NCBI GenBank assembly: GCA_029980465.1
Contig: JARYIJ010000001.1
Coordinates: 2,553,501 to 2,617,500 of the forward strand
Source of the DNA: Pseudolabrys sp.
GTDB lineage: Bacteria; Pseudomonadota; Alphaproteobacteria; Rhizobiales; Xanthobacteraceae
Direction of reading: 5' to 3'
Length of the DNA stretch: 64,000 bases
Shown here: positions 1 through 64,000 of the stretch, one piece after another
Numbering within the stretch: position 1 is the first letter of the stretch
How the letters are laid out: every line of letters starts with the position of its first letter
The notes under the pieces: model-generated
Database searches by the model: none
Told to the model about the DNA's origin: nothing
What the model saw: the letters and a program-made list of their open reading frames with translations, nothing else
Position numbers and translations under genes: made by a program

Positions 1-117
1 TGCGGCACAAGAGCATGGGGCCATCGGAAGGTCCAGACAGGGCCGTAAAGCGGGTCATTAACGCGGTCGAAAGGATATCGGATCACCCATAGAGCGGGTG
101 GACGGGGACTCTGGGGT

Positions 118-1437
118 ATGCGGCGTTTCGGACTCTTGGCAGCCGGACTGATCCTGCTCACAGCGGTTGGCGCCTACGCGGGCGTGCGCAAGGACGACGG
201 CACGACCGGCTCGATCCCGGCCGGCGCGGGCAATGTGTCGGCGCCGCCATGGAGCGGCCAGTCCGGCGCCTCTGGCGATCCAACCATGACCGCGGATGCC
301 ATTCGCGCCGCGGCCGCGAACTTCCACCGCTGCCTCGACGGTCTGTGGCCCGCCGCCTCAAGGCGCAAGGTATCGCGCGAGACCTTCGTCGAGGCGACGC
401 GCCATCTTACTCCCGATCTGCGCATCATGGACCTGATGGACGCGCAGCCGGAGTTCACCAAGTCGTTCTGGGACTATCTCGATATTCTCGTCACCGATCA
501 GCGCATCGATGACGGCCGGGCCTTGCTCGATCGTTACGCCCGGACGTTCGACGCCGTTGAAAAGGCGTATGGCGTCGATCGCTACACGCTGACCGCGATC
601 TGGGGCGTCGAAACCAATTACGGCACGCTGGGCGGCCATCGGCCGGTGTTGCGCTCCACGGCGACGCTCGCCTGCGTCGGCCGCCGGCAAGCCTATTTTC
701 GCAACGAGTTTCTCGCCACGCTCGAAATCCTGCAGCACAAGGACGTGCCCGAGAGCGAACTGGTCGGCTCGTGGGCGGGTGCGTTCGGCCCGACGCAATT
801 CATGCCGACCGCGTTTCAACGCTATGCCGTCGATTTTGACGGCGACGGCCGCCGTGATGTCGTCGGCTCGGTGCCCGACATGCTGGCTTCGACCGCCAAC
901 AACCTGAAGAAGGACGGCTGGGTCACCGGCCAGACCTGGGGCTACGAGGTCGTGGTCCCCGCGACCTTCGATTTCCGCCTGGCGGATCGTCAGCGCTGGA
1001 TGCCGATCAGCGACTGGATGCGGCTCGGCATTGTCCGCGCCGGCGGCCGCTCATTCCCCAATCCGTCGGCGCGCGCTTACCTCATGGTGCCCGCGGGCGT
1101 GCAGGGGCCGGGCTTCCTGATGCTGGAAAACTTCCGCGTCATCATGCGCTACAACCCGGCCGAAGCCTATGCGCTGGCGATCGGGCATCTTGCCGACCGC
1201 CTGCGTGGCGGCGGGCCGCTGGTGCAGCACTGGCCGCGTTACGAACGCGTGCTGACACGGGCGGAGCGGTTCGAATTGCAAGAGCATCTCGTGCGCCAGG
1301 GCTACGATATTGGCGAGCCGGACGGGCATGTCGGCGGCCGCACCCGGGCGGCGATCCGCGATTTCCAGGCCAGGCTCGGCCAAGTGCCGGACGGCTTCGC
1401 CTCGTCCCAACTGCTGCAGGAACTGCGCGCCCGCTAA
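118..1437 (+). CDS. Lytic murein transglycosylase, MltB family, with peptidoglycan-binding domain
   Basis: Predicted periplasmic enzyme that cleaves the MurNAc-GlcNAc bond of peptidoglycan with formation of 1,6-anhydro-MurNAc. The 439-residue product starts with a basic stretch and a hydrophobic segment (about residues 4-21) that fits a signal peptide. The SLT/MltB domain spans about residues 65-360; the catalytic glutamate is probably E165 in IWGVETNYG, followed by the family motif AGAFGPTQFMP near residue 225. A PG_binding_1 domain fills about residues 375-437 (GEPDGHVGGRTRAAIRDFQ). Length and domain order are normal for alphaproteobacterial MltB-like proteins. The gene stands alone, upstream of an SGNH protein on the same strand. 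The family assignment is secure, the paralog name is not. Confidence 0.93.
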   Translation: MRRFGLLAAGLILLTAVGAYAGVRKDDGTTGSIPAGAGNVSAPPWSGQSGASGDPTMTADAIRAAAANFHRCLDGLWPAASRRKVSRETFVEATRHLTPDLRIMDLMDAQPEFTKSFWDYLDILVTDQRIDDGRALLDRYARTFDAVEKAYGVDRYTLTAIWGVETNYGTLGGHRPVLRSTATLACVGRRQAYFRNEFLATLEILQHKDVPESELVGSWAGAFGPTQFMPTAFQRYAVDFDGDGRRDVVGSVPDMLASTANNLKKDGWVTGQTWGYEVVVPATFDFRLADRQRWMPISDWMRLGIVRAGGRSFPNPSARAYLMVPAGVQGPGFLMLENFRVIMRYNPAEAYALAIGHLADRLRGGGPLVQHWPRYERVLTRAERFELQEHLVRQGYDIGEPDGHVGGRTRAAIRDFQARLGQVPDGFASSQLLQELRAR

Positions 1438-1541
1438 GCCGATAACCGGAACGGCGGGCGAGCCATCACGTTGACATTTTTGGCGTGCTAGGACGGTGCC
1501 TTTATAATGGCTTGCCGCGGGCAGCGGCATGTGGCGAGCGA

Positions 1542-3194
1542 ATGGCGCGAAAAACCGGATTTCTCAAGCGAATTGCGGCGGCCGTTCTCATCGGCACGCT
1601 GGAGTTGACCGCGGTCGCGGTTGCCGGTCTTGCGCTCGATACCGGCGCCTATGCGCAGCGCTACCGGCGCGGCGGTCCCGGCTTCTTTGAATCGCTGTTC
1701 GGTCCGAGCAATTACGGCGATTACGCCCCTGTCGAGCGGGCGCCGCGGCCCGTCCCTCCGGCCGAATCGTCACGCGCGCCACCACCGCGCAAGTCGGACA
1801 CGACGCCGACCGTCACCGTGATGGTCATGGGCGGAGAACTGGCGGACTGGCTCGCTTATGGACTCGAGGATGCATTCTCGGATTCGCCGGACATCGGCGT
1901 GGTGCGCAAGACCAAGCTGCATAGCGGCTTGATCCGGTATGATTCAAAAAACGATCTCGATTGGTGGCACGTCGCGCGCGACGCCGTCACCAACGAGAAG
2001 GTCGATTACGTCGTCATGATGCTGGGCGTCGAGGATCGCCAGAACATCCGCGACGTGCCGCCGCCCGATAAGAAGGTCGATAAAAAGGCGGCCGGGACGG
2101 ACAAGAAACCGGATCAGGGCAAGAAGGCAGACCAGAAGAACGCCGACCAAAGCGCGGACAATGAAGCGCCCGATGACGAAGCCGGCAACGATGCGATCAT
2201 CGCGGCCGAGCCCAAGCGCGGCATTTACAACGGTGTGGCCGAGTTCCGGTCGGAAGCATGGGAGCAAATCTACACCAAGCGGATCGACGATACGATCGCG
2301 GCGATGAAGAGCAAGGGCGTGCCGGTATTGTGGGTCGGCCTGCCGTCGATCCGCGGCACAAAGTCGACGGCCGACGCCGTCTATCTCAACGATCTCTATC
2401 GCGCCCGCGCCGAGAAGGCCGGCATCGTCTACGTCGACATCTGGGACGGCTTTGTCGATGAAAACGGCAAGTTCAGTTATTACGGTCCCGATTTCGAAGG
2501 CCAGAACCGGCGGCTGCGCGCCGGCGATGGCGTCAACTTCACCAAGAGCGGCGCGCGCAAGCTCGCCCACTATGTCGAGCGCGAGCTGCGGCGCTTCATC
2601 GCCAACCGCGCGCTTCCCATCTCGCTGCCAGCCGGAACGCAGGGCCCGGCGCTCAGCAGCAGCCCGGCGGCGCGGCCGGTTGCCGGGCCGGTGTTGCCGC
2701 TGACGGGCAATGCGGGCGAGGGTGATGAACTCCTGGGCGGCAACACCGGCCGTCCGGCACTGTCCGATCCGGTTGCGACCCAGGTGCTGGTGAAGGGTGA
2801 GCCGATTGTTCCGGCGACGGGCCGTGCCGACGACTTCCACTGGCCGCGCGATGGCAAGGCGCCCGACACCGCTCCGTCGTCGGCTGCGCCCGCGGCGGCC
2901 GCTCCTGCATCTGCGAAGCCTGCGGTCAGCGTGGTGAAGCCGGCTAACCCAACCCAACCGGCTCATGAAGCGAAGCGGGAGTCGGCGCCGAAATCCGATC
3001 AGGCGACAAAGCCGGCCGCGAGGACCGAGCCGAAGGTCGACGCGAAACCTCAGGCGCCAAAGCAGGCCGCCAAGCCAGTGCCGCGTCCGGACCAGAGGAC
3101 GGTGGACCGCGCATTGCGGCCGCCGGCGCCCATCCAGCAGTCGACGCCTCGCCGCAATCGCGACGACGGAGGATTTCTCGGCCTGTTCCGGTAG
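1542..3194 (+). CDS. SGNH/DUF459-family exported protein
   Basis: Member of the DUF459 branch of SGNH hydrolases, often found in cell-envelope contexts; its substrate is unknown. I chose the ATG at 1542 ([15 protein letters not shown]) because it gives an immediate signal/anchor sequence ending near AYAQ; the frame is open back to 1485. The hydrolase core ([20 protein letters not shown] through [19 protein letters not shown]) covers about residues 90-365 of this form. It is interrupted by a Lys/Asp-rich charged insert ([17 protein letters not shown] and following). The last 180 residues are a low-complexity Ala/Pro/Lys tail, probably disordered. It converges on gltD with only a few bases between them. 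Confidence 0.85.
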
Positions 3195-3201
3195 CGGCGC
3201 G

Positions 3202-4647
3202 TCAGCGGGGCAGGGTGGTCTTGCCCATCAGGTACTTGTCGATCGCGTGGGCGCACTGGCGGCCTTCGCGGATCGCCCACACCACCAGCGATTGGCCGCG
3301 GCGCATGTCGCCGGCGGCGAACACCTTCGGCACCGACGTCTGATAGGCGAAGGTGTCGGCGCTGACATTGCCGCGCTGGTCGAGCGCGACGTCGAGCGCC
3401 TTGAGCAGGCCTTCGTGCACCGGATGCACAAAGCCCATCGCCAGCAGTACGAGTTCGGCCTCGACCTCGAACTCCGAGCCGGGTACCGGCTGGAATTTCG
3501 CGTCGACGTGCACGCAGTGAAGTTTCTTCACCTGTCCGTTCTCGCCGGAAAATTTCTGCGTGAGCACGGCGAATTCGCGCGTGACCCCTTCCTCGTGGCT
3601 CGAGGAGATACGCAGCTTCAATGGCCACAGCGGCCAGGTGAGCGCCTTGTTCTCATGCTCGGGCGGCTGCGGCATGACTTCGAAATTGAGGACGGAAACC
3701 GCGCCCTGGCGGATCGAGGTGCCGATGCAGTCGGAGCCGGTATCGCCACCACCGATGACGACGACCTTCTTGCCGGTGGCGAGGATCGGCGTAACATCGC
3801 CGAGCGGCTCGCCGGACACACGGCGGTTCTGCTGCGGCAGGAAATCCATCGCGAAGTGAATGCCCTTGAGGTCGCGGCCCGGAATCGGCAGGTCGCGCGG
3901 CGTCTCGGCGCCGCCGGTCAGCGCGACTGCGTCATACTCCTTCACCAGCTTCTCGATCGGCAGCGTCACGCCGACATGCGCGTTGTAATGGAAGGTCACG
4001 CCCTCTGCCTGCATCTGCTCGACGCGGCGGTCAACCACGACCTTCTCCATCTTGAAGTCGGGAATGCCGTAGCGCAGCAGCCCGCCGGCCTTCGCCCAGC
4101 GCTCATAGACGTGGACGTCGTGGCCGGCGCGCGCAAGCTGTTGCGCGCAGGCCATGCCCGCCGGACCCGAGCCGACGATCGCGATCGTCTTGCCGGTCTT
4201 GTGCGCCGCGACTTCCGGTTTGGTCCAACCGTTCTCCCAGGCACGCTCCGCGATGGCGTGCTCGATGGTCTTGATGGTGACCGGCTTCTCGATGATGTTG
4301 AGCGTGCAGGACGCCTCGCACGGCGCCGGGCAGATGCGGCCGGTGAAGTCGGGGAAATTGTTGGTGGAGTGCAGATTGCGCGCTGCCTCCTCCCACTGAC
4401 CGCGATAGACTAGGTCGTTCCAGTCCGGAATCTGGTTATTGACCGGGCAGCCGGTCGGCGCCCCGGTGATGCGGCTGGTGCCGTGGCAGTAGGGGACGCC
4501 GCAATCCATGCAGCGCGCCGCCTGCTGGCGGATCTCGTTCTCCCCGAGCGGGGTGACGAATTCGCGATAGTGGCGGATACGCGTCTCGACCGGCTCGTAG
4601 TGACGGTCTTCGCGGTCGATTTCGAGAAACCCGGTGATCTTGCCCAT
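3202..4647 (-). CDS. gltD: Glutamate synthase (NADPH) small subunit
   Basis: Beta subunit of NADPH-dependent GOGAT. It passes electrons from NADPH through FAD and [4Fe-4S] clusters to the large subunit so that glutamine plus 2-oxoglutarate give two glutamates. The 481-residue product has the N-terminal cysteine clusters (CMDCGVPYC at 46-54, CPVN at 67, CPAPCEASC at 106-114), an FAD-binding [14 protein letters not shown] near 157 and an NADPH-binding GGGDTGSDC near 298. It lies two bases downstream of gltB on the same strand, so the two are an operon with balanced expression. Length is typical. Confidence 0.97.
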
Positions 4648-4649
4648 CG

Positions 4650-9383
<4,734 letters not shown>

Positions 9384-9835
9384 ACTCCCGCTCGCCGGCG
9401 CGTCTCATCGCCGGGCTGCCGAATGTTCTGCGGAGCCAATCGACGCCGCAGCCGAGAAACCTCTGGTCTTGGTTCAGTGGCCGGGCGCATGAGGCGCAGG
9501 TTCGGCCGCTCCTCGTGGGGCGCTCGGTCGCCACACCCCAATTAGGACAGCAGTACTGTCCTATGAACCATGCCAAATTTTGCCCGCCCGCACAAGGTTG
9601 GTCCACGCCGAAATTGAACGATTCTGATGTTTTGTTGCGCGGCCGCCGCTCTGGCGTGACTCCCTATGTGGCGGCTCGGCGGGTTTGCGCAACGCCATTG
9701 CGCGCAAACGTTCAGCACATCGCTTAACCGTTTAACGACACTGCGAGGAAACCGCTGCGGACCGGCGGCCACTCGCTAAGGTGTGGCCGAAAAGCGGGAG
9801 GGCCGGCGCGTCACAGCCGGTCATGACAGAGCACC
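9384..9835. other. Intergenic region between gltB and a small exported protein
   Basis: 452 bp between divergently transcribed genes. No convincing coding frame was found; the short open frames here overlap in several phases and resemble no family. It should contain the gltB promoter on the minus strand and that of the small protein at 9836 on the plus strand. The only clear structure is the inverted repeat at 9543-9563. Confidence 0.6.
9543..9563. promoter_or_regulatory. Perfect inverted repeat upstream of gltB, possible operator
   Basis: TAGGACAG, five bases, CTGTCCTA: two perfect 8-bp arms separated by CAGTA. It sits about 160 bp upstream of the gltB start in a non-coding region. There is no T tract after either arm, so a terminator is unlikely and a dimeric-regulator site is the simpler reading. 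The regulator is unknown. Confidence 0.45.
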
Positions 9836-10324
9836 ATGGCGCGGCAGCTTCCTGTGGTAATCACTGCGACGGCCGGAGTGGTCGGCCTGATCGCTGCCCT
9901 GAGCTGGCCTGGCACCGCGCAGCAACTGCAAGGCTTCGCCCAGGATGCATCCGGCGCGCTGCAGGCATCGGTGGGGAGCCTGCTGCCGACGCCCGGCCAG
10001 GTGGCTGGCCTCTCTGCCGGCCCGCGCATCATCCATGTCCCACCGAGCTTTGGCGAAGGTGCCGACGGCACCTATCAGAGCGATGCATACGCGCCCGGCG
10101 AGCCCGGTCATCGAGATGAACCACAGCACATCGCGCCGCGAGAACGCACCCTCGGTTCCGGTGAGTTGAAGCCGCCGCAGGAATTACCGCCGCGCGGCGA
10201 ACAGAACCGTGCGCCGGCAAAGGGCTCATTGACGCCGATCTATCCGACACCCCGCTGGAACATGGGCAAACAATCGGGAAAACCGCCCGGCAAGACACAG
10301 GCCGACGCTCAGGCACCGCGTTGA
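9836..10324 (+). CDS. Small exported hypothetical protein, proline-rich
   Basis: 162-residue product with no family I recognise. Residues 1-29 (MARQLPVVITATAGVVGLIAALSWPGTAQ) look like a signal peptide or single membrane anchor; the rest is rich in Pro, Gly, Ala and Gln and probably disordered. An exported or envelope-attached protein is the most that can be inferred. It is convergent with hsp20, with a strong terminator hairpin between the two stop codons. Coding is supported by length, the plausible N-terminus and high third-position GC, but not by homology. Confidence 0.6.
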   Translation: MARQLPVVITATAGVVGLIAALSWPGTAQQLQGFAQDASGALQASVGSLLPTPGQVAGLSAGPRIIHVPPSFGEGADGTYQSDAYAPGEPGHRDEPQHIAPRERTLGSGELKPPQELPPRGEQNRAPAKGSLTPIYPTPRWNMGKQSGKPPGKTQADAQAPR

Positions 10325-10336
10325 TCGCATTGAGGC

Positions 10337-10369
10337 AAAAATAAAAGCGCCCCGGAGTTCCGGGGCGCT
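10337..10369 (-). terminator. Intrinsic terminator of hsp20
   Basis: Perfect 10-bp stem AGCGCCCCGG / CCGGGGCGCT (10346-10355 and 10360-10369) with a 4-base loop. On the minus strand it is followed by TTTTATTTTT, giving a rho-independent terminator just after the hsp20 stop. It may also serve the convergent gene ending at 10324. Confidence 0.85.
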
Positions 10370-10403
10370 CGACGTTTGGAGGTTCAGACCGAACGTCAGG
10401 CCG

Positions 10404-10862
10404 TTACGCGGCCTTCGCGTTGACAACTTGCGCGGCGGCCTTTCCGTTCCCGATCGGAATCTGGCGCGGCTTCTTGGCTTCGGGAATCTCGCGCACGAGG
10501 TCCACGTGCAGCAGGCCGTTCTCGAGGCTCGCGCCCTTGACCGTCACGTGGTCGGCAAGCTGGAAGACGCGCTCGAAAGCACGAGCCGCGATGCCCTGAT
10601 AGAGCACCTCGTTCTCGGCTTTCTCTTCCTTTTGCTGCTTCTCACCCTTGATGGTCAGGGTGTTCTCCTTGGACTCGATGGAGAGCTCACTCTCGCCGAA
10701 GCCCGCGACCGCAACGGTGATGCGGTAGTCGTTCTCGCCGGTCCGTTCGATGTTGTATGGCGGATAACCCGGCGTGGCCTCGAAGCCCTGGCCGAGCATG
10801 TCGAACAGACGGTCAAAGCCGACGGTCGAGCGATAAAGGGGAGCAAGATCAAAAGTTCGCAT
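10404..10862 (-). CDS. Small heat-shock protein, Hsp20/alpha-crystallin family
   Basis: ATP-independent holdase chaperone, 152 residues. The alpha-crystallin domain runs from about residue 35 to 125 (ITVAVAGFGESELSIES, LTIKGEK), with the C-terminal I-x-I oligomerisation motif in RQIPIG. The start at 10862 (MRTFDLAPLYRSTVGFDRLF) is preferred over the upstream start of the open frame at 10982 because it matches known class A rhizobial sHsps and is directly preceded by GGAGG. The intervening sequence folds as a ROSE-type thermometer that would hide this ribosome-binding site at low temperature. Confidence 0.95.
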   Translation of the reverse strand: MRTFDLAPLYRSTVGFDRLFDMLGQGFEATPGYPPYNIERTGENDYRITVAVAGFGESELSIESKENTLTIKGEKQQKEEKAENEVLYQGIAARAFERVFQLADHVTVKGASLENGLLHVDLVREIPEAKKPRQIPIGNGKAAAQVVNAKAA

Positions 10863-10950
10863 GGCATATCCTCCTGTTGAGCGACATGCGGGAGGTCCGC
10901 CGGATGGCCGGACCTTCATCCCGTTGTGCAACCCATGCGGGTCTGCACAG
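10863..10950 (-). promoter_or_regulatory. ROSE-type RNA thermometer in the hsp20 5' UTR
   Basis: Three consecutive hairpins can be drawn in the transcribed strand: 10948-10926 (GTGC...ACCC gcat GGGT...GCAC), 10914-10894 (GGTCCG...CGGACC), and 10889-10864 next to the start codon. In the last, GCAUGUCGCUC pairs with GAGGAUAUGC, so the Shine-Dalgarno is buried and one G is bulged. The anti-SD strand contains UCGCU, matching the UYGCU signature of ROSE elements, which melt on heat shock in rhizobial small heat-shock genes. The family match rests on fold, motif and context, not on a covariance model. Confidence 0.8.
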
Positions 10951-11106
10951 ACAACATTTAGGAACCGGATTTTGCTCTTCAAGGGCGCCGGAAATCCCTG
11001 AAAATACAGGAAAACGGCGAGTTTTGCGGCCCCGCGCGATTGAGCGGTTCCAGTGCCCTGCTATAAGGCCGGAGAGGCCGAATGGGAGCCGCGCGCGCCG
11101 ATCCGC

Positions 11107-12048
11107 ATGAAACTCGTCTCGATCCCCGCCAATCCGTCCCCCGAGGATGCGGTCACCGGCACGATCGGGACGCCGGACGGAATGACCCTGCGCTATGCGC
11201 GCTGGCTGCCGCCGCCAGGCCGCAGAGGCACCGTCTGCATCTTTCAGGGCCGCGCCGAGTTCATCGAGAAGTATTTCGAGACGGTGCGCGACCTGCGGGC
11301 GCGGGGCTTCGCCGTCGCGGCGCTCGACTGGCGCGGGCAGGGCCTGTCCGACCGCGCGCTGTCCGACCGCCGCAAGGGACACGTTCGCGATTTCCATCAA
11401 TATGGCGTCGATCTCGACACGTTCATGGAGCAGGTCGTGCTGCCGGATTGTCCGCCGCCGTATTATGCCATCGCGCATTCGATGGGCGGCGCGATCCTGC
11501 TGCGCGCCTGTCACGATGGCCGGCGCTGGTTCGATCGCCTGGTTCTGTCCGCGCCGATGATCGCGCTGCCGAGCGGCGCCTCGCGCCTGACGTTTGCCGC
11601 GCTGCAAGTGATGCGGCTGCTCGGGCGCGGCACGGCCTACATTCCGATGGGCGACGAACAGATGGCCGATCGCCAGAGCTTCCTCGGCAATGTGCTGACG
11701 TCCGATCCGATACGTTTCACGCGCAATGCCGCGATCCTCGAGGCCGAGCCCGGCTTGGGTCTCGGCCGTCCAACGATCGGCTGGGCCGCGGCCGCGTTCC
11801 GCGCGATGCGGGCGTTCGCGACACCGAGCTATCCCGCCGCCTTGCGCCAGCCGATCATGATCGTCGCCGCGGGCAACGACCATGTCGTGTCGACGCCGGC
11901 AATCGAGACGTTCTCGGGAAACCTGCTGGCCGGCGCTCATGTCATTCTGGCCGGCGCCAGGCACGAGATCCTGCAGGAGCAGGATCAGTACCGCAACCAA
12001 TTCTGGGCGGCGTTCGACGCCTTCGTACCCGGCACGCCGTTGTACTGA
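11107..12048 (+). CDS. Alpha/beta hydrolase, monoacylglycerol-lipase-like
   Basis: Serine hydrolase of the Hydrolase_4/lysophospholipase type. The nucleophile is S125 in AHSMGG; the acid and base are probably the Asp in AAGNDHVV and the His in ARHEIL near the C-terminus. Motif GRAEFIEKYFE near residue 48 is typical of this group. I chose the ATG at 11107 (MKLVSIPANPS); the frame is open back to a GTG at 11053. The substrate is likely a lipid ester, unproven. It is convergent with the amidohydrolase that ends at 12054. Confidence 0.88.
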   Translation: MKLVSIPANPSPEDAVTGTIGTPDGMTLRYARWLPPPGRRGTVCIFQGRAEFIEKYFETVRDLRARGFAVAALDWRGQGLSDRALSDRRKGHVRDFHQYGVDLDTFMEQVVLPDCPPPYYAIAHSMGGAILLRACHDGRRWFDRLVLSAPMIALPSGASRLTFAALQVMRLLGRGTAYIPMGDEQMADRQSFLGNVLTSDPIRFTRNAAILEAEPGLGLGRPTIGWAAAAFRAMRAFATPSYPAALRQPIMIVAAGNDHVVSTPAIETFSGNLLAGAHVILAGARHEILQEQDQYRNQFWAAFDAFVPGTPLY

Positions 12049-12053
12049 GCCAG

Positions 12054-12896
12054 TCAGAATCCGTAGAGCCGCGCCGGATTGTCGGCAAGCACCTTGTTGC
12101 GCGTCGCGTCATCCGGCACCCAGTCGAGCAGCAGATCGAGCATGTCGGCGTCGTCCGGACCGATGAAGCCGGAGCTCGGGTGTGGCCAGTTCGACGCCCA
12201 GATCGTGCGATCGGGCGCGGCCTTCACCAGTTCTTTCGCCAGCGCCCCGACGTCGTCATAGAACGGCGGCCCGAGCTTCGACGTCTCGTAAGGCGCGGCA
12301 AGCTTGAGCCACTTCCTGCCGTCGTCGAGCAGCCGCAGGAGCGTCCGGAACGATGCATGATCGGCCGGTACCGGTTCGAGAAACTTGCCAGTATGGTCGA
12401 TGACGACATTGCTCGTCAGCTTTGCGATCCTCGCGGCGTAATCCGGCAGGCCGCGGCCGTCGAGTTGCAGGACGATATGCCAGCCGAGCGGCGCGATGCG
12501 CGCCGACATGGTTTCGAGACTGTCCCATGATACCGCGCCGCCGCGCAGCATGAAGAAGCGCAGGCCGCGGATGCCGCGGGCGTTCAGCCGCTCGAGCTCG
12601 GCGTCTGGCGTCTCCTCGTTGCAGACGGCGATGCCGCGGGCACTCGGGCCGATCTCGGCCATGGCGTCGAGCGTGCAGGAATTGTCGAGGCCGTAGGCGG
12701 ACGGCTGCACGACGACGGTGCGGTCGACGCCGAGCCGGCTGCGGACGGCGAGATAGTCCGGCACCGACGCGTCGTCCGGCTTCACCACCGCGGTCGGCGC
12801 GGTCGGATAGCGGCGGCTGTAGATATGGATGTGCGTGTCGACGGCGCCGCGTGGCGGCGTGAGCTTTGGCTTTTTGCTGCTGGCGACCGGCGGCAT
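12054..12896 (-). CDS. Amidohydrolase family (amidohydrolase_2) metal-dependent hydrolase
   Basis: TIM-barrel hydrolase of the 2-pyrone-4,6-dicarboxylate lactonase/lactone isomerase type, 280 residues. The metal-binding start of the barrel is DTHIHIYS (about residue 21); later motifs include VIDHTGK (about 170) and the closing WASNWPHPS. The ATG at 12896 (MPPVASSKKPKLTPPRG) is preferred; the frame extends upstream to 12974 only through sequence overlapping the neighbouring gene's 3' end. It lies ten bases downstream of the histidinol-phosphatase-like gene on the same strand. The exact substrate cannot be read from the sequence. Confidence 0.85.
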   Translation of the reverse strand: MPPVASSKKPKLTPPRGAVDTHIHIYSRRYPTAPTAVVKPDDASVPDYLAVRSRLGVDRTVVVQPSAYGLDNSCTLDAMAEIGPSARGIAVCNEETPDAELERLNARGIRGLRFFMLRGGAVSWDSLETMSARIAPLGWHIVLQLDGRGLPDYAARIAKLTSNVVIDHTGKFLEPVPADHASFRTLLRLLDDGRKWLKLAAPYETSKLGPPFYDDVGALAKELVKAAPDRTIWASNWPHPSSGFIGPDDADMLDLLLDWVPDDATRNKVLADNPARLYGF

Positions 12897-12906
12897 TCTC
12901 GATGTC

Positions 12907-13689
12907 CTACGTGTTGAGCATGTCGAGCGCGGCCTGATGGATGCGTCTGTCGCCGGCGACGACGACGCGGCCATCGCTCGTCAGTGGCGGCCTGCCGTCC
13001 CATCCGGTGACGATGCCGCCCGCGCCGACGATGACCGGGATCAACGGCAAGATGTCGTAAGGCTTGAGCTCGGTTTCGATGACGAGATCGATCTGGCCGG
13101 CGGCGAGCATGCAGTAGCCGTAGCAATCTCCGCCGTAGCGGGAGAGCTTCACCGCGCGCTCGACCTTGCTGAAGGCGGCGCGGTCCGCCTCGTTCATCAG
13201 CAGCGGACTGGTCGTGGAGAGCAGGGCGTCGCCCAGGCTCGCACAATCGCGCACGCGCAGGTCGCGCTTGCCGAACGGCCCGCGATAAACCGCGCTGCCG
13301 TTGTCGCCCGAGAAACGCTCGCGGATGAACGGCTGGTGCATCATGCCGAACACCGGCTCGCCAAACCGCGTCAGGCCGATCAAGGTGCCCCAGGTCGGCA
13401 TGCCGTTGATGAAGGACTTGGTGCCGTCGATCGGGTCGAGCACCCAGACATATTCGGCGTCGTCACGGTCGTTGCCGTATTCCTCGCCGACGATGCCGTG
13501 GTCCGGAAAGGCCTTGCGGATGAGCGCGCGCATCGCGTTCTCGGCGGCCCGGTCGGCGGCGGTGACCGGGTCGAAAGTATCGCGCCGCTTGTTGTCGATG
13601 GCGAGCGAGGTCCGGAAGAATGGCAGGATGGTATCGCCTGACGCGGTCGCGAGCTGATCGATGAATGCGCTGAAATCGATGGCCGTCAT
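12907..13689 (-). CDS. hisN: Inositol monophosphatase family, histidinol-phosphatase-like
   Basis: Mg2+-dependent, Li+-sensitive-type phosphatase, 260 residues. Metal ligands are visible: E69/E70 (GEEYG), D85 and D88 (DPIDGT), and the later Asp in the WDGRPP stretch. The full set resembles the HisN histidinol-phosphate phosphatase subgroup more than SuhB or CysQ, but this is not certain. The start at 13689 (MTAIDFSAFIDQL) excludes a poorly conserved upstream extension. A suhB/MmgR-like small RNA lies divergently, about 180 bp away, a linkage seen in other Alphaproteobacteria. Confidence 0.85.
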   Translation of the reverse strand: MTAIDFSAFIDQLATASGDTILPFFRTSLAIDNKRRDTFDPVTAADRAAENAMRALIRKAFPDHGIVGEEYGNDRDDAEYVWVLDPIDGTKSFINGMPTWGTLIGLTRFGEPVFGMMHQPFIRERFSGDNGSAVYRGPFGKRDLRVRDCASLGDALLSTTSPLLMNEADRAAFSKVERAVKLSRYGGDCYGYCMLAAGQIDLVIETELKPYDILPLIPVIVGAGGIVTGWDGRPPLTSDGRVVVAGDRRIHQAALDMLNT

Positions 13690-13838
13690 GCCCCGCCTTT
13701 TAGCCTGTCCGGCTGTCTTGCACTTGCCCGTAATTCTGTGTGACCCGAAAGACACGAGCCAGGTGTCCAGCTCTTCGCCTTAAGCATAACTGGAGCCCAG
13801 CCATGCTTATTTCGCATGAGAAATCGCGGTTTCGAAAC

Positions 13839-13866
13839 TTGATTTTTGTGCGGTGCAATCTAGATT
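13839..13866 (+). promoter_or_regulatory. Putative sigma70 promoter of the small RNA
   Basis: TTGATT at 13839-13844, a 16-base spacer and TAGATT at 13861-13866, placed so that transcription would begin near 13873, at the 5' side of the first small-RNA hairpin. Confidence 0.5.
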
Positions 13867-13872
13867 GTTGCG

Positions 13873-13961
13873 ATGCGGTAGCGAGAGCTACCGTTGCCCT
13901 CCTTGGGCGTTTCCTCCCTAGACTTGGGCCGCTTGCCACAACGCGAGCGGCCCTTTTTTTT
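13873..13961 (+). ncRNA. mmgR: suhB / MmgR-like (alpha-r8 type) small RNA
   Basis: A non-coding stretch with two hairpins: GGTAGC-GAGA-GCTACC at 13877-13892 and GGGCCGC...GCGGCCC at 13926-13953 followed by eight T. Between them is the unpaired pyrimidine-rich GGGCGTTTCCTCCCT, an anti-Shine-Dalgarno-like sequence. This architecture and linker match my knowledge of the alphaproteobacterial suhB RNA, called MmgR in Sinorhizobium, which is small, Hfq-bound and usually lies next to an inositol-monophosphatase-family gene, as here. The 5' end is estimated from the putative promoter. A covariance search would settle the family. Confidence 0.75.
13926..13961 (+). terminator. Intrinsic terminator of the suhB-like small RNA
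   Basis: Perfect 7-bp stem GGGCCGC / GCGGCCC with a 14-base loop and an uninterrupted run of eight T. It forms the 3' end of the small RNA. Confidence 0.88.
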
Positions 13962-13991
13962 GTCCTGCATGGAAGCGGGCAGGTGAAGAAT

Positions 13992-14879
13992 CTATTCGGC
14001 GGCGGCGCGATAGGGGCGAAGCTCGGACAGCGGGATTTCGCCCAGCCGGCCGGCGACGGCCTCGAGGTCGGTCGCCAGGGCGACGAAGCCGGGCGAGCGC
14101 TCGTAGCGTCGTTCGTCCATGTAGAGCGCCCGGTTGATCTCAAGCTGGATGGCATGAAGGCCGGCGCCCGGATTGCCGTAGTGCTCCGTGATGAAGCCGC
14201 CGGCGTAGGGCTTGTTGCGGCTGACGGTGTAGCCGAGGTCACGCAATGTCTGTTCCACGCATTCGGCGACCACTGGCACGCAACTGGTGCTGTAGCGATC
14301 GCCGATCACGAAATCCGGCCGTGGCCGCTCGTCCTTCTGCCCGGTGGTCGAGGGCATCGAATGGCAGTCGACCAGAACGGCGGCGCCAAAGGTGCGATGG
14401 ATTTTGGTGAACAGCCGTCGCAGCGCCCGGTGATAGGGCTTGTAGAGCGTCTCGATCCGCCGCATGGCGTCGTCGACCGAGATGCGCCGGTCGTAGATTT
14501 CCTGGGCGTCGCCGACGACCCGCGCCACCGTTCCGAGCCCGCCTGCGACCCGCATCGAGCGCGTATTAGCGAACGACGGCAACCGTCCTTCGAACATGCG
14601 CGGGTCAAGCTCATAGGGCTCGCGATTGACGTCGACATAGCAACGCGGAAAGTGCGCCCGCATCAGCGGATAGCCGCGCGCCACCACGCCGAGGAACAGC
14701 TCGTCGACGTAGGAATCCTCGGACCGGCGCAAGGCGGTCACATCCAGACGCGATGCCGTCAAAAATCCGGCCGGGTAGGTTGCCCCGCTGTGCGGCGAAT
14801 TAAACAGGACCGGACCGGTCCATTCCGTCGGCTCGGTGACCTCGAAGGGCGGGTCAAGCTCGTTGGGACTCATGGTCAT
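13992..14879 (-). CDS. N-formylglutamate amidohydrolase family protein
   Basis: Hydrolase of the HutG/N-formylglutamate deformylase family, 295 residues, predicted to release formate from an N-formyl amino acid in the cytoplasm. Typical blocks are NSPHSGATYP near residue 29, the metal-binding VDCHSMPS near residue 165 and the closing ALYMDERRYERSPGF. No other histidine-degradation genes are in view, so it may act on another N-formyl compound. It stands alone between the small RNA and the CpdR-like gene. The second ATG, two codons in, is an alternative start. Confidence 0.9.
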   Translation of the reverse strand: MTMSPNELDPPFEVTEPTEWTGPVLFNSPHSGATYPAGFLTASRLDVTALRRSEDSYVDELFLGVVARGYPLMRAHFPRCYVDVNREPYELDPRMFEGRLPSFANTRSMRVAGGLGTVARVVGDAQEIYDRRISVDDAMRRIETLYKPYHRALRRLFTKIHRTFGAAVLVDCHSMPSTTGQKDERPRPDFVIGDRYSTSCVPVVAECVEQTLRDLGYTVSRNKPYAGGFITEHYGNPGAGLHAIQLEINRALYMDERRYERSPGFVALATDLEAVAGRLGEIPLSELRPYRAAAE

Positions 14880-15100
14880 GGGAGGCGAGGATCTCGTCCT
14901 GGTGAGCGCGCCCGGCGCGTCATGTCATCGCCCTTATAGACCCATATTGTCTATAGGGCGGCGGCCAAAGCCAAGGGGCCCTCTTGCCTTAGTTCACTCG
15001 ATATTTACCCGGCGCCGTGCTTATGGAGAGGCCTCGGGCCATCCGGCTCTGGCGGGGATGAAAGTGCGGGGACGACATGGCTGCGGGGACCATCGGGGAA

Positions 15101-15622
15101 ATGTCGAAGATTCTGCTCGCCGAGGACGATACCGACATGCGGCGATTCCTGGTGAAAGCGCTGCAGAACGCCGGATTTGACGTCACCTCCTACGACAACG
15201 GGCTGTCGGCCTATCAGCGGCTGCGCGAGGAATCCTACTCGCTGCTCCTGACCGACATCGTCATGCCGGAAATGGACGGCATCGAACTGGCCCGCCGGGC
15301 CTCCGAGCTCGACCCCGACATCAAGATCATGTTCATCACCGGCTTCGCCGCCGTCGCGCTGAACCCGGACTCGGCCGCTCCGAAGCACGCCAAGGTGCTG
15401 TCGAAACCGGTTCATCTGCGCGAACTGGTCAACGAAGTTCAGAACAATGCTGGCCGCCTGACGCGGCGCCGCCGGCCCAGTTGCGCCGGTGGGGCCAAGC
15501 CGCTAAGACCCTCCGGCCAGAGGGCGCGTAGCTCAGCGGGAGAGCACTACCTTGACATGGTAGGGGTCACAGGTTCGATCCCTGTCGCGCCCACCACCCA
15601 GTCGCCGTTTCCGACAGTTTAG
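15101..15622 (+). CDS. cpdR: CpdR-like response regulator, probably frameshifted at the 3' end
   Basis: Single receiver domain (about residues 1-118): acidic pocket DD, phospho-acceptor in LLTDIVMPEMDG, T/K switch residues in FITGFAA and LSKPVHLREL. CpdR controls CckA/CtrA-dependent ClpXP proteolysis in alphaproteobacterial cell-cycle control. The start at 15101 (MSKILLAEDD) is preferred over 15077. As written, the frame runs on to 15622 straight through the tRNA-Val gene, which is implausible. In the +1 frame, 15447-15461 reads Met-Leu-Ala-Ala-stop, the usual CpdR C-terminus, so one extra base near 15443-15446 (AACAATG) probably displaced the natural stop at 15459-15461. The choice between sequencing error and true mutation is open. 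Confidence 0.85.
   Translation: MSKILLAEDDTDMRRFLVKALQNAGFDVTSYDNGLSAYQRLREESYSLLLTDIVMPEMDGIELARRASELDPDIKIMFITGFAAVALNPDSAAPKHAKVLSKPVHLRELVNEVQNNAGRLTRRRRPSCAGGAKPLRPSGQRARSSAGEHYLDMVGVTGSIPVAPTTQSPFPTV
15522..15596 (+). tRNA. tRNA-Val (GAC)
   Basis: Complete cloverleaf: acceptor GGGCGCG (15522-15528) pairs with CGCGCCC (15586-15592), discriminator A and encoded CCA. The anticodon arm is CTACC-TTGACAT-GGTAG with anticodon GAC at 15554-15556; the T arm has GTTCGATCC. An intrinsic terminator follows about 45 bp downstream. It marks the change from core-type to accessory gene content. Confidence 0.97.
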
Positions 15623-15639
15623 GGAGACTGGCCGAAAAT

Positions 15640-15662
15640 GCCCGCCGGTGGCGGGCTTTTTT
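15640..15662 (+). terminator. Intrinsic terminator downstream of tRNA-Val
   Basis: 7-bp stem GCCCGCC / GGCGGGC with a 3-base loop (15640-15656), then six T. Confidence 0.85.
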
Positions 15663-15854
15663 ATTGCCGCACACGGTGGCATCGGTCTCCAGCGGGCTCG
15701 GGCGCCGACTTGGCCGACTTGTCTCCGAGGAACAAATTCCCGTTCCTGGCGGCAGAAACAATCTGTAGAACACCGGTCTCGCGTTTGGGCGGTCTTGTGA
15801 CTGCTGCAGGTTAGTCAGGTTCGCTGCCGTCGACCTTGATGGCTTAGCGGCGTT

Positions 15855-16469
15855 TCAAAGCGTGACCGGTGCCCAGCACGGAACGACCGCCAGATCGTCC
15901 GGACGGTCCACGTCCTGGGCGATGCGCTGATTGAAATGCAGCCGCGGCGTGACACCGCACCGCCGCGCTTCCGCCTGGTGGCGTCGATAACTGTCGTCAC
16001 CGAACGAGAAGCGTAGCGCTAGGTCTTCCGCAATCAGAAGGGCGTTGGTGCCGACACCCACGCGGTCGGGACTGATGGTTACGGAATGGCCTTCACTGGC
16101 AGTCGCAAGCGCCTGCAGGTCGCGAGCTTCGACGAGCGGCAGGTCGACTGGTAAAATCAGAATTCGGCGGATGCCTTTCTGTCGCAGATCATGACAGCCG
16201 TCGGCGAGGGCGCTGTTGAGATCCTGATGCGCGGTGCGGATACAGTGCGCCCCGAGTTCGGCTGTAAGCATCAAAGTATCATCGGCATCGCTGACTACCG
16301 AGGTGCGAGCAAGACCGGGAAATTCCGTTGCGACCACGATCATGTGGCGGAGGAAGCGCTCGTTGAGGTCTCGCCGCGCTGAGCATGTGAGCACCGTCGC
16401 AAGCCGACTCTTGCCGTAGCAAAGCGACTTCACGGGAATCAGCAACCATGGGGGTTCACGCATGAGCAC
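15855..16469 (-). CDS. cofC: 2-phospho-L-lactate (or PEP) guanylyltransferase, F420 biosynthesis
   Basis: Activates the three-carbon precursor of F420 with GTP, giving lactyl- or enolpyruvyl-2-diphospho-5'-guanosine for CofD. The 204-residue product has the nucleotidyltransferase fold: LLIPVKSLCYGKSRLA near residue 10, a metal-binding LILPVDLPLV near residue 100 and a later ISPDRVGVGTNALLI. It is last in the F420 operon and overlaps the cofD stop by 14 bases, suggesting translational coupling. Whether it uses 2-phospholactate, 3-phosphoglycerate or PEP cannot be read directly; the FbiB-type fusion upstream favours PEP. Confidence 0.93.
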   Translation of the reverse strand: MLMREPPWLLIPVKSLCYGKSRLATVLTCSARRDLNERFLRHMIVVATEFPGLARTSVVSDADDTLMLTAELGAHCIRTAHQDLNSALADGCHDLRQKGIRRILILPVDLPLVEARDLQALATASEGHSVTISPDRVGVGTNALLIAEDLALRFSFGDDSYRRHQAEARRCGVTPRLHFNQRIAQDVDRPDDLAVVPCWAPVTL

Positions 16470-17418
16470 CGTCCGCTATCTGTGCGGCAAGGGCGAGCGC
16501 TACACTGGCGAGTGCCTTCTGGTCGTCCAAGTTTGCCATCACCGTATTTGTGACGGTGACTGATAGACCCAAGCCTTCGATTGCGGGCGCGGTGATTTCA
16601 TCGATGGCATCAATGACCAGGCCATCGATCAATCCGCGGTAATGCTCTGCTATGCCGAGTACCGACACGTCGCGGCCGAGTTCGCGCAGTATTTTCGCGG
16701 CGGGCCCCTTGATCGCTTGGCCACCGACAATCGGCGACACCGCCACTGCAGGCACGCGACGCTGGCGCAGCCATTGCAGTACGCCTGGAATCGACAGGAT
16801 GGGATCGATGCTCAACAAGGGATTGGACGGACAGATGACAATGGTGCGCAGATGGGGATCGGCCATGGCTGCAATAAAGGCGGGCGAGGGGGCGGCCTTC
16901 TCGATACCATCGAAGCTCACCGCGGTGACTGTGGGTGCGCAGCGCAGGCGCACGAAATAATCCTGGAATGCGAGAGTGCCGTCGGTCGTGTGAATGATCG
17001 TGCGCACGCTGTCGTCACTCATCGGCGCGACGTGATGAGCGATACCGAGCTGCCTGCTCAAGTGGCGCGTGACTTCGGATAGCGTTTCGCTGCATGCCAG
17101 CCGCTGTGTGCGCACTACATGAGTAGCGAGATCGCTGTCTCCGAGTCTGAACCAGGTCGGGTCGCCAAGACGTCCGAGCGCGGTCATGAAGTTCCAAGTT
17201 TCGCCCGCGAGCCCCCAGCCACGGATGCGGTCGTTGAGACCGGCAAGCCAGTACATCACGGTGTCGACATCGGGGGAAATGTGGAGGCCGAGATGGATGA
17301 AATCGTCGCCGGTGTTGACGACAATGAGCAGTTCCTCCGGTGGCAGTTGTGAGGCGAGGCCTTGGGCGAGCTTGGCACCACCGACACCGCCAGCCAGGAC
17401 GAGAATCATCTCAGACAT
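16456..17418 (-). CDS. cofD: 2-phospho-L-lactate transferase, F420-0 synthase
   Basis: Transfers the CofC-activated moiety to the deazaflavin Fo to form F420-0 or dehydro-F420-0 (called FbiA in actinobacteria). About 320 residues with the diagnostic N-terminus ILVLAGGVGGAKLAQGL and the substrate loop VICPSNPLLSIDPIL near residue 195. The ATG at 17418 overlaps the fbiB stop by eight bases; the ATG at 17409 is an alternative. Length is normal. It belongs to a five-gene minus-strand F420 operon. Confidence 0.95.
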   Translation of the reverse strand: MSEMILVLAGGVGGAKLAQGLASQLPPEELLIVVNTGDDFIHLGLHISPDVDTVMYWLAGLNDRIRGWGLAGETWNFMTALGRLGDPTWFRLGDSDLATHVVRTQRLACSETLSEVTRHLSRQLGIAHHVAPMSDDSVRTIIHTTDGTLAFQDYFVRLRCAPTVTAVSFDGIEKAAPSPAFIAAMADPHLRTIVICPSNPLLSIDPILSIPGVLQWLRQRRVPAVAVSPIVGGQAIKGPAAKILRELGRDVSVLGIAEHYRGLIDGLVIDAIDEITAPAIEGLGLSVTVTNTVMANLDDQKALASVALALAAQIADGAHA

Positions 17419-18820
17419 CCACGATACGAACGACGTCCTGTATCGGGTGTCGTCGATAGGGCCTGCCGCTATTGGCCGGATAGCCAAGCGTGATCAGCGC
17501 CTGTGGCTCCCACGCGGCGGGCAGCGAAAGCACATCGCGGACCGTGTCGGCGCAAAACAGGGGAGCGCACATGATGCTGGCGCCAAGGCCCTCGGCATGG
17601 GCTGCGAGAAGGATATTCTGCATCGCCATTGCCGTGCTCTGAACGGCCATCTGACGCTCGGCTGCAGCGCGTCGCCTGTCGAGATAGACATCCATGTCTT
17701 CCATGCTAAGGCAAACCAGGATAGCCGCCGGCGCGCTGGTGATGCGGGTGATTGAACGCGCTGTATCTTGGTCGATAATGATAGGGTCATGGCCGTCACG
17801 AGTCCGGTCTTCGCGTAGGCGCTCGGCCATCGCTTGGGCAAGCCGCGTTTTGGCCGCGTCCTTCAGCAGGACGAATCGCCAAGGTTGCCGGTTATGGGCG
17901 GAGGGTGCTGTGATGGCCGCCTCGATAAGGCGCATGATCGCCGTTTCGCGGATCGGAGCGGCCGTGTAGCGGCGGATCGAACGCCGCCGTTTCAGGGTTT
18001 CCTCGAGACTCGCCGGACGAAACAGGTCGATCGCCTTCGGCCGTACAAGGTCGGCAGCGGTGCGGTCGCCGCGCGCGGTGGCGAGGCCGCGCGCAAGCAC
18101 GATCGGTCGGCCTTCGCCGGCCTGACCCATCAGGAGTGAGGCCGCGGAAGCGATCTCGTCGGCGATTGCCACTTCCGTGCTGTGCAGCTTGCGGCCAAAG
18201 AGATCGGGTGCGCCACGCAGATCGGCGAGCGCAGCAACGCCACTCGCGCCAATCGCCACGCCGACGGTGCCGTTGCGGAACGCACGGCCGTGGCTGTCAT
18301 TGATGATTACGCCGACCGAGGCGCCTGTGCGCGCGCGCAATGTCTCGCGCAAACTGGCACAGGTGGCGTCAGGATCTTCTGGCAGTAGCAGGGCAACATC
18401 GTCGGACGCGCCCTGTTCGACATTAGACTGGTCGACACCTGCATTGGCGATCACGAAGCCGAGTCGGTGCGCGACGACGAGTACATCGCGGCGATAGCGG
18501 ACAGTCTCGGTCGACTCGCTCATAATGAGTTCAACCAGACGCGCGTCTTTGTTCACATCGTGCGCCAGCCGCTCGGCCTCGGGCGACGGTATCACCGTAT
18601 CCAGCCGCACCAGCCGGTTCTGCGCCTTGGAGACGATCTTCTGCGCGATAATGAGTACATCGTCGTTACGCAGTTTCTCGTTGGAGGCGGTTAAGGCAGC
18701 GAGAATAATCTCAGCGAGGTCATCGCCCGGCTTGACCAGAGGAACGCCGGCGAGCGCCGAGAACTGTGCCACCGTCGACGGTGCCAAGATGGTCCGGGAC
18801 GGAGATTCGTGCATGTTCAT
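17411..18820 (-). CDS. fbiB: Bifunctional F420:gamma-glutamyl ligase / nitroreductase-like dehydro-F420 reductase
   Basis: 469-residue two-domain protein. The CofE domain (about residues 15-255; NAGVDQSN at 127-134, NDSHGRAFRNG at 174-184) adds glutamates to F420-0. The C-terminal domain (about 278-469; RRRSIRRYTAAPI, HNRQPWRF) is an FMN nitroreductase fold. This order is that of actinobacterial FbiB, whose nitroreductase domain reduces dehydro-F420-0 made from PEP. The fusion therefore suggests the PEP route here. It starts three bases after fno and overlaps cofD. FbiB-like fusions are far better known from Actinobacteria than from Proteobacteria. Confidence 0.94.
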   Translation of the reverse strand: MNMHESPSRTILAPSTVAQFSALAGVPLVKPGDDLAEIILAALTASNEKLRNDDVLIIAQKIVSKAQNRLVRLDTVIPSPEAERLAHDVNKDARLVELIMSESTETVRYRRDVLVVAHRLGFVIANAGVDQSNVEQGASDDVALLLPEDPDATCASLRETLRARTGASVGVIINDSHGRAFRNGTVGVAIGASGVAALADLRGAPDLFGRKLHSTEVAIADEIASAASLLMGQAGEGRPIVLARGLATARGDRTAADLVRPKAIDLFRPASLEETLKRRRSIRRYTAAPIRETAIMRLIEAAITAPSAHNRQPWRFVLLKDAAKTRLAQAMAERLREDRTRDGHDPIIIDQDTARSITRITSAPAAILVCLSMEDMDVYLDRRRAAAERQMAVQSTAMAMQNILLAAHAEGLGASIMCAPLFCADTVRDVLSLPAAWEPQALITLGYPANSGRPYRRHPIQDVVRIVDV

Positions 18821-18823
18821 GGA

Positions 18824-19504
18824 TTACTGCGGCGGTTCTACTGGCAGGCCGGTGATGCGGATGCCAGTGCCGGGCACCTTGTAGCGCATATTCATGGCGA
18901 TCAGGAGCGAGGTGAGAGCCTCCGCTGCCACTGAATTCACGATTGGTCCAGCATGGACGCCGCGCAGGCCGATGTCGGCAGCGAGCCCGATTACCACTTG
19001 GCGCGCCGCCGGATCATCGCCGCAGACGAGCACGTCGCAGTCGATGTTGTGCGCGAGATCCTTGAGGTGATGCGCCGACACGTTCTGGAACGCGGAGACC
19101 ACGCGGACGTTGGCACCGAGCATGATCTGGATCGCCGCGACCGCCGAGCCGGCGGCTGGCAGTTGCACGCGCGCAACCTTGGGCGGCACCAGCGGCACAG
19201 TGGAATCGATAAGGATCTTGCCGGCAAGCGCGTCACGCACCTCTTCGACTGTCTTACGCTGCGCGGCAAAGGGCACCGTGAGCATGACGATATCGGCCGC
19301 CGCAGCGGCCTCCTTGTTGCTCGTGCCGTTGATGTTGCCGGCGCTAAGTGTAGCCTTCATATCGGCCGCTGCCGCCGCTGCTTTCGCTGCGTCGCGCGAG
19401 CCGAGAATGACGCGATGACCCACCTTGGTCCAGCGCAGCGCCAGACCGCTGCCTTCCTGGCCGGTGCCACCAAGGATCGCGATCGTATGGGTCTGGGCCA
19501 TCAC
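18824..19504 (-). CDS. npdG: NADPH-dependent F420 reductase (F420:NADP oxidoreductase)
   Basis: Exchanges hydride between F420H2 and NADP+, keeping the F420 pool reduced. The 226-residue product has an N-terminal Rossmann motif adapted to this family (IAILGGTGQEGSGLALRW), the NADP phosphate-binding segment GSRDAAK, and the C-terminal domain ending near AMNMRYKVPGTGIRITG. It lies between fbiC and fbiB with gaps of eight and three bases. The start may be at 19504 or 19501. Actinobacteria call this enzyme Fno or NpdG. Confidence 0.93.
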   Translation of the reverse strand: MMAQTHTIAILGGTGQEGSGLALRWTKVGHRVILGSRDAAKAAAAAADMKATLSAGNINGTSNKEAAAAADIVMLTVPFAAQRKTVEEVRDALAGKILIDSTVPLVPPKVARVQLPAAGSAVAAIQIMLGANVRVVSAFQNVSAHHLKDLAHNIDCDVLVCGDDPAARQVVIGLAADIGLRGVHAGPIVNSVAAEALTSLLIAMNMRYKVPGTGIRITGLPVEPPQ

Positions 19505-19512
19505 ATACTCCG

Positions 19513-21933
19513 TTAGGAACGGGCGGCGGCGATCACGTCGCTGTTGAGGCGCGCGCGTCGCAGAGCCGGAGTCTGCATAACTGGGTTAAGTGGCGGGCAG
19601 CCGTATGACGCCTGCCGCTGGATCGGTGGTGCCGGTTTATAGAGCGTCGTGCGCTGCTCTGGCCTGCGGCCGATCCCCATAATGATGTCATCCATCGTCT
19701 CAGGCGGCAGTTCCTCGCCATGTGCTGCCCCGGCGGCACGCGAGATACTTTCGTTCATCAGGGTGCCGCCCAGATCGTTGGCACCGGCGCGCAGGCAGGC
19801 TTTGGCGCCTTCGATGCCCATCTTCACCCAGGACACCTGAATGTTCGGCAACACCGGATTGAGCACGAGTCGTGCCACCGCATGCATCAGCACTGCCTCG
19901 CGCCATGTGGGGCCAGCCCGGGCGCGGCCCCTGAGATAGATCGGCGCCTCCATGTGGACGAAAGGCAAGGGCACGAATTCGGTGAAGCCGCCGGTTTTCT
20001 CCTGCAACGTTCGGATCGCGAGTAGATGACGCGCCCAATGCTCTGGTCGCTCGACGTGGCCATACATGATGGTGGCGGTGGTCCTCAGGCCGACGCGATG
20101 CGCAGCCTCGATCACGTCCAGCCATTTCTGCGTGCGCAATTTATCCGGGCAGATGATCGCGCGCACCTCGTCGTCCAGAACCTCCGCCGCTGTGCCTGGC
20201 AGCGAGCCAAGGCCTGCGTCGCGCAGCCGCGCAAGATAATCGGTGACCGACAGATTCAAAGTACGCGCCCCTTGCATCACCTCGAGTGGGGAGAAGGCGT
20301 GCAGGTGTATCTGCGGCACCGCGTCTTTCACTACCCGCAGCACCTCCAGATATGTATAGCCGGTGTAGTCGGGATGGATGCCACCTTGCATGCAGACTTC
20401 GGTGGCGCCACGCGCCCACGCCTCGCGTACACGTCGACCGATCTCCTCGCGGTCTAGATCGTAGGCTGGTCCACGCAAATGGGCCGCCCCTCTGCCTTTC
20501 GAGAAGGCGCAGAAGGCACAATGGTAGGAACAGACATTGGTATAATTGATGTTGCGGTTGACGACATACCGCACGGTGTCGCCACTGACGCGCGCACGGA
20601 CTTCGTCGGCCGTTTGGCAAACCTCGATGAAGTCAGCGTCGCGCGCACCGAACAACTGCACGATCTCCGGCTCGCTCAGCACGTGTCCGTCTGCGGCTTT
20701 GGTCAGCACGTGATCAAGGCTTCGGCGCCGCAGGAGGGGCTGCACGGCAAATGTGGATTTCGCTGGCGGCGAGGCGTCGCCCGAGGCCCAAGCCGAATCG
20801 CGGGCCATGAATTCGCTGTCGGCGACGGCGAGGATCTTGTGGTGGAGGGCAGCATCGGTCCAGCGGTCAAGATCGTGGGCGTAGCTGCGATAGAGCGGTA
20901 GTCGTTGCACCAGTACGCGACCACGCTCGCGCATGTGCGCGGCAAGGGCTTCGAGATGTGGCCAAGGTGCTTCCGGGTTGACGTAATCGGCCGTGATTGG
21001 AGAGATCCCACCCCAGTCATTGATGCCGGCGTTGATCACCTCACCGATCAGATCGGCAGCAAGATTAGGAGGACTCTGGATGCTCATCGTCGGCCCGAAG
21101 ATCAATCGTGCCACGGCCAGCGTCCAGAGCAACTCATCGGCAGAGGCGTTGGGGTACCTGGCCATCGGCGTACCAGGCTTGGCGCGGAACGGCTGGATGA
21201 TGATCTCCTGCAAATGCCCATGCGCCTCGTGCAGATCGCGCAGCGCAAGCAGAGCGGCAATACGTTCGTGCCGGGTCTCGCCGATGCCAACCAGCAGTCC
21301 GCTGGTGAATGGGATTGCGAGGACGCCGGCAGTTTCGATTGTAGCGAGCCGCGCCGCCGGCATCTTGTCGGGTGAACCATAATGGGCGCCGCCGCGTTCG
21401 GAGAGCCGATCAGCGATTTGCTCCAGCATCAATCCCATCGATGCTGCAACGGGACGCAACTTCCGCATCTCCACAGCAGACATGACCCCGGGATTGACAT
21501 GCGGCAAAAGACCAGTCTCCCGCAACACGAGTGCCGCCATAGCTTGTAAGTAATCAATGGTAGTCTCGTAACCGAGTGCGTGCAGCGCCTCTTGCGCCTG
21601 TCGGTAACGCTGTTCCGGCTTGTCGCCGAGCGTGAACAACGCTTCCGTGCAGCCAGCGGCCTCACCGGCGCGCGCGACGGCGAGCACCTCGTCGGCTGAC
21701 ATATAGATCTTTTCGCCACGCCGCGGCGGCCGCGCGAAACTGCAGTAGCGGCAGCTGTCACGACATAGGCGCGTCAGCGGTATGAACACCTTGCGCGAGT
21801 ACGTAATGACATTGCCAAAACCCGCATCGCGAAGTTCTGCCGCACGTCGCATGAGGTATTCTGTATCGTCGACGCTGCCAAGCGCGATAGCTTCCGATCG
21901 GGAAAGGATCGTATCGCCAGTAGGAAGGCTCAT
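19513..21933 (-). CDS. fbiC: FbiC, fused CofG-CofH 7,8-didemethyl-8-hydroxy-5-deazariboflavin synthase
   Basis: Dual radical-SAM enzyme that makes the deazaflavin Fo from tyrosine and the ribityl-diaminouracil intermediate of riboflavin synthesis. About 806 residues. The N-terminal CofG half carries CRDSCRYC near residue 57; the C-terminal CofH half carries CSYHCAFC near residue 470, followed by SKGRG. Both CX3CX2C clusters are intact. The ATG at 21933 is chosen; a GTG lies three codons upstream at 21942. It is first of the biosynthetic genes and follows gntR by about 90 bp on the same strand, so the regulator may share its transcript. The fused form is typical of Actinobacteria; archaea mostly have separate genes. 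Confidence 0.96.
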   Translation of the reverse strand: MSLPTGDTILSRSEAIALGSVDDTEYLMRRAAELRDAGFGNVITYSRKVFIPLTRLCRDSCRYCSFARPPRRGEKIYMSADEVLAVARAGEAAGCTEALFTLGDKPEQRYRQAQEALHALGYETTIDYLQAMAALVLRETGLLPHVNPGVMSAVEMRKLRPVAASMGLMLEQIADRLSERGGAHYGSPDKMPAARLATIETAGVLAIPFTSGLLVGIGETRHERIAALLALRDLHEAHGHLQEIIIQPFRAKPGTPMARYPNASADELLWTLAVARLIFGPTMSIQSPPNLAADLIGEVINAGINDWGGISPITADYVNPEAPWPHLEALAAHMRERGRVLVQRLPLYRSYAHDLDRWTDAALHHKILAVADSEFMARDSAWASGDASPPAKSTFAVQPLLRRRSLDHVLTKAADGHVLSEPEIVQLFGARDADFIEVCQTADEVRARVSGDTVRYVVNRNINYTNVCSYHCAFCAFSKGRGAAHLRGPAYDLDREEIGRRVREAWARGATEVCMQGGIHPDYTGYTYLEVLRVVKDAVPQIHLHAFSPLEVMQGARTLNLSVTDYLARLRDAGLGSLPGTAAEVLDDEVRAIICPDKLRTQKWLDVIEAAHRVGLRTTATIMYGHVERPEHWARHLLAIRTLQEKTGGFTEFVPLPFVHMEAPIYLRGRARAGPTWREAVLMHAVARLVLNPVLPNIQVSWVKMGIEGAKACLRAGANDLGGTLMNESISRAAGAAHGEELPPETMDDIIMGIGRRPEQRTTLYKPAPPIQRQASYGCPPLNPVMQTPALRRARLNSDVIAAARS

Positions 21934-22023
21934 TCGAGGCACCCGAAGGTGTGCATGGCAGAGGCGAAAGACAGATTTTTATGCCCGGCTGCCATCACAC
22001 AAAGCAAGAATCGTGCATTGCCA

Positions 22024-22827
22024 CTATTCGTTGAAACTGCCGAGTTGCATCAACATGTCGGCCACATCCTTGATGTCACCCTGAATCTCGTTGACGACGC
22101 TCAGCCGATCACGCTTGCGCAGCGCAAACAGCAATGCGGTGTGGCGATGCCCTTGCCACAAGGCCTTCTGTCGTGACAGCGACAGCGCTTGGAAGGGGCC
22201 GGTCTGCATCCACAACCCCTCGATCATCGGCAACAGCACTTCCGGCTGCGCTGCGCGATACAGTGTGAAGTGGAAATCCTTGTTGCGGGTGAGGATCTCG
22301 TCGACAGGCGCAGACTTGAGGGCGACGAGCATTTTTTTGTGGTCAGTCTCCAACTGACGCAGCAAGGCATCAGTCATGTTGTCACAGGCGTCGCCAGCGA
22401 CCATGCCCTCGAGCATCTGGCGCACTTGCGTCAGCTCAAAGAACTTGCGACGCGTCATACGCGGCACGATCACCTGCCGGTTAGGGAGCATTTGCAACGC
22501 CTGCTCGGCGATGAGTCTGTTTACTGCCTCCCGTACCGGCATTGCGCTCGTGCCCAATCGGCTGGCAAGCGTACGCAAGCTGACGCCTTCGCCTGGTCGG
22601 AAGCCGCCTGTGATCAAGAGTTGGCGCAGAGTCTGATAGACATGCTGGGAGACCGGCCCTATCGCCGCTGGCGCATCGTTTGTCGTCTTTTTGAGCGGAG
22701 CCGCTTTGGGCATAGCTCGCTTGATTGGCGTCATGAGGTCTTCAACGGCCAGTAGCATCTGCTTGTTTTTCACGCGGTATTGCTCGCAGCTGGATAAACC
22801 AAGAGCAACGGCTGCCCTTTTTGTCAT
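22024..22827 (-). CDS. GntR family transcriptional regulator, FadR/FCD subfamily
   Basis: About 267 residues: an N-terminal basic extension, a winged helix (VYQTLRQLLITGGFRPGEGVS, LRTLASRLGTSAMPVREAVNRL), then an FCD ligand-binding domain (FELTQVRQMLEGMVAG, HFTLYRAA, RHTALLFALRKRD) that usually binds an organic acid through a metal site. The ATG at 22827 is chosen because the open frame further upstream runs through the divergent promoter and its operator-like repeats. It heads the minus-strand F420 genes and faces the M24 catabolic operon, so it is the natural candidate regulator for both. Confidence 0.9.
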   Translation of the reverse strand: MTKRAAVALGLSSCEQYRVKNKQMLLAVEDLMTPIKRAMPKAAPLKKTTNDAPAAIGPVSQHVYQTLRQLLITGGFRPGEGVSLRTLASRLGTSAMPVREAVNRLIAEQALQMLPNRQVIVPRMTRRKFFELTQVRQMLEGMVAGDACDNMTDALLRQLETDHKKMLVALKSAPVDEILTRNKDFHFTLYRAAQPEVLLPMIEGLWMQTGPFQALSLSRQKALWQGHRHTALLFALRKRDRLSVVNEIQGDIKDVADMLMQLGSFNE

Positions 22828-22868
22828 GCTGTGTATTGTAGGCGCTTGACTCCTACTCCGTCCACGGG

Positions 22869-22892
22869 TGTGATCACAGTCTGTGATCACAG
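22869..22892. promoter_or_regulatory. Tandem palindromic operator in the gntR / M24 divergent promoter
   Basis: Two exact copies of TGTGATCACAG at 22869-22879 and 22882-22892; each holds the perfect palindrome TGTGATCACA and their centres are 13 bp apart. They lie 42-65 bp upstream of the gntR start and 48-71 bp upstream of the M24 start. Placement and symmetry fit binding of two GntR dimers that control both directions. The half-sites resemble CRP half-sites, but the spacing is too short for CRP. Confidence 0.75.
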
Positions 22893-22939
22893 TTTGAACG
22901 GCCCCGGGAAACCGACGCCGGACAGACCGAGGGATCGGG

Positions 22940-24073
22940 ATGCGTCGCGAGATCGTCGATAGACAACGGTACGCCATGGCCGGGCGCGGTCTCGATGCAA
23001 TCGTGTGCTGCTCGCCTGAAAACTTCGCTTATACGACTGGCTTCGTCGTTCCCTCGCAAGCGCTGCTGCGGCACCGCCATGCCATGTCGGTTGTCTCGGC
23101 TGATGGCAGCATCGCGCTGTTCGGCGTCGACATGGAAGAGTCAACCATCCACGCCAGGGCGCCGGAGGCTAAACTCGCGGTCTGGGCCGAATTCGACGAC
23201 AACGCGATGGAGGTGCTGGCGGACCTCCTAACGGAACTCGGCCTAGCCCAGGCGCGCATCGGCATCGAACTGGGCTACCTCCCGGCGGCCGACCTCGTCC
23301 GGCTGCAAGCCGCGCTGCCGGCGGCGACCTTCGTCGCCTCCGATGACGTTCTCGCGCGGCTACGCCAGCTCAAAACGCCGGATGAAGTTGCGTTGCTGCG
23401 AAAGCTGTCGCGCATCGCGGACCAAGCGATTGTCGATGCCCTCGCTGCAGTGAAAGGCGGTGACAGCGAAATGGACATCGCCGGGCACCTCACGCGCAAC
23501 GTCTATGCGCTGGGCGCCGAGCAGTTTAAGCTGTTGATCGTCGCTACTGGCGAACGCAGCCAGTTACCGAACGTCGGGCCGAGTGAACGTAGGCTGCAAC
23601 GTGGCGACGTCTGCCGGATCGAGATATTCTCCGTTATTGGTGGCTATCACGCCGGGGTCTGTCGCACCGCCGTGGTACAGGACGCGCCGCCGCACGCCGA
23701 GGAGGTGTGGCGGGTGCTGACGGACTGCAAGCACCTGATCCTGGATCGCATCAAGCCGGGTGCGAGTTGCCGCGAAATCTACGCCGCCTTCATCGAGAAG
23801 CTGACGGCGAAGAACCTGCCGCCAATCTCTTTCGTTGGCCACGGCATCGGGCTGTTCCTTCACGAGAACCCGTATCTCGGCCGCACGCCGATCATCGGCT
23901 CGACCGAGGACGCCGTGCTGGAAGCTGGCATGGTGCTCGGCTTCGAACCGCTCTGCTATCGCACAGGCTATGGGTTTGGAATGCAGAACAAGGACATGGT
24001 GGCAGTGACAGAAACCGGCTGCGAGCTCTTATCCAATTATGCTGACACCGATCGCCTATTGAGGATTGCATAG
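22940..24073 (+). CDS. M24 (pita-bread) family protein, creatinase-like, metal ligands degenerate
   Basis: 377 residues with a creatinase N-terminal domain (1-150) and a pita-bread domain (155-365). The catalytic-region His in GHGIG (300-304) is present, but ligands that aminopeptidase P uses for two metals are changed: the DxG...SDITR region reads RIEIFSVIGGYHAGVCRT (226-243), and the last Glu position reads NKDMV (350-354). Creatinase, a metal-free amidinohydrolase, also departs from the metalloenzymes. So hydrolysis of a small C-N compound is more likely than peptide cleavage, but the substrate is unknown. First gene of the operon facing gntR; the next gene overlaps or abuts its 3' end. 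Confidence 0.88.
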   Translation: MRREIVDRQRYAMAGRGLDAIVCCSPENFAYTTGFVVPSQALLRHRHAMSVVSADGSIALFGVDMEESTIHARAPEAKLAVWAEFDDNAMEVLADLLTELGLAQARIGIELGYLPAADLVRLQAALPAATFVASDDVLARLRQLKTPDEVALLRKLSRIADQAIVDALAAVKGGDSEMDIAGHLTRNVYALGAEQFKLLIVATGERSQLPNVGPSERRLQRGDVCRIEIFSVIGGYHAGVCRTAVVQDAPPHAEEVWRVLTDCKHLILDRIKPGASCREIYAAFIEKLTAKNLPPISFVGHGIGLFLHENPYLGRTPIIGSTEDAVLEAGMVLGFEPLCYRTGYGFGMQNKDMVAVTETGCELLSNYADTDRLLRIA

Positions 24074-24077
24074 CGCT

Positions 24078-25193
24078 ATGCCCGGCAAGATCAAAACAGT
24101 CGCCGTATTGGGAGCCGGCCACGGCGGATGCGCCGCAGCCGCCGATCTCACGGCGCGCGGCTTCACCGTGCGCTTGCATGCGCGGCGCGAGGCCGCGCTC
24201 GCTCCCCTCCGCGCAGCCGGCGGCATCACGGCCCGCGGCGTGCAGGAAGGGATGTTCCCGATCGAGCTGATGACGACGAATGTGGCGGAAGCCATTGCCG
24301 GCGCGGATATCATTATGCTCGTAGTGCCTTCCGTCGCGCATGAGTACTATGCCAAAGCGCTTGCGCCTTTGATCGACGGTAGCGTGCCGATCTTTCTCAA
24401 TCCCGGCCACACCGGCGGCGGCCTGCATTTTCTCAACGAATTGCGGCTGGCGGGCTACCGCGCCCCGGTGAAGACGGGTGAGACCGTGTCGCTTACCTAC
24501 GTCACCCGGATGGAAGGGCCGGCGACAGTCGGCATCTATTCGTACATTCGCAGCCTGCGGTTTGCTGCGCTTCCCGGCTGTTATGCCGACGAGGTGTTTG
24601 CCTCGGTTAACACGCTTTATCCGGAAACGGTCAAGGCCTCGAGCGTGTTGGAAAGCGCGTTGATCAACATGAACGCGGTGTTCCATCCACCAGGGATGAT
24701 CCTCAACGCCGGCTGGATCCAGCGCACCAATGGCAACTTTCTATTCTACAAGGAAGGTGTGACTGACGCGGTTGGGCGCGTCTGTCAGGCAGTTGATAAA
24801 GAACGCCTTGCGGTCGCCAAGGCGCTGGACGTTCCGGCGCGTCCTTTCCTCGATAGTTTCTACGCCGCAGGATTGACTACCCAGGCAGCGCGCGACAGCG
24901 GGTCGATCGCCCGCGCTTGCGAAGAGAGCGAACCAAACAAGACGATCAGGTCGCCGCCTTCGCTCGATCACCGCTATGTGCACGAGGATGTCGGCTATGG
25001 CTTGGTACCTTTCGCTGCATTCGGTCAACTCGCCGGAGTGCCGACCCCTGCGATCGACAGTTTGATCCGGCTTGCCTCGATCGCCACCGGCATCGATTAC
25101 GCCACGCAGGGCCTCACTCTCAGGAAGATGGGGCTCGAAGGCCTGAATATCGAAGCACTGCACCGTTTCATCGAAACTGGCGAAAGGACTTGA
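24078..25193 (+). CDS. NAD/NADP octopine/nopaline dehydrogenase family protein (copy 1)
   Basis: 371 residues: an N-terminal Rossmann domain (VAVLGAGHGGCAAAADL, residues 7-23) and a C-terminal octopine-dehydrogenase helical domain with the family His in MNAVFHPPG (about residue 200). Family members reduce or oxidise the C-N bond of opine-type N-(carboxyalkyl) amino acids. The ATG at 24078 lies just after the M24 stop; the ATG at 24066 would overlap it. A second copy is at 31382. In this operon an oxidising, catabolic role is likely. Not evidence of a Ti plasmid, as no other tumour-related gene is present. Confidence 0.87.
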   Translation: MPGKIKTVAVLGAGHGGCAAAADLTARGFTVRLHARREAALAPLRAAGGITARGVQEGMFPIELMTTNVAEAIAGADIIMLVVPSVAHEYYAKALAPLIDGSVPIFLNPGHTGGGLHFLNELRLAGYRAPVKTGETVSLTYVTRMEGPATVGIYSYIRSLRFAALPGCYADEVFASVNTLYPETVKASSVLESALINMNAVFHPPGMILNAGWIQRTNGNFLFYKEGVTDAVGRVCQAVDKERLAVAKALDVPARPFLDSFYAAGLTTQAARDSGSIARACEESEPNKTIRSPPSLDHRYVHEDVGYGLVPFAAFGQLAGVPTPAIDSLIRLASIATGIDYATQGLTLRKMGLEGLNIEALHRFIETGERT

Positions 25194-25202
25194 GTAAGAA
25201 CC

Positions 25203-26321
25203 ATGGCAGACCAGGTCATCGACAATCTGCGTGCGGAAATGAAGAAGGACCGCTTCGATGCGCTGGTCGCGCATTCGCTGGACAATGCAACGTACACGGC
25301 CGGCTTCCAGGTGCCGAGCCACGCGCAGAATCGCTTCCGTCGGACCATTACCGTGCTTGCGGGTGACCGGTTCGGCTGCCAGATCGTGGTCAACGTCGAG
25401 GAAGCACTGGCACGCGAGAAGTCACGCTTCAAGGATATCCGCAGTTACAACCAGTTCACCGAGAACCCGGCTGATCTGTTGGCCGATGCGCTGATCGAAG
25501 GCGGAGCCGAGAGCGCTCGCGTCGCGATCGAGCTCGATTACCTGCCGGCCATGGACTACATCCGGCTGTGTGAGCGCTTGCCCAAGGCGACGTTCGTACA
25601 CGCGCGCGATCTCTATTTCCGCACCCGCATGGTGAAGACGGATGACGAGATCGCAATCCTCAAGCAGATCGGCGAGCTGACCGAGCGCGTCGTTGCCGAG
25701 GTCATCGCTGGCCTGCGCCCCGGTGTCCGCGAACAGCAGGTCGGCGCCGAGATTATGAATCGCATGCTTGAAGCGGGCGCTGATGCCGTCTCCTATCAGG
25801 TCGGCTCCGGCATCCGCAGCGGAATCATCAACTGCAAGCCGACCGACAAGGTGATCGAAGCAGGCGACGTCGTCCGCATTGAGGTGCTCGGCGACAAGAA
25901 TGGCTATCGCTCCAACGTTACCCGCACGCTGGTCATAGGCAAGCCGACCAAGGAGCAAGAGCAGATCTGGTCGGTGCTCATTGCTGCCCGTGACAAATGC
26001 GAGGCGATGCTGAAGCCGGGGACCCGCGTGCCCGATCTGTGGAGTGCTTATCTCGAAGTATGCCGCGCCCACGATATCGAGCCGTCGCTCAAGTTTCTTG
26101 GTCACGGCATCGGTCGCACGATCCACGAGGAGCCGTACCTCACCGACACTCGACTCGTGGAGCTCAAGCCGGGTGTCACCCACACGATGGAACCGCTCTA
26201 TATGCTGCCTGGACGCATGGGCTTTCACGTCGAGGACATGTACCGCATCACAAATGACGGCTTTGAAAAGATGACTGGCCACCTGATGCCGAACGACAAG
26301 CTGATCGAAGTGGCCGTCTGA
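25203..26321 (+). CDS. M24 family protein, creatinase-like (copy 2)
   Basis: 372 residues, paralogous to the gene at 22940. The metal-ligand region reads RIEVLGDKNGYRSNVTRT (225-242), where the second Asp of the SDITR motif is Asn and the first has moved. The His of GHGIG (300-304), the Glu of MEP (329-331) and the Glu of VEDM (343-346) are kept. This partial ligand set differs from copy 1, so the two may act on different intermediates or form a heteromer. A ribosome-binding site is not obvious. It is nine bases downstream of the dehydrogenase and 17 upstream of the enolase-superfamily gene, in the same transcription unit. Confidence 0.88.
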   Translation: MADQVIDNLRAEMKKDRFDALVAHSLDNATYTAGFQVPSHAQNRFRRTITVLAGDRFGCQIVVNVEEALAREKSRFKDIRSYNQFTENPADLLADALIEGGAESARVAIELDYLPAMDYIRLCERLPKATFVHARDLYFRTRMVKTDDEIAILKQIGELTERVVAEVIAGLRPGVREQQVGAEIMNRMLEAGADAVSYQVGSGIRSGIINCKPTDKVIEAGDVVRIEVLGDKNGYRSNVTRTLVIGKPTKEQEQIWSVLIAARDKCEAMLKPGTRVPDLWSAYLEVCRAHDIEPSLKFLGHGIGRTIHEEPYLTDTRLVELKPGVTHTMEPLYMLPGRMGFHVEDMYRITNDGFEKMTGHLMPNDKLIEVAV

Positions 26322-26338
26322 GAGGAGCAACCCGTATA

Positions 26339-27496
26339 ATGAATATCACGGACGTCGAAACCCATCTGGTCAGCTTGCCGGTACGGCGGCGGCATACCTG
26401 GGCCGGCAACTACAGCCCCGTCGGCCAACGCTATGTGCTGGTTAAGCTGATCCTCGAGGACGGCACCTATGGTTGGGGAGAGGCGCAGGTCTTGAAGGAC
26501 TGGAGCGGCGAGTTCGGCGCGCGCTCGGGCGAGACGCCGGACACGACGCTGACTATCATCAAGGATTATCTCTTCCCTCTGCTCAAAGACGAGGACGTCA
26601 CTCGCTTCGAGCATCTCCATCTCAAGATGGACAAGTTCGTGAAGGGTTACCCTTATGCCAAGGCCGCGCTCGACGTCGCTATGCATGACGCGGTCGGCAA
26701 GCTCTACGGGGTGCCGGTCTACCAGCTTCTCGGGGGCCTGGTGCGTCGCGAGGTCGCGGTCGCGCATTCTATCGGCTTGATGGACACCGAGCCTGCGGTG
26801 AAAGAGGCGCAAGAGGTCTTCGACGAAGGCGTCACCTGCCTCAAGATCAAGGTCGGCATCGATCCAGAGCGTGACGTCGATTTAGTAAAGAAGATCCGTG
26901 CCGCGGTGCCGAAGATGCGTATCCGCGTCGACGCCAACCAGGGTTATCGAAGCTGGAAAGATGCTCTCCAGATCACCAAGCGTATGGCCGAGTATGGCAT
27001 CTGGTTCATGGAGCAGCCGGTCGAAGGGCTGGAAGCGATGGCGCGCGTCGCACAGGCGACTGACGTACCGATTATGGCGGACGAAGGCTGCTGGAACGCG
27101 TATGAACTATTGCGTCTCATCCGCCACGACGCCTGTGAGATGATCTCCTGCTACTACACCAAGGCCGGCGGCTTCCTAAAGGCCAAGTCGCTTCTGTCGC
27201 TCGCCTATACCGCGGGAATCCAGAGTGACGTCAATGGCTCGGCAGAGATGGGCATCGGCAATGCGGCCAACTTGCACGTCGCGGCGGCCAATGCGGCGGT
27301 GACCATTCCGGGCACTATCCCGATCACGCAGACCGCCGAAGTGCAACGCACTCGCATCGCCGGCCACAACTATCTCGACGACCTCATTGACGCTCCATTC
27401 GAATATCGCGACGGCCACCTGATCGTGCCCGACAAGCCCGGGCTCGGCGTTGATATCGATCCGAAGAAGCTCGAGAAGTATAGGGTCGGAGGCTGA
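26339..27496 (+). CDS. Mandelate racemase / muconate lactonizing enzyme family protein
   Basis: Enolase-superfamily enzyme, 385 residues, that abstracts a proton alpha to a carboxylate. Catalytic features seen: K-x-K at 169-171 (LKIKVG), metal ligands D198 (VDANQG), E225 (MEQP) and D248/E249 (ADEG), and K275 in YYTKAGG as the second acid/base. Two lysines facing the site are typical of the MLE/dipeptide epimerase side. It could racemise or dehydrate an amino- or hydroxy-acid piece of the imported substrate. RBS AGAGGAG lies just upstream. Confidence 0.92.
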   Translation: MNITDVETHLVSLPVRRRHTWAGNYSPVGQRYVLVKLILEDGTYGWGEAQVLKDWSGEFGARSGETPDTTLTIIKDYLFPLLKDEDVTRFEHLHLKMDKFVKGYPYAKAALDVAMHDAVGKLYGVPVYQLLGGLVRREVAVAHSIGLMDTEPAVKEAQEVFDEGVTCLKIKVGIDPERDVDLVKKIRAAVPKMRIRVDANQGYRSWKDALQITKRMAEYGIWFMEQPVEGLEAMARVAQATDVPIMADEGCWNAYELLRLIRHDACEMISCYYTKAGGFLKAKSLLSLAYTAGIQSDVNGSAEMGIGNAANLHVAAANAAVTIPGTIPITQTAEVQRTRIAGHNYLDDLIDAPFEYRDGHLIVPDKPGLGVDIDPKKLEKYRVGG

Positions 27497-27500
27497 TCAC

Positions 27501-28502
27501 ATGGCCGTCCGCTTCGGCGTTAGCTTCGACGGATTCGAGAGTACGGTGGCGGCGCTTGACATTGCGCGGCGGGTCGTCGCGGCCGGCGCCCGGCAACTCT
27601 GGATGGCCGAGCACATGGGCTATCGCGAGGCGATGGTCACAAGCATGGGCTTCCGCATGAACGATCCTGGCGCGGTGGTCGTACCCACTGCTGTTTCGCC
27701 GTATCTCTGGCATCCGAGCCCGACCGCTATGTCGCTTGCCACGCTGGCGGAGGTTGGCACGGCGCCGGTCGGCATCGCGGTTGGCGTAGGCAATCCGTTG
27801 TTCCTCGGCGAGTCCGGCAAGACCGTCGATAAGCCAGTCCGTGCGGTGCGGGAATTCGTCGAATGCCTGCGTCTGCTGTGGACCGGCGAGGCCGCCCGAT
27901 ACCAGGGCGAGATGTTCCAGCTCGCTGGAGCACGGTTGGGCTTCAAGCCGCCACAGCCGTTGATCATCTACGTTGCTGCCATGGGTGAGCAGATGCTGGC
28001 GCTCGGTGCGCGTATCGCCGACGGTATTGCACTGTCGGCCGGGCTTTCGGCGCAGTTCTGCAAGGTATCACTCGAGCGCGTCAGTGCGAGCGCGCGTGAG
28101 GCAGGGCGCGACCCCGCCGCACTCCGTCGCGCGTCCTATCTGTTCTTCGCCGTTTCGGAAGACGGCAAGACGGCATTCGATTTGGTGCGGCCGAAGCTCG
28201 CGTTTCTACTACGCAACAAGGCGCTGAAGGAGAACATCGAGACCACCGGTGTGCCGATTGACCAGGAGCGTATCATCGATGCTATCTCGCGCCGCGATAT
28301 GGCAGAGGCGACACGTCTTGTTTCGGACGATGCCGTCGAAGCGTTTTCCATTGCTGGCACGCCGCACGCGTGTCGTGACCGACTGCAGGCGTTTATCGAC
28401 AGCGGTATCAATGAACCGGTGTTAATGGTGATGGGCGAAAGAGCAGAACGCGAACTGGCACTGGCCTTCATCAGTGAGCAGACGAAAAACGCCGCAGCTT
28501 GA
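27501..28502 (+). CDS. LLM-class oxidoreductase, probably F420-dependent
   Basis: 333-residue TIM barrel of the luciferase-like superfamily (MAVRFGVSFDGF start; EHMGYREAM near 35; AVGVGNP near 95; PLIIYVAAMGEQMLALGARIADG near 155). The layout resembles Mer-type and other F420H2-dependent enzymes more than FMN-dependent monooxygenases. The linked F420 biosynthesis operon strongly supports F420 as the cofactor, by context rather than by a diagnostic residue. The ATG at 27501 follows the previous stop by four bases; an upstream extension to 27450 would overlap that gene. Likely the redox step of this catabolic operon. Confidence 0.9.
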   Translation: MAVRFGVSFDGFESTVAALDIARRVVAAGARQLWMAEHMGYREAMVTSMGFRMNDPGAVVVPTAVSPYLWHPSPTAMSLATLAEVGTAPVGIAVGVGNPLFLGESGKTVDKPVRAVREFVECLRLLWTGEAARYQGEMFQLAGARLGFKPPQPLIIYVAAMGEQMLALGARIADGIALSAGLSAQFCKVSLERVSASAREAGRDPAALRRASYLFFAVSEDGKTAFDLVRPKLAFLLRNKALKENIETTGVPIDQERIIDAISRRDMAEATRLVSDDAVEAFSIAGTPHACRDRLQAFIDSGINEPVLMVMGERAERELALAFISEQTKNAAA

Positions 28503-28604
28503 AACCATGCCGAAGCGAGTGAACATGCTGCGTTCGAATTGTCAGTTCTTCCATTCTCGTCCGTGCGGCATCGAGGCCGTCACGACCAGCGCATAGGTCG
28601 CAGA

Positions 28605-29387
28605 ATGGCAGGCGCGCCGCACATCCATATAGAAGACCTTAATCTCCACTATCGTACGAAGGGGAACGGGTCGGTAACGGCGCTACAGGGTGTGACGATC
28701 GACATTGCACCGCGCTCTTTCGTCAGTATCGTCGGACCCTCGGGTTGCGGCAAGACGACGTTGTTGAAAGTGCTGTCGGGCGTTCTGAGGCCATCCAGCG
28801 GCAAAGTGCTACTCGAGAATACGCCGATCGGCGAAACGGATTTGTCCGGCAAGGTCGGGTATGTATTCCAGCGCCCCCTGCTACTGCCATGGCGCACCGC
28901 GCTCGATAATGTGCTACTCACCACCGAGATCGCCCGAAAGGATATGCCGCTGGCGCAGCGCAAGGCCGAGGCGCGCGAATGGTTGAAGCTCACAGGCCTA
29001 GCGGGATTCGAGGATCGCCTCCCGCACGAACTATCCGGCGGCATGCAACAGCGTGTTTCTTTGTCGCGTGCGCTTGCCTTCCGCCCTTCGATCCTGATGA
29101 TGGATGAGCCGTTCGCCGCGCTCGACGAGATCACGCGCGAAACGATGCAGGAAGAGCTGCTCCGGCTCTGGAGCGTAACCGAGAGCACGGTCATCTTCAT
29201 TACTCACAGCATCAGCGAAGCCGTATTACTGTCCGAGCGCGTGATCGTGATGACCGCACGTCCGGGTCGTGTCGACGAGATCATCGATATTCCGTTCCCT
29301 CGGCCGCGAGATGAGGAGCTGCGCGGCCGACCAGAGTTCACCAGTCTGGTGCAGCACATTCGTCACAAGCTTCATCCGAGAGTGTAG
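28605..29387 (+). CDS. ABC transporter ATP-binding protein, NitT/TauT (SsuB) type
   Basis: 260 residues with Walker A GPSGCGKTT, Q-loop VFQRPLLLPW, signature LSGGMQQRVSLSRAL, Walker B ILMMDEPFAALDE and the switch His in FITHSISEA. Family members drive uptake of nitrate, taurine, alkanesulfonates, thiamine-pyrimidine precursors and similar small molecules. The ATG at 28605 is preferred over the open frame from 28539. It is followed by its permease and binding protein. Confidence 0.93.
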   Translation: MAGAPHIHIEDLNLHYRTKGNGSVTALQGVTIDIAPRSFVSIVGPSGCGKTTLLKVLSGVLRPSSGKVLLENTPIGETDLSGKVGYVFQRPLLLPWRTALDNVLLTTEIARKDMPLAQRKAEAREWLKLTGLAGFEDRLPHELSGGMQQRVSLSRALAFRPSILMMDEPFAALDEITRETMQEELLRLWSVTESTVIFITHSISEAVLLSERVIVMTARPGRVDEIIDIPFPRPRDEELRGRPEFTSLVQHIRHKLHPRV

Positions 29388-29403
29388 ATGGGGTCGGTGT
29401 GAC

Positions 29404-30180
29404 ATGAAGAACACCTTGGCTCGCATCGCCGGTCAGATCGGCGTATTCTTCGCTTTCTTCGCGCTTTGGGAGCTGGCGGTCGACCTTCTGCATGTGAAGC
29501 CGGTGATTTTGCCGCCGCCGAGCATGATCTTCGTCTCGATGGTCAAGCATTGGCTTTATCTCTTGCAGAACTCGTGGCCGACCTTCCTCGCGGTCAGCTT
29601 CGGCTTCGGCATTGCCGCGGTGCTCGGATTTGTCATCGCGATTGGTATTGCCTATTCGCGTTGGGTGAGTGAACTCACTTACCCGTTCCTGATCGCCGCG
29701 CAGGTTATTCCGAAGGTCGCGCTGGCGCCGCTGTTCCTCATCTGGTTTGGCTTTGGTTTGGCGCCCAAGGTGGTGATCGCCGCGCTGATTGCCTTCTTTC
29801 CCATCGTCATCAACACCGCGCGTGGACTGATGTCGGTTGAGCCAGAATTGATCCAGTACATGCGGTCACTTGGCGCGAATTGGCGAGAGATCTTCTTCAA
29901 GATCAGCCTGCCGTGGGCGCTTCCCTATATCTTCGCTTCGTTCCGCATCTCGATCACGCTCGCGGTGGTCGGTGCGGTGGTCGGCGAGTTCGTCTCGTCC
30001 GATACCGGGCTTGGTTATGTGATTTCGTATGCCAATACGTCGCTCGACACGGACGTCATGTTCGCCGGTATCTTCGTCTTGAGCGTTCTTGGTATGCTGC
30101 TTTTCCTCGTCGTCGTCTTGATCGAACGTCTCTTTCTCTCTTGGCAGGCCGCCGTTGAAGGCACGCCCGAGACGATGTGA
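29404..30180 (+). CDS. ABC transporter permease, NitT/TauT (SsuC) type
   Basis: 258-residue inner-membrane protein with about six transmembrane segments and the EAA loop LMSVEPELIQYMRSLGANWREIFFKISLP that contacts the ATPase. The start at 29404 (MKNTLARIAGQIGVFFAFF) is chosen over 29269, which would overlap the ATPase gene. It lies 16 bases after the ATPase gene and is completed by the binding protein that follows. Confidence 0.93.
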   Translation: MKNTLARIAGQIGVFFAFFALWELAVDLLHVKPVILPPPSMIFVSMVKHWLYLLQNSWPTFLAVSFGFGIAAVLGFVIAIGIAYSRWVSELTYPFLIAAQVIPKVALAPLFLIWFGFGLAPKVVIAALIAFFPIVINTARGLMSVEPELIQYMRSLGANWREIFFKISLPWALPYIFASFRISITLAVVGAVVGEFVSSDTGLGYVISYANTSLDTDVMFAGIFVLSVLGMLLFLVVVLIERLFLSWQAAVEGTPETM

Positions 30181-30232
30181 GGATGTTGTCGGCTGGAAAT
30201 CCCAGTACATTCAACAAGTGGGAGGACATACG

Positions 30233-31198
30233 ATGCTAAGTCGAGTTTTGCTTGCTGTCATCGCGCTTACCGGCATCAGTGCCGCGCCGGCCTACGCGCT
30301 CGATAAGGTCACGCTTCGACTCGATTGGGTCTACGGCTCGGAGCATGCGCCGATCTTCCTTGCGCGCGACAAGGGTTTCTTCAAGAAGGAGGGTATTGAT
30401 CTCACCATCCTACCAGGCCAAGGCTCGACCGTGACTGTGAAGCTTGTCGGCAACGGCAACGAGGAGTTCGGCTACGCTGCCGCCGACCAGGGCCTTATGG
30501 CCTATGCCAAGGGCCTGCCGGTCGTCTCGACTGCGGTCATCCTGCAGAAAAACCCAGGCTCGATCATCTTCCCGAAGTCGACCGGTATCAAGAAGCTCAC
30601 CGATCTCTACGGCAAGACGCTCGGCGTGCCGTTCCTGAGCGTCGGCGAGAAGCAGTGGCGCTATGTGGAGAAATTCAACAAGATTGACGCCAGCAAGATC
30701 CACGAAGTTGCCACCGACCGCAATATCGCCGCCATGATCGAGGCGAAGAAGGTTGACGCTGCCATCGCCTTCTTTTTCAACGACGGACTCAAAGTTGAAT
30801 CGGACGGTACGCCGATGGACTGGATCTTGATGTCGGACGTTGGGCTGCCGATCTATTCGACGGCGCTGATTACGAACGAGAACGTAATCAAGAAAAATCC
30901 TGACCTGGTGAAGCGCTTCACCAAGGCCTTCGTCGAGGGCTGGACGTATTCGCTGACGCACGAGAGGGAGGCGCTAGATGCCTTCCTCAAAGGTAACCCG
31001 ACCGTCGATCCGAAATATTCGGCGATGAAGCTGCCCGAGGTGCTCAAATTGACCCAGACCGAAGACACGCAAAAGCACGGCATCGGCTATTCGACACCTG
31101 AGAAATGGGAAGCCATGCAGAAGGCGCTGCTCGACATGGGCATCATGACGACGCCGGTCGAAATCTCGAAAGTATTCACTAATAAGTTTCTGCCGTGA
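30233..31198 (+). CDS. ABC transporter substrate-binding protein, NMT1/THI5-like
   Basis: 321-residue periplasmic protein. Signal peptide: MLSRVLLAVIALTGISAAPAYA. The mature part starts DKVTLRLDWVYGSEHAPIFLARDKGFFKKEG, the usual NMT1 opening, and ends near WEAMQKALLDMGIMTTPVEI. Start 30233 is supported by GGAGG eight bases upstream. The ligand is unknown; the downstream enzymes suggest a nitrogen-containing organic acid. A hairpin without a T tract follows at 31229. Confidence 0.93.
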   Translation: MLSRVLLAVIALTGISAAPAYALDKVTLRLDWVYGSEHAPIFLARDKGFFKKEGIDLTILPGQGSTVTVKLVGNGNEEFGYAAADQGLMAYAKGLPVVSTAVILQKNPGSIIFPKSTGIKKLTDLYGKTLGVPFLSVGEKQWRYVEKFNKIDASKIHEVATDRNIAAMIEAKKVDAAIAFFFNDGLKVESDGTPMDWILMSDVGLPIYSTALITNENVIKKNPDLVKRFTKAFVEGWTYSLTHEREALDAFLKGNPTVDPKYSAMKLPEVLKLTQTEDTQKHGIGYSTPEKWEAMQKALLDMGIMTTPVEISKVFTNKFLP

Positions 31199-31228
31199 AT
31201 TGGCCGGGCGAGTTGCTACCAGATCCAC

Positions 31229-31262
31229 TCCCCGCTGCCACTCGATTGAGGGGCAGCGGGGA
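31229..31262 (+). terminator. Stem-loop after the binding-protein gene
   Basis: Perfect 11-bp arms TCCCCGCTGCC / GGCAGCGGGGA (31229-31239 and 31252-31262) around a 12-base loop, with no T tract. It could be a 3'-end stabiliser or a factor-dependent terminator that lowers read-through into the next gene. Confidence 0.5.
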
Positions 31263-31381
31263 CGAAAGCGGTTCTCGATATTTCTTACGCTGGACAAGAC
31301 GTATTGGCGCGCGTCAAGGTTTCCGGGCGATCGGACATGACGAGTAGCTGCGGCAAAGGCGACTAGGATAAGACAATTTCA

Positions 31382-32494
31382 GTGCTGTCCAGTCCGATCC
31401 GAACTGTCGCGATCATCGGCGCCGGCAACGGCGGCTGCGCCGCGGCGGTCGATCTGACTCAGCGCGGCTTTGACGTCCGCCTCTACGGGCGCAGCGTCAC
31501 GACTGTCGCTCCGTTGCAGGCGCGCGGCGGCATTGCCCATGAGGGTGTGCTGGGTGATGGCTTCACTGATGTCCCACTGATTACCACTGAGCCAGCGGAC
31601 GCAATGCGGGGCGCTGACGCGGTTATCCTCATGGGGCCAACACAAGCGCATGTAAGCATGGCGAAGACTGTCGCGCCGCACCTGCATCCCGAGCAGATTC
31701 TATTCGCAGCCCCTGGTCATACGCTCACTCTACTGCCGTATACATTGCGTCAGTATGGGCATACCGAGCCGGTCATCTGCGAGTCGGCAACGCTGCCATA
31801 TATCTGTCGCAAGGTCGCAGACGGTCGCATCAGAATATCGCGCAAAGCCGCAGTGATGAGGTTTGCAGCCTTTCCGGCGACTCGCACTGCTGAACTGGCC
31901 GCCCGGTTGCAGCCGTTGTTTCCGGCTATTTCACCGGTTCCCACGCTGCTCGACACTGTGTTTCCCTACACCAACGCAATCCATCATCCGGCAGCGCTCT
32001 TATGCAATATCGGCCGTGTTGAATCCACCGGTGGCGATTTTTATCATTACTATGAAGGGATCACGCCGTCAGTCGGTCGCATCATCGATGCGCTTGATGG
32101 CGAGCGTCGTACGCTAGCGGCGGCATTTGGTTGTCACGTGGATAGCCTCGCCGACTACTTTTTTCAGATCGGGTATACGAATGATGCCGGCCAGGACGGC
32201 GGAACTGCCTATTCCACATTTCACTACAGTGAGCCCAATCGCTGGATTAAGGCGCCATCCTCGATCGACCATCGTTTCTTCAACGAAGATATTCCGTACG
32301 GTCTGATGCTACTGACCGAACTTGCTGCGCTCGCAGGCGTACCTATGCCGACAGCCGATGCTGTCATCGCACTTGCGTCGATTGCCGCCGGCAAGTCGTA
32401 TCGGGAGACTGGGTTGACATTGGAAAAAATGGGCATCTCCGGGTTTTCGGTCGAGCGACTGCGCGCGCTCCTCGAACGCGGCTACGGGAGCTAG
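31382..32494 (+). CDS. NAD/NADP octopine/nopaline dehydrogenase family protein (copy 2)
   Basis: 370 residues from a GTG start. Rossmann motif VAIIGAGNGGCAAAVDL at about 9-25, helical C-terminal domain with the His in TNAIHHPAAL near 200, and the family segment SEPNRWIKAPSSIDHRFFNEDIPYGL, very like copy 1 (SLDHRYVHEDVGYGLVPF). It is separated from the transporter by about 180 bp and the hairpin, so it may have its own promoter. Having both copies near one importer suggests two related opine-like substrates or stereoisomers. Confidence 0.85.
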   Translation: MLSSPIRTVAIIGAGNGGCAAAVDLTQRGFDVRLYGRSVTTVAPLQARGGIAHEGVLGDGFTDVPLITTEPADAMRGADAVILMGPTQAHVSMAKTVAPHLHPEQILFAAPGHTLTLLPYTLRQYGHTEPVICESATLPYICRKVADGRIRISRKAAVMRFAAFPATRTAELAARLQPLFPAISPVPTLLDTVFPYTNAIHHPAALLCNIGRVESTGGDFYHYYEGITPSVGRIIDALDGERRTLAAAFGCHVDSLADYFFQIGYTNDAGQDGGTAYSTFHYSEPNRWIKAPSSIDHRFFNEDIPYGLMLLTELAALAGVPMPTADAVIALASIAAGKSYRETGLTLEKMGISGFSVERLRALLERGYGS

Positions 32495-32656
32495 CACTAC
32501 TTGGTAGAGTCATTCGCGCCGCGACACGCTGTGCGATCATTGTCATCAATGCATGACGACACAGACCTCGCGAGGGTCGCCCTTCGAAGTGATCAAGACC
32601 AAGTTCTTCCTTCACAGTTGCTGGTGAGCCTGCTCGCAAACTCATCGCGCTTCGCC

Positions 32657-32862
32657 TCAGCATATAGAGGAAGGGTCATTGGCGTAGGAGTCTTCGGCCG
32701 GAAGCTTCTCTTTGACGACGCCTAAGTTGTAATAGTAATCCCGAACCTTTTCCCAACCACCCGGTGGAAATGTACCGATTCCAACTGAGGGGATTGGGAC
32801 TGATCGTAGTCCAATTTCACCGCCGCGAGGGCAGCAGCAAAAGCCTCAGCCTTGCTCGTACC
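32657..32862 (-). pseudogene. Decayed C-terminal fragment of an NMT1-type ABC binding protein
   Basis: No intact gene occupies 32495-32933. On the minus strand, the frame ending at the stop 32659-32657 reads FPPGGWEKVRDYYYNLGV then VKEKLPAEDSYAND, which aligns with the end of the intact binding protein at 30233 (WEAMQKALLDMGIMTTPVEI then SKVFTN). Upstream the coding sense moves to another frame (SKAEAFAAALAAVKLDYDQS), so at least one frameshift is present and no start or signal peptide remains. I read it as the relic of a second importer. Extent is approximate. Confidence 0.6.
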
Positions 32863-32882
32863 TTATTGATATTATATAGATA

Positions 32883-32905
32883 AAGTCTCAAATTATAGAC
32901 GACTT
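32883..32905. promoter_or_regulatory. Imperfect inverted repeat upstream of the ring-opening amidohydrolase operon
   Basis: AAGTC (32883-32887) and GACTT (32901-32905), with inner GTCT/AGAC, in an AT-rich stretch 29-51 bp upstream of the GTG at 32934. It is a plausible site for the XRE regulator encoded in the same operon, but the arms are short. Confidence 0.35.
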
Positions 32906-32933
32906 ACTTTAAGCTGAATCCGGAGAAGTCCGC

Positions 32934-33977
32934 GTGGCTGTCGAAGTCTTTCGTTTCGAAATGGCGGGTCCGGACGATACCCGGCATTTACGCGAAGTCT
33001 TGCACCAGGCTCTGGCGCAGAACGCCGAGCGCATCGCTATCGTCGGTAAGACCGAAGGCCCGGCGACGATTAATGACTTCAGCCGAGCGCTTGCGACGCG
33101 CGCGATCCGCGAGGTGCTGGCTGACGCCGGGGTGCGCGCCGAGCCGCACCTCATCTTGTCGATGGGCAGCGAAGGCATCATCTCGCCCGGCGGCTATCTG
33201 TTTGTCGATGGACCGTCACGGCAGAGCGCGTTGCCTGGGCTCGCACTCGGCATGGCCAGCTCCCAACCGCTAAAGCCGACCGATATGATGAGCCAGCATC
33301 ATATTGAGATAGCGCGTGAGACGACGCAGCGCGCGATCCGCGACGCCGGCCTTGCTGAGGCGGATGTCGCGCTGGTGCTGTCGAAAAATCCCCTGCTCAC
33401 CCGCGACGCGGCGATGAACCTGCCGGCCGAGCAGAAGGCCTTCGCCAATCTGTCATGGGCGTCGCGGGGCATTGCCGCACTCGGTATTGGAATTGCGCTT
33501 GGCGAGGTCGATGCGGCGCAGGCGACGTTGACCGTGCTCGGACGCCGGCCTGACATATTTTCTTGGCGCACCATGGTGTTCTCCGGCACGGAAACTGATC
33601 GCATCGAGGTACTTGTGCTCGGCAATAAACCGGGTGCGCCGCCGGCTATTCGCAGCGGCCATATCAGGGACATCGTGGACATCGACGGTTTGGCGCAAAT
33701 TGCGGCGGGTGGCGGCATCGATGCGGCGCGCGCGCTTGCCAGTTCGGGCGCTATAGTCGCCAGCTTTCTGAAGGCGAATGTCGCGCCGGACGGCAAGGTG
33801 CGCGGCCATCGTACCACCGTCTATTCGAGCGACCTCGACCCCGACAAGCACATGCGCGCGGTTGCCTCTGGCGTCCTCGGCGCGCTGCTCGGCGACACCC
33901 GGTTTTTTGTCTCGGGTGGAGCCGAGCATCAGGCGCCGCCCGGGGGCGGTGTTTTTGCGGTAATACGGAAACAATGA
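32934..33977 (+). CDS. Ring-opening amidohydrolase, cyanuric acid hydrolase/barbiturase family (copy 1)
   Basis: 347 residues from GTG. The family hydrolyses cyclic amides such as cyanuric acid or barbiturate and has three repeats, each with a Lys-Ser pair. Here: VGKTEG with SMGSEG in repeat 1, LSKNPL with VFSGTETD in repeat 2, and a C-terminal repeat ending VSGGAEHQAPPGGG, the metal-site loop. All three serines are retained. The sequence is well off classical AtzD, so the substrate may be another cyclic imide or ureide. First gene of a four-gene operon; it overlaps the next gene by four bases. Confidence 0.88.
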   Translation: MAVEVFRFEMAGPDDTRHLREVLHQALAQNAERIAIVGKTEGPATINDFSRALATRAIREVLADAGVRAEPHLILSMGSEGIISPGGYLFVDGPSRQSALPGLALGMASSQPLKPTDMMSQHHIEIARETTQRAIRDAGLAEADVALVLSKNPLLTRDAAMNLPAEQKAFANLSWASRGIAALGIGIALGEVDAAQATLTVLGRRPDIFSWRTMVFSGTETDRIEVLVLGNKPGAPPAIRSGHIRDIVDIDGLAQIAAGGGIDAARALASSGAIVASFLKANVAPDGKVRGHRTTVYSSDLDPDKHMRAVASGVLGALLGDTRFFVSGGAEHQAPPGGGVFAVIRKQ

Positions 33978-34918
33978 TGAGAATTATCGAAGATGCGGAT
34001 GTCCAGGCGCTGATCGACCGGAACGATGCGCTTGATGTGATTGAGCGGGCCTACAAGGCGACGGCAACCGGACAGGCGTGGGTGTCGCATCCGGCGGCGA
34101 TGTTGCTCAAAGGGCCGGTCTCGTCGGGCAGCAGCTTCAAGATCAAGGGTGCCCTTCTCGAAAATCTCAATATTGCCGGTTTCCGTTGCATCGGCGACGC
34201 GCGTGATGGCGATGGCGGCTCGTATGTGTTCCTGTTCGAGACCGAGACCGCGAAACCCACGGCTCTCGTCGCGGAAAAATGGCTGCACCGGTTGCGCACA
34301 GCGATGACGGGTCTTGTCACCTGCCGTGCGCTGGCGCCGAAGAATCTGCAGCGCCTGGCATTGGTCGGTACCGGCCGGATCGCTGAAGAGTTCGTGCGCA
34401 TCGTGGATATGGCGTTTCCCGGCCTGCCTGTCGTATTGGCGTCCCGCTCGCCCGAGCGTGCCGCGCAGACTGCCGGACGCTGGCAAAGGCTGACGCGCAA
34501 TCCGCTTAGTGCGACGGCGAGCGTGGCCCAGGCACTTCGCGACAGTGATATTGTTGTCACCCTATCTGACGCCGACGAGCCGCTGTTCACTGCGAACGAT
34601 CTCAAGAGCCGCAGCCTGCTGTGTGCGATGGGCGGCCGCCATGAATTCGAAGCCGATGTGCTTCGCGCCGCGAGTCACTTCGTCGTCGATGAGATCGACT
34701 TCGTTTGCACGGCGGGAAACGGCGCCCATTGGATCAAATCCGGCCAGATCACCCGCTCGGAGCTCGAGCAGGATGTCGATGCAACCATTGGCGAGGTGCT
34801 GACGGGCCGGAAGGCGATCACGAACGCCGGGCTCGTGCTTGCCATCATCCAAGGCATGGCGGTCTGTGACGTCGCGCTCGCCCAGTTGGCTTTTGACCGC
34901 ATGGCGAAGCAGGATTAA
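33974..34918 (+). CDS. Ornithine cyclodeaminase / mu-crystallin family protein
   Basis: 314 residues; the ATG overlaps the amidohydrolase stop, indicating coupling. The N-terminal part has the substrate-arginine region (SSGSSFKIKGALLENL); the Rossmann segment LALVGTGRIAEEFVRIVDMAF is near 136, and a DADEPLF motif follows. The family includes ornithine cyclodeaminase, alanine dehydrogenase and reductases of cyclic imines. Next to a ring-opening amidohydrolase it may act on an amino or imino acid product. NAD(P) dependence is inferred from the fold. Confidence 0.87.
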   Translation: MMRIIEDADVQALIDRNDALDVIERAYKATATGQAWVSHPAAMLLKGPVSSGSSFKIKGALLENLNIAGFRCIGDARDGDGGSYVFLFETETAKPTALVAEKWLHRLRTAMTGLVTCRALAPKNLQRLALVGTGRIAEEFVRIVDMAFPGLPVVLASRSPERAAQTAGRWQRLTRNPLSATASVAQALRDSDIVVTLSDADEPLFTANDLKSRSLLCAMGGRHEFEADVLRAASHFVVDEIDFVCTAGNGAHWIKSGQITRSELEQDVDATIGEVLTGRKAITNAGLVLAIIQGMAVCDVALAQLAFDRMAKQD

Positions 34919-34927
34919 TGAAGGGTC

Positions 34928-35869
34928 ATGGCCCGGACCCGAATCGAGAAACGCAAGGAGATTGGAAAGAGAATTCGCGCTTACCGGATGGGGGCGGGCC
35001 TTTCCTCCGAAGAAACCGCCAAGCGGCTCGGTGTGTCCCGCGCGGCGCTCTACAAGTATGAGCGTACCGGCGTGGTCAAACTGTCGACTATCGAGCGATT
35101 TGCCGAGCTAGTCGGCGTGTCTGCCTCCTCGCTTCTCGGCGCCAGCGTCGAGTATTTCGACAATCCGGTGTCGTTCTTCGAGCGCAAGCGCCAGCTCGAG
35201 CTCGACGCCGTGCGGGTGTTCTCCTATGTCGAACCGATTTCGTTCCTGCTCGTCTCCCGGGACTATCTGGCCAATCTGCGGCAAATGATCATCGAGGGCT
35301 TGCCGCGAAACTACATCGATAGGAAGCAGATGCTTCGACAGGTCGATGCGATCGTCGACATCCTCGCCGAGCGGCATGGCAATGCCGACCAGATGCACAT
35401 GAACGTGACCAGCGTCATCAGCGCCGTCCAGGTCGAGCGCTTCCTCCAGACCGGGATGATCGGCAGCTATGACCTGCCGCCGAGTGTCCGAGAGCAACGC
35501 CGCCTTATGGCCCGCGCCGAGGTCGAGCGTCTTGCGGCGCTGGCAGAGCGCGAGCCTCTTGGCGTGCAGATCGGCATCGTTGATGCCGTGCTGCCACACC
35601 AGACCTTCGAGTTATTGCGCGGACGGCAAGAAACCTGGATCGCCGTGAGTCCATTCCGGCTCGGCGAATTTCCCAACATCAATCTCGGCGTCGCCTACAT
35701 CACCTCGGCACCGGAAACGGTCGCGCTATACGAGAAACTGGCGAGCAGGATGTGGGCGCGGGCAGGCCGTGGCGTTGAGGCAGCGCGACTGCTGCGAAGC
35801 CTGATTCGCAGAACCCCGTCGCAGCAGGGGCCGATGCTGCGTGTCGTCGGCCGCCGCCGTAAAGGGTAG
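34928..35869 (+). CDS. XRE family transcriptional regulator
   Basis: 313 residues with an N-terminal HTH_3 domain (IGKRIRAYRMGAGLSSEETA then KRLGVSRAALYKYERTGVVK, about 12-50) and a C-terminal domain of about 240 residues I cannot assign, possibly an effector-binding domain. Located inside the ring-opening amidohydrolase operon, nine bases after the cyclodeaminase-like gene, so it probably controls that operon. Confidence 0.88.
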   Translation: MARTRIEKRKEIGKRIRAYRMGAGLSSEETAKRLGVSRAALYKYERTGVVKLSTIERFAELVGVSASSLLGASVEYFDNPVSFFERKRQLELDAVRVFSYVEPISFLLVSRDYLANLRQMIIEGLPRNYIDRKQMLRQVDAIVDILAERHGNADQMHMNVTSVISAVQVERFLQTGMIGSYDLPPSVREQRRLMARAEVERLAALAEREPLGVQIGIVDAVLPHQTFELLRGRQETWIAVSPFRLGEFPNINLGVAYITSAPETVALYEKLASRMWARAGRGVEAARLLRSLIRRTPSQQGPMLRVVGRRRKG

Positions 35870-35892
35870 GGCGCAGCGCGCAGAGCAATCCG

Positions 35893-36966
35893 ATGAGTGT
35901 ACACGTTATCGCGTACGACACCTCCGATCCGGGCGACACCGGTGACCTGATGAAGGTTATCGCGTGCTTCGATCCGCAGCGGATTCGCCGGCTTGCCCTT
36001 CTGGTCAAGACCGAAGGCAATTCGGACGTCAATGACTTCTCGCGCGAGTATGCGATGCTGTCGGCCGAAATCGCCTTGTCGAAATGGGGCGGTAGCGATC
36101 TGCTCAAGCGCGCGACATTCCTCTTCTCGACGGGTTGCGAAGGTGCGATGACTCCATTCGGTTATCTGTTCGTCGACGAAGAAGGTGGGCCATCAGGGGA
36201 TGCGAGCCGCAAGGCGCTTGCGATTGGCTGCGCTCGGAGTCGAGACCTCACAGGGTCAGAAATTGGCACGCCGGCGCATGCGGATGTCGTCGCGCAGACG
36301 GTCAACGATGCAATGAAGGACGCGGGGGTCGGCGCCGATGACGTCGCGCTGGTGATCGTAAAAACGCCCGTGATGAGTCACGTGGCGTCTGCTAAACTAG
36401 GCACTGCCGTATCTAAGCGTATTACCTCGGCTTATTCGAAAGCGGTAGGCGCGCTCGGCGCGGGGGTCGCGCTCGGGGAAGTGGACCGAAAGTGCGTCGT
36501 CCAGGAGGCGTTCGACGTCGACCTCAATCTTTATGCGCGCCGGGCCATGGTGTTCTCGGGCAGCGAGCTTGACTGTGTGGAGATCATGCTGCTCGCCAAT
36601 CGCGTGGGTGCGGGCGGGGACCTGCGCATCGAGACCGGCCGCATGACCGATTGTATCGATGCCGAAGGCATCAAGAACATGTTACGCGCGGCGGGTTGCG
36701 CGTTTGACGATCGCGGCCGCCTGACCGATCCCGAAAAAATCGTAGCATTGCTGATCAAGGCTGGCATCGCTCCGGATGGATCGCTGCGAGGCTGCCGCAC
36801 GACCATCAAGAGCAGTCATCTCGACATGGACAAGCACGTGAGGGCCGCGGTGAGCGGTATCGTGAGCTCGATCGTCGGCACCTGCCGGAATTTCATCTCG
36901 GCAAACACAGTCCATCAAGCGCCGCCAGGCGGCGGACTTTGCGCCTGCATTGTGAGAGCGCCGTGA
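35893..36966 (+). CDS. Ring-opening amidohydrolase family protein (copy 2), diverged
   Basis: 357 residues, second member of the cyanuric acid hydrolase/barbiturase family in this operon. Repeat 1: LVKTEGN and FSTGCEGAM; repeat 2: VKTPVM and VFSGSELD; repeat 3: ISANTVHQAPPGGG, where SGGAEH of most members, including copy 1, has become SANTVH. The Lys/Ser pairs seem present, but the third loop is remodelled. It may have a different cyclic substrate, or act with copy 1. A terminator hairpin overlaps its stop codon. Confidence 0.86.
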   Translation: MSVHVIAYDTSDPGDTGDLMKVIACFDPQRIRRLALLVKTEGNSDVNDFSREYAMLSAEIALSKWGGSDLLKRATFLFSTGCEGAMTPFGYLFVDEEGGPSGDASRKALAIGCARSRDLTGSEIGTPAHADVVAQTVNDAMKDAGVGADDVALVIVKTPVMSHVASAKLGTAVSKRITSAYSKAVGALGAGVALGEVDRKCVVQEAFDVDLNLYARRAMVFSGSELDCVEIMLLANRVGAGGDLRIETGRMTDCIDAEGIKNMLRAAGCAFDDRGRLTDPEKIVALLIKAGIAPDGSLRGCRTTIKSSHLDMDKHVRAAVSGIVSSIVGTCRNFISANTVHQAPPGGGLCACIVRAP

Positions 36967-36979
36967 CGGCACGGCGCTC
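36956..36979. terminator. Bidirectional stem-loop between convergent genes
   Basis: Perfect 9-bp arms GAGCGCCGT / ACGGCGCTC with a 6-base loop; it overlaps the stop of the plus-strand amidohydrolase and ends 13 bases before the stop of the minus-strand TAXI gene. No T run on either side. Confidence 0.6.
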
Positions 36980-36991
36980 CCGGTGTCTCGC

Positions 36992-37942
36992 CTACTTGAT
37001 CATGCCTTTGGATTGATAGAACTTCAGGGCCGCCGGATGCAGGGGCGTCTTGATGTCCTTGAACAGCTCCGCCCCCGGGCTCGGATTCCAAGCCTTGTAG
37101 ACGCTGCGCATATAGCTGAGCGCTTCCGGGGTGTAGAGCTGGGTGAGCAACTCGGTGATAACATCGTCCGGCGTGTCGGCGCGCGCGATTAGGAGCGACG
37201 ACACGGCGACGGTGTGCACCGGCTGTGACACGCTCGAATAGGTGCCGGCGGGGATCTCAAACGGCTGGTAAAACGGGCTTTCCTTATGGAGGCCGGCGAT
37301 CAGATCACTGGGAATGTCCAGCAGCACGATGGCGTGCGTGCTGGCGAGGTCGACCACCGCCGGCAGCGGCAGCGCCGAGGCCGCAAAAAACGCGTCGACA
37401 TTGCCGTCACGCAGGTTGGAGGCGCTTTCGCTGAAGCCGAGATTCTGGACCCGGACCTTGCCGGAAAGGCCCGCCAGCGGGAATAGATAGTTCGCCGTTG
37501 TCGCCGATCCCGAGCCGGGCGCGCCAATCGAGACACGCTTGTTGGCGAGATCGGCCAGCGTTTTGATGCCGGTCGACGGATACGTCACGATGTGCAGTGG
37601 CGCAGAATCGAGCACTGCGACGCCGCGCAGCCTGTCGCTCGCTGCGCCCTTGAACTGGCCGGTGCCGGTTGTTTGCTGATACGTGGCGATGGCGTTGACT
37701 AAGCCGAGATCGAGTCGGCCACTGGACAGCAGCCTGGCGTTTTCGACCGAGCCGCGGGTCGTCTGCGACGTGATGCGCAGCGTCTTCGAGTGCTCATTGA
37801 TCCATGTGGAGATGCCACCGCCGTAAAGATAGTAGCTGCCGCCGGGATTGTCGGCTCCGAGCAGGATTTCCTTTTCCGCTGCGCGTGCCGGCTGGAAGGC
37901 CAGCACGGCGGCGAGGACTAATAGAGCGAGGATTTGACGCAT
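36992..37942 (-). CDS. TRAP transporter solute receptor, TAXI family
   Basis: 316-residue periplasmic binding protein. Signal peptide MRQILALLVLAAVLAFQPARA, then the TAXI opening LLGADNPGGSYYLYGGGIST, the SVENARLLSSGRLDLGLVNA segment, KRVSIGAPGSGS, EIPAGTYSS and the closing PLHPAALKFYQSKGMI. The frame is open up to 38599, but that part overlaps the transporter gene in another frame, so I start at 37942 (MRQIL). It partners with the fused permease 11 bases upstream. Ligand unknown; the neighbouring amidase suggests an amide. Confidence 0.93.
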   Translation of the reverse strand: MRQILALLVLAAVLAFQPARAAEKEILLGADNPGGSYYLYGGGISTWINEHSKTLRITSQTTRGSVENARLLSSGRLDLGLVNAIATYQQTTGTGQFKGAASDRLRGVAVLDSAPLHIVTYPSTGIKTLADLANKRVSIGAPGSGSATTANYLFPLAGLSGKVRVQNLGFSESASNLRDGNVDAFFAASALPLPAVVDLASTHAIVLLDIPSDLIAGLHKESPFYQPFEIPAGTYSSVSQPVHTVAVSSLLIARADTPDDVITELLTQLYTPEALSYMRSVYKAWNPSPGAELFKDIKTPLHPAALKFYQSKGMIK

Positions 37943-37953
37943 GGTTGGTCTCC

Positions 37954-39891
37954 CTAGGAATGTGCGCCGAGAGTAATTGTCGATTTGACCTGACGACTCG
38001 AGATGAAGAGCCCCGCCGCAATCACTGCCACGGCCACGGCGAACGACACGAGATCGTGAATGAAGACGAGCAGGCAGCCACCGATGCCGAGAACGATCCG
38101 CGGGATTACCGTAAGCGGGCGCCAGAAATAGCCTTCGATGCCGGCGGCGCAGAAGACGATACCGGCGACGATCATACCGATCGTCACGACAATTTCGGTC
38201 AGCGTCCCGTTGAGCAGCAACGGCGGCTGATAGACAAACAGCACCGGCAGAAAGAACAAGCCGGCACCCTTTAGCACCGCCGCCCAGCCGGTCGGCCACA
38301 GGCCGGAACCGGCGATCGACGACGTGACGTAAACGGCCATGGCGACCGGCGGCTTGATGTTGGAAGCCTGGCTCCACCAAGTGACGAGCAGGTGTGCGGC
38401 CAAGACTGGCACGTGAAGCTGGATCAGCGCAGGCGCTGCGAGCGTCGCGAGGATCAAATAGGCCGGGACCACGGACAGCCCCATGCCGATCACGTAGGCG
38501 ATCGCATAAACCAGCGCGAGCGTCGCCGCGAGACTGCCGTGCCCGGTGCTGATGATGAGACCTGTAAGCCGTAGGCCCGTGCCTGGCACCAGCAGGCATT
38601 CGGACATGATGGCGACCGGACCAGCCACTGCCATGATCGGCAAGGAATGCTGGGCGCCTTGCGCGAGGGAATCAAGAATGGCGCGTGGGCCCATCCGGCT
38701 CTCGGCACGTACCCAGCTTGTCAGCAGCGTCGCGCCGATGGCGAGCAACGCCGTGAATGCCAGCGAGTAGTTGAACCACACCATCGCGACGACGACGACA
38801 ACCGGTAGCAGATAGTGCCAGCCGGACTTGAGCGTCGCTCCGACCGGAGGCAACTCCGAGCGCGGTGAGCCGACAAGCCCGTTGCGGCGCGCATAGAAAT
38901 GCACCTGCGCGTAAACGAAGAAGAAGTAAAGCAGGGCCGGGATGGCGGAATAGATCGCGATGGTGGAGTATGGAATGCCCGTGAGCGCCACCATTAGAAA
39001 CGCAGTGACGCCCATCACCGGCGGCAGCACGGTACCGCCGGTCGACGCCGCGGCTTCGATGCCGCCGGCGACGTGCGGCTTGAAGCCCGCTGCTTTCATC
39101 AGCGGGATCGTGACGGTACCGACCACCGCGGCATTTGCCGCTGCAGAACCGGTGATGCTGCCGATCACCGCGCTGGATGCGACGGCCGCCTTGGCCGTTC
39201 CCCCAATCTTGTCGCCGACCAGGGCGAGCGCCGCCTGCGAAAAGAACTCGGACGCGCCGGAGCGCATCAGGAATGTGCCGAACACAAGGAACAGGAACAT
39301 CTGCGATGCCAGCACATAGGTCAGGTCGCTATAGAGGCCGTCGGTGCCGGCATACATGTAGCTCGCAATGGTGCGCGCGTCGAAATCGGCGTGTGTGAAC
39401 GGCGCCGGAAATATAGAGCCGAACCGGAAATAGATCAGAAAGATAACCGAGATGATTGGGACCGACAGGCCGAGCGCGCGCCGGCACGATTCCAGACAGG
39501 CCGCTATCATGAACCACGCCAGCGCCATGTCCAGATTGGAAATCGGCATACCGATCATCGTGACGAAATCTCTGTACATCACGATGAATCGAATGGTGGC
39601 GGCCGCAGCGCCGACAATGAACAGCGCGTCAATGACGCGCAGGATGATGGAGCGGCCCGCCGGCTTCATCGCGAAGCCGAGCGCGATACCCATGAAGATG
39701 AATAGGCTGCGGTCAACCTGCGGATAGCGGATGCCGACGAGCGCCGTCCACATGTAATAGACCGAACAAGCGATGCCGGTCGCGTAAGCGAACTTGTTCC
39801 AGGGGCCGAGAAACCGGTCGTGTAACGACAGCGATTCTAATGCCTGGCGTTCAATGGTATTTTTTGTTGTTGTCATTGGCGTTCCAATCAT
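37954..39891 (-). CDS. TRAP transporter permease, fused DctQ-DctM (4TM/12TM) type
   Basis: 645-residue membrane protein with many predicted transmembrane segments. The N-terminal quarter corresponds to the small DctQ-like subunit and the rest to DctM (GSITGSAAANAAVVGTVTIP; GIEAAASTGGTVLPPVMG). Such fusions pair with TAXI receptors, as here. Its ATG overlaps the stop of the upstream amidase by four bases (ATGA), so amidase, permease and receptor form an operon. An ATG five codons in is an alternative start. Confidence 0.94.
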   Translation of the reverse strand: MIGTPMTTTKNTIERQALESLSLHDRFLGPWNKFAYATGIACSVYYMWTALVGIRYPQVDRSLFIFMGIALGFAMKPAGRSIILRVIDALFIVGAAAATIRFIVMYRDFVTMIGMPISNLDMALAWFMIAACLESCRRALGLSVPIISVIFLIYFRFGSIFPAPFTHADFDARTIASYMYAGTDGLYSDLTYVLASQMFLFLVFGTFLMRSGASEFFSQAALALVGDKIGGTAKAAVASSAVIGSITGSAAANAAVVGTVTIPLMKAAGFKPHVAGGIEAAASTGGTVLPPVMGVTAFLMVALTGIPYSTIAIYSAIPALLYFFFVYAQVHFYARRNGLVGSPRSELPPVGATLKSGWHYLLPVVVVVAMVWFNYSLAFTALLAIGATLLTSWVRAESRMGPRAILDSLAQGAQHSLPIMAVAGPVAIMSECLLVPGTGLRLTGLIISTGHGSLAATLALVYAIAYVIGMGLSVVPAYLILATLAAPALIQLHVPVLAAHLLVTWWSQASNIKPPVAMAVYVTSSIAGSGLWPTGWAAVLKGAGLFFLPVLFVYQPPLLLNGTLTEIVVTIGMIVAGIVFCAAGIEGYFWRPLTVIPRIVLGIGGCLLVFIHDLVSFAVAVAVIAAGLFISSRQVKSTITLGAHS

Positions 39892-41270
39892 ATTCGCGAG
39901 GGCAGATGTGAGGCTGCCGCGTCCGGGCTGGCGCCTATCTTCCAGGTTGGCTGCGACTCGCGTTCGGCGGATTGGTCGAGCAATGGCAGACTGGGCATTG
40001 GCGGCAGGGCAGCTTCGGCCGCCGCCGCCGCTGCCAGCAAGCGAACGTCGTATCCGCCAGGCGCGGTCAGATGGATGCCAAACGGCACTTTCTCCGACGG
40101 GTAAAGTCCGGCAGGCAGGGTGATTGCGCAGGCATCGATGGCATTGGCCGCCCGCACGAAACAGTTGCGGTGCGGATTGAGCGGCACCATGTGTCCGTTG
40201 ACGAGGACCTCGTCGGCTTCGATGAGAGGGGCAGCGAACGGCCAGGTTGGCGTGAGGACGGCATCCGCATCTGCGTCATCGAGCGCCTGACGTAGCGCCA
40301 TCTTGAATTCCCGTGCAACGCGCCGAGCCCGGTCGACGGCATCACTCGCCAAAGTCTTGGCTTGCGCCGCGCGCTCCCGGATACCCTGGCTGGCTCGCGC
40401 CAAATCCATCGCGGTGAGCGCTTGTCCGCCTTCGTGGAGCGAGATGATACTGGCCGCATGCTCCGCATCGAGCCAGCCGTCGATCTCGCGTTCAATGAGG
40501 ATGAATCCCGCGGCGCGTAACGAACGAAGCACAGCCGAAAAGAGTTGCCGCGTCGATTCGTCGCTCATCGTCTCAATCATCCGGAGCGGCACGATGAGAT
40601 TCCGGGTAGGCGTCTCTAGGCCACCTTCGCCGCCCAACGCGACGAAGGCGCGGCGCAGCAACGCGACCGAGCGCGTGATCAACCCAATACTGGACAAGCT
40701 TGGGCAGTGACTGGGCGCGCCTTGCGTGGGAAGTGCGGCAATCCTCGGCATGAAGCCGACCACACCACAATGACAGGCAGGATTGCGGATCGATCCGCCG
40801 CTGTCGGTCCCGATATTGATGTCGGCGAGGCCGAGCGCGCAAGCGACACCGGCACCGGTCGATGAACCGCCGGCGGTCCGCCGGACATTCCACGGATTGA
40901 GGCCCATCGGCTCGAACGGGTTTTCGACACCGTACATCGCGAGCTCGGATAAGGTCGTCGTGCCAACGATCACCCCGCCGGCTCTACGGGCCCGAGCCAC
41001 GATGTCGGCGTCCTTGTCGGTAAGTCGGCCGGCGAAGATTGCCGAACCTTCGGTCCACGGCAGCCCGGCCACGGGGATGTTGCCCTTCACGCTGACTGCA
41101 AGGCCGTGAATATGGCTGCGCAACCCGCCATCCGCGCTTTCACGATCGAGCGTCGCCAGCAGGTCATTGTCCAGGGCGGCCAGATAGGAGAAGGCGCGAT
41201 ACTGCGGGTTGAGACGCGTGATGCGATCCGAAATGCGATAGAGCCTGTCGCTGATGGAGTCGGAGGACAT
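39888..41270 (-). CDS. Amidase, amidase-signature family
   Basis: About 460 residues. The Ser-cisSer-Lys triad is visible: Lys in SVKGNIP (about residue 66), cis-Ser in GGSSTGAG (about 138-145) and the nucleophile in TDSGGSIRNP (about 158-167). It hydrolyses a carboxamide to acid and ammonia in the cytoplasm. The ATG at 41270 (MSSDSISDRLYRI) is preferred over 41357. Coupled to the TAXI-TRAP genes downstream, it probably acts on the imported compound, which may come from the ring-opening amidohydrolases across the terminator or feed them. Confidence 0.9.
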   Translation of the reverse strand: MSSDSISDRLYRISDRITRLNPQYRAFSYLAALDNDLLATLDRESADGGLRSHIHGLAVSVKGNIPVAGLPWTEGSAIFAGRLTDKDADIVARARRAGGVIVGTTTLSELAMYGVENPFEPMGLNPWNVRRTAGGSSTGAGVACALGLADINIGTDSGGSIRNPACHCGVVGFMPRIAALPTQGAPSHCPSLSSIGLITRSVALLRRAFVALGGEGGLETPTRNLIVPLRMIETMSDESTRQLFSAVLRSLRAAGFILIEREIDGWLDAEHAASIISLHEGGQALTAMDLARASQGIRERAAQAKTLASDAVDRARRVAREFKMALRQALDDADADAVLTPTWPFAAPLIEADEVLVNGHMVPLNPHRNCFVRAANAIDACAITLPAGLYPSEKVPFGIHLTAPGGYDVRLLAAAAAAEAALPPMPSLPLLDQSAERESQPTWKIGASPDAAASHLPSRI

Positions 41271-41504
41271 CGTACGGATCGGCTCCGCTGCGTCTATATT
41301 TTTGTATCTCTGAATCCGCAAGATAAAGCCGGACGGCCTTGTAAAATGCGGAACCATAGTAAGCCTACAACAGGGCTCGAACCGTCGTCTAGATAAATAG
41401 ACGTGATATCCGGCCGTGTCGTGTCGGGTTGTCCGCTATTTCCCGGCCCTGAGCGCATCCCGATTGACTCGGGGCTATGGGGCATTTTATCTAGTTTCGA
41501 AAAA

Positions 41505-41528
41505 CGGACTATAGGTCCGATTATCGGA
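41505..41528. promoter_or_regulatory. Overlapping inverted repeats before the iclR gene, putative operator
   Basis: CGGAC-tatag-GTCCG (41505-41519) overlaps TCCGA-tta-TCGGA (41516-41528). Both lie within 31 bases of the iclR start, fitting autoregulation by an IclR dimer or tetramer. Confidence 0.45.
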
Positions 41529-41535
41529 ATTTGTG

Positions 41536-42339
41536 ATGCAGACCAACATTGACGTCGGTCATGGGCCAGAGTTTTCATTGAGCGTCAGTCGTGCGTTGCG
41601 CATCCTATCGAGCTTCTCGTCGGACAACCCGGAATGGGGCCTCGCCGACCTCAGCCGGGCGATGTCGCTGTCGAAAGGCAGTGTCGGACGCTTTCTTCAG
41701 GCGCTTGAAATGCATGGCTACGTTGATCGCGATCCGGAGACGAAGCTGTATCGGCCCGGGCCCGAAACGGCGCGTGTTGGCAGCCTCTACCGCTCGGCCG
41801 GTCGTCTGCGCCAGTTGGCGATCCCGATCATGCGAGAGCTGGTTCAGCGCGTCGGCTTCACCAGCTATATCTCTGAGCTACGCGATGACCAGATGCTGAT
41901 CCTCGCGGCACTGGAAGGACCCGGACCGATCAAATACACGATTCCGGTCGGCACCAGGCTGCCAGTACACAGCACCGCGACGGGCCAGACGGCGCTGGCG
42001 CAGCTCACCGTCGAGCAGGTCGATGACATCATCAAACGCGCCGGTCTGAGCGCCGATACGCGCTTCACCGTGACGAGTCGTGCCGCGTTGCTGAAGAGGC
42101 TCGCCGAGGTCCGCGCCAAGGGTTATTCGACGAACTGGGAGGAGCGGACGCTGGGCGTCGGCTCTGTCGCCGCGCCGGTCAAGGCCGCCGATGGCTCCCC
42201 ATTGTGCGTACTATCGGTCGGCTTCGCCACCAGCCAAATAAAAAGGGAGCAAGTGGGGTCGCTCGGCCGCGACATCAAAGCGGCCGCGAAACAGCTCACG
42301 ACGGCCGCGGCCGCGAAAGGAATTACCCGTGTCGAATGA
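41536..42339 (+). CDS. IclR family transcriptional regulator
   Basis: 267 residues: winged helix (ALRILSSFSSDNPEWGLADL then SRAMSLSKGSVGRFLQALEMHG, about 18-60) and the IclR effector domain (LVQRVGFTSYISELRDDQMLI, LPVHSTATGQTALAQL, GYSTNWEERTLGVGSVAAPV). A GTG three bases upstream of the chosen ATG is also possible. It overlaps the next gene by 11 bases and is therefore co-transcribed with the RraA-LeuCD-TRAP genes it probably controls. Confidence 0.93.
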   Translation: MQTNIDVGHGPEFSLSVSRALRILSSFSSDNPEWGLADLSRAMSLSKGSVGRFLQALEMHGYVDRDPETKLYRPGPETARVGSLYRSAGRLRQLAIPIMRELVQRVGFTSYISELRDDQMLILAALEGPGPIKYTIPVGTRLPVHSTATGQTALAQLTVEQVDDIIKRAGLSADTRFTVTSRAALLKRLAEVRAKGYSTNWEERTLGVGSVAAPVKAADGSPLCVLSVGFATSQIKREQVGSLGRDIKAAAKQLTTAAAAKGITRVE

Positions 42340-42952
42340 TGCTGCGCCTACTGATGACATCGTGGCCGCACTTGGTGGCTTGCCGACCGCAACGATCTAC
42401 GAAGCTGCAGGTAAATGGGGCGATGTCGCTGCAAATATTCGTCCCATTGTCGATGGATTGCGCCTGTGCGGTCGTGCCTTCACGGTCAAGGCGATGCCGG
42501 GCGACAATCTGGTCGTGTTCCGCGCAATTGAGGAAGCGCGGGCAGGTTCTGTGCTGGTGATCGATGCGGGAGGCACCGATCGGGCGACAATCTGGGGCGG
42601 CACGTCAACCTGCGCCTGCGTCGCTAAGGGCATCAAAGGGTGTGTGACCAACGCTGCCGTCCGCGACATTCCACAAATCCGCGGTCTCAACTTTCCCGTC
42701 TATGCCGCGGGCATCAACGTGCGCGGCACCGTGAAGTCACATCCGGGCTGGACACAGGTGCCGATTTCGTTTGGCGAAGTCCCGGTCAAGCCAGGCGACA
42801 TTGTGATTGGCGATGAGGACGGGCTTGTCATCGTCGCCGCCGAACGCGCGGAGGAAGTTGCCAAGAAGGCAGCGGAAAAACACCGCAGCGATCAGGAACG
42901 CGAAGCTCGGATTCTGAGAGGTGAGCCGATCAGGGCCGTGCTCAAGCTTTGA
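42329..42952 (+). CDS. RraA-like / 4-hydroxy-4-methyl-2-oxoglutarate aldolase family protein
   Basis: 207 residues from GTG. Family blocks: DGLRLCGRAFTVKAMPGDN, LVIDAGGTDRATIWGG, catalytic-region AAVRDIPQI (Arg-Asp that binds pyruvate and metal) and PGDIVIGDEDGLVIV. Class II HMG/CHA aldolases cleave 4-hydroxy-2-oxo diacids to two oxo acids and also decarboxylate oxaloacetate; RraA proper inhibits RNase E. The operon of hydratase and TRAP importer argues for the enzyme. Confidence 0.9.
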   Translation: MSNDAAPTDDIVAALGGLPTATIYEAAGKWGDVAANIRPIVDGLRLCGRAFTVKAMPGDNLVVFRAIEEARAGSVLVIDAGGTDRATIWGGTSTCACVAKGIKGCVTNAAVRDIPQIRGLNFPVYAAGINVRGTVKSHPGWTQVPISFGEVPVKPGDIVIGDEDGLVIVAAERAEEVAKKAAEKHRSDQEREARILRGEPIRAVLKL

Positions 42953-42989
42953 TAGGCGAACTGCGACGTGGAATGCGAAGGAGAGTGAA

Positions 42990-44246
42990 GTGGGCCAAAC
43001 GCTAACGGAGAAGATCCTGTCGCGAGTCATGGGGCGAGCCGTCAAAGCCGGCGAGACTGTGTATCCTGTTCCCGATCTGATGACTGTCCATGACTGGTAT
43101 GTCGTCAATTTCGATAAAGCCTTGCAGGAGCTCGGCGTCGACACGCTTTACGATGCGAGCCGCGTTCTGATCTCGACCGATCATGAGCCGGTGGCTACCA
43201 ATCCGGCGTCGGCCGAACGCCAGAAGCGCGTCCGTGAAATCGTCCGGAAATATGGGATTACCCAATTTTTCGATGTCGGTCGCGGCGGTCTTGGTCATAT
43301 TTTTCCGATGGAAAAGGGTCTCATCCGGCCCGGCATGTTCGTGCTCGCTTACGACACACATGTGACCAACTACGGCGCCTTGGGCTGTCTCGGCATCCCG
43401 ATGGTGTTCGAGATTCCGGAGGTGCTGGCCTGTGGCTCGGTCTGGATTCGTGTGCCCGAGACGGTTCGGGTCAATCTGACGGGCTCGCTCAAGCCCGGCA
43501 TGACCATTCGGGACGTGTCGCAAAAGATGATCGTCGATATCGGCGAGGATAACCTCGATTACTCGGTTGTCGAATATTCCGGTCCATCCCTGAAGGACAT
43601 CGGCTTTGGTGGCCGCATGACCTTGTGCAACAACCCGCTTGAGATGGGCGCTAAGTCCGCGCTCGTGGAAATCGATCGGTGGACGATCGATTACGTCAAA
43701 GCGCGTACCAATGTTCCGTTTGTCGTCGAGAAGAGCGATGCGGACGCTACCTTCAAGTCCATCTTCGACTATGACCTTGGCCTGATGGAGCCGCAGGTCG
43801 CGGCGCCGCCGCGGCCGGACAACGTGGTTGGGGTTAGCAAGGTCGCCGGAACGCCGGTGCATCACGCCTTCATTGGTTCCTGCGCCAATGGCTCGATCGA
43901 GGACATGCGCGAAGCGGCTTCGATCCTGCGCGGCCGCAAAGTACATGGCGGCGTGCGGTTGTTCATCACGCCGGCGACCCAGGAAATCGCCGTTCAGGCC
44001 GGCACCGAAGGTCTTATCACGGCCTTCATGGATGCCGGTGCGGTGATGACGGCGCCGGGCTGCGGGCCATGCGCGGGCGGGCGCATAGCGCCGATGGCGC
44101 CGGGCGAGAACTCGATCAACACCGGCACCCGTAACGATCCCGGCCGGCTCGGCACCACCAAAGGCAGTGTCTATCTGGCCAGTCCGCTGACCGTTGCCGC
44201 GTCTGCGGTCGCTGGTGAAATCACCGACCCTCGAAAATACCTGTGA
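42990..44246 (+). CDS. Aconitase/3-isopropylmalate dehydratase large-subunit family protein
   Basis: 418 residues from GTG 42990, preceded by AAGGAGAG; the open frame upstream overlaps the aldolase gene. The three Fe-S cysteines are present in IGSCANGS and APGCGPCAGG. However the conserved GDSHT-type segment reads AYDTHVTNYGALG, so substrate contacts differ from LeuC. It works with the small subunit encoded eight bases downstream. Likely hydrates or dehydrates a di- or tricarboxylic acid to the hydroxy acid cut by the aldolase; leucine biosynthesis is unlikely from this context. Confidence 0.88.
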   Translation: MGQTLTEKILSRVMGRAVKAGETVYPVPDLMTVHDWYVVNFDKALQELGVDTLYDASRVLISTDHEPVATNPASAERQKRVREIVRKYGITQFFDVGRGGLGHIFPMEKGLIRPGMFVLAYDTHVTNYGALGCLGIPMVFEIPEVLACGSVWIRVPETVRVNLTGSLKPGMTIRDVSQKMIVDIGEDNLDYSVVEYSGPSLKDIGFGGRMTLCNNPLEMGAKSALVEIDRWTIDYVKARTNVPFVVEKSDADATFKSIFDYDLGLMEPQVAAPPRPDNVVGVSKVAGTPVHHAFIGSCANGSIEDMREAASILRGRKVHGGVRLFITPATQEIAVQAGTEGLITAFMDAGAVMTAPGCGPCAGGRIAPMAPGENSINTGTRNDPGRLGTTKGSVYLASPLTVAASAVAGEITDPRKYL

Positions 44247-44254
44247 GTTGAACA

Positions 44255-44809
44255 ATGGACTTTGTTTATCAAGGCAAATGCTGGAAGTTCGGCGATAATC
44301 TCGCCGTCGATGCCGACCTGACCAAGAAGGAGTTCGCGACACAGCGCGAGACGCGCCTCGAAATTCTGCGCGATTTCGTGATGTGCGGCATCGATCCGGA
44401 TTTCCCGAAGAAGGCGAAGCTCCACGACATTGTGGTGGCCGGCCGGCGCTTCGCGCAGGGCAACCCGCACATCCAGGGATTGCTCGGCCTCAAGTCGCTC
44501 GACCTAGGCTTCGTATGCGAGTCGATCCCGCGCGGTAGTTTTCGCAACGCGATCAACGCCGGTGTCCCGTTCCTTACGCATTGCTGGGGAGTCACCAAGG
44601 AGTGCGAAACCGGCGACGATCTGCGCGTCGATTTCGCCAAAGGTGTTTTCGAAAATCTGACCCGCGGTACCAGGAAGCAGTACGAGCCGCTGCCGTCGGA
44701 GCTGCTTGAAAAGATCGCGATCGGCGGTTGGGAAAAAGCCGTCGCGCAGCGCATCGCGCAAATGCGCGTCCAGGGTTTGATCAAGCCCGCTTCCGGGGCC
44801 GTGGCCTGA
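44255..44809 (+). CDS. LeuD-like small subunit of an aconitase-family (de)hydratase
   Basis: 184 residues. It begins with the family swivel-domain motif WKFGDNLAVDADL. The substrate-binding GSSREHA motif of LeuD and aconitase is not recognisable; the corresponding stretch reads VVAGRRFAQGNPHIQGLLGL. With the altered large subunit this points to a hydroxy acid other than isopropylmalate. It is located between the large subunit and the TRAP genes. Confidence 0.82.
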   Translation: MDFVYQGKCWKFGDNLAVDADLTKKEFATQRETRLEILRDFVMCGIDPDFPKKAKLHDIVVAGRRFAQGNPHIQGLLGLKSLDLGFVCESIPRGSFRNAINAGVPFLTHCWGVTKECETGDDLRVDFAKGVFENLTRGTRKQYEPLPSELLEKIAIGGWEKAVAQRIAQMRVQGLIKPASGAVA

Positions 44810-44849
44810 AGTGCCCTCTCGGAAAAACAAAATAGGGAGGAAAGCACCA

Positions 44850-45821
44850 ATGCTGAAGTCAGTTAAATCCGGAGTGCTCGTGGTTGCCGCGGTTCTGCTA
44901 GCGGTTTCACAAGCGTCGGCAGCCCAGAAGGTTATCGTCGGCGACACCGGCGCATCGACCAGTATCATTGGCCGCACTTTATCGCTGTTTAAGGAACGCG
45001 CCGAGAAATACAGCAATGGCGATCTTCAGGTTCAAATCTTCTCCAACAGCCAGCTCGGCACGTTCGGAACGATGGCGACCCAGATGAAGGTCAACCTCGT
45101 CAACGTGATGTTCATCCAGCCCGATGCACTGGGCCAACAGATCAATATCGTGACGGCGAACTCGTGGCCGTTCTTGTTCGACAATGCCGACGAGATGCTC
45201 AAGGCCTGGAACGGTCCTGGCGGCAAGGCCCTGATCGCAGAAGTGGAAAAGCGCAGCGGCTACCGCATGATTGCGCCGTCATGGAACGTCCCGCGCTGGA
45301 TTTACACGACGCGCAAGGCGAAATCGCTGGCCGATCTCAAGGGCATGAAAGTCCGGGTGCCGGGCACCGCAATCTACGTCAACCAGATCAAGTATCTTGG
45401 CCTTAGCCCCACGCCGATGAATATCGCCGAGGTGTTCACGGCAATGCAGCAGAATGTGGTCGAAGGCATGGAAGGCGCCATTTCCGACATGGCGACTTAT
45501 TCGATGCAGGACGTGTCCAAGACTGCGGTGATGACGGGTCATGTCCTGTCGCCGAAGGCCTTCCTCACATACGGCCCGTGGATCGATAAGCTGACACCGC
45601 TGAACAAGGAGGCTTTCTACAAGGCTGCCCGCGAGGCAAGCGACTTCTATGGCAAGACCACCAAGGACGAGGAGCAGCACCTGATTGCGGAATTCAAGGA
45701 AAAAGGTGTGACCTTCGTCGAGCCTGGCTTGAGCGTCGACGAGATGCGCAAGCTTGAGGAGCCGCTCAAGAAGGACCTGCCGGAAGTCTGGGAGTGGGCC
45801 CAAAAGCTCGCCGGCAAATAG
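44850..45821 (+). CDS. TRAP transporter solute-binding protein, DctP family
   Basis: 323-residue periplasmic receptor with signal peptide (MLKSVKSGVLVVAAVLLAVSQASA). Family regions: LFKERAEKYSNGDLQVQIFS near 48, then GMKVRVPGTAIYVNQIKYLG where the ligand-carboxylate Arg lies. The start at 44850 is supported by GGAGG nine bases upstream. Followed by DctQ and DctM genes; the presumed ligand is a carboxylic acid processed by the upstream hydratase and aldolase. Confidence 0.94.
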   Translation: MLKSVKSGVLVVAAVLLAVSQASAAQKVIVGDTGASTSIIGRTLSLFKERAEKYSNGDLQVQIFSNSQLGTFGTMATQMKVNLVNVMFIQPDALGQQINIVTANSWPFLFDNADEMLKAWNGPGGKALIAEVEKRSGYRMIAPSWNVPRWIYTTRKAKSLADLKGMKVRVPGTAIYVNQIKYLGLSPTPMNIAEVFTAMQQNVVEGMEGAISDMATYSMQDVSKTAVMTGHVLSPKAFLTYGPWIDKLTPLNKEAFYKAAREASDFYGKTTKDEEQHLIAEFKEKGVTFVEPGLSVDEMRKLEEPLKKDLPEVWEWAQKLAGK

Positions 45822-45834
45822 CAGTCCAGTGGCG

Positions 45835-46311
45835 ATGTCACGTGTTCTTGCTTGGCTTGAGTGGCTTCTCAACGCGATGGGGGCCGCTCTGGTCGCTGTG
45901 ATCCTGGTTGCCGTCTGCATCCAGGTTGTCATGCGCTATGTGTTCGACAACGCCACCTTATGGTCGGATCCTGTGGCGTCAGCCTCACTCGCATGGCTGA
46001 CCTTCATCGCCATGACGGCGGCGGTGCGCAGCGACAGCAATATGTCCGTGCGCTTCACGTGGAATTGGCTCGGTGACCGCGGCAAGCGCGTCGCCGAGAC
46101 CGTCTCCCTCGTTTCAGCGGCGGGGTTCGCGATCGCTCTTGCGGTTTCAGCCTGGCAACTGATGCAGGCGACCGATACTGCGCTCGTCGAAGGCCTACCA
46201 TTCAACATGACGTGGGCGCAGATGTATTCCATCACGCTCGTCTCGGCGGCTTTCATCGCGGTCTTTGTTATCGAAGGCCTACTGCGCATCTGGGCTGGAG
46301 ATCGTCGATGA
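45835..46311 (+). CDS. TRAP transporter small permease, DctQ family
   Basis: 158 residues, four predicted transmembrane helices (LLNAMGAALVAVILVAVCIQ; ASLAWLTFIAMTAAV; VSLVSAAGFAIALAV; ITLVSAAFIAVFVI). A GTG at 45829 is an alternative start. Its stop overlaps the dctM start by four bases. Confidence 0.92.
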   Translation: MSRVLAWLEWLLNAMGAALVAVILVAVCIQVVMRYVFDNATLWSDPVASASLAWLTFIAMTAAVRSDSNMSVRFTWNWLGDRGKRVAETVSLVSAAGFAIALAVSAWQLMQATDTALVEGLPFNMTWAQMYSITLVSAAFIAVFVIEGLLRIWAGDRR

Positions 46312-47591
46312 TCGGCGGTGTCGTTATTGTCGCATTCATCGTCCTCATCCTGATCGGGGTGCCGCTTGTCTTTGCGACCGGGCTGGCTGCGCTACTGGGG
46401 ATGTGGATGCTCGGCATCGATAGCTGGATCATCCTCTCGATGCAGACCTTCGAGGGCCTGAAATCGTTTCCTCTCGTCGCGATCCCGCTATTCTTGCTGA
46501 TGGCGAACCTGATGACGGTCGGTGGTGTGACTAACGCGCTGGTCGGCTTCGCCAATTCGTTGATCGGTCACGTCCGGGGCTCACTGGCGATCGGTAACGT
46601 GACGGCTTCGACGCTGTTCGCCGGCATATCGGGGTCATGCCTTGCCGATACGACGGCGGTCGGCTCGATGATGATCCCGGCCATGGTGAAAAACGGTTAT
46701 CCGCCGGCTTTTGCCGGTGCCGTTACTGCGGCAGCCAACATTGTCGGCCCGATTATTCCACCCAGCATTCTGATGATCTTGTACGGATTTGCGGCCGAGC
46801 AATCGATCATCAAGCTCTTCCTTGCGGGCATTATTCCGGGGCTTCTGCTGTCGGTCGGCTTTGCCGTGCTGTCTGTATATTTGTCGCGCAAGTACAAATA
46901 CGGTTCAACCACCCAGGGATTCGATTTCAGCCTTGCCGTGAAGTCCTTCGTGTCGGCGCTGCCGGCGCTAGTCATTCCCGCCGTGATCGTCGCCGGCGTG
47001 GTGGGGGGCGTTTTCACGCTGACCGAGTCGGCGGGCGCGGCGGCAGCCTACGCGCTGCTCTATGCCGTCATCCGTGACCTTCTGCGCGGCCGTTCCCCGT
47101 GGCGAGACATCTTCGATGCTTTCATGCGTACGGCCATCGATACCGGCGTCATCATGATCCTGGTGGGTGTGGCGGCCGTCCTCACCTGGGTGCTGACGCG
47201 AAGCCTGTTGCCGCAGCAGCTGGTCGCTTTGCTGCAGGGCTTTAACTGGTGGGAGACGTTGCTTCTCGTCAACTTCCTCCTGCTGCTGCTCGGAATGTTT
47301 CTCGAGCCGGCCCCTGCGGTCCTCATGGCGTGCGCATTGTTATTGCCTCTAATCAAGTCGCTCGGCATCGACTTGGTTCACTTTGGCGTCATCCTTGTCG
47401 TCAATCTGCAGATCGGAGTACTGACGCCGCCTGTCGCGGCCTCGGCATTTGTCACGGCACGGATTGCCGGCATCTCGCTTGAGAAACAGATTTGGGCGCT
47501 ACTTCCATTTATTGCGTTGGGCATCGTGACACTGCTGCTGGTGACGTACGTCCCCTGGCTGTCGCTCGCGATTCCAAGGTTATTCGGTTAG
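46308..47591 (+). CDS. TRAP transporter large permease, DctM family
   Basis: 427 residues with about 12 transmembrane segments; the motif GNVTASTLFAGISGSCLADT is typical. Translationally coupled to dctQ (ATGA). It forms the Na+-driven channel with DctQ and receives ligand from DctP. A strong terminator follows the stop, ending this transcription unit. Confidence 0.94.
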   Translation: MIGGVVIVAFIVLILIGVPLVFATGLAALLGMWMLGIDSWIILSMQTFEGLKSFPLVAIPLFLLMANLMTVGGVTNALVGFANSLIGHVRGSLAIGNVTASTLFAGISGSCLADTTAVGSMMIPAMVKNGYPPAFAGAVTAAANIVGPIIPPSILMILYGFAAEQSIIKLFLAGIIPGLLLSVGFAVLSVYLSRKYKYGSTTQGFDFSLAVKSFVSALPALVIPAVIVAGVVGGVFTLTESAGAAAAYALLYAVIRDLLRGRSPWRDIFDAFMRTAIDTGVIMILVGVAAVLTWVLTRSLLPQQLVALLQGFNWWETLLLVNFLLLLLGMFLEPAPAVLMACALLLPLIKSLGIDLVHFGVILVVNLQIGVLTPPVAASAFVTARIAGISLEKQIWALLPFIALGIVTLLLVTYVPWLSLAIPRLFG

Positions 47592-47592
47592 C

Positions 47593-47616
47593 CGTCACAC
47601 GTAGTGTGACGTTTTT
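47593..47616 (+). terminator. Intrinsic terminator after the DctPQM operon
   Basis: Perfect 8-bp arms CGTCACAC / GTGTGACG with a 3-base loop, followed by five T. Confidence 0.85.
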
Positions 47617-47808
47617 CGAGGTGCTGATCGGGTCGGGTAGTTGCCGGTAAGGCGAATGGAAATGTCGTGTGTCCGGCGCGCGGCCCACAGCGCAAGCTAT
47701 TATATTATATAGATTTTTCGTGATGCTAGGCCTTGTAAGAGGCTTGGGATTGTCACGCTCCAAAATTTATGGAACGCTGTTCAATGTAATTGAACGAGGA
47801 TCGATGGC

Positions 47809-49908
47809 GTGGACGAATATCGAATTGGCATTGATATTGGCGGGACTTTTACCGATTTCGCTGTTGTCGGCGGCGGTCAGGTCCATGTGGAGAAAGTTCT
47901 GACGACTCCCGACCGGCCCGAGGTCGCCGTGCTCGATGGTTTGACGCGGTTAAATCGGGCGCTGCCAAACTTGCTTGGCGCGGCAGAAGATGTCGTTCAT
48001 GCGACCACGTTGGTCACCAACGTGGTGCTCGAAGGCAAAGGCGCGAAGACGGCGCTGATCACGACCCGCGGCTTCCGCGACATTCTCGAGATCGGCCGTG
48101 AGGTTCGCTACACGGTCTTCGACATGTTCATCCGTTATCCGAAGCCGCTTGTCCCGCGGAACCTGCGCTTCGAGGTGAATGAGCGGATCTTGTCTGATGG
48201 AACGATCGTCGAGCCACTCGATGAGACCGGGCTCCGCGCAATCGCTGCATCGCTTCGCGATCAGAAGATCGAGGCTGTCGCCATATGCTTCCTTCATGCC
48301 TATCGGAATCCTGAAAACGAGGCGCGCGCTGTCGAAATCTTGCGAGAAGAACTGCCCAACGTTGAAATTTCAGCATCACATGAGGTGAATCCAGAACCGA
48401 AAGAATATGAGCGGACGTCAACGACGGTCGTAGACGCTTACGTCAAACGTGTCGTCAGCCATTATCTTGAGCGGTTAGCCAAGGCGCTCCGTCAACGTGA
48501 CTACCGCAACAACCTGTTCATTATGCTGTCGAATGGCGGCACGGCGACCGTCAGCACTGCGAAGCGGTTTCCAGTCCAGATGCTTGAGTCCGGCCCTGCC
48601 GCGGGGGTCGAAGCGGCTAGCTATTTCGCGATGCTAGCCAACCTTGGCCCGATCCTAGCGTTCGACATGGGTGGAACAACCGCGAAGCTCTGCATTGTCG
48701 AAGATGGAAAAGCGGCGCGGACGCGCAGTTTCGAGGTGGCTCGCGTCCACCGGTTCATCGCCGGCAGCGGTTATCCGGTGACAATCCCGGTCTACGACCT
48801 GCTCGAGATTGGGGCCGGCGGTGGCAGCATCGCGCGCATCAACGACCTTGGTTTGATTGAAGTTGGTCCTGCCAGTGCGGGCTCAGTGCCTGGGCCGGCT
48901 TGCTACGGCTTGGGCGGCGAATTGCCGACGGTGACTGATGCAGACCTCGTGCTCGGTCATCTCAACGCCGACTATTTTCTCGGCGGCGATATGAAACTCG
49001 ACCGCATGGCCGCAGAAGCTGCAATTGCTGCCAAATTGGGGACGCCGACAGGTCTTTCTCCGCTCGCAGCGGCATCCGGTATCTATCAACTTGTCAACGA
49101 GACCATGGCGGCTGCGGCTCGTATCTACGTAACGGAAAAGGGCAAGGCTGCCGGCCGCCTCACGTTAGTCTCGTCTGGCGGTGCAGGCCCTGTGCACGCC
49201 GTCGATCTCGCGCGCAAGCTCGGCATCCGGAAGGTCGTCGTTCCGCCGTACTCCGGCGTGATGTCGTCGCTTGGCTTGCTCACTGCGCCGTTGGCCTTCG
49301 AGCGCAGCCGCAGCATCCATCAGCTTCTTGAGACCGTCGATGTTGAGCAACTTGAAGCGACATTTGCCGAGCTCGAGGCCGATGCCGCCGCGTTGTTGCC
49401 GCCGGGTGCGACCAAAATCTGCGAACGCTCGCTCGATCTGCGTTATTCCGGCCAGGACTATGCTCTGGAGGTTCAGACCTCTGGCGGCGCGAATTTGAAA
49501 GAGCGCTGGAAAGCCGCCTTCCTTGCCGCCTACGAGGCGCAATATGGCACCGTCGACGACGAGAATCCAATCGAGCTTGCGGCGATCCGCACCAAGGTTC
49601 GTCAGGCTGTCGTGCTTCCGGCGATAAGTGGTGCGAAAGCGGCGCGCGATGCTGCGCCGAAGGGAAGGCGCGACATGTATGTCGCCAATCTCGGCGAGGT
49701 CCGCCTGGTGCCAGTGTATGAGCGTGCGGCGCTTCGCACCGGACAGAAAATCGAGGGACCGGCCGTCATTGAAGAGCGTGAATCGACCACTGTGGTCGGC
49801 GATGGCGACAGCGTAACCGTCGATTCTTTTGGCTGCCTGATCGTAGCCGTCGCGCCAACCGTTGCGGCGACGGCAAGTGCCGGCGAAGTAGAAGTTGCGG
49901 AGGCCTGA
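47809..49908 (+). CDS. hyuA: Hydantoinase/oxoprolinase family protein, A subunit
   Basis: 699 residues from GTG. N-terminal ATPase motif GIDIGGTFTDFAVV and central ILAFDMGGTTAKLCIVEDGK mark the ASKHA-fold HyuA subunit of ATP-dependent hydantoinases, 5-oxoprolinases and acetone/acetophenone carboxylases. These use ATP to activate an amide or carbonyl. The neighbours are HyuB and a polyamine-type importer, so a cyclic amide or lactam is a plausible substrate. The exact reaction cannot be set. Its stop codon overlaps the hyuB start. Confidence 0.93.
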   Translation: MDEYRIGIDIGGTFTDFAVVGGGQVHVEKVLTTPDRPEVAVLDGLTRLNRALPNLLGAAEDVVHATTLVTNVVLEGKGAKTALITTRGFRDILEIGREVRYTVFDMFIRYPKPLVPRNLRFEVNERILSDGTIVEPLDETGLRAIAASLRDQKIEAVAICFLHAYRNPENEARAVEILREELPNVEISASHEVNPEPKEYERTSTTVVDAYVKRVVSHYLERLAKALRQRDYRNNLFIMLSNGGTATVSTAKRFPVQMLESGPAAGVEAASYFAMLANLGPILAFDMGGTTAKLCIVEDGKAARTRSFEVARVHRFIAGSGYPVTIPVYDLLEIGAGGGSIARINDLGLIEVGPASAGSVPGPACYGLGGELPTVTDADLVLGHLNADYFLGGDMKLDRMAAEAAIAAKLGTPTGLSPLAAASGIYQLVNETMAAAARIYVTEKGKAAGRLTLVSSGGAGPVHAVDLARKLGIRKVVVPPYSGVMSSLGLLTAPLAFERSRSIHQLLETVDVEQLEATFAELEADAAALLPPGATKICERSLDLRYSGQDYALEVQTSGGANLKERWKAAFLAAYEAQYGTVDDENPIELAAIRTKVRQAVVLPAISGAKAARDAAPKGRRDMYVANLGEVRLVPVYERAALRTGQKIEGPAVIEERESTTVVGDGDSVTVDSFGCLIVAVAPTVAATASAGEVEVAEA

Positions 49909-51662
49909 TGCAACTCGATCCCGTCACAATTCAAGTTCTCTGGCAGCGCCTCGTGTCGATTGTCGACGAGGCGGCGACCGGCCTGATCCGCACGGCTTAT
50001 ACGCCGTCGGTCAAGGAGTACTACGACTTCTGCTGCGCGGTGTTCGACCGGAATGGCAATATGCTCGCCCACTCGACAGTAACCACCGCAGGCTTTCTCG
50101 GCATCGTCCCGGAGGTGATGCGTAACTTCGTCAAGTTTCATCCGCCCGAGACTCTTGAGCCCGGCGACGCGATCATCACCAACGATCCATGGCTCGCTAG
50201 TGGACATCTGATCGACATCTCGATCGCATCCCCGATTTTCCATCGCGGTCAAATCGTCGGCTACACGCTTTGCATCGTCCACCATCTCGACATGGGTGGC
50301 CGCATGTCGACTTTGGAATCGAAGAACATCTACGAGGAAGGCCTCAAAATCCCTGTGCTCAAGCTCTACGAGCGCGGTAAGCTCAACAAGGCGATCTTCG
50401 AGTTCATGAAGGCCAATATTCGCGTGCCGGACAAGGTGCTCGGCGACGTGCGCGCTCAGTTCGTCGCCAACCACGTCTGTATGCGGCAATTGATCAATTT
50501 GCTTGAGGAATATCAGCTCGAGGGCCTCGAAGATCTTGCCCACGAGATTATCGAGCGTTCCGATGCAAGTCTGCGCGCGAAAATCCGCAAGCTGCCGGAA
50601 GGCACTTACCACAACGAAGTGACTTTGCCACCCATTCCCCAGTGCCCGGATCGAGTCAGGATAAAGGTGGCTGTAACGATCAAGAATGGCGGAGTCCTGA
50701 TCGACTATGCCGGAACTTCCGGCGAGGTCGGCGCAGCAATCAACTGCGTGCTCAACATGACGCGCTCCTATAGCGCCTATCCGATCAAGCTTGCGCTTGA
50801 TCCGACGGTGCCAAACAACGACGGCGCCATGCGGCCCATCACCGTCGTTGCGCCGGTCGGCTCGGTCGTTAATTGCCAGCCGCCGGCGGCCACATGGGGC
50901 CGCACGATGATTTCACATTTGTTCCCCGAGATCATTTTTGGCGCGCTTGAGGACGTCATGCCGGAACTGGTCCTCGGTGCGAACGGTGGCTGCCCGGCGA
51001 ATGAGATTTATCTTCACGGCCGGCGCCGGCGCGACGGCCGGTCATTTCTTGCGATCCAGCAGCACAGTGGTGGATTTGGCGCAAGCCATCGCTTCGATGG
51101 CTATTCGACGCTTTGCTTTCCGAACAACACACGCAACATTCCGATCGAGGTCACCGAGAATGAAGCACCGGTGCGCTTTCTGCGAAAAGCCCTGGTCTCA
51201 GATTCGGGAGGGCCAGGTTTCAATCGGGGCGGTCTCGGGCAAGTCGTGGAATTCAGCATTCTCGACGGAGAACAGGGACCTGAGGATTTTGCCGAGGGCT
51301 CCGTCCGTCTCAGTAACAGGGGCGAGACCGGCGACTTCCCGCTTCAGGGCAGGTGCGGCGGCGGCAACGGGCGTGGCGGCGGATTGTGGCTGAACGACAA
51401 GCCGATCGACCATGGCATCTATCGCCGGTTCAAGCCGAACGACCGGATCACGTTTCAGCTCGGCGGCGGCGGTGGCTTTGGCGTCGCATTCAAACGCGAC
51501 GCTGGACGTGTCCGCGACGATGTGATCGCGGGCCTCGTGTCGATCGAGGGTGCAGCACGCGACTATGGCGTGGTCATCGACCCCAGAACCTACGAAGTAA
51601 ATCACGCCGCAACCGAGGCGCTGCGCGCACGCGGCTGCCCCGCCGAGCGGCGTATCGCCTGA
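49908..51662 (+). CDS. hyuB: Hydantoinase B/oxoprolinase family protein, B subunit
   Basis: 584 residues. Opens DPVTIQVLWQRLVSIVDEAA and contains TNDPWLASGHLIDISIASPIF and HHLDMGGRM, the usual metal-region blocks of HyuB, plus the glycine-rich QLGGGGGFG near the end. It acts as a complex with HyuA; gene overlap indicates equimolar translation. The following permease gene starts within 25 bases, so enzyme and transporter share a transcript. Confidence 0.93.
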   Translation: MQLDPVTIQVLWQRLVSIVDEAATGLIRTAYTPSVKEYYDFCCAVFDRNGNMLAHSTVTTAGFLGIVPEVMRNFVKFHPPETLEPGDAIITNDPWLASGHLIDISIASPIFHRGQIVGYTLCIVHHLDMGGRMSTLESKNIYEEGLKIPVLKLYERGKLNKAIFEFMKANIRVPDKVLGDVRAQFVANHVCMRQLINLLEEYQLEGLEDLAHEIIERSDASLRAKIRKLPEGTYHNEVTLPPIPQCPDRVRIKVAVTIKNGGVLIDYAGTSGEVGAAINCVLNMTRSYSAYPIKLALDPTVPNNDGAMRPITVVAPVGSVVNCQPPAATWGRTMISHLFPEIIFGALEDVMPELVLGANGGCPANEIYLHGRRRRDGRSFLAIQQHSGGFGASHRFDGYSTLCFPNNTRNIPIEVTENEAPVRFLRKALVSDSGGPGFNRGGLGQVVEFSILDGEQGPEDFAEGSVRLSNRGETGDFPLQGRCGGGNGRGGGLWLNDKPIDHGIYRRFKPNDRITFQLGGGGGFGVAFKRDAGRVRDDVIAGLVSIEGAARDYGVVIDPRTYEVNHAATEALRARGCPAERRIA

Positions 51663-51685
51663 GCAGCGACAGACAGAGGATCGCG

Positions 51686-52615
51686 GTGAGCACGGCAGCT
51701 ACAGACCTCGGACCTTCCGATTCGATTGCCGTGAAGAAAGCGGGCGGCATCGGACGCAGCGCACGATGGACACTGTTCGCGCTGCTCGCACCGGGCACGG
51801 CGTGGCTTCTGGTCTTTATCGCTGTCCCCCTCGGCTTCACCCTCGCAATGTCGGTCTGGAAGTCGACGATTTTGGGCACGGTGCCGGCATTCCAGTTTGG
51901 AAATTACATCGAAGCGCTTACGACTCCGCTCTATCGCGATCTGCTATTCAAGACGGTTCGTATCGGCGTCGTGACGACCGTCCTCTCATTGCTGACGTCA
52001 TATCCCATCGCATATTGCCTCGCGATGCAGAGCGGCCAGCGCAAAGCGGTGCTGCTGCTGTTGTTGTTTCTGCCGTTCTGGACAAGCTATGTCGTGCGCA
52101 CTTTCGTCTGGCTGCCCATCCTGGGCCGCACCGGTGCCGTCAATCAGTTTCTAATGACGCTGGGCATTATTCACGAGCCGCTGCCATGGCTCCTCTACAA
52201 TGAGGGTGCGATCTATCTCGGCCTCGTTTACGTCTACACGCTGTTTATGACGCTGCCGATCTATCTGGCGATAGAGAAGATCGACCCGCGTCTTATCGAG
52301 GCGGCGGCTGATCTCGGCGCGAAGCCTCGATGGGTCTTCCTGCGCATCATTCTGCCGTTGAGCTGGCCAGGCGTTCTGTCGGGTTCCTTGATGGTGTTTT
52401 TGCTGGCGGTCAGCGCCTATGTGACGCCGCAACTGCTCGGCGGTCCGTCCGGCATCATGTTCAGCAACATGATCGCCGACCAGTTCCTCTCCAATAATAA
52501 CTGGGCTTTCGGAGCGGCGTTATCGATCGTTCTGTCCGCTGTCGTGCTGTTGATTCTCATTGTCGCCGGGCGGTGGGTCGGCGTTCATCAGGTCTTCGCC
52601 GGAGGGCGGACCTGA
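51686..52615 (+). CDS. ABC transporter permease, spermidine/putrescine PotB type
   Basis: 309 residues from GTG 51686; the open frame extends into hyuB in another phase and is not used. About six membrane segments and the EAA loop IDPRLIEAAADLGAKPRWVF near residue 205. Heterodimeric partner of the next permease, whose start overlaps its stop (TGATG). Confidence 0.93.
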   Translation: MSTAATDLGPSDSIAVKKAGGIGRSARWTLFALLAPGTAWLLVFIAVPLGFTLAMSVWKSTILGTVPAFQFGNYIEALTTPLYRDLLFKTVRIGVVTTVLSLLTSYPIAYCLAMQSGQRKAVLLLLLFLPFWTSYVVRTFVWLPILGRTGAVNQFLMTLGIIHEPLPWLLYNEGAIYLGLVYVYTLFMTLPIYLAIEKIDPRLIEAAADLGAKPRWVFLRIILPLSWPGVLSGSLMVFLLAVSAYVTPQLLGGPSGIMFSNMIADQFLSNNNWAFGAALSIVLSAVVLLILIVAGRWVGVHQVFAGGRT

Positions 52616-53433
52616 TGGTGACCATTCCCCGGAAGAGCTTCGCAATCAGCAAAGCATTCAACGGATTGCTCGTTCTATACGCGCTCCTATTCTATATCGT
52701 GCTTTACGGCCCGCTGGTCACGATCGCCGTACTGTCAATCAACGACTCATCGATTATCGGATTCCCGATGCGTGGCGTCACGCTGCGCTGGTACCGCAAG
52801 GTCTTCGATACGCCGGAGTTCGTCGATGCTCTTTTCAATAGTTTCGCGGTCGGAGTGCTGGCCGCGGTGATCGCAAGTGCCCTCGCGTTGCTGCTCGCGC
52901 TAGGTTTTCGCCGCGTATTCCCGTTCAAGAGCGTCCTGTTCAATCTTGTCCTGATGCCAATCGTGATGCCGGGTATCGTCGGCGGAATCGTGCTTCTGCT
53001 GTTCTTCGGCTATCTTAATATCCAGCCGGCGCTGTTCACGACTGTCTTGATCGCGCACGTGAATTGGGTTCTGCCGTTCGCGTTCCTCACGCTTTATCCG
53101 CGGGTGCACAATTTCGACGTGGCGCTTGAAGAGGCGGCCATGGATCTCGGTGCGAAACCACTGGAGGTCTTCTGGTATGTGGTGCTGCCGATCGTGCGGT
53201 CGGCCTTGATCGCCACGATCCTGTTCTCATTCAGCCTGTCATTCGACGAATTTATCAGAACGCTGTTCGTCACGGGATACGACCGCACCATTCCGGTCAT
53301 GTTCTGGTCGATGATCGTTGACCAGCTCGCTCCCGAGCTCCCGGCGATGGCTGTCGTCATTGTCCTCGTTTCTGCAACAATGTCGTTCATAGGCGCCTTG
53401 ATCTCGCGCCGTGCAGCAACTCGGAATCAATAA
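52615..53433 (+). CDS. ABC transporter permease, spermidine/putrescine PotC type
   Basis: 272 residues, six predicted transmembrane segments and an EAA loop (DVALEEAAMDLGAKPLEVFW). Coupled to the upstream permease by the overlapping stop/start. The pair forms the membrane channel of a PotABCD-like importer completed by the binding protein and ATPase downstream. Confidence 0.93.
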   Translation: MVTIPRKSFAISKAFNGLLVLYALLFYIVLYGPLVTIAVLSINDSSIIGFPMRGVTLRWYRKVFDTPEFVDALFNSFAVGVLAAVIASALALLLALGFRRVFPFKSVLFNLVLMPIVMPGIVGGIVLLLFFGYLNIQPALFTTVLIAHVNWVLPFAFLTLYPRVHNFDVALEEAAMDLGAKPLEVFWYVVLPIVRSALIATILFSFSLSFDEFIRTLFVTGYDRTIPVMFWSMIVDQLAPELPAMAVVIVLVSATMSFIGALISRRAATRNQ

Positions 53434-53544
53434 GGCACCAGCGTATGAGGGGACAGCTGGACCGCCATAACAAGACGTCAGGTCCCTTTATTGAACGTCA
53501 GCGCAAACTCCGGCGGCTGAGCTGCCGGACAAAGGAGGTCTAAC

Positions 53545-54663
53545 ATGAGGGACGAGATCACAAGGAGCATGAACTCAATCGACCGTCGTACATTTCTTAA
53601 GTTTTCGGGCGCTGCGGCGGCTGTGGTGACCGGGGGAGTTGGTTCATTCTCGGGGGCTTTTGCTGCGGATACGTCGATTAGCGGCGTGATGCCTGGCGTC
53701 GTTTTACCGAAAGGAGCCCGCGAAATCGTGGAGAAGGCGGCCGGCGTCAAGGTCGAGAATGTGCCGTATGTATCTCCGACCGATACCGTGGCGAAGCTTC
53801 TCGCTCCGGGTGGAACCTCCCGCTACGATCTGATGATTAGCGTGACCGAGTTCGTGAAAGGGCCGGTGCTCGGCGCTGCAGGCCACGAGAAAGTGCGAGC
53901 TTTCGACATGGCTAAGATTCCGAATGCTGCCGATCTTCAGCCGGTGTTCAAGGACCAGGTGCAGTCGCGTGGCGGCAAGGTGTACATGATCCCGATCTTT
54001 TGGGGATTTGATTCGCCGTTGTTCCGCACCGACCTCGTACCCGAACAAGATGCGGCGACCCAAAGTTGGGGACTTCTGTTTGATGACAAATACGCAGGGA
54101 AGACGGCGCTTCGCGATGACGCCTATCAAAGCATTGTCGTGACCGGGCTTCATCTTGGGCATTCCGATCCGGCCACGATGTCGGCAAGCGACCTCAATGA
54201 AGTGAAGAAGTTCTTGATCTCGAAGAAGAAGAACTTCCGTACGTTATGGACGAAATTCGGCGAGGCCGTGAACCTCATGTCAACCGGTGAAGTGGTTGCC
54301 ATGTATGGCTGGATGCCCATGCGGGCGGCCCTTCAAAGTAATGGTATCAAGGTCACCAATGCCTGGCCGAAGGAAGGATTGTTGCTTTGGAATCAGGCTG
54401 CTTTCATTCCCAAGGACTCTAAGAAATTCGAGGCAACGGAGAAGGTCGTCAACGCGATGTTGTCGCCAGAGTTCGGTGTCGCGCTTGCAAAGGAATCGAA
54501 CTACGGACCGGTTTCGCAGAAAGCGATCTCGCAGTTCAGTCCTGAAGAGCAAAAGAAGATCGGGCTCGACGCGACCACGCGTGGAACGAAGATCTATTCG
54601 ATGAAGTGGCCGACCGACATGAACGCCTGGATCGAGACCTGGGGCGCCTTCAAGGCTGCTTGA
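53545..54663 (+). CDS. ABC transporter substrate-binding protein, PotD/PotF type, Tat-exported
   Basis: 372 residues. A twin-arginine signal is visible: DRRTFLKFSGAAAAVVTGG at about residues 14-32, with cleavage near AFAA. Mature regions APGGTSRYDLMISV and MPIRAA-like (GWMPMRAALQ) fit PotD-like proteins. A strong RBS (AAAGGAGG) precedes the start. Tat export implies folding, perhaps with a cofactor, before secretion. The ligand need not be a polyamine; HyuAB suggests a lactam or hydantoin. Confidence 0.9.
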   Translation: MRDEITRSMNSIDRRTFLKFSGAAAAVVTGGVGSFSGAFAADTSISGVMPGVVLPKGAREIVEKAAGVKVENVPYVSPTDTVAKLLAPGGTSRYDLMISVTEFVKGPVLGAAGHEKVRAFDMAKIPNAADLQPVFKDQVQSRGGKVYMIPIFWGFDSPLFRTDLVPEQDAATQSWGLLFDDKYAGKTALRDDAYQSIVVTGLHLGHSDPATMSASDLNEVKKFLISKKKNFRTLWTKFGEAVNLMSTGEVVAMYGWMPMRAALQSNGIKVTNAWPKEGLLLWNQAAFIPKDSKKFEATEKVVNAMLSPEFGVALAKESNYGPVSQKAISQFSPEEQKKIGLDATTRGTKIYSMKWPTDMNAWIETWGAFKAA

Positions 54664-54670
54664 GCCAAAT

Positions 54671-54698
54671 AGCGCCGCCGGTTTGTGCCGGCGGCGCT
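54671..54698 (+). other. GC-rich stem-loop between binding-protein and ATPase genes
   Basis: Perfect 11-bp arms AGCGCCGCCGG / CCGGCGGCGCT with a 6-base loop and no T tract. In transporter operons such hairpins after binding-protein genes often protect the upstream mRNA 3' end and raise its level; that role is inferred. Confidence 0.55.
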
Positions 54699-54723
54699 CG
54701 ATATGTAGTGAAATGGGCGTGGA

Positions 54724-55881
54724 ATGAGTGTGGTAGAGCAAATAGCGATGAACGTGGCGGCCTCTATGCCCGGAGCTGCACCCGTCGGCGCCAATGTGCC
54801 AGCGGTGACGATACGCGGGCTTTCAAAGCGCTACGGCGACGTGCCGGCGGTAAGCGACGTTAACCTTGTTATCGAACGTGGGGAGTTCTTCTCGCTGCTC
54901 GGCCCGTCGGGATGCGGTAAAACAAGTCTCCTGCGGATTATCGGCGGCTTTGAAAGCCTCGATTCAGGACAAGTGCTGCTCGACGGCCGGGATGTCAGCA
55001 CCGTGCCGGCTTATGCACGCAACACGAATATGATCTTTCAGAATCTGGCTTTGTTCCCGCACATGACGGTGCTCGAGAACATTGCTTTTGGGTTGCGCCG
55101 GAAGGGAGTTGGCCGCGAGGAGCTTGGGCGACGCGTCGACGAGGCTATATCGCTGGTCAGGCTGCAAGGCTATCAGTCGCGCATGCCGGATCAATTGAGC
55201 GGTGGTCAGCGGCAGCGCGTTGCAATGGCGCGCGCCCTGGTCAATCAGCCGTCAGTGCTCCTGCTCGACGAGCCGCTTGGCGCGCTTGATCTCCAGTTGA
55301 GACTCAAGATGCAGGAAGACTTGCGGAGTTTGCAGCGGACGCTGGGCAATACTTTTATTTTTGTGACCCACGATCAAGGAGAGGCGATGGCGATGTCCGA
55401 CCGGATCGCCATCATGAATCAAGGGCGCATCCAGCAAGTGGGCACCCCGGAGGAAATATACGAAAATCCGAAAAACCGATTTGTTGCCGAGTTCGTTGGG
55501 CATACCAATCTTCTGGATGGCACCGTGCGGGACTCTTCGGCTCACGGGCGTGTCAATGTCGAATGCCGCGGTACTATCATCCCATGCCGCACGGAAACCG
55601 ATTTGGCAGACGGACAGCCGGCCGTGGTGGCGCTACGGTACGAAAAGCTCGATCTTGCGCCTGACAACGAGTGTTCTTCGCATCCGGTCATATTCGCGGT
55701 CGTGTCCGATCGTACGTATCTGGGGGGCGCCGTTCGGCTCCATGCGAGGGCTGCCAACGGATTGACACTGACCGGGGACATCACCGATACCGCCCGGGTA
55801 CGGAATATTGCCGTTGGCGATTCGGTCCGCCTGACGTTTGCAGCAGACGCTGCCGTCGCTGTAGCTGACGCCGAGAGATAA
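54724..55881 (+). CDS. ABC transporter ATP-binding protein, PotA type
   Basis: 385 residues. Walker A GPSGCGKTSL, Q-loop FQNLALFPH, signature LSGGQRQRVAMARAL, Walker B LLLDEPLGALD, switch His in VTHDQGEAM; a C-terminal TOBE domain (about 290-380) is present. It drives the importer formed by the two permeases and the Tat-exported binding protein. Followed after 11 bases by the IclR-TAXI gene, which is probably co-transcribed. Confidence 0.94.
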   Translation: MSVVEQIAMNVAASMPGAAPVGANVPAVTIRGLSKRYGDVPAVSDVNLVIERGEFFSLLGPSGCGKTSLLRIIGGFESLDSGQVLLDGRDVSTVPAYARNTNMIFQNLALFPHMTVLENIAFGLRRKGVGREELGRRVDEAISLVRLQGYQSRMPDQLSGGQRQRVAMARALVNQPSVLLLDEPLGALDLQLRLKMQEDLRSLQRTLGNTFIFVTHDQGEAMAMSDRIAIMNQGRIQQVGTPEEIYENPKNRFVAEFVGHTNLLDGTVRDSSAHGRVNVECRGTIIPCRTETDLADGQPAVVALRYEKLDLAPDNECSSHPVIFAVVSDRTYLGGAVRLHARAANGLTLTGDITDTARVRNIAVGDSVRLTFAADAAVAVADAER

Positions 55882-55892
55882 GTTGTGGGATT

Positions 55893-57551
55893 GTGAGGCT
55901 CATGCCGGGCAGACGATCCAAGTCTGGTGGTGATGGCGCGTCGGTCACTAAAGCTATTGCCGTTCTGCGGGCATTCGTTGACGGACAGAATGCCTGGGGT
56001 GTGAGAGAGCTTGCCAATGCGCTTGGTCAGCCTGGGAGTTCAATCCACCGCCTTTTGCAGATTCTGCGTAAAGACGGAATCGTAGAATGGGATTCGGAGA
56101 GCCAGAAGTATCGCAGCGGGATGGAGTTATTTCGCTGGGCTGCCACCCTTAGCCGCCGTTTCAAGTTGGCTGAGGTGGCTCAGCCCATCATGACAGAATT
56201 ATCGAGCAATCTCGGCGAGAGTTGTTGGCTTGGTGTCTATGAGCCAAATCGCCAAGCGCATGCCTACGTCTCTGAAGTACTGACCGATCGCCCATTGAAT
56301 TATACGGCCAGAATCGGTTCGTATGAGCCGTTAATTAATACCGCGGCGGGGCGCGCAATTACCGCATATCTCAATGATGAAGAGCGCAATACTGTGCTTG
56401 GCGGAGGCAAAGACGGCCGCCAGGATAAGAACGCCGTTAGCGCAGAGCTGCGCCGCATTCGAATCAACGGTTATGCGGTGCTTCCTAGTCAGAATGAAGA
56501 CGTGCCAGTGACCATTGCCGCGCCCATCCTCGGTGCGGACAATAGGCCGGTTGCTAGTCTTACACTCGTTGTTGCCCCTCATCGCTGCCCGCCCAAACAA
56601 ATCGCTGCGTTTGGTTCGGCCATCACGCGCGCTGCCGGGCGTCTGTCGCGTCTGATTGGATCTCAAGTGCTCGGCGCCGCAGGAACCGGCACGTGGCATC
56701 AGGGAGTCAATGTGATCGCTAATCTCATCCATCGGGAGATGCCCGATGTGGGATCGATTGTTGCAAGCCGCGGCGGCGACGGTGCATTGCGAGATCTTCA
56801 GGCCGGACTTGGCGCTTACTGTTTCGCAGTCGCCGAAAGTCTGACAGCCGCGTATGAAGGTCGGTCGCCCTTTGACAGACCATACAACCGATTACGGGCG
56901 ATGTTCAGCCTGTTTCCTCTCTATTTACATGTCGTCGTCAAGAAGGAATCGGGCATCAGATCATTCGCAGATCTGAGGGGAGCTCGTATATCGGCCGGCG
57001 ATCGCGACTTCACGACTGCCAATGTCATGCTCGAGCTACTTCAATTATCGGGGCTTGCGCGAAGTCGTTCCGTTGCCGAGAAGCGGCTGGTCTATCTCGA
57101 CTACAGTGAAGCCCATCGTGAATTTCTCGAAAACAAGCTCGAAGCTGTTGTCTCGCTGACCGGCTTGGACGATCCATCGTATCGGGAATTAGCGCGGCGT
57201 ACCGATATCCGGGTGCTGTCGGTTGATCGAAAACTGCTGAACGAGTTCGTCACGCGTCACGAAGATTATGAAATTACCAGTATTCCAGCCTCGACATATG
57301 CTGGTTCCGAAGCCGTCGTTGAGACTGTCAAAGTTCCGACCGTGATGGTGACAACGTCAGATCGCGGTAACGACGAAGTACGTGATGCTCTCAAGGCGAT
57401 TTACGAGAACCAAGGCGAGCTCGCTGGCAGTATTCCGGGCTTCGGTGGTTTTAATCCGGAGAGTATATTTCGAGGTGTACGCATCCCACTGCATCCAGGA
57501 GCTGAGCGTTTCTGGATTGAATGCGGCATGATTCCGCAACGGCAGGCCTAA
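55893..57551 (+). CDS. IclR-type regulator fused to a TAXI solute-binding domain
   Basis: 552 residues from GTG 55893 (ATG 55902 is an alternative). Residues about 16-70 are an IclR winged helix (SVTKAIAVLRAFVDG, ELANALGQPGSSIHRLLQIL); 85-255 are the IclR effector domain (VAQPIMTELSSNLGESCWLG, EPLINTAAGRAITAYL, PVTIAAPI). Residues about 266-548 match a TAXI-TRAP receptor: DGALRDLQAGLGAYCFAVAE, PYNRLRAMFSLFPLYLHVVV, SGIRSFADLRGARISAGD, SIPASTYAGSEAV and the terminal IPLHPGAERFWIECGMI. There is no signal peptide, so the binding domain must work in the cytoplasm as a second sensor. The reading frame is continuous with no sign of a joining artefact. It probably regulates the hyuAB-ABC operon it terminates. 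Confidence 0.9.
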   Translation: MRLMPGRRSKSGGDGASVTKAIAVLRAFVDGQNAWGVRELANALGQPGSSIHRLLQILRKDGIVEWDSESQKYRSGMELFRWAATLSRRFKLAEVAQPIMTELSSNLGESCWLGVYEPNRQAHAYVSEVLTDRPLNYTARIGSYEPLINTAAGRAITAYLNDEERNTVLGGGKDGRQDKNAVSAELRRIRINGYAVLPSQNEDVPVTIAAPILGADNRPVASLTLVVAPHRCPPKQIAAFGSAITRAAGRLSRLIGSQVLGAAGTGTWHQGVNVIANLIHREMPDVGSIVASRGGDGALRDLQAGLGAYCFAVAESLTAAYEGRSPFDRPYNRLRAMFSLFPLYLHVVVKKESGIRSFADLRGARISAGDRDFTTANVMLELLQLSGLARSRSVAEKRLVYLDYSEAHREFLENKLEAVVSLTGLDDPSYRELARRTDIRVLSVDRKLLNEFVTRHEDYEITSIPASTYAGSEAVVETVKVPTVMVTTSDRGNDEVRDALKAIYENQGELAGSIPGFGGFNPESIFRGVRIPLHPGAERFWIECGMIPQRQA

Positions 57552-57852
57552 GATGGGTCTTGAATAGACTGCTATCTGGCTTTCCTTATCTTCAAACTTG
57601 AAAGCGAGAACAGGTCGCGTTCGTCGTAATCGCCCGTTCCTCCGACATTAAGCTCCTACTCGACACGCTCAAGGAGATTCAACGCAATCTACATACGACT
57701 CGCTCGCGTCTCGACGGAATTGAGGATCGAATAATTAGAAAATGATTATGTAGGGTAGCAGGGCATTGGGAGGAAGCTAGTTTCTTGACATCAGAATTAT
57801 GTCGTGTCGACCACCATCGTGGTCGTCGCTGCTTATCCACCACCACCCTCGC
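57552..57852. other. Convergent intergenic region with a possible gene remnant
   Basis: Lies between convergent stops at 57551 and 57853. An open stretch 57602-57745 on the plus strand would encode KREQVAFVVIARSSDIKLLL then DTLKEIQRNLHTTRSRLDGI and EDRIIRK, helical and coiled-coil-like, but it is preceded by a stop and has no usual start codon. It may be the tail of a degraded small gene. No clear terminator was seen. Confidence 0.4.
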
Positions 57853-59379
57853 TCAATTCAAGTTGGACTGAACGTATCGGGTGATGTCGTCGAGTTCCTT
57901 CTCGCATCCGAGCACATACTTGTCGGGTCGTATCACTGCAACGTTGCCACGCAGCCGCTGGAGCCAAGCATCAAGCTCGGCAGCCGCCTCGTCCAGCGCA
58001 TCTAGAATCTGGATTTCTGAACCAAGCGCGCGCCACCAGTTTATAGACGCTTTCGAGCTGAGCGCCGTCTCGGATCGCGCCAGGATGACGAACTTTCGAT
58101 CGAGCGAGCTATCTGTCTTTTTCGAGGCTGATACGGGCCTTGCCGCGTACATTCCTCCAGAAGGCATGATTAGCGGACCGGTTCTTAGCTCGCCAAGCTT
58201 GAAGCGAATTCTTTTCTCCTCGGGAAGGCCCGACTGCAGCATCTGCCGATCCCGTTCTTGAGCTGCGGTCTCGTCCAGCATGCAGAGATTCCTCGCGATC
58301 TCGATCGAAGTGGTGATGACGTTGTCAACGTGCGGACCGCGCTCGATCCCGTAAGTGTCGAGTATGCTTTCCGGTAGGCGCCCGGACAGGACGAAAGCGA
58401 TCTTCCAGGCAAGGTTGGCTGCGTCGCGAACGCCGGAGCACAAACCTTGCCCAAGAAAAGGCGGCGTCAGGTGTGCTGCGTCCCCTGCGATGGCGACGCT
58501 CCCCCGTCTCCAATGTTCGGCCTGCGCACCCCGGAACGTATAGACGATAGCTCGCTCGACTTTCTGCACTTGGTGGGGATGCAGCCATTTCGAGATCAGG
58601 CGAAGAACCGTGCTCTCTTTAACGACACTTGCAACGGACTCCCCCGGCAAGACCATAAATTCGAAACGATAGCGCATGCCCGGCATTTCGATCATGGCAT
58701 ACGGGCGCTTGGGATCGGCGACGAACGTTGTGTCACGCCGCAAGCTCTCGGGAATTTCCTTTAATATAAGATCTATGACGACCCAGGACTCGGCGAAGCC
58801 GTAATCGCGAAAGCCCAGGCCGGCCACGTTGCGGGTCACACTCGAGGCGCCGTCGCACCCCACGAGGAACCGCGTGGTCACGGAGAATGTCCGGCCTTCG
58901 TGCTCCAGTGCTACCCGCTGGAGGCCGCCGGTCGGCTCGAACGACACCAGGCGCATCGAGTTGCGCAGGGTGACACCCTCGATTCGCTCCGCGTTCTCGC
59001 GCAGCAGCCGCTCCAGGACCGGCTGGTGGAGGTGCATGCTTGGCGGCAGGTTCGAGGGCGTACGTCGGATGGTCGGGATCCGGGCCAGTACGTCGTGATT
59101 GCCGTTTAGAAGCTCCATGCCCCTGTTGGGAATCATTTCCGCGAGGAGTTCGTCCAGGCAGCCGATTTCCTCGAACGTCCGAAGCACCGTGTGGTCGACA
59201 TGCCCCGCGCGAGGAAGAGTGTAGATGCTCTTCTCGCGGTCCACGCCGAGTATGCGCAAGCCGTATTTTCCCAGCAGCGAACACAGCGTCGTGCCCACCG
59301 GCCCCAGGCCGGTGACGACGACATCCCACTGCGTTTTAGCGAGCTCGTCGTTCACATCCGAGCTACCCGCCACACTCAT
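57853..59379 (-). CDS. FAD-dependent monooxygenase, MhpA-like (3-(3-hydroxyphenyl)propionate hydroxylase type)
   Basis: 508 residues. FAD-binding GLGPVGTTLCSLLGKYGLR near 23 (a GxGxxG variant), DG motif GCDGASSVTRNVAGL near 180 and the GD motif GDAAHLTPPFLGQGLCSGVR near 300, whose HLTPPF..QG form is characteristic of MhpA/PheA-type hydroxylases. It uses NAD(P)H and O2 to hydroxylate an aromatic ring. The ATG at 59379 (MSVAGSSDVNDELAK) is used; the open frame upstream crosses the divergent promoter and the thiolase gene. Substrate unknown. Confidence 0.92.
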   Translation of the reverse strand: MSVAGSSDVNDELAKTQWDVVVTGLGPVGTTLCSLLGKYGLRILGVDREKSIYTLPRAGHVDHTVLRTFEEIGCLDELLAEMIPNRGMELLNGNHDVLARIPTIRRTPSNLPPSMHLHQPVLERLLRENAERIEGVTLRNSMRLVSFEPTGGLQRVALEHEGRTFSVTTRFLVGCDGASSVTRNVAGLGFRDYGFAESWVVIDLILKEIPESLRRDTTFVADPKRPYAMIEMPGMRYRFEFMVLPGESVASVVKESTVLRLISKWLHPHQVQKVERAIVYTFRGAQAEHWRRGSVAIAGDAAHLTPPFLGQGLCSGVRDAANLAWKIAFVLSGRLPESILDTYGIERGPHVDNVITTSIEIARNLCMLDETAAQERDRQMLQSGLPEEKRIRFKLGELRTGPLIMPSGGMYAARPVSASKKTDSSLDRKFVILARSETALSSKASINWWRALGSEIQILDALDEAAAELDAWLQRLRGNVAVIRPDKYVLGCEKELDDITRYVQSNLN

Positions 59380-59461
59380 TTTTTGCTTCCACGCCAAACT
59401 TCGTTTCGAGCGCTCGGCCGCAACTCCTGCCCGATCCGTTGGCGCGCTTATATTATTTCTC

Positions 59462-59500
59462 TCGACCGGTTGGAAGATATTTGTTATGCACGTCGGTCGA
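59462..59500. promoter_or_regulatory. Spaced inverted repeat in the monooxygenase/thiolase divergent promoter
   Basis: TCGACCG (59462-59468) and CGGTCGA (59494-59500) are perfect 7-bp inverted arms separated by 25 bases, so the arm centres are about three helical turns apart. The second arm lies just upstream of the GAGGAG ribosome-binding site of the thiolase gene. Confidence 0.35.
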
Positions 59501-59515
59501 TAGAGGAGAGTTCGG

Positions 59516-60685
59516 ATGCGCGCCCGGAATGATGTTTGCATAGCCGGTGCGGGCATGACGAAATTTGGCAAGCATATGGATCGGACTCTTGCCGGGCTGG
59601 CACGCGAGGCGGTCGACAATGCTCTCGCCTCAGCGGGTATCGAGGACGACGATGTCGATCTCGTCCTTGTCTCCAACTCGATGGCGGGGTTGCTCCAGGG
59701 GCAGGAATCCATCCGAGGACAAGTGATCTTCGCCGACGGTCGGTTTGCTGGCGTGCCGATTGTTAATATCGAAAATGCATGCGCGGGCGGCGCCACGGCG
59801 GTGCAGGTCGCGAACTGGGCTCTGAGTTCGGGCAGCGCGCGCACCGTGATCGCCCTAGGGGCCGAAAAGCTTTTCCATCAGGACAAGGCTGCGACGTTTC
59901 GCGCGCTCGCATCGGCCAGCGACGTGACGGAGCCGTCTCCGCCGGAGCGTTCTATCTTCATGGATTTCTATGCCTCCCGGGCCCGTGACCACATGGCCGC
60001 CTTCGGAACAACCATCGAAATGATCGCCGAGGTGGCTGCCAAGAATCGCAGGCACGGGGCGCTCAACCCTCTTGCCCAGTTCCGCGAGGCCGTGTCGCGC
60101 GACGACGTGCTGGCATCGCGGCCGGTTGCCGCCCCGCTCACTCTTTTGATGTGCTCGCCCATCAGCGACGGTGCAGCAGCGTTAGTCCTGCGCAAGCAGT
60201 CCGACGTGCCGGCCGGCGCTTCGGCAGTCGCCGTGCGTGCGCAAGCTCTCCGGTCCGGCTCGATCACCGGGCCAGAGTTTCTCACTATAGGTGCTGCTGC
60301 GCGCGAAGCCCTGGGCAAGGCAGGAATGACGGTAAAGAATCTCGATGTCGCCGAGGTCCATGACGCGACTGCCATCGCCGAGATCGAGGCGATCGAGGCG
60401 ATCGGCATTGCGGCCCGCGGCGACGGCGGCCCATTCGCGCTCGCCGGTGAAACCGCTCTCGGCGGCGCGATTCCAGTCAATACCTCCGGCGGCCTCTCGA
60501 GCCGCGGGCATCCCGTCGGTGCGACCGGTATCGCCCAGTTGTGCGAATTGACCTGGCAGCTTACCGGCAAGGCGGATGCCCGCCAGGTCGCCGATGCAAC
60601 AGTCGCAATCGCGGAAAATCATGGCGGATTGATCGGCAACGATGTCGCCGTTGCAGCGATCACCATACTCGAGCGCGTATCGTGA
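59516..60685 (+). CDS. Thiolase family protein (SCP-x-like acyl-CoA acetyltransferase)
   Basis: 389 residues. Nucleophile C89 in NIENACAGGATAV; the active-site histidines are in EVHDATAIAEIEA and SSRGHPVGATGIAQ. The 'NENACAGG / EVHD' layout is of the SCP-x thiolase/lipid-transfer type common in steroid and alicyclic side-chain catabolism rather than classic FadA. It probably does the final thiolytic cleavage. Its stop overlaps the SDR start (GTGA). RBS GAGGAG precedes the ATG. Confidence 0.92.
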   Translation: MRARNDVCIAGAGMTKFGKHMDRTLAGLAREAVDNALASAGIEDDDVDLVLVSNSMAGLLQGQESIRGQVIFADGRFAGVPIVNIENACAGGATAVQVANWALSSGSARTVIALGAEKLFHQDKAATFRALASASDVTEPSPPERSIFMDFYASRARDHMAAFGTTIEMIAEVAAKNRRHGALNPLAQFREAVSRDDVLASRPVAAPLTLLMCSPISDGAAALVLRKQSDVPAGASAVAVRAQALRSGSITGPEFLTIGAAAREALGKAGMTVKNLDVAEVHDATAIAEIEAIEAIGIAARGDGGPFALAGETALGGAIPVNTSGGLSSRGHPVGATGIAQLCELTWQLTGKADARQVADATVAIAENHGGLIGNDVAVAAITILERVS

Positions 60686-61455
60686 GCAGCCGGCTTCTTC
60701 CATTCAGTCATGCAGGCAAGGTAGCGTTCATCACGGGCGGCGCGCGCGGTATCGGCTTTGAAATCGCGCGGGTCCTTGCGTTCGACGGAGCCGACGTCGT
60801 CCTCTTCGATCTTCTGGACACCGTTGGCGACTCGGCTGCGGCAATCGCTCGTGAGCATGGCGCAAAGACGCTGGGAATTCAGGGGTCCGTGACTGATGAA
60901 GCGGCTGTTGTGCGTGCCATGGCCGAAGCGGCTGAGAAGCTCGGCTACGTCAGCATCTTGGTGAACAACGCAGCCATAACCACCAACGTGGACCGCGTTG
61001 TTAACATGTCCGTCGACCGCTTCCGCCGCGATGTCGAGATCAACCTTATCGGTGCCTTCACCTGTGCGAAACACGTCCTGCCCGGAATGCTCGCCGCTGA
61101 ATGGGGGCGTATCATCAACATCTCATCAGGTGCCGCGGAGCTCGGCAGTTTTGGTCAATCAGGGTACTCCGCTTCGAAGTCCGGCATGCTGGGCCTGACG
61201 CGCAGTTTGGCGCTCGAATACGCCCGCAAGCAGATCACCTGCAACGCCGTCATGCCCGGCCTAATCGATGCGCCCGCCGCCGACGCCATAAGAGGCGACA
61301 TGCGCGAACGCATCGCGGCTCTCATACCATCCCGCCGTCTCGGCACTCCACAGGAGGTCGCCTACACGGTGTCCTTCCTCGCCTCCGAGCGAGCGTCTTA
61401 TGTCAACGGGGAGAGCATATTTGTCTCTTCCGGCCAGGAGCTCTTCGTTTTCTGA
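60682..61455 (+). CDS. Short-chain dehydrogenase/reductase
   Basis: 257 residues from GTG. Cofactor motif TGGARGIGFEIAR near 18, NNAAI near 95, catalytic Ser/Tyr/Lys in ISSGAAE and YSASKSG. The start overlaps the thiolase stop. Expected to oxidise a 3-hydroxyacyl-CoA to the 3-oxoacyl-CoA used by the thiolase; NAD+ preference is suggested by an acidic residue after strand 2 (LFDLLD). Confidence 0.92.
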   Translation: MSSRLLPFSHAGKVAFITGGARGIGFEIARVLAFDGADVVLFDLLDTVGDSAAAIAREHGAKTLGIQGSVTDEAAVVRAMAEAAEKLGYVSILVNNAAITTNVDRVVNMSVDRFRRDVEINLIGAFTCAKHVLPGMLAAEWGRIINISSGAAELGSFGQSGYSASKSGMLGLTRSLALEYARKQITCNAVMPGLIDAPAADAIRGDMRERIAALIPSRRLGTPQEVAYTVSFLASERASYVNGESIFVSSGQELFVF

Positions 61456-62270
61456 TGGCAAGCGAGGCGACGATCCGGATTTCCGATCATGCGATGGGCG
61501 GCGCGGTGGTCCGCGAGCTCTGTCTGGCGGCCGAGCGCGGCCCCAATGTCTTCTCGGGGCAGATGATTGCCTCTTTGGCGCGGGCGCTGGACGAAGCCGA
61601 ACGCCAGGAGACTGTCGCCGCGCTGATATTCAGCCATACCGGCAAGGCTTTCTGCGCCGGCACCGATCTCTCCGAACTTGTCGCCCTCCAGGACGATCAA
61701 TCCGCGCTGCGCGCCTTCCTGGCGTCCCTCATACAATTGCTCCGCTCTATAGAACGCTGCCGCATCCCGACGATCGCCGCAATCGAGGGCGCAGCCGTCG
61801 GCGGAGGACTCGAGCTGGCACTAGCCTGCGACCTGCGGATCATGTCCGCATCCGCATGGGCAGCCCTGCCGGAAACCGGCCTGGGCACCATTCCCGGTGG
61901 TGGCGGCGTGCAGTCGCTTAGTCGCTTCATCGGCCGCGCCCGCACACTCAGTATCGTGCTCACGGGCATGCGTTTATCCGCGCAGGAATGCGCAGACCTC
62001 GGGTTGGCGCAGCTAGCCGCGCAGGGTGCGGCACGGGAGCAGGCGATTGAGCTCGGTTACAAGCTGGCGAAGGGAGCCAGTCGTGCCCTGTCTGCCGCCA
62101 AGGCCATCATCCTGGCATCCGAAACCGCGACGACAGCCGAGCTGGATCGCATGGCCCTGGACGCCATGATCGCAACTCTTACCAGCCCGGAAGGAAGCGA
62201 AGGGCTGCAGTCCGTCGCCCAGCGGCGTAAGCCCGACTTCTTGACAGCAAGGGGACAGCGCGGATGCTGA
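61455..62270 (+). CDS. Enoyl-CoA hydratase/isomerase family protein
   Basis: 271 residues. Crotonase oxyanion-hole blocks HTGKAFCAGTDLSEL and IEGAAVGGGLELALACDLRI, with the catalytic-Glu region LPETGLGTIPGGGGVQSL. Overlaps the SDR stop (TGATG) and the ligase start, so the four genes are tightly coupled. It would hydrate an enoyl-CoA or open a ring as the step before the SDR. Confidence 0.93.
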   Translation: MASEATIRISDHAMGGAVVRELCLAAERGPNVFSGQMIASLARALDEAERQETVAALIFSHTGKAFCAGTDLSELVALQDDQSALRAFLASLIQLLRSIERCRIPTIAAIEGAAVGGGLELALACDLRIMSASAWAALPETGLGTIPGGGGVQSLSRFIGRARTLSIVLTGMRLSAQECADLGLAQLAAQGAAREQAIELGYKLAKGASRALSAAKAIILASETATTAELDRMALDAMIATLTSPEGSEGLQSVAQRRKPDFLTARGQRGC

Positions 62271-63613
62271 CCGACACCTACGGTAAGGCCGCCCACGCCA
62301 GCAAGCTCTTCAGCCCCTCCACAATGACCATGTCGCGCGAGGCGCTGGACGCCCGCCACCTGTCGCGCATCAGGAAGCTGATCCAGTTTGCCTACGAGCA
62401 CAGTCCGCTCCATCGCCGGATCTACGACGCGGCCGGCCTGAAGCCGCGCGACGTAAAGACCTGGGACGATTTCCACCGCAAAGTCCCGTTCACCGACAAG
62501 TCCGACTACGTCCAGGACCAGGACAAGTATGGCATTGCCGCGATGGCACAGGACGATAGTCTCGTCTCCAGTTACTTTCATACGACTGGCACGACCGGCC
62601 GCTTCCTTCACGAGAACTACGGGGAGTACGACATCGTACGGATGTCGAGCATCTACGCCTATGCTTGGTGGGACTGCGGATTGCGGCCGGGCAACTCGAT
62701 CTTCATCAACCACAATTTCGGCTTCTGGCTGGGCCTCTGGCATATGTATTGGGGTGCCCGCTATTTCGGACTGAAGATCTTCAGTGCCGGCGGCATGACG
62801 ACCGACGAGCGCATCGATGCGATCCATGAACATCGCCCGGATATGGTCGTCGGCACGCCGACCTATCTGCTGCGTCTCGCACAACGCGCCAGGGAGCGCG
62901 GCATCGACTTCGCAAAAGGCTCTGTGCGTTTCATCACGGCCGGCGGTGAGCCGGGCCTCAATATTCCTGTCACGCGCAGGGCGTTGGAAGAGGCCTGGGG
63001 CGCGGTCGGCATCGACGCCTACGGGCTGAGCGAGGTTGGCATCGCGCACATGGAATGCTCAGGCCACGCCGGTGGCGTCCATGTGATGGAGGATTCCTTC
63101 CACTCCTTCTCCGCAGATCCAGAAACGGGCATGCCGGTCGCAGACGGTGAGGTGGGCGAGAACATCGTCACGGCTTTCACGCATATGGCGCAACCCTTCA
63201 TCAAGTATCGAACGCACGACCTGGTGCGGCGCTATTCTAGCCACAATCACGGCTGCGGCTGGAACTGGGCCTTCCTCGAAGGTGGCGTATTGGGACGCAC
63301 CGACTTCATGGTCGTGATCAAAGGCGTCAACGTCTATCCGACTGCCGTCGAGAACCTCATTGGAACTGTACCAGAACTCAGCAACTACTACGAGATTCAC
63401 ATCTCCAGGCCCAATGGCGTCGACGCTATGCTCGTCAAGGTGGAGGCCCGCCCGCACGTACCACAGGAGCGGTTCGCCGGGCTGAGCGAGGTGTTGTCCA
63501 AAACCTATCGCGAGAATCTTGGCGTCACCCTCGATATCGAGATCGTGCCCAGCGAGACGATGACGCGCTATCAGCTCAAGACCAAACGCATTTTCGACAA
63601 TCGTCCGCGATGA
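62264..63613 (+). CDS. Phenylacetate-CoA ligase-like AMP-forming acyl-CoA ligase
   Basis: 449 residues, the length of the PaaK group. ATP-binding HTTGTTGRFL (about 105-114), AYGLSEVGIAHMEC (about 249-262), and the hinge/C-terminal region GRTDFMVVIKGVNVYPTAVE (about 345-364). It should activate the pathway's carboxylic acid to its CoA thioester. Its ATG overlaps the enoyl-CoA hydratase stop. Confidence 0.9.
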   Translation: MLTDTYGKAAHASKLFSPSTMTMSREALDARHLSRIRKLIQFAYEHSPLHRRIYDAAGLKPRDVKTWDDFHRKVPFTDKSDYVQDQDKYGIAAMAQDDSLVSSYFHTTGTTGRFLHENYGEYDIVRMSSIYAYAWWDCGLRPGNSIFINHNFGFWLGLWHMYWGARYFGLKIFSAGGMTTDERIDAIHEHRPDMVVGTPTYLLRLAQRARERGIDFAKGSVRFITAGGEPGLNIPVTRRALEEAWGAVGIDAYGLSEVGIAHMECSGHAGGVHVMEDSFHSFSADPETGMPVADGEVGENIVTAFTHMAQPFIKYRTHDLVRRYSSHNHGCGWNWAFLEGGVLGRTDFMVVIKGVNVYPTAVENLIGTVPELSNYYEIHISRPNGVDAMLVKVEARPHVPQERFAGLSEVLSKTYRENLGVTLDIEIVPSETMTRYQLKTKRIFDNRPR

Positions 63614-63638
63614 CGAGACGACCGGAAGGAAAACGCAT

Positions 63639-64000
63639 ATGAGAGCCTTAATCACTGGCAGCGGATCGAAGATCGTGCTGGTGCACGGCTGGGCCGCCAG
63701 CGCGCACCTCATGTGCACGCTCGCTGCAGAATTCGATCGCTCGTTCGAATGTCACTGCATCGATCTGCCCGGCCACGGAGCCTCCGTGGAAGGTCGCGTG
63801 GATGTCGACCTCGATGAGATGGTGGCGGGCACCGCGGCTTATGTGCGCGGCCTGAACGAACCGGTGGTGCTGCTCGGCTGGGCAATGGGCGCGCTGATCT
63901 CGCTCGCCGTTGCGGCGCAGGTACAGGTCCGCGGCTTAGTCTGCATCGGTACGCCTTCTGGCGGCGCGGAGTTTGGTCCAGCCTTCGAAAAGATGGCCGG
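63639..64000 (+). CDS. Alpha/beta hydrolase, BioH-like, 3' end outside the window; nucleophile Ser replaced by Ala
   Basis: Partial, 120 codons visible. VLVHGWAASAHL near residue 13 is the oxyanion-hole HGW motif of BioH-type hydrolases; DLPGHGAS near 48. The nucleophile elbow, G-W-S-M-G in the family, reads GWAMGA, with Ala at residue 82 (GCA at 63882-63884, one base from a Ser codon). It follows the ligase by 25 bases with an RBS (GGAAGGAAA). Either it is inactive or non-hydrolytic, or the base is a sequence error. Confidence 0.8.
   Translation, partial: MRALITGSGSKIVLVHGWAASAHLMCTLAAEFDRSFECHCIDLPGHGASVEGRVDVDLDEMVAGTAAYVRGLNEPVVLLGWAMGALISLAVAAQVQVRGLVCIGTPSGGAEFGPAFEKMA

Follow-up and report, generated by a model that had tools for sequence, protein, structure and literature searches.

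Operators of the FadR subfamily of GntR regulators have been described as GT-N(2-3)-AC, or more fully TKGT-N(2-3)-ACMA, while HutC sites have 4 bases between, and divergons with two sites at a constant distance were read as cooperative control of both operons (PMC4494728). It is known as well that Atu1419 of Agrobacterium fabrum, from the VanR group, recognises the 10-bp palindrome ATGTATACAT, each bound by one dimer (PMC7797058), and that NanR of E. coli packs three dimers cooperatively on close repeats (PMC8012715). For McbR of E. coli K-12, the reported sites are AT-rich with ATATAT (PMC13343897).

The window analysed here (the whole stretch of DNA, 64,000 nucleotides) contains two copies of TGTGATCACA, identical 10-bp palindromes at 22869-22878 and 22882-22891 (no strand is assigned to either), with a start-to-start period of 13 bp. 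Each copy is part of the 11-mer TGTGATCACAG (22869-22879 and 22882-22892), and the window reads ...GCTTGACTCCTACTCCGTCCACGGG-TGTGATCACA-GTC-TGTGATCACA-GTTTGAAC..., so that the two exact copies 13 bp apart picked out in the initial annotation are present as described. A lone copy would be unremarkable, since base composition predicts 1.7-2.7 single copies per genome. The exact word was found twice in the window (0.04 expected), a count reached by 0 of 100 dinucleotide shuffles, and the whole 3.77-Mb genome holds only this pair, with 0 copies of the reversed control word. Two copies at 13-bp spacing in a divergent spacer have an expectation of approx. 1e-10, in agreement with the earlier judgement that chance occurrence is low. 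Copies with up to 2 mismatches number 18 in the window where 21 are expected, which is the chance level, and this means that the signal is the exact pair alone. A genome-wide regulon in this genome was rejected, as there is no second doublet at fewer than 3 mismatches.

The presumed binder is encoded beside the pair on the minus strand, at 22024-22731 (reading frame open to 22977). It belongs to the FCD regulators (FadR subfamily), with PF00392 (GntR, 3e-14) and PF07729 (FCD, 9.6e-18) both over the curated cut-offs, the GntR winged HTH being N-terminal and the FCD domain C-terminal. A search for related loci with the GntR protein as the query gave weak matches only. The pair does lie in the divergent gntR/M24 spacer, as first annotated; the length of 112 bp given for that spacer is doubtful, because it assumes a gntR ATG at 22827, which stands only 7 bases past the -10-like TACAAT and would leave 60 residues before the HTH, compared with approx. 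25 in the 50% identical orthologue of locus L120 (where the regulator start is preceded by GGAG). A gntR start near 22731, with a spacer of approx. 208 bp, is for these two reasons more likely, and the exact promoter geometry is as uncertain as this start.

Toward the M24 operon, we presume a -35 box TTGACT (22846-22851, plus strand, read from the letters), 17 bp before TGTGAT (22869-22874), which is the start of palindrome 1 and would be the -10 hexamer that this palindrome overlaps. As TGTGAT matches the -10 consensus at only 4/6 positions, the promoter assignment is tentative, and the automatic promoter scan did not report the TTGACT/TGTGAT pair because its -10 has no A at position 2. Toward gntR, TGGACG-18-TACAAT (22835-22864, minus strand) is promoter-like by consensus match only, and the palindromes sit just upstream of it. 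Around 67 sites in relatives, TTGACA-like hexamers (at least 5/6) cluster at 15-19 bp before the palindrome (41 matches, compared with 7 of a control word), so the palindrome would usually cover the promoter spacer and the -10 region.

The first gene of the divergent operon encodes an M24/creatinase-like protein (22940-24073, plus strand), followed on the same strand (24066-28502) by an octopine-type dehydrogenase (24066-25193), a second M24 protein, an enolase-superfamily protein and a luciferase-like protein that is nearest to the F420-dependent Mer. After the operon, at 28539-31198 on the plus strand, come the ATPase, permease and substrate-binding protein of an ABC transporter; homologous ABC operons in relatives carry the doublet. 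Beyond the transporter genes, a second protein resembling the opine dehydrogenase of 24066-25193 is encoded at 31382-32494, and two ring-opening amidohydrolases of the cyanuric acid hydrolase/barbiturase family (32934-33977 and 35893-36966; above the TIGR02714 cut-off, below the AtzD equivalog cut-off) flank an ornithine-cyclodeaminase-like gene and an XRE regulator. A HyuA/HyuB-like pair (47809-51662; hydantoinase/oxoprolinase type, by sequence impression and similarity only) is located in a long series of genes for catabolism and transport, from 28 to 63 kb.

Conservation in homologous promoters had been set beforehand in the initial annotation as the check on which its reading could fall, and when it was run the sites proved to be kept across families. 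In the first sample (top GntR matches in 60 related genomes, own locus included), exact TGTGATCACA stood beside the gene in 13/18 homologues with at least 33% identity, compared with 0/12 more distant FCD-GntR genes (Fisher p = 9e-5). It was upstream of the gntR homologue at 12 of these loci and just downstream at 1, and this last locus also has a one-mismatch copy upstream. The remaining 5 of the 18 homologues lacked the exact word, one of them having a one-mismatch copy only, and the reversed control word was never seen near the GntR homologues of this sample. The second sample of 30 loci was collected by a profile of motif-bearing members and is hence conditioned on the motif, with 7 loci repeating the first sample (own locus included); here all loci except one had exact TGTGATCACA no farther away than 500 bp upstream or 300 bp downstream. 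Together with the restriction of the doublet to one regulator clade (see below), the contrast between close and distant homologues supports the proposal that these are GntR sites.

In 100 relatives, the doublet itself was searched as TGTGATCACA-N3-TGTGATCACA, allowing up to 3 mismatches, and besides the own genome this returned four genomes of the same genus (G001, G003, G015 and G016; 2-3 places each) and one three-mismatch match in another genus, while the reversed-word control in the same search gave no matches. The same-genus doublets precede a GntR homologue and an enolase-M24 operon whose M24 protein is 69-71% identical; G001 and G016 have a further one ahead of an ABC operon that includes a luciferase-like gene. 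When 297 genomes of the order were searched blindly for the pattern, allowing no more than 1 mismatch in the 18 specified bases, 12 doublet places turned up beyond the own genome, and 10 of them lie near GntR homologues that the profile had found independently. By chance approx. 2 places are expected (55/4^18 x roughly 2.6e9 positions), and this is also the number of doublet-like places (in G289 and G342) for which no homologous regulator was found within the 12-16 kb inspected.

The most informative relative is L120 (genome G130, another family of the order), a true orthologous cluster with a divergent regulator that is 50% identical. Its luciferase-type, enolase-type, M24b, opine dehydrogenase and M24a proteins are 67-75% identical in conserved order, and the orthologue of the first M24 gene (69%) has the same operator in front of it: the L120 spacer contains CTGTGATCACA-GTG-TGTGATCACAG, two perfect copies with a 13-bp period, and outside the doublet stretch the two spacers align poorly.

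More remote regulators, 37-40% identical, were found on plasmids of Aminobacter aminovorans, Aminobacter sp. MSH1, Shinella sp. WSC3-e and Phyllobacterium zundukense, each of which has the 13-bp doublet in three places, the inner 16 bases containing one mismatch. Three of the four plasmids have it in a GntR/cytosine-deaminase-like divergon, where an opine dehydrogenase-DpsA-amidohydrolase operon begins, and after a GTP-binding-protein gene; in Shinella and Phyllobacterium, an ABC transporter operon comes next after this last place. The MSH1 doublets belong to the GntR divergon and two substrate-binding-protein genes, the opine-dehydrogenase promoter being outside the stretch read. In the plasmid loci L136 (1922-11450), L137 (2027-11462) and L140 (1809-11449), from Aminobacter, Shinella and Phyllobacterium, we observed a common three-doublet regulon, composed of an opine dehydrogenase-DpsA-amidohydrolase-isochorismatase operon, a divergon of a cytosine-deaminase-like gene and gntR-RidA, and the place after the GTP-binding-protein gene. 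In Skermanella there is a single site, and at the locus of the Rhizobium sp. SL42 regulator (37%) no site was found.

Within doublet-type loci, the second match (up to 3 mismatches) around an exact site lies at 13 bp in 17/18 counts and at 27 bp once, whereas around exact sites elsewhere the distances scatter and 13 bp never occurs; the 13-bp distance is the same in all doublets despite varied spacer lengths and gene contexts. In a tree of 45 regulators, in which several rows have long branches, all ten doublet regulators fall into one clade (support 96/87, 95% of bootstrap trees), the single-site regulators are outside it, and the sister clade carries a lone palindrome. In that sister clade (L071-L100), gntR often has a lone TGTGATCACA on each side, upstream and just after the gene. 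A longer N-terminal region as the mark of the doublet clade is unsupported, since single-site relatives are similar.

From these results we consider it highly probable that the adjacent FCD-GntR regulator uses the pair as its operator; it would repress the divergent operon and probably its own gene, probably through two dimers side by side. To hypothesize, when the inducer is absent, one regulator dimer would occupy each TGTGATCACA; the sites over the -10/start region of the M24 promoter would block RNA polymerase at the M24 operon, and their position just upstream of the gntR promoter would keep gntR expression low or self-limiting. The regulator would then be released by a metabolite derived from the imported substrate, allowing expression of the M24-opine dehydrogenase-M24-enolase-luciferase-type operon and the ABC transporter. 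With a fixed period of 13 bp, which is approx. 1.24 helical turns and by calculation puts two dimers roughly 86 degrees apart, the dimers could touch and bind together, and the fixed spacing and degenerate second copy suggest such cooperative binding.

This degeneracy is best seen in 27 distinct doublets, which were selected on the inner 16 bases and not the outer ones, and turned so that the better copy is on the right; the selection flatters the inner 16 bases and the orientation step favours the right copy. So compared, conservation is 89-100% throughout the right copy; the left copy has background values at its outer two bases (26% and 30%) and 81-100% elsewhere. The consensus is NNTGATCACA-N3-TGTGATCACA, which means that the doublet is asymmetric in most relatives, with one copy minus its outer two bases; full symmetry is seen in the window and in L120. 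Because of this loss, the second site may be weak or unused. The same loss, and the inner arms kept in every doublet, could also speak for a composite operator, a 19-bp dyad TGATCACA-N3-TGTGATCA in which one dimer instead of two binds through the two inner arms. We regard this as improbable, as the sister clade uses a lone 10-bp palindrome (so that 10 bp already make a complete site), all ten positions are kept in the stronger copy, the window and L120 have both copies intact, and the choice of doublets by their inner positions itself favours the inner arms.

A little less probable still is activation of the M24 operon by the regulator through the same operator, or regulation of its own gene only. 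FCD regulators can activate or repress, and the sites do lie between both promoters. Their location on the -10/start side of TTGACA promoters is nevertheless typical of repression and favours it for the M24 operon, and doublets also precede operons without the regulator gene.

We find it very unlikely that another regulator, such as a CRP/FNR-type protein or an unlinked GntR, owns the sites and the local GntR is a bystander. TGTGA and TCACA are indeed also CRP half-sites; CRP, however, needs TGTGA-N6-TCACA, and with gaps of 0 and 13 the arms here have the wrong spacing, so a CRP-type site was rejected. The absence of a further copy in the genome argues against a global regulator, and the site follows this GntR subfamily through genomes of differing gene content. 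A chance repeat without function is ruled out by conservation, as a genome of this size would by chance have about two copies of such a 10-bp palindrome, but not two perfect copies with fixed spacing kept across families in an orthologous promoter.

Directly downstream of gntR and on the same minus strand, the window contains, in an alphaproteobacterium, a complete F420 biosynthesis set (cofGH, npdG, cofE, cofD and cofC, 15855-21942). The gap from gntR to cofGH is approx. 80 bp, and the set is possibly co-transcribed with gntR; if they form one transcript, the operator would also touch the cofactor supply. In six other genomes carrying cofH (G130, G016, G001, G248, G285 and G015) this gene sits elsewhere, and no exact TGTGATCACA was found near it in flanks of roughly 1.5 kb, so that any control of the F420 genes would have to be peculiar to this genome, and as such it is speculative. 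We hold as doubtful the wider idea that an FCD clade has a fixed asymmetric operator NNTGATCACA-N3-TGTGATCACA on which two dimers are forced to pack about a quarter turn apart, and that the same switch here drives both F420 synthesis and a putative F420-dependent catabolic operon. If true, such a switch would make the cofactor supply substrate-inducible.

The switch itself is probably real but fairly ordinary. It would give an operator word and geometry to an FCD-GntR subfamily that is widespread in one alphaproteobacterial order (the plasmid homologues point to Hyphomicrobiales), and as a doublet beside such a regulator marks a likely member promoter, regulons could be read from sequence. The joining of M24, enolase-superfamily, opine-dehydrogenase and ABC-transporter genes in one regulon would narrow the search for pathway and inducer, and the 13-bp doublet clade and its single-site sister clade are a natural pair for the origin of cooperative operators. 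In the open-licence literature searched, from which subscription journals are mostly absent, no paper appears to tie TGTGATCACA, TTGTGATCACAA or GTGATCAC to a GntR protein; this hints, weakly, at a motif that is new in an otherwise familiar type of regulation.

Compared with described systems, the locus resembles FadR-subfamily operators in its GT...AC palindrome, its FCD regulator and its divergon with two sites at a constant distance, and differs from them in that GT and AC are 4 bases apart (GTGATCAC), which is HutC spacing instead of 2-3, and in that the word is not TGGNNNNNCCA (PMC4494728). The form GT-GATC-AC in both copies and in the relatives thus departs from GT-N(2-3)-AC, in agreement with the first impression that the half-site is unlike the FadR core, while the general GntR operator NyGTNxACNy does accommodate TGTGATCACA with x = 4. 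McbR (YncC) of E. coli supplies the solved structure closest to the regulator family profile (4p9f, E 2e-44), yet the regulator reaches 92.6 bits against PRK11414, the McbR equivalog and the nearest NCBIfam one, where the cut-off is 225 bits, and no NCBIfam equivalog is reached. AlkR of Pseudomonas aeruginosa resembles the switch proposed here as an FCD repressor (VanR group) with a palindrome over -10 elements, released by a pathway metabolite; unlike here, it has a single site, ATTGTCAGACAAT, with a 3-base centre (PMC12042122). NanR shares the FCD regulator and the closely repeated sites, but its direct GGTATA repeats are less than half a turn apart and are absent here on direct reading, where whole palindromes stand 13 bp apart; NanR also needs an N-terminal extension, and N-terminal regions are present in our regulators, though in the single-site clade too (PMC8012715). 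The likeness to Atu1419 is in the two 10-bp palindromes of a divergent promoter, one of them overlapping the -10, whereas its copies, of another word, stand 190 bp from each other, with a tetramer bridging them and looping the DNA, compared with 13 bp at this locus (PMC7797058).
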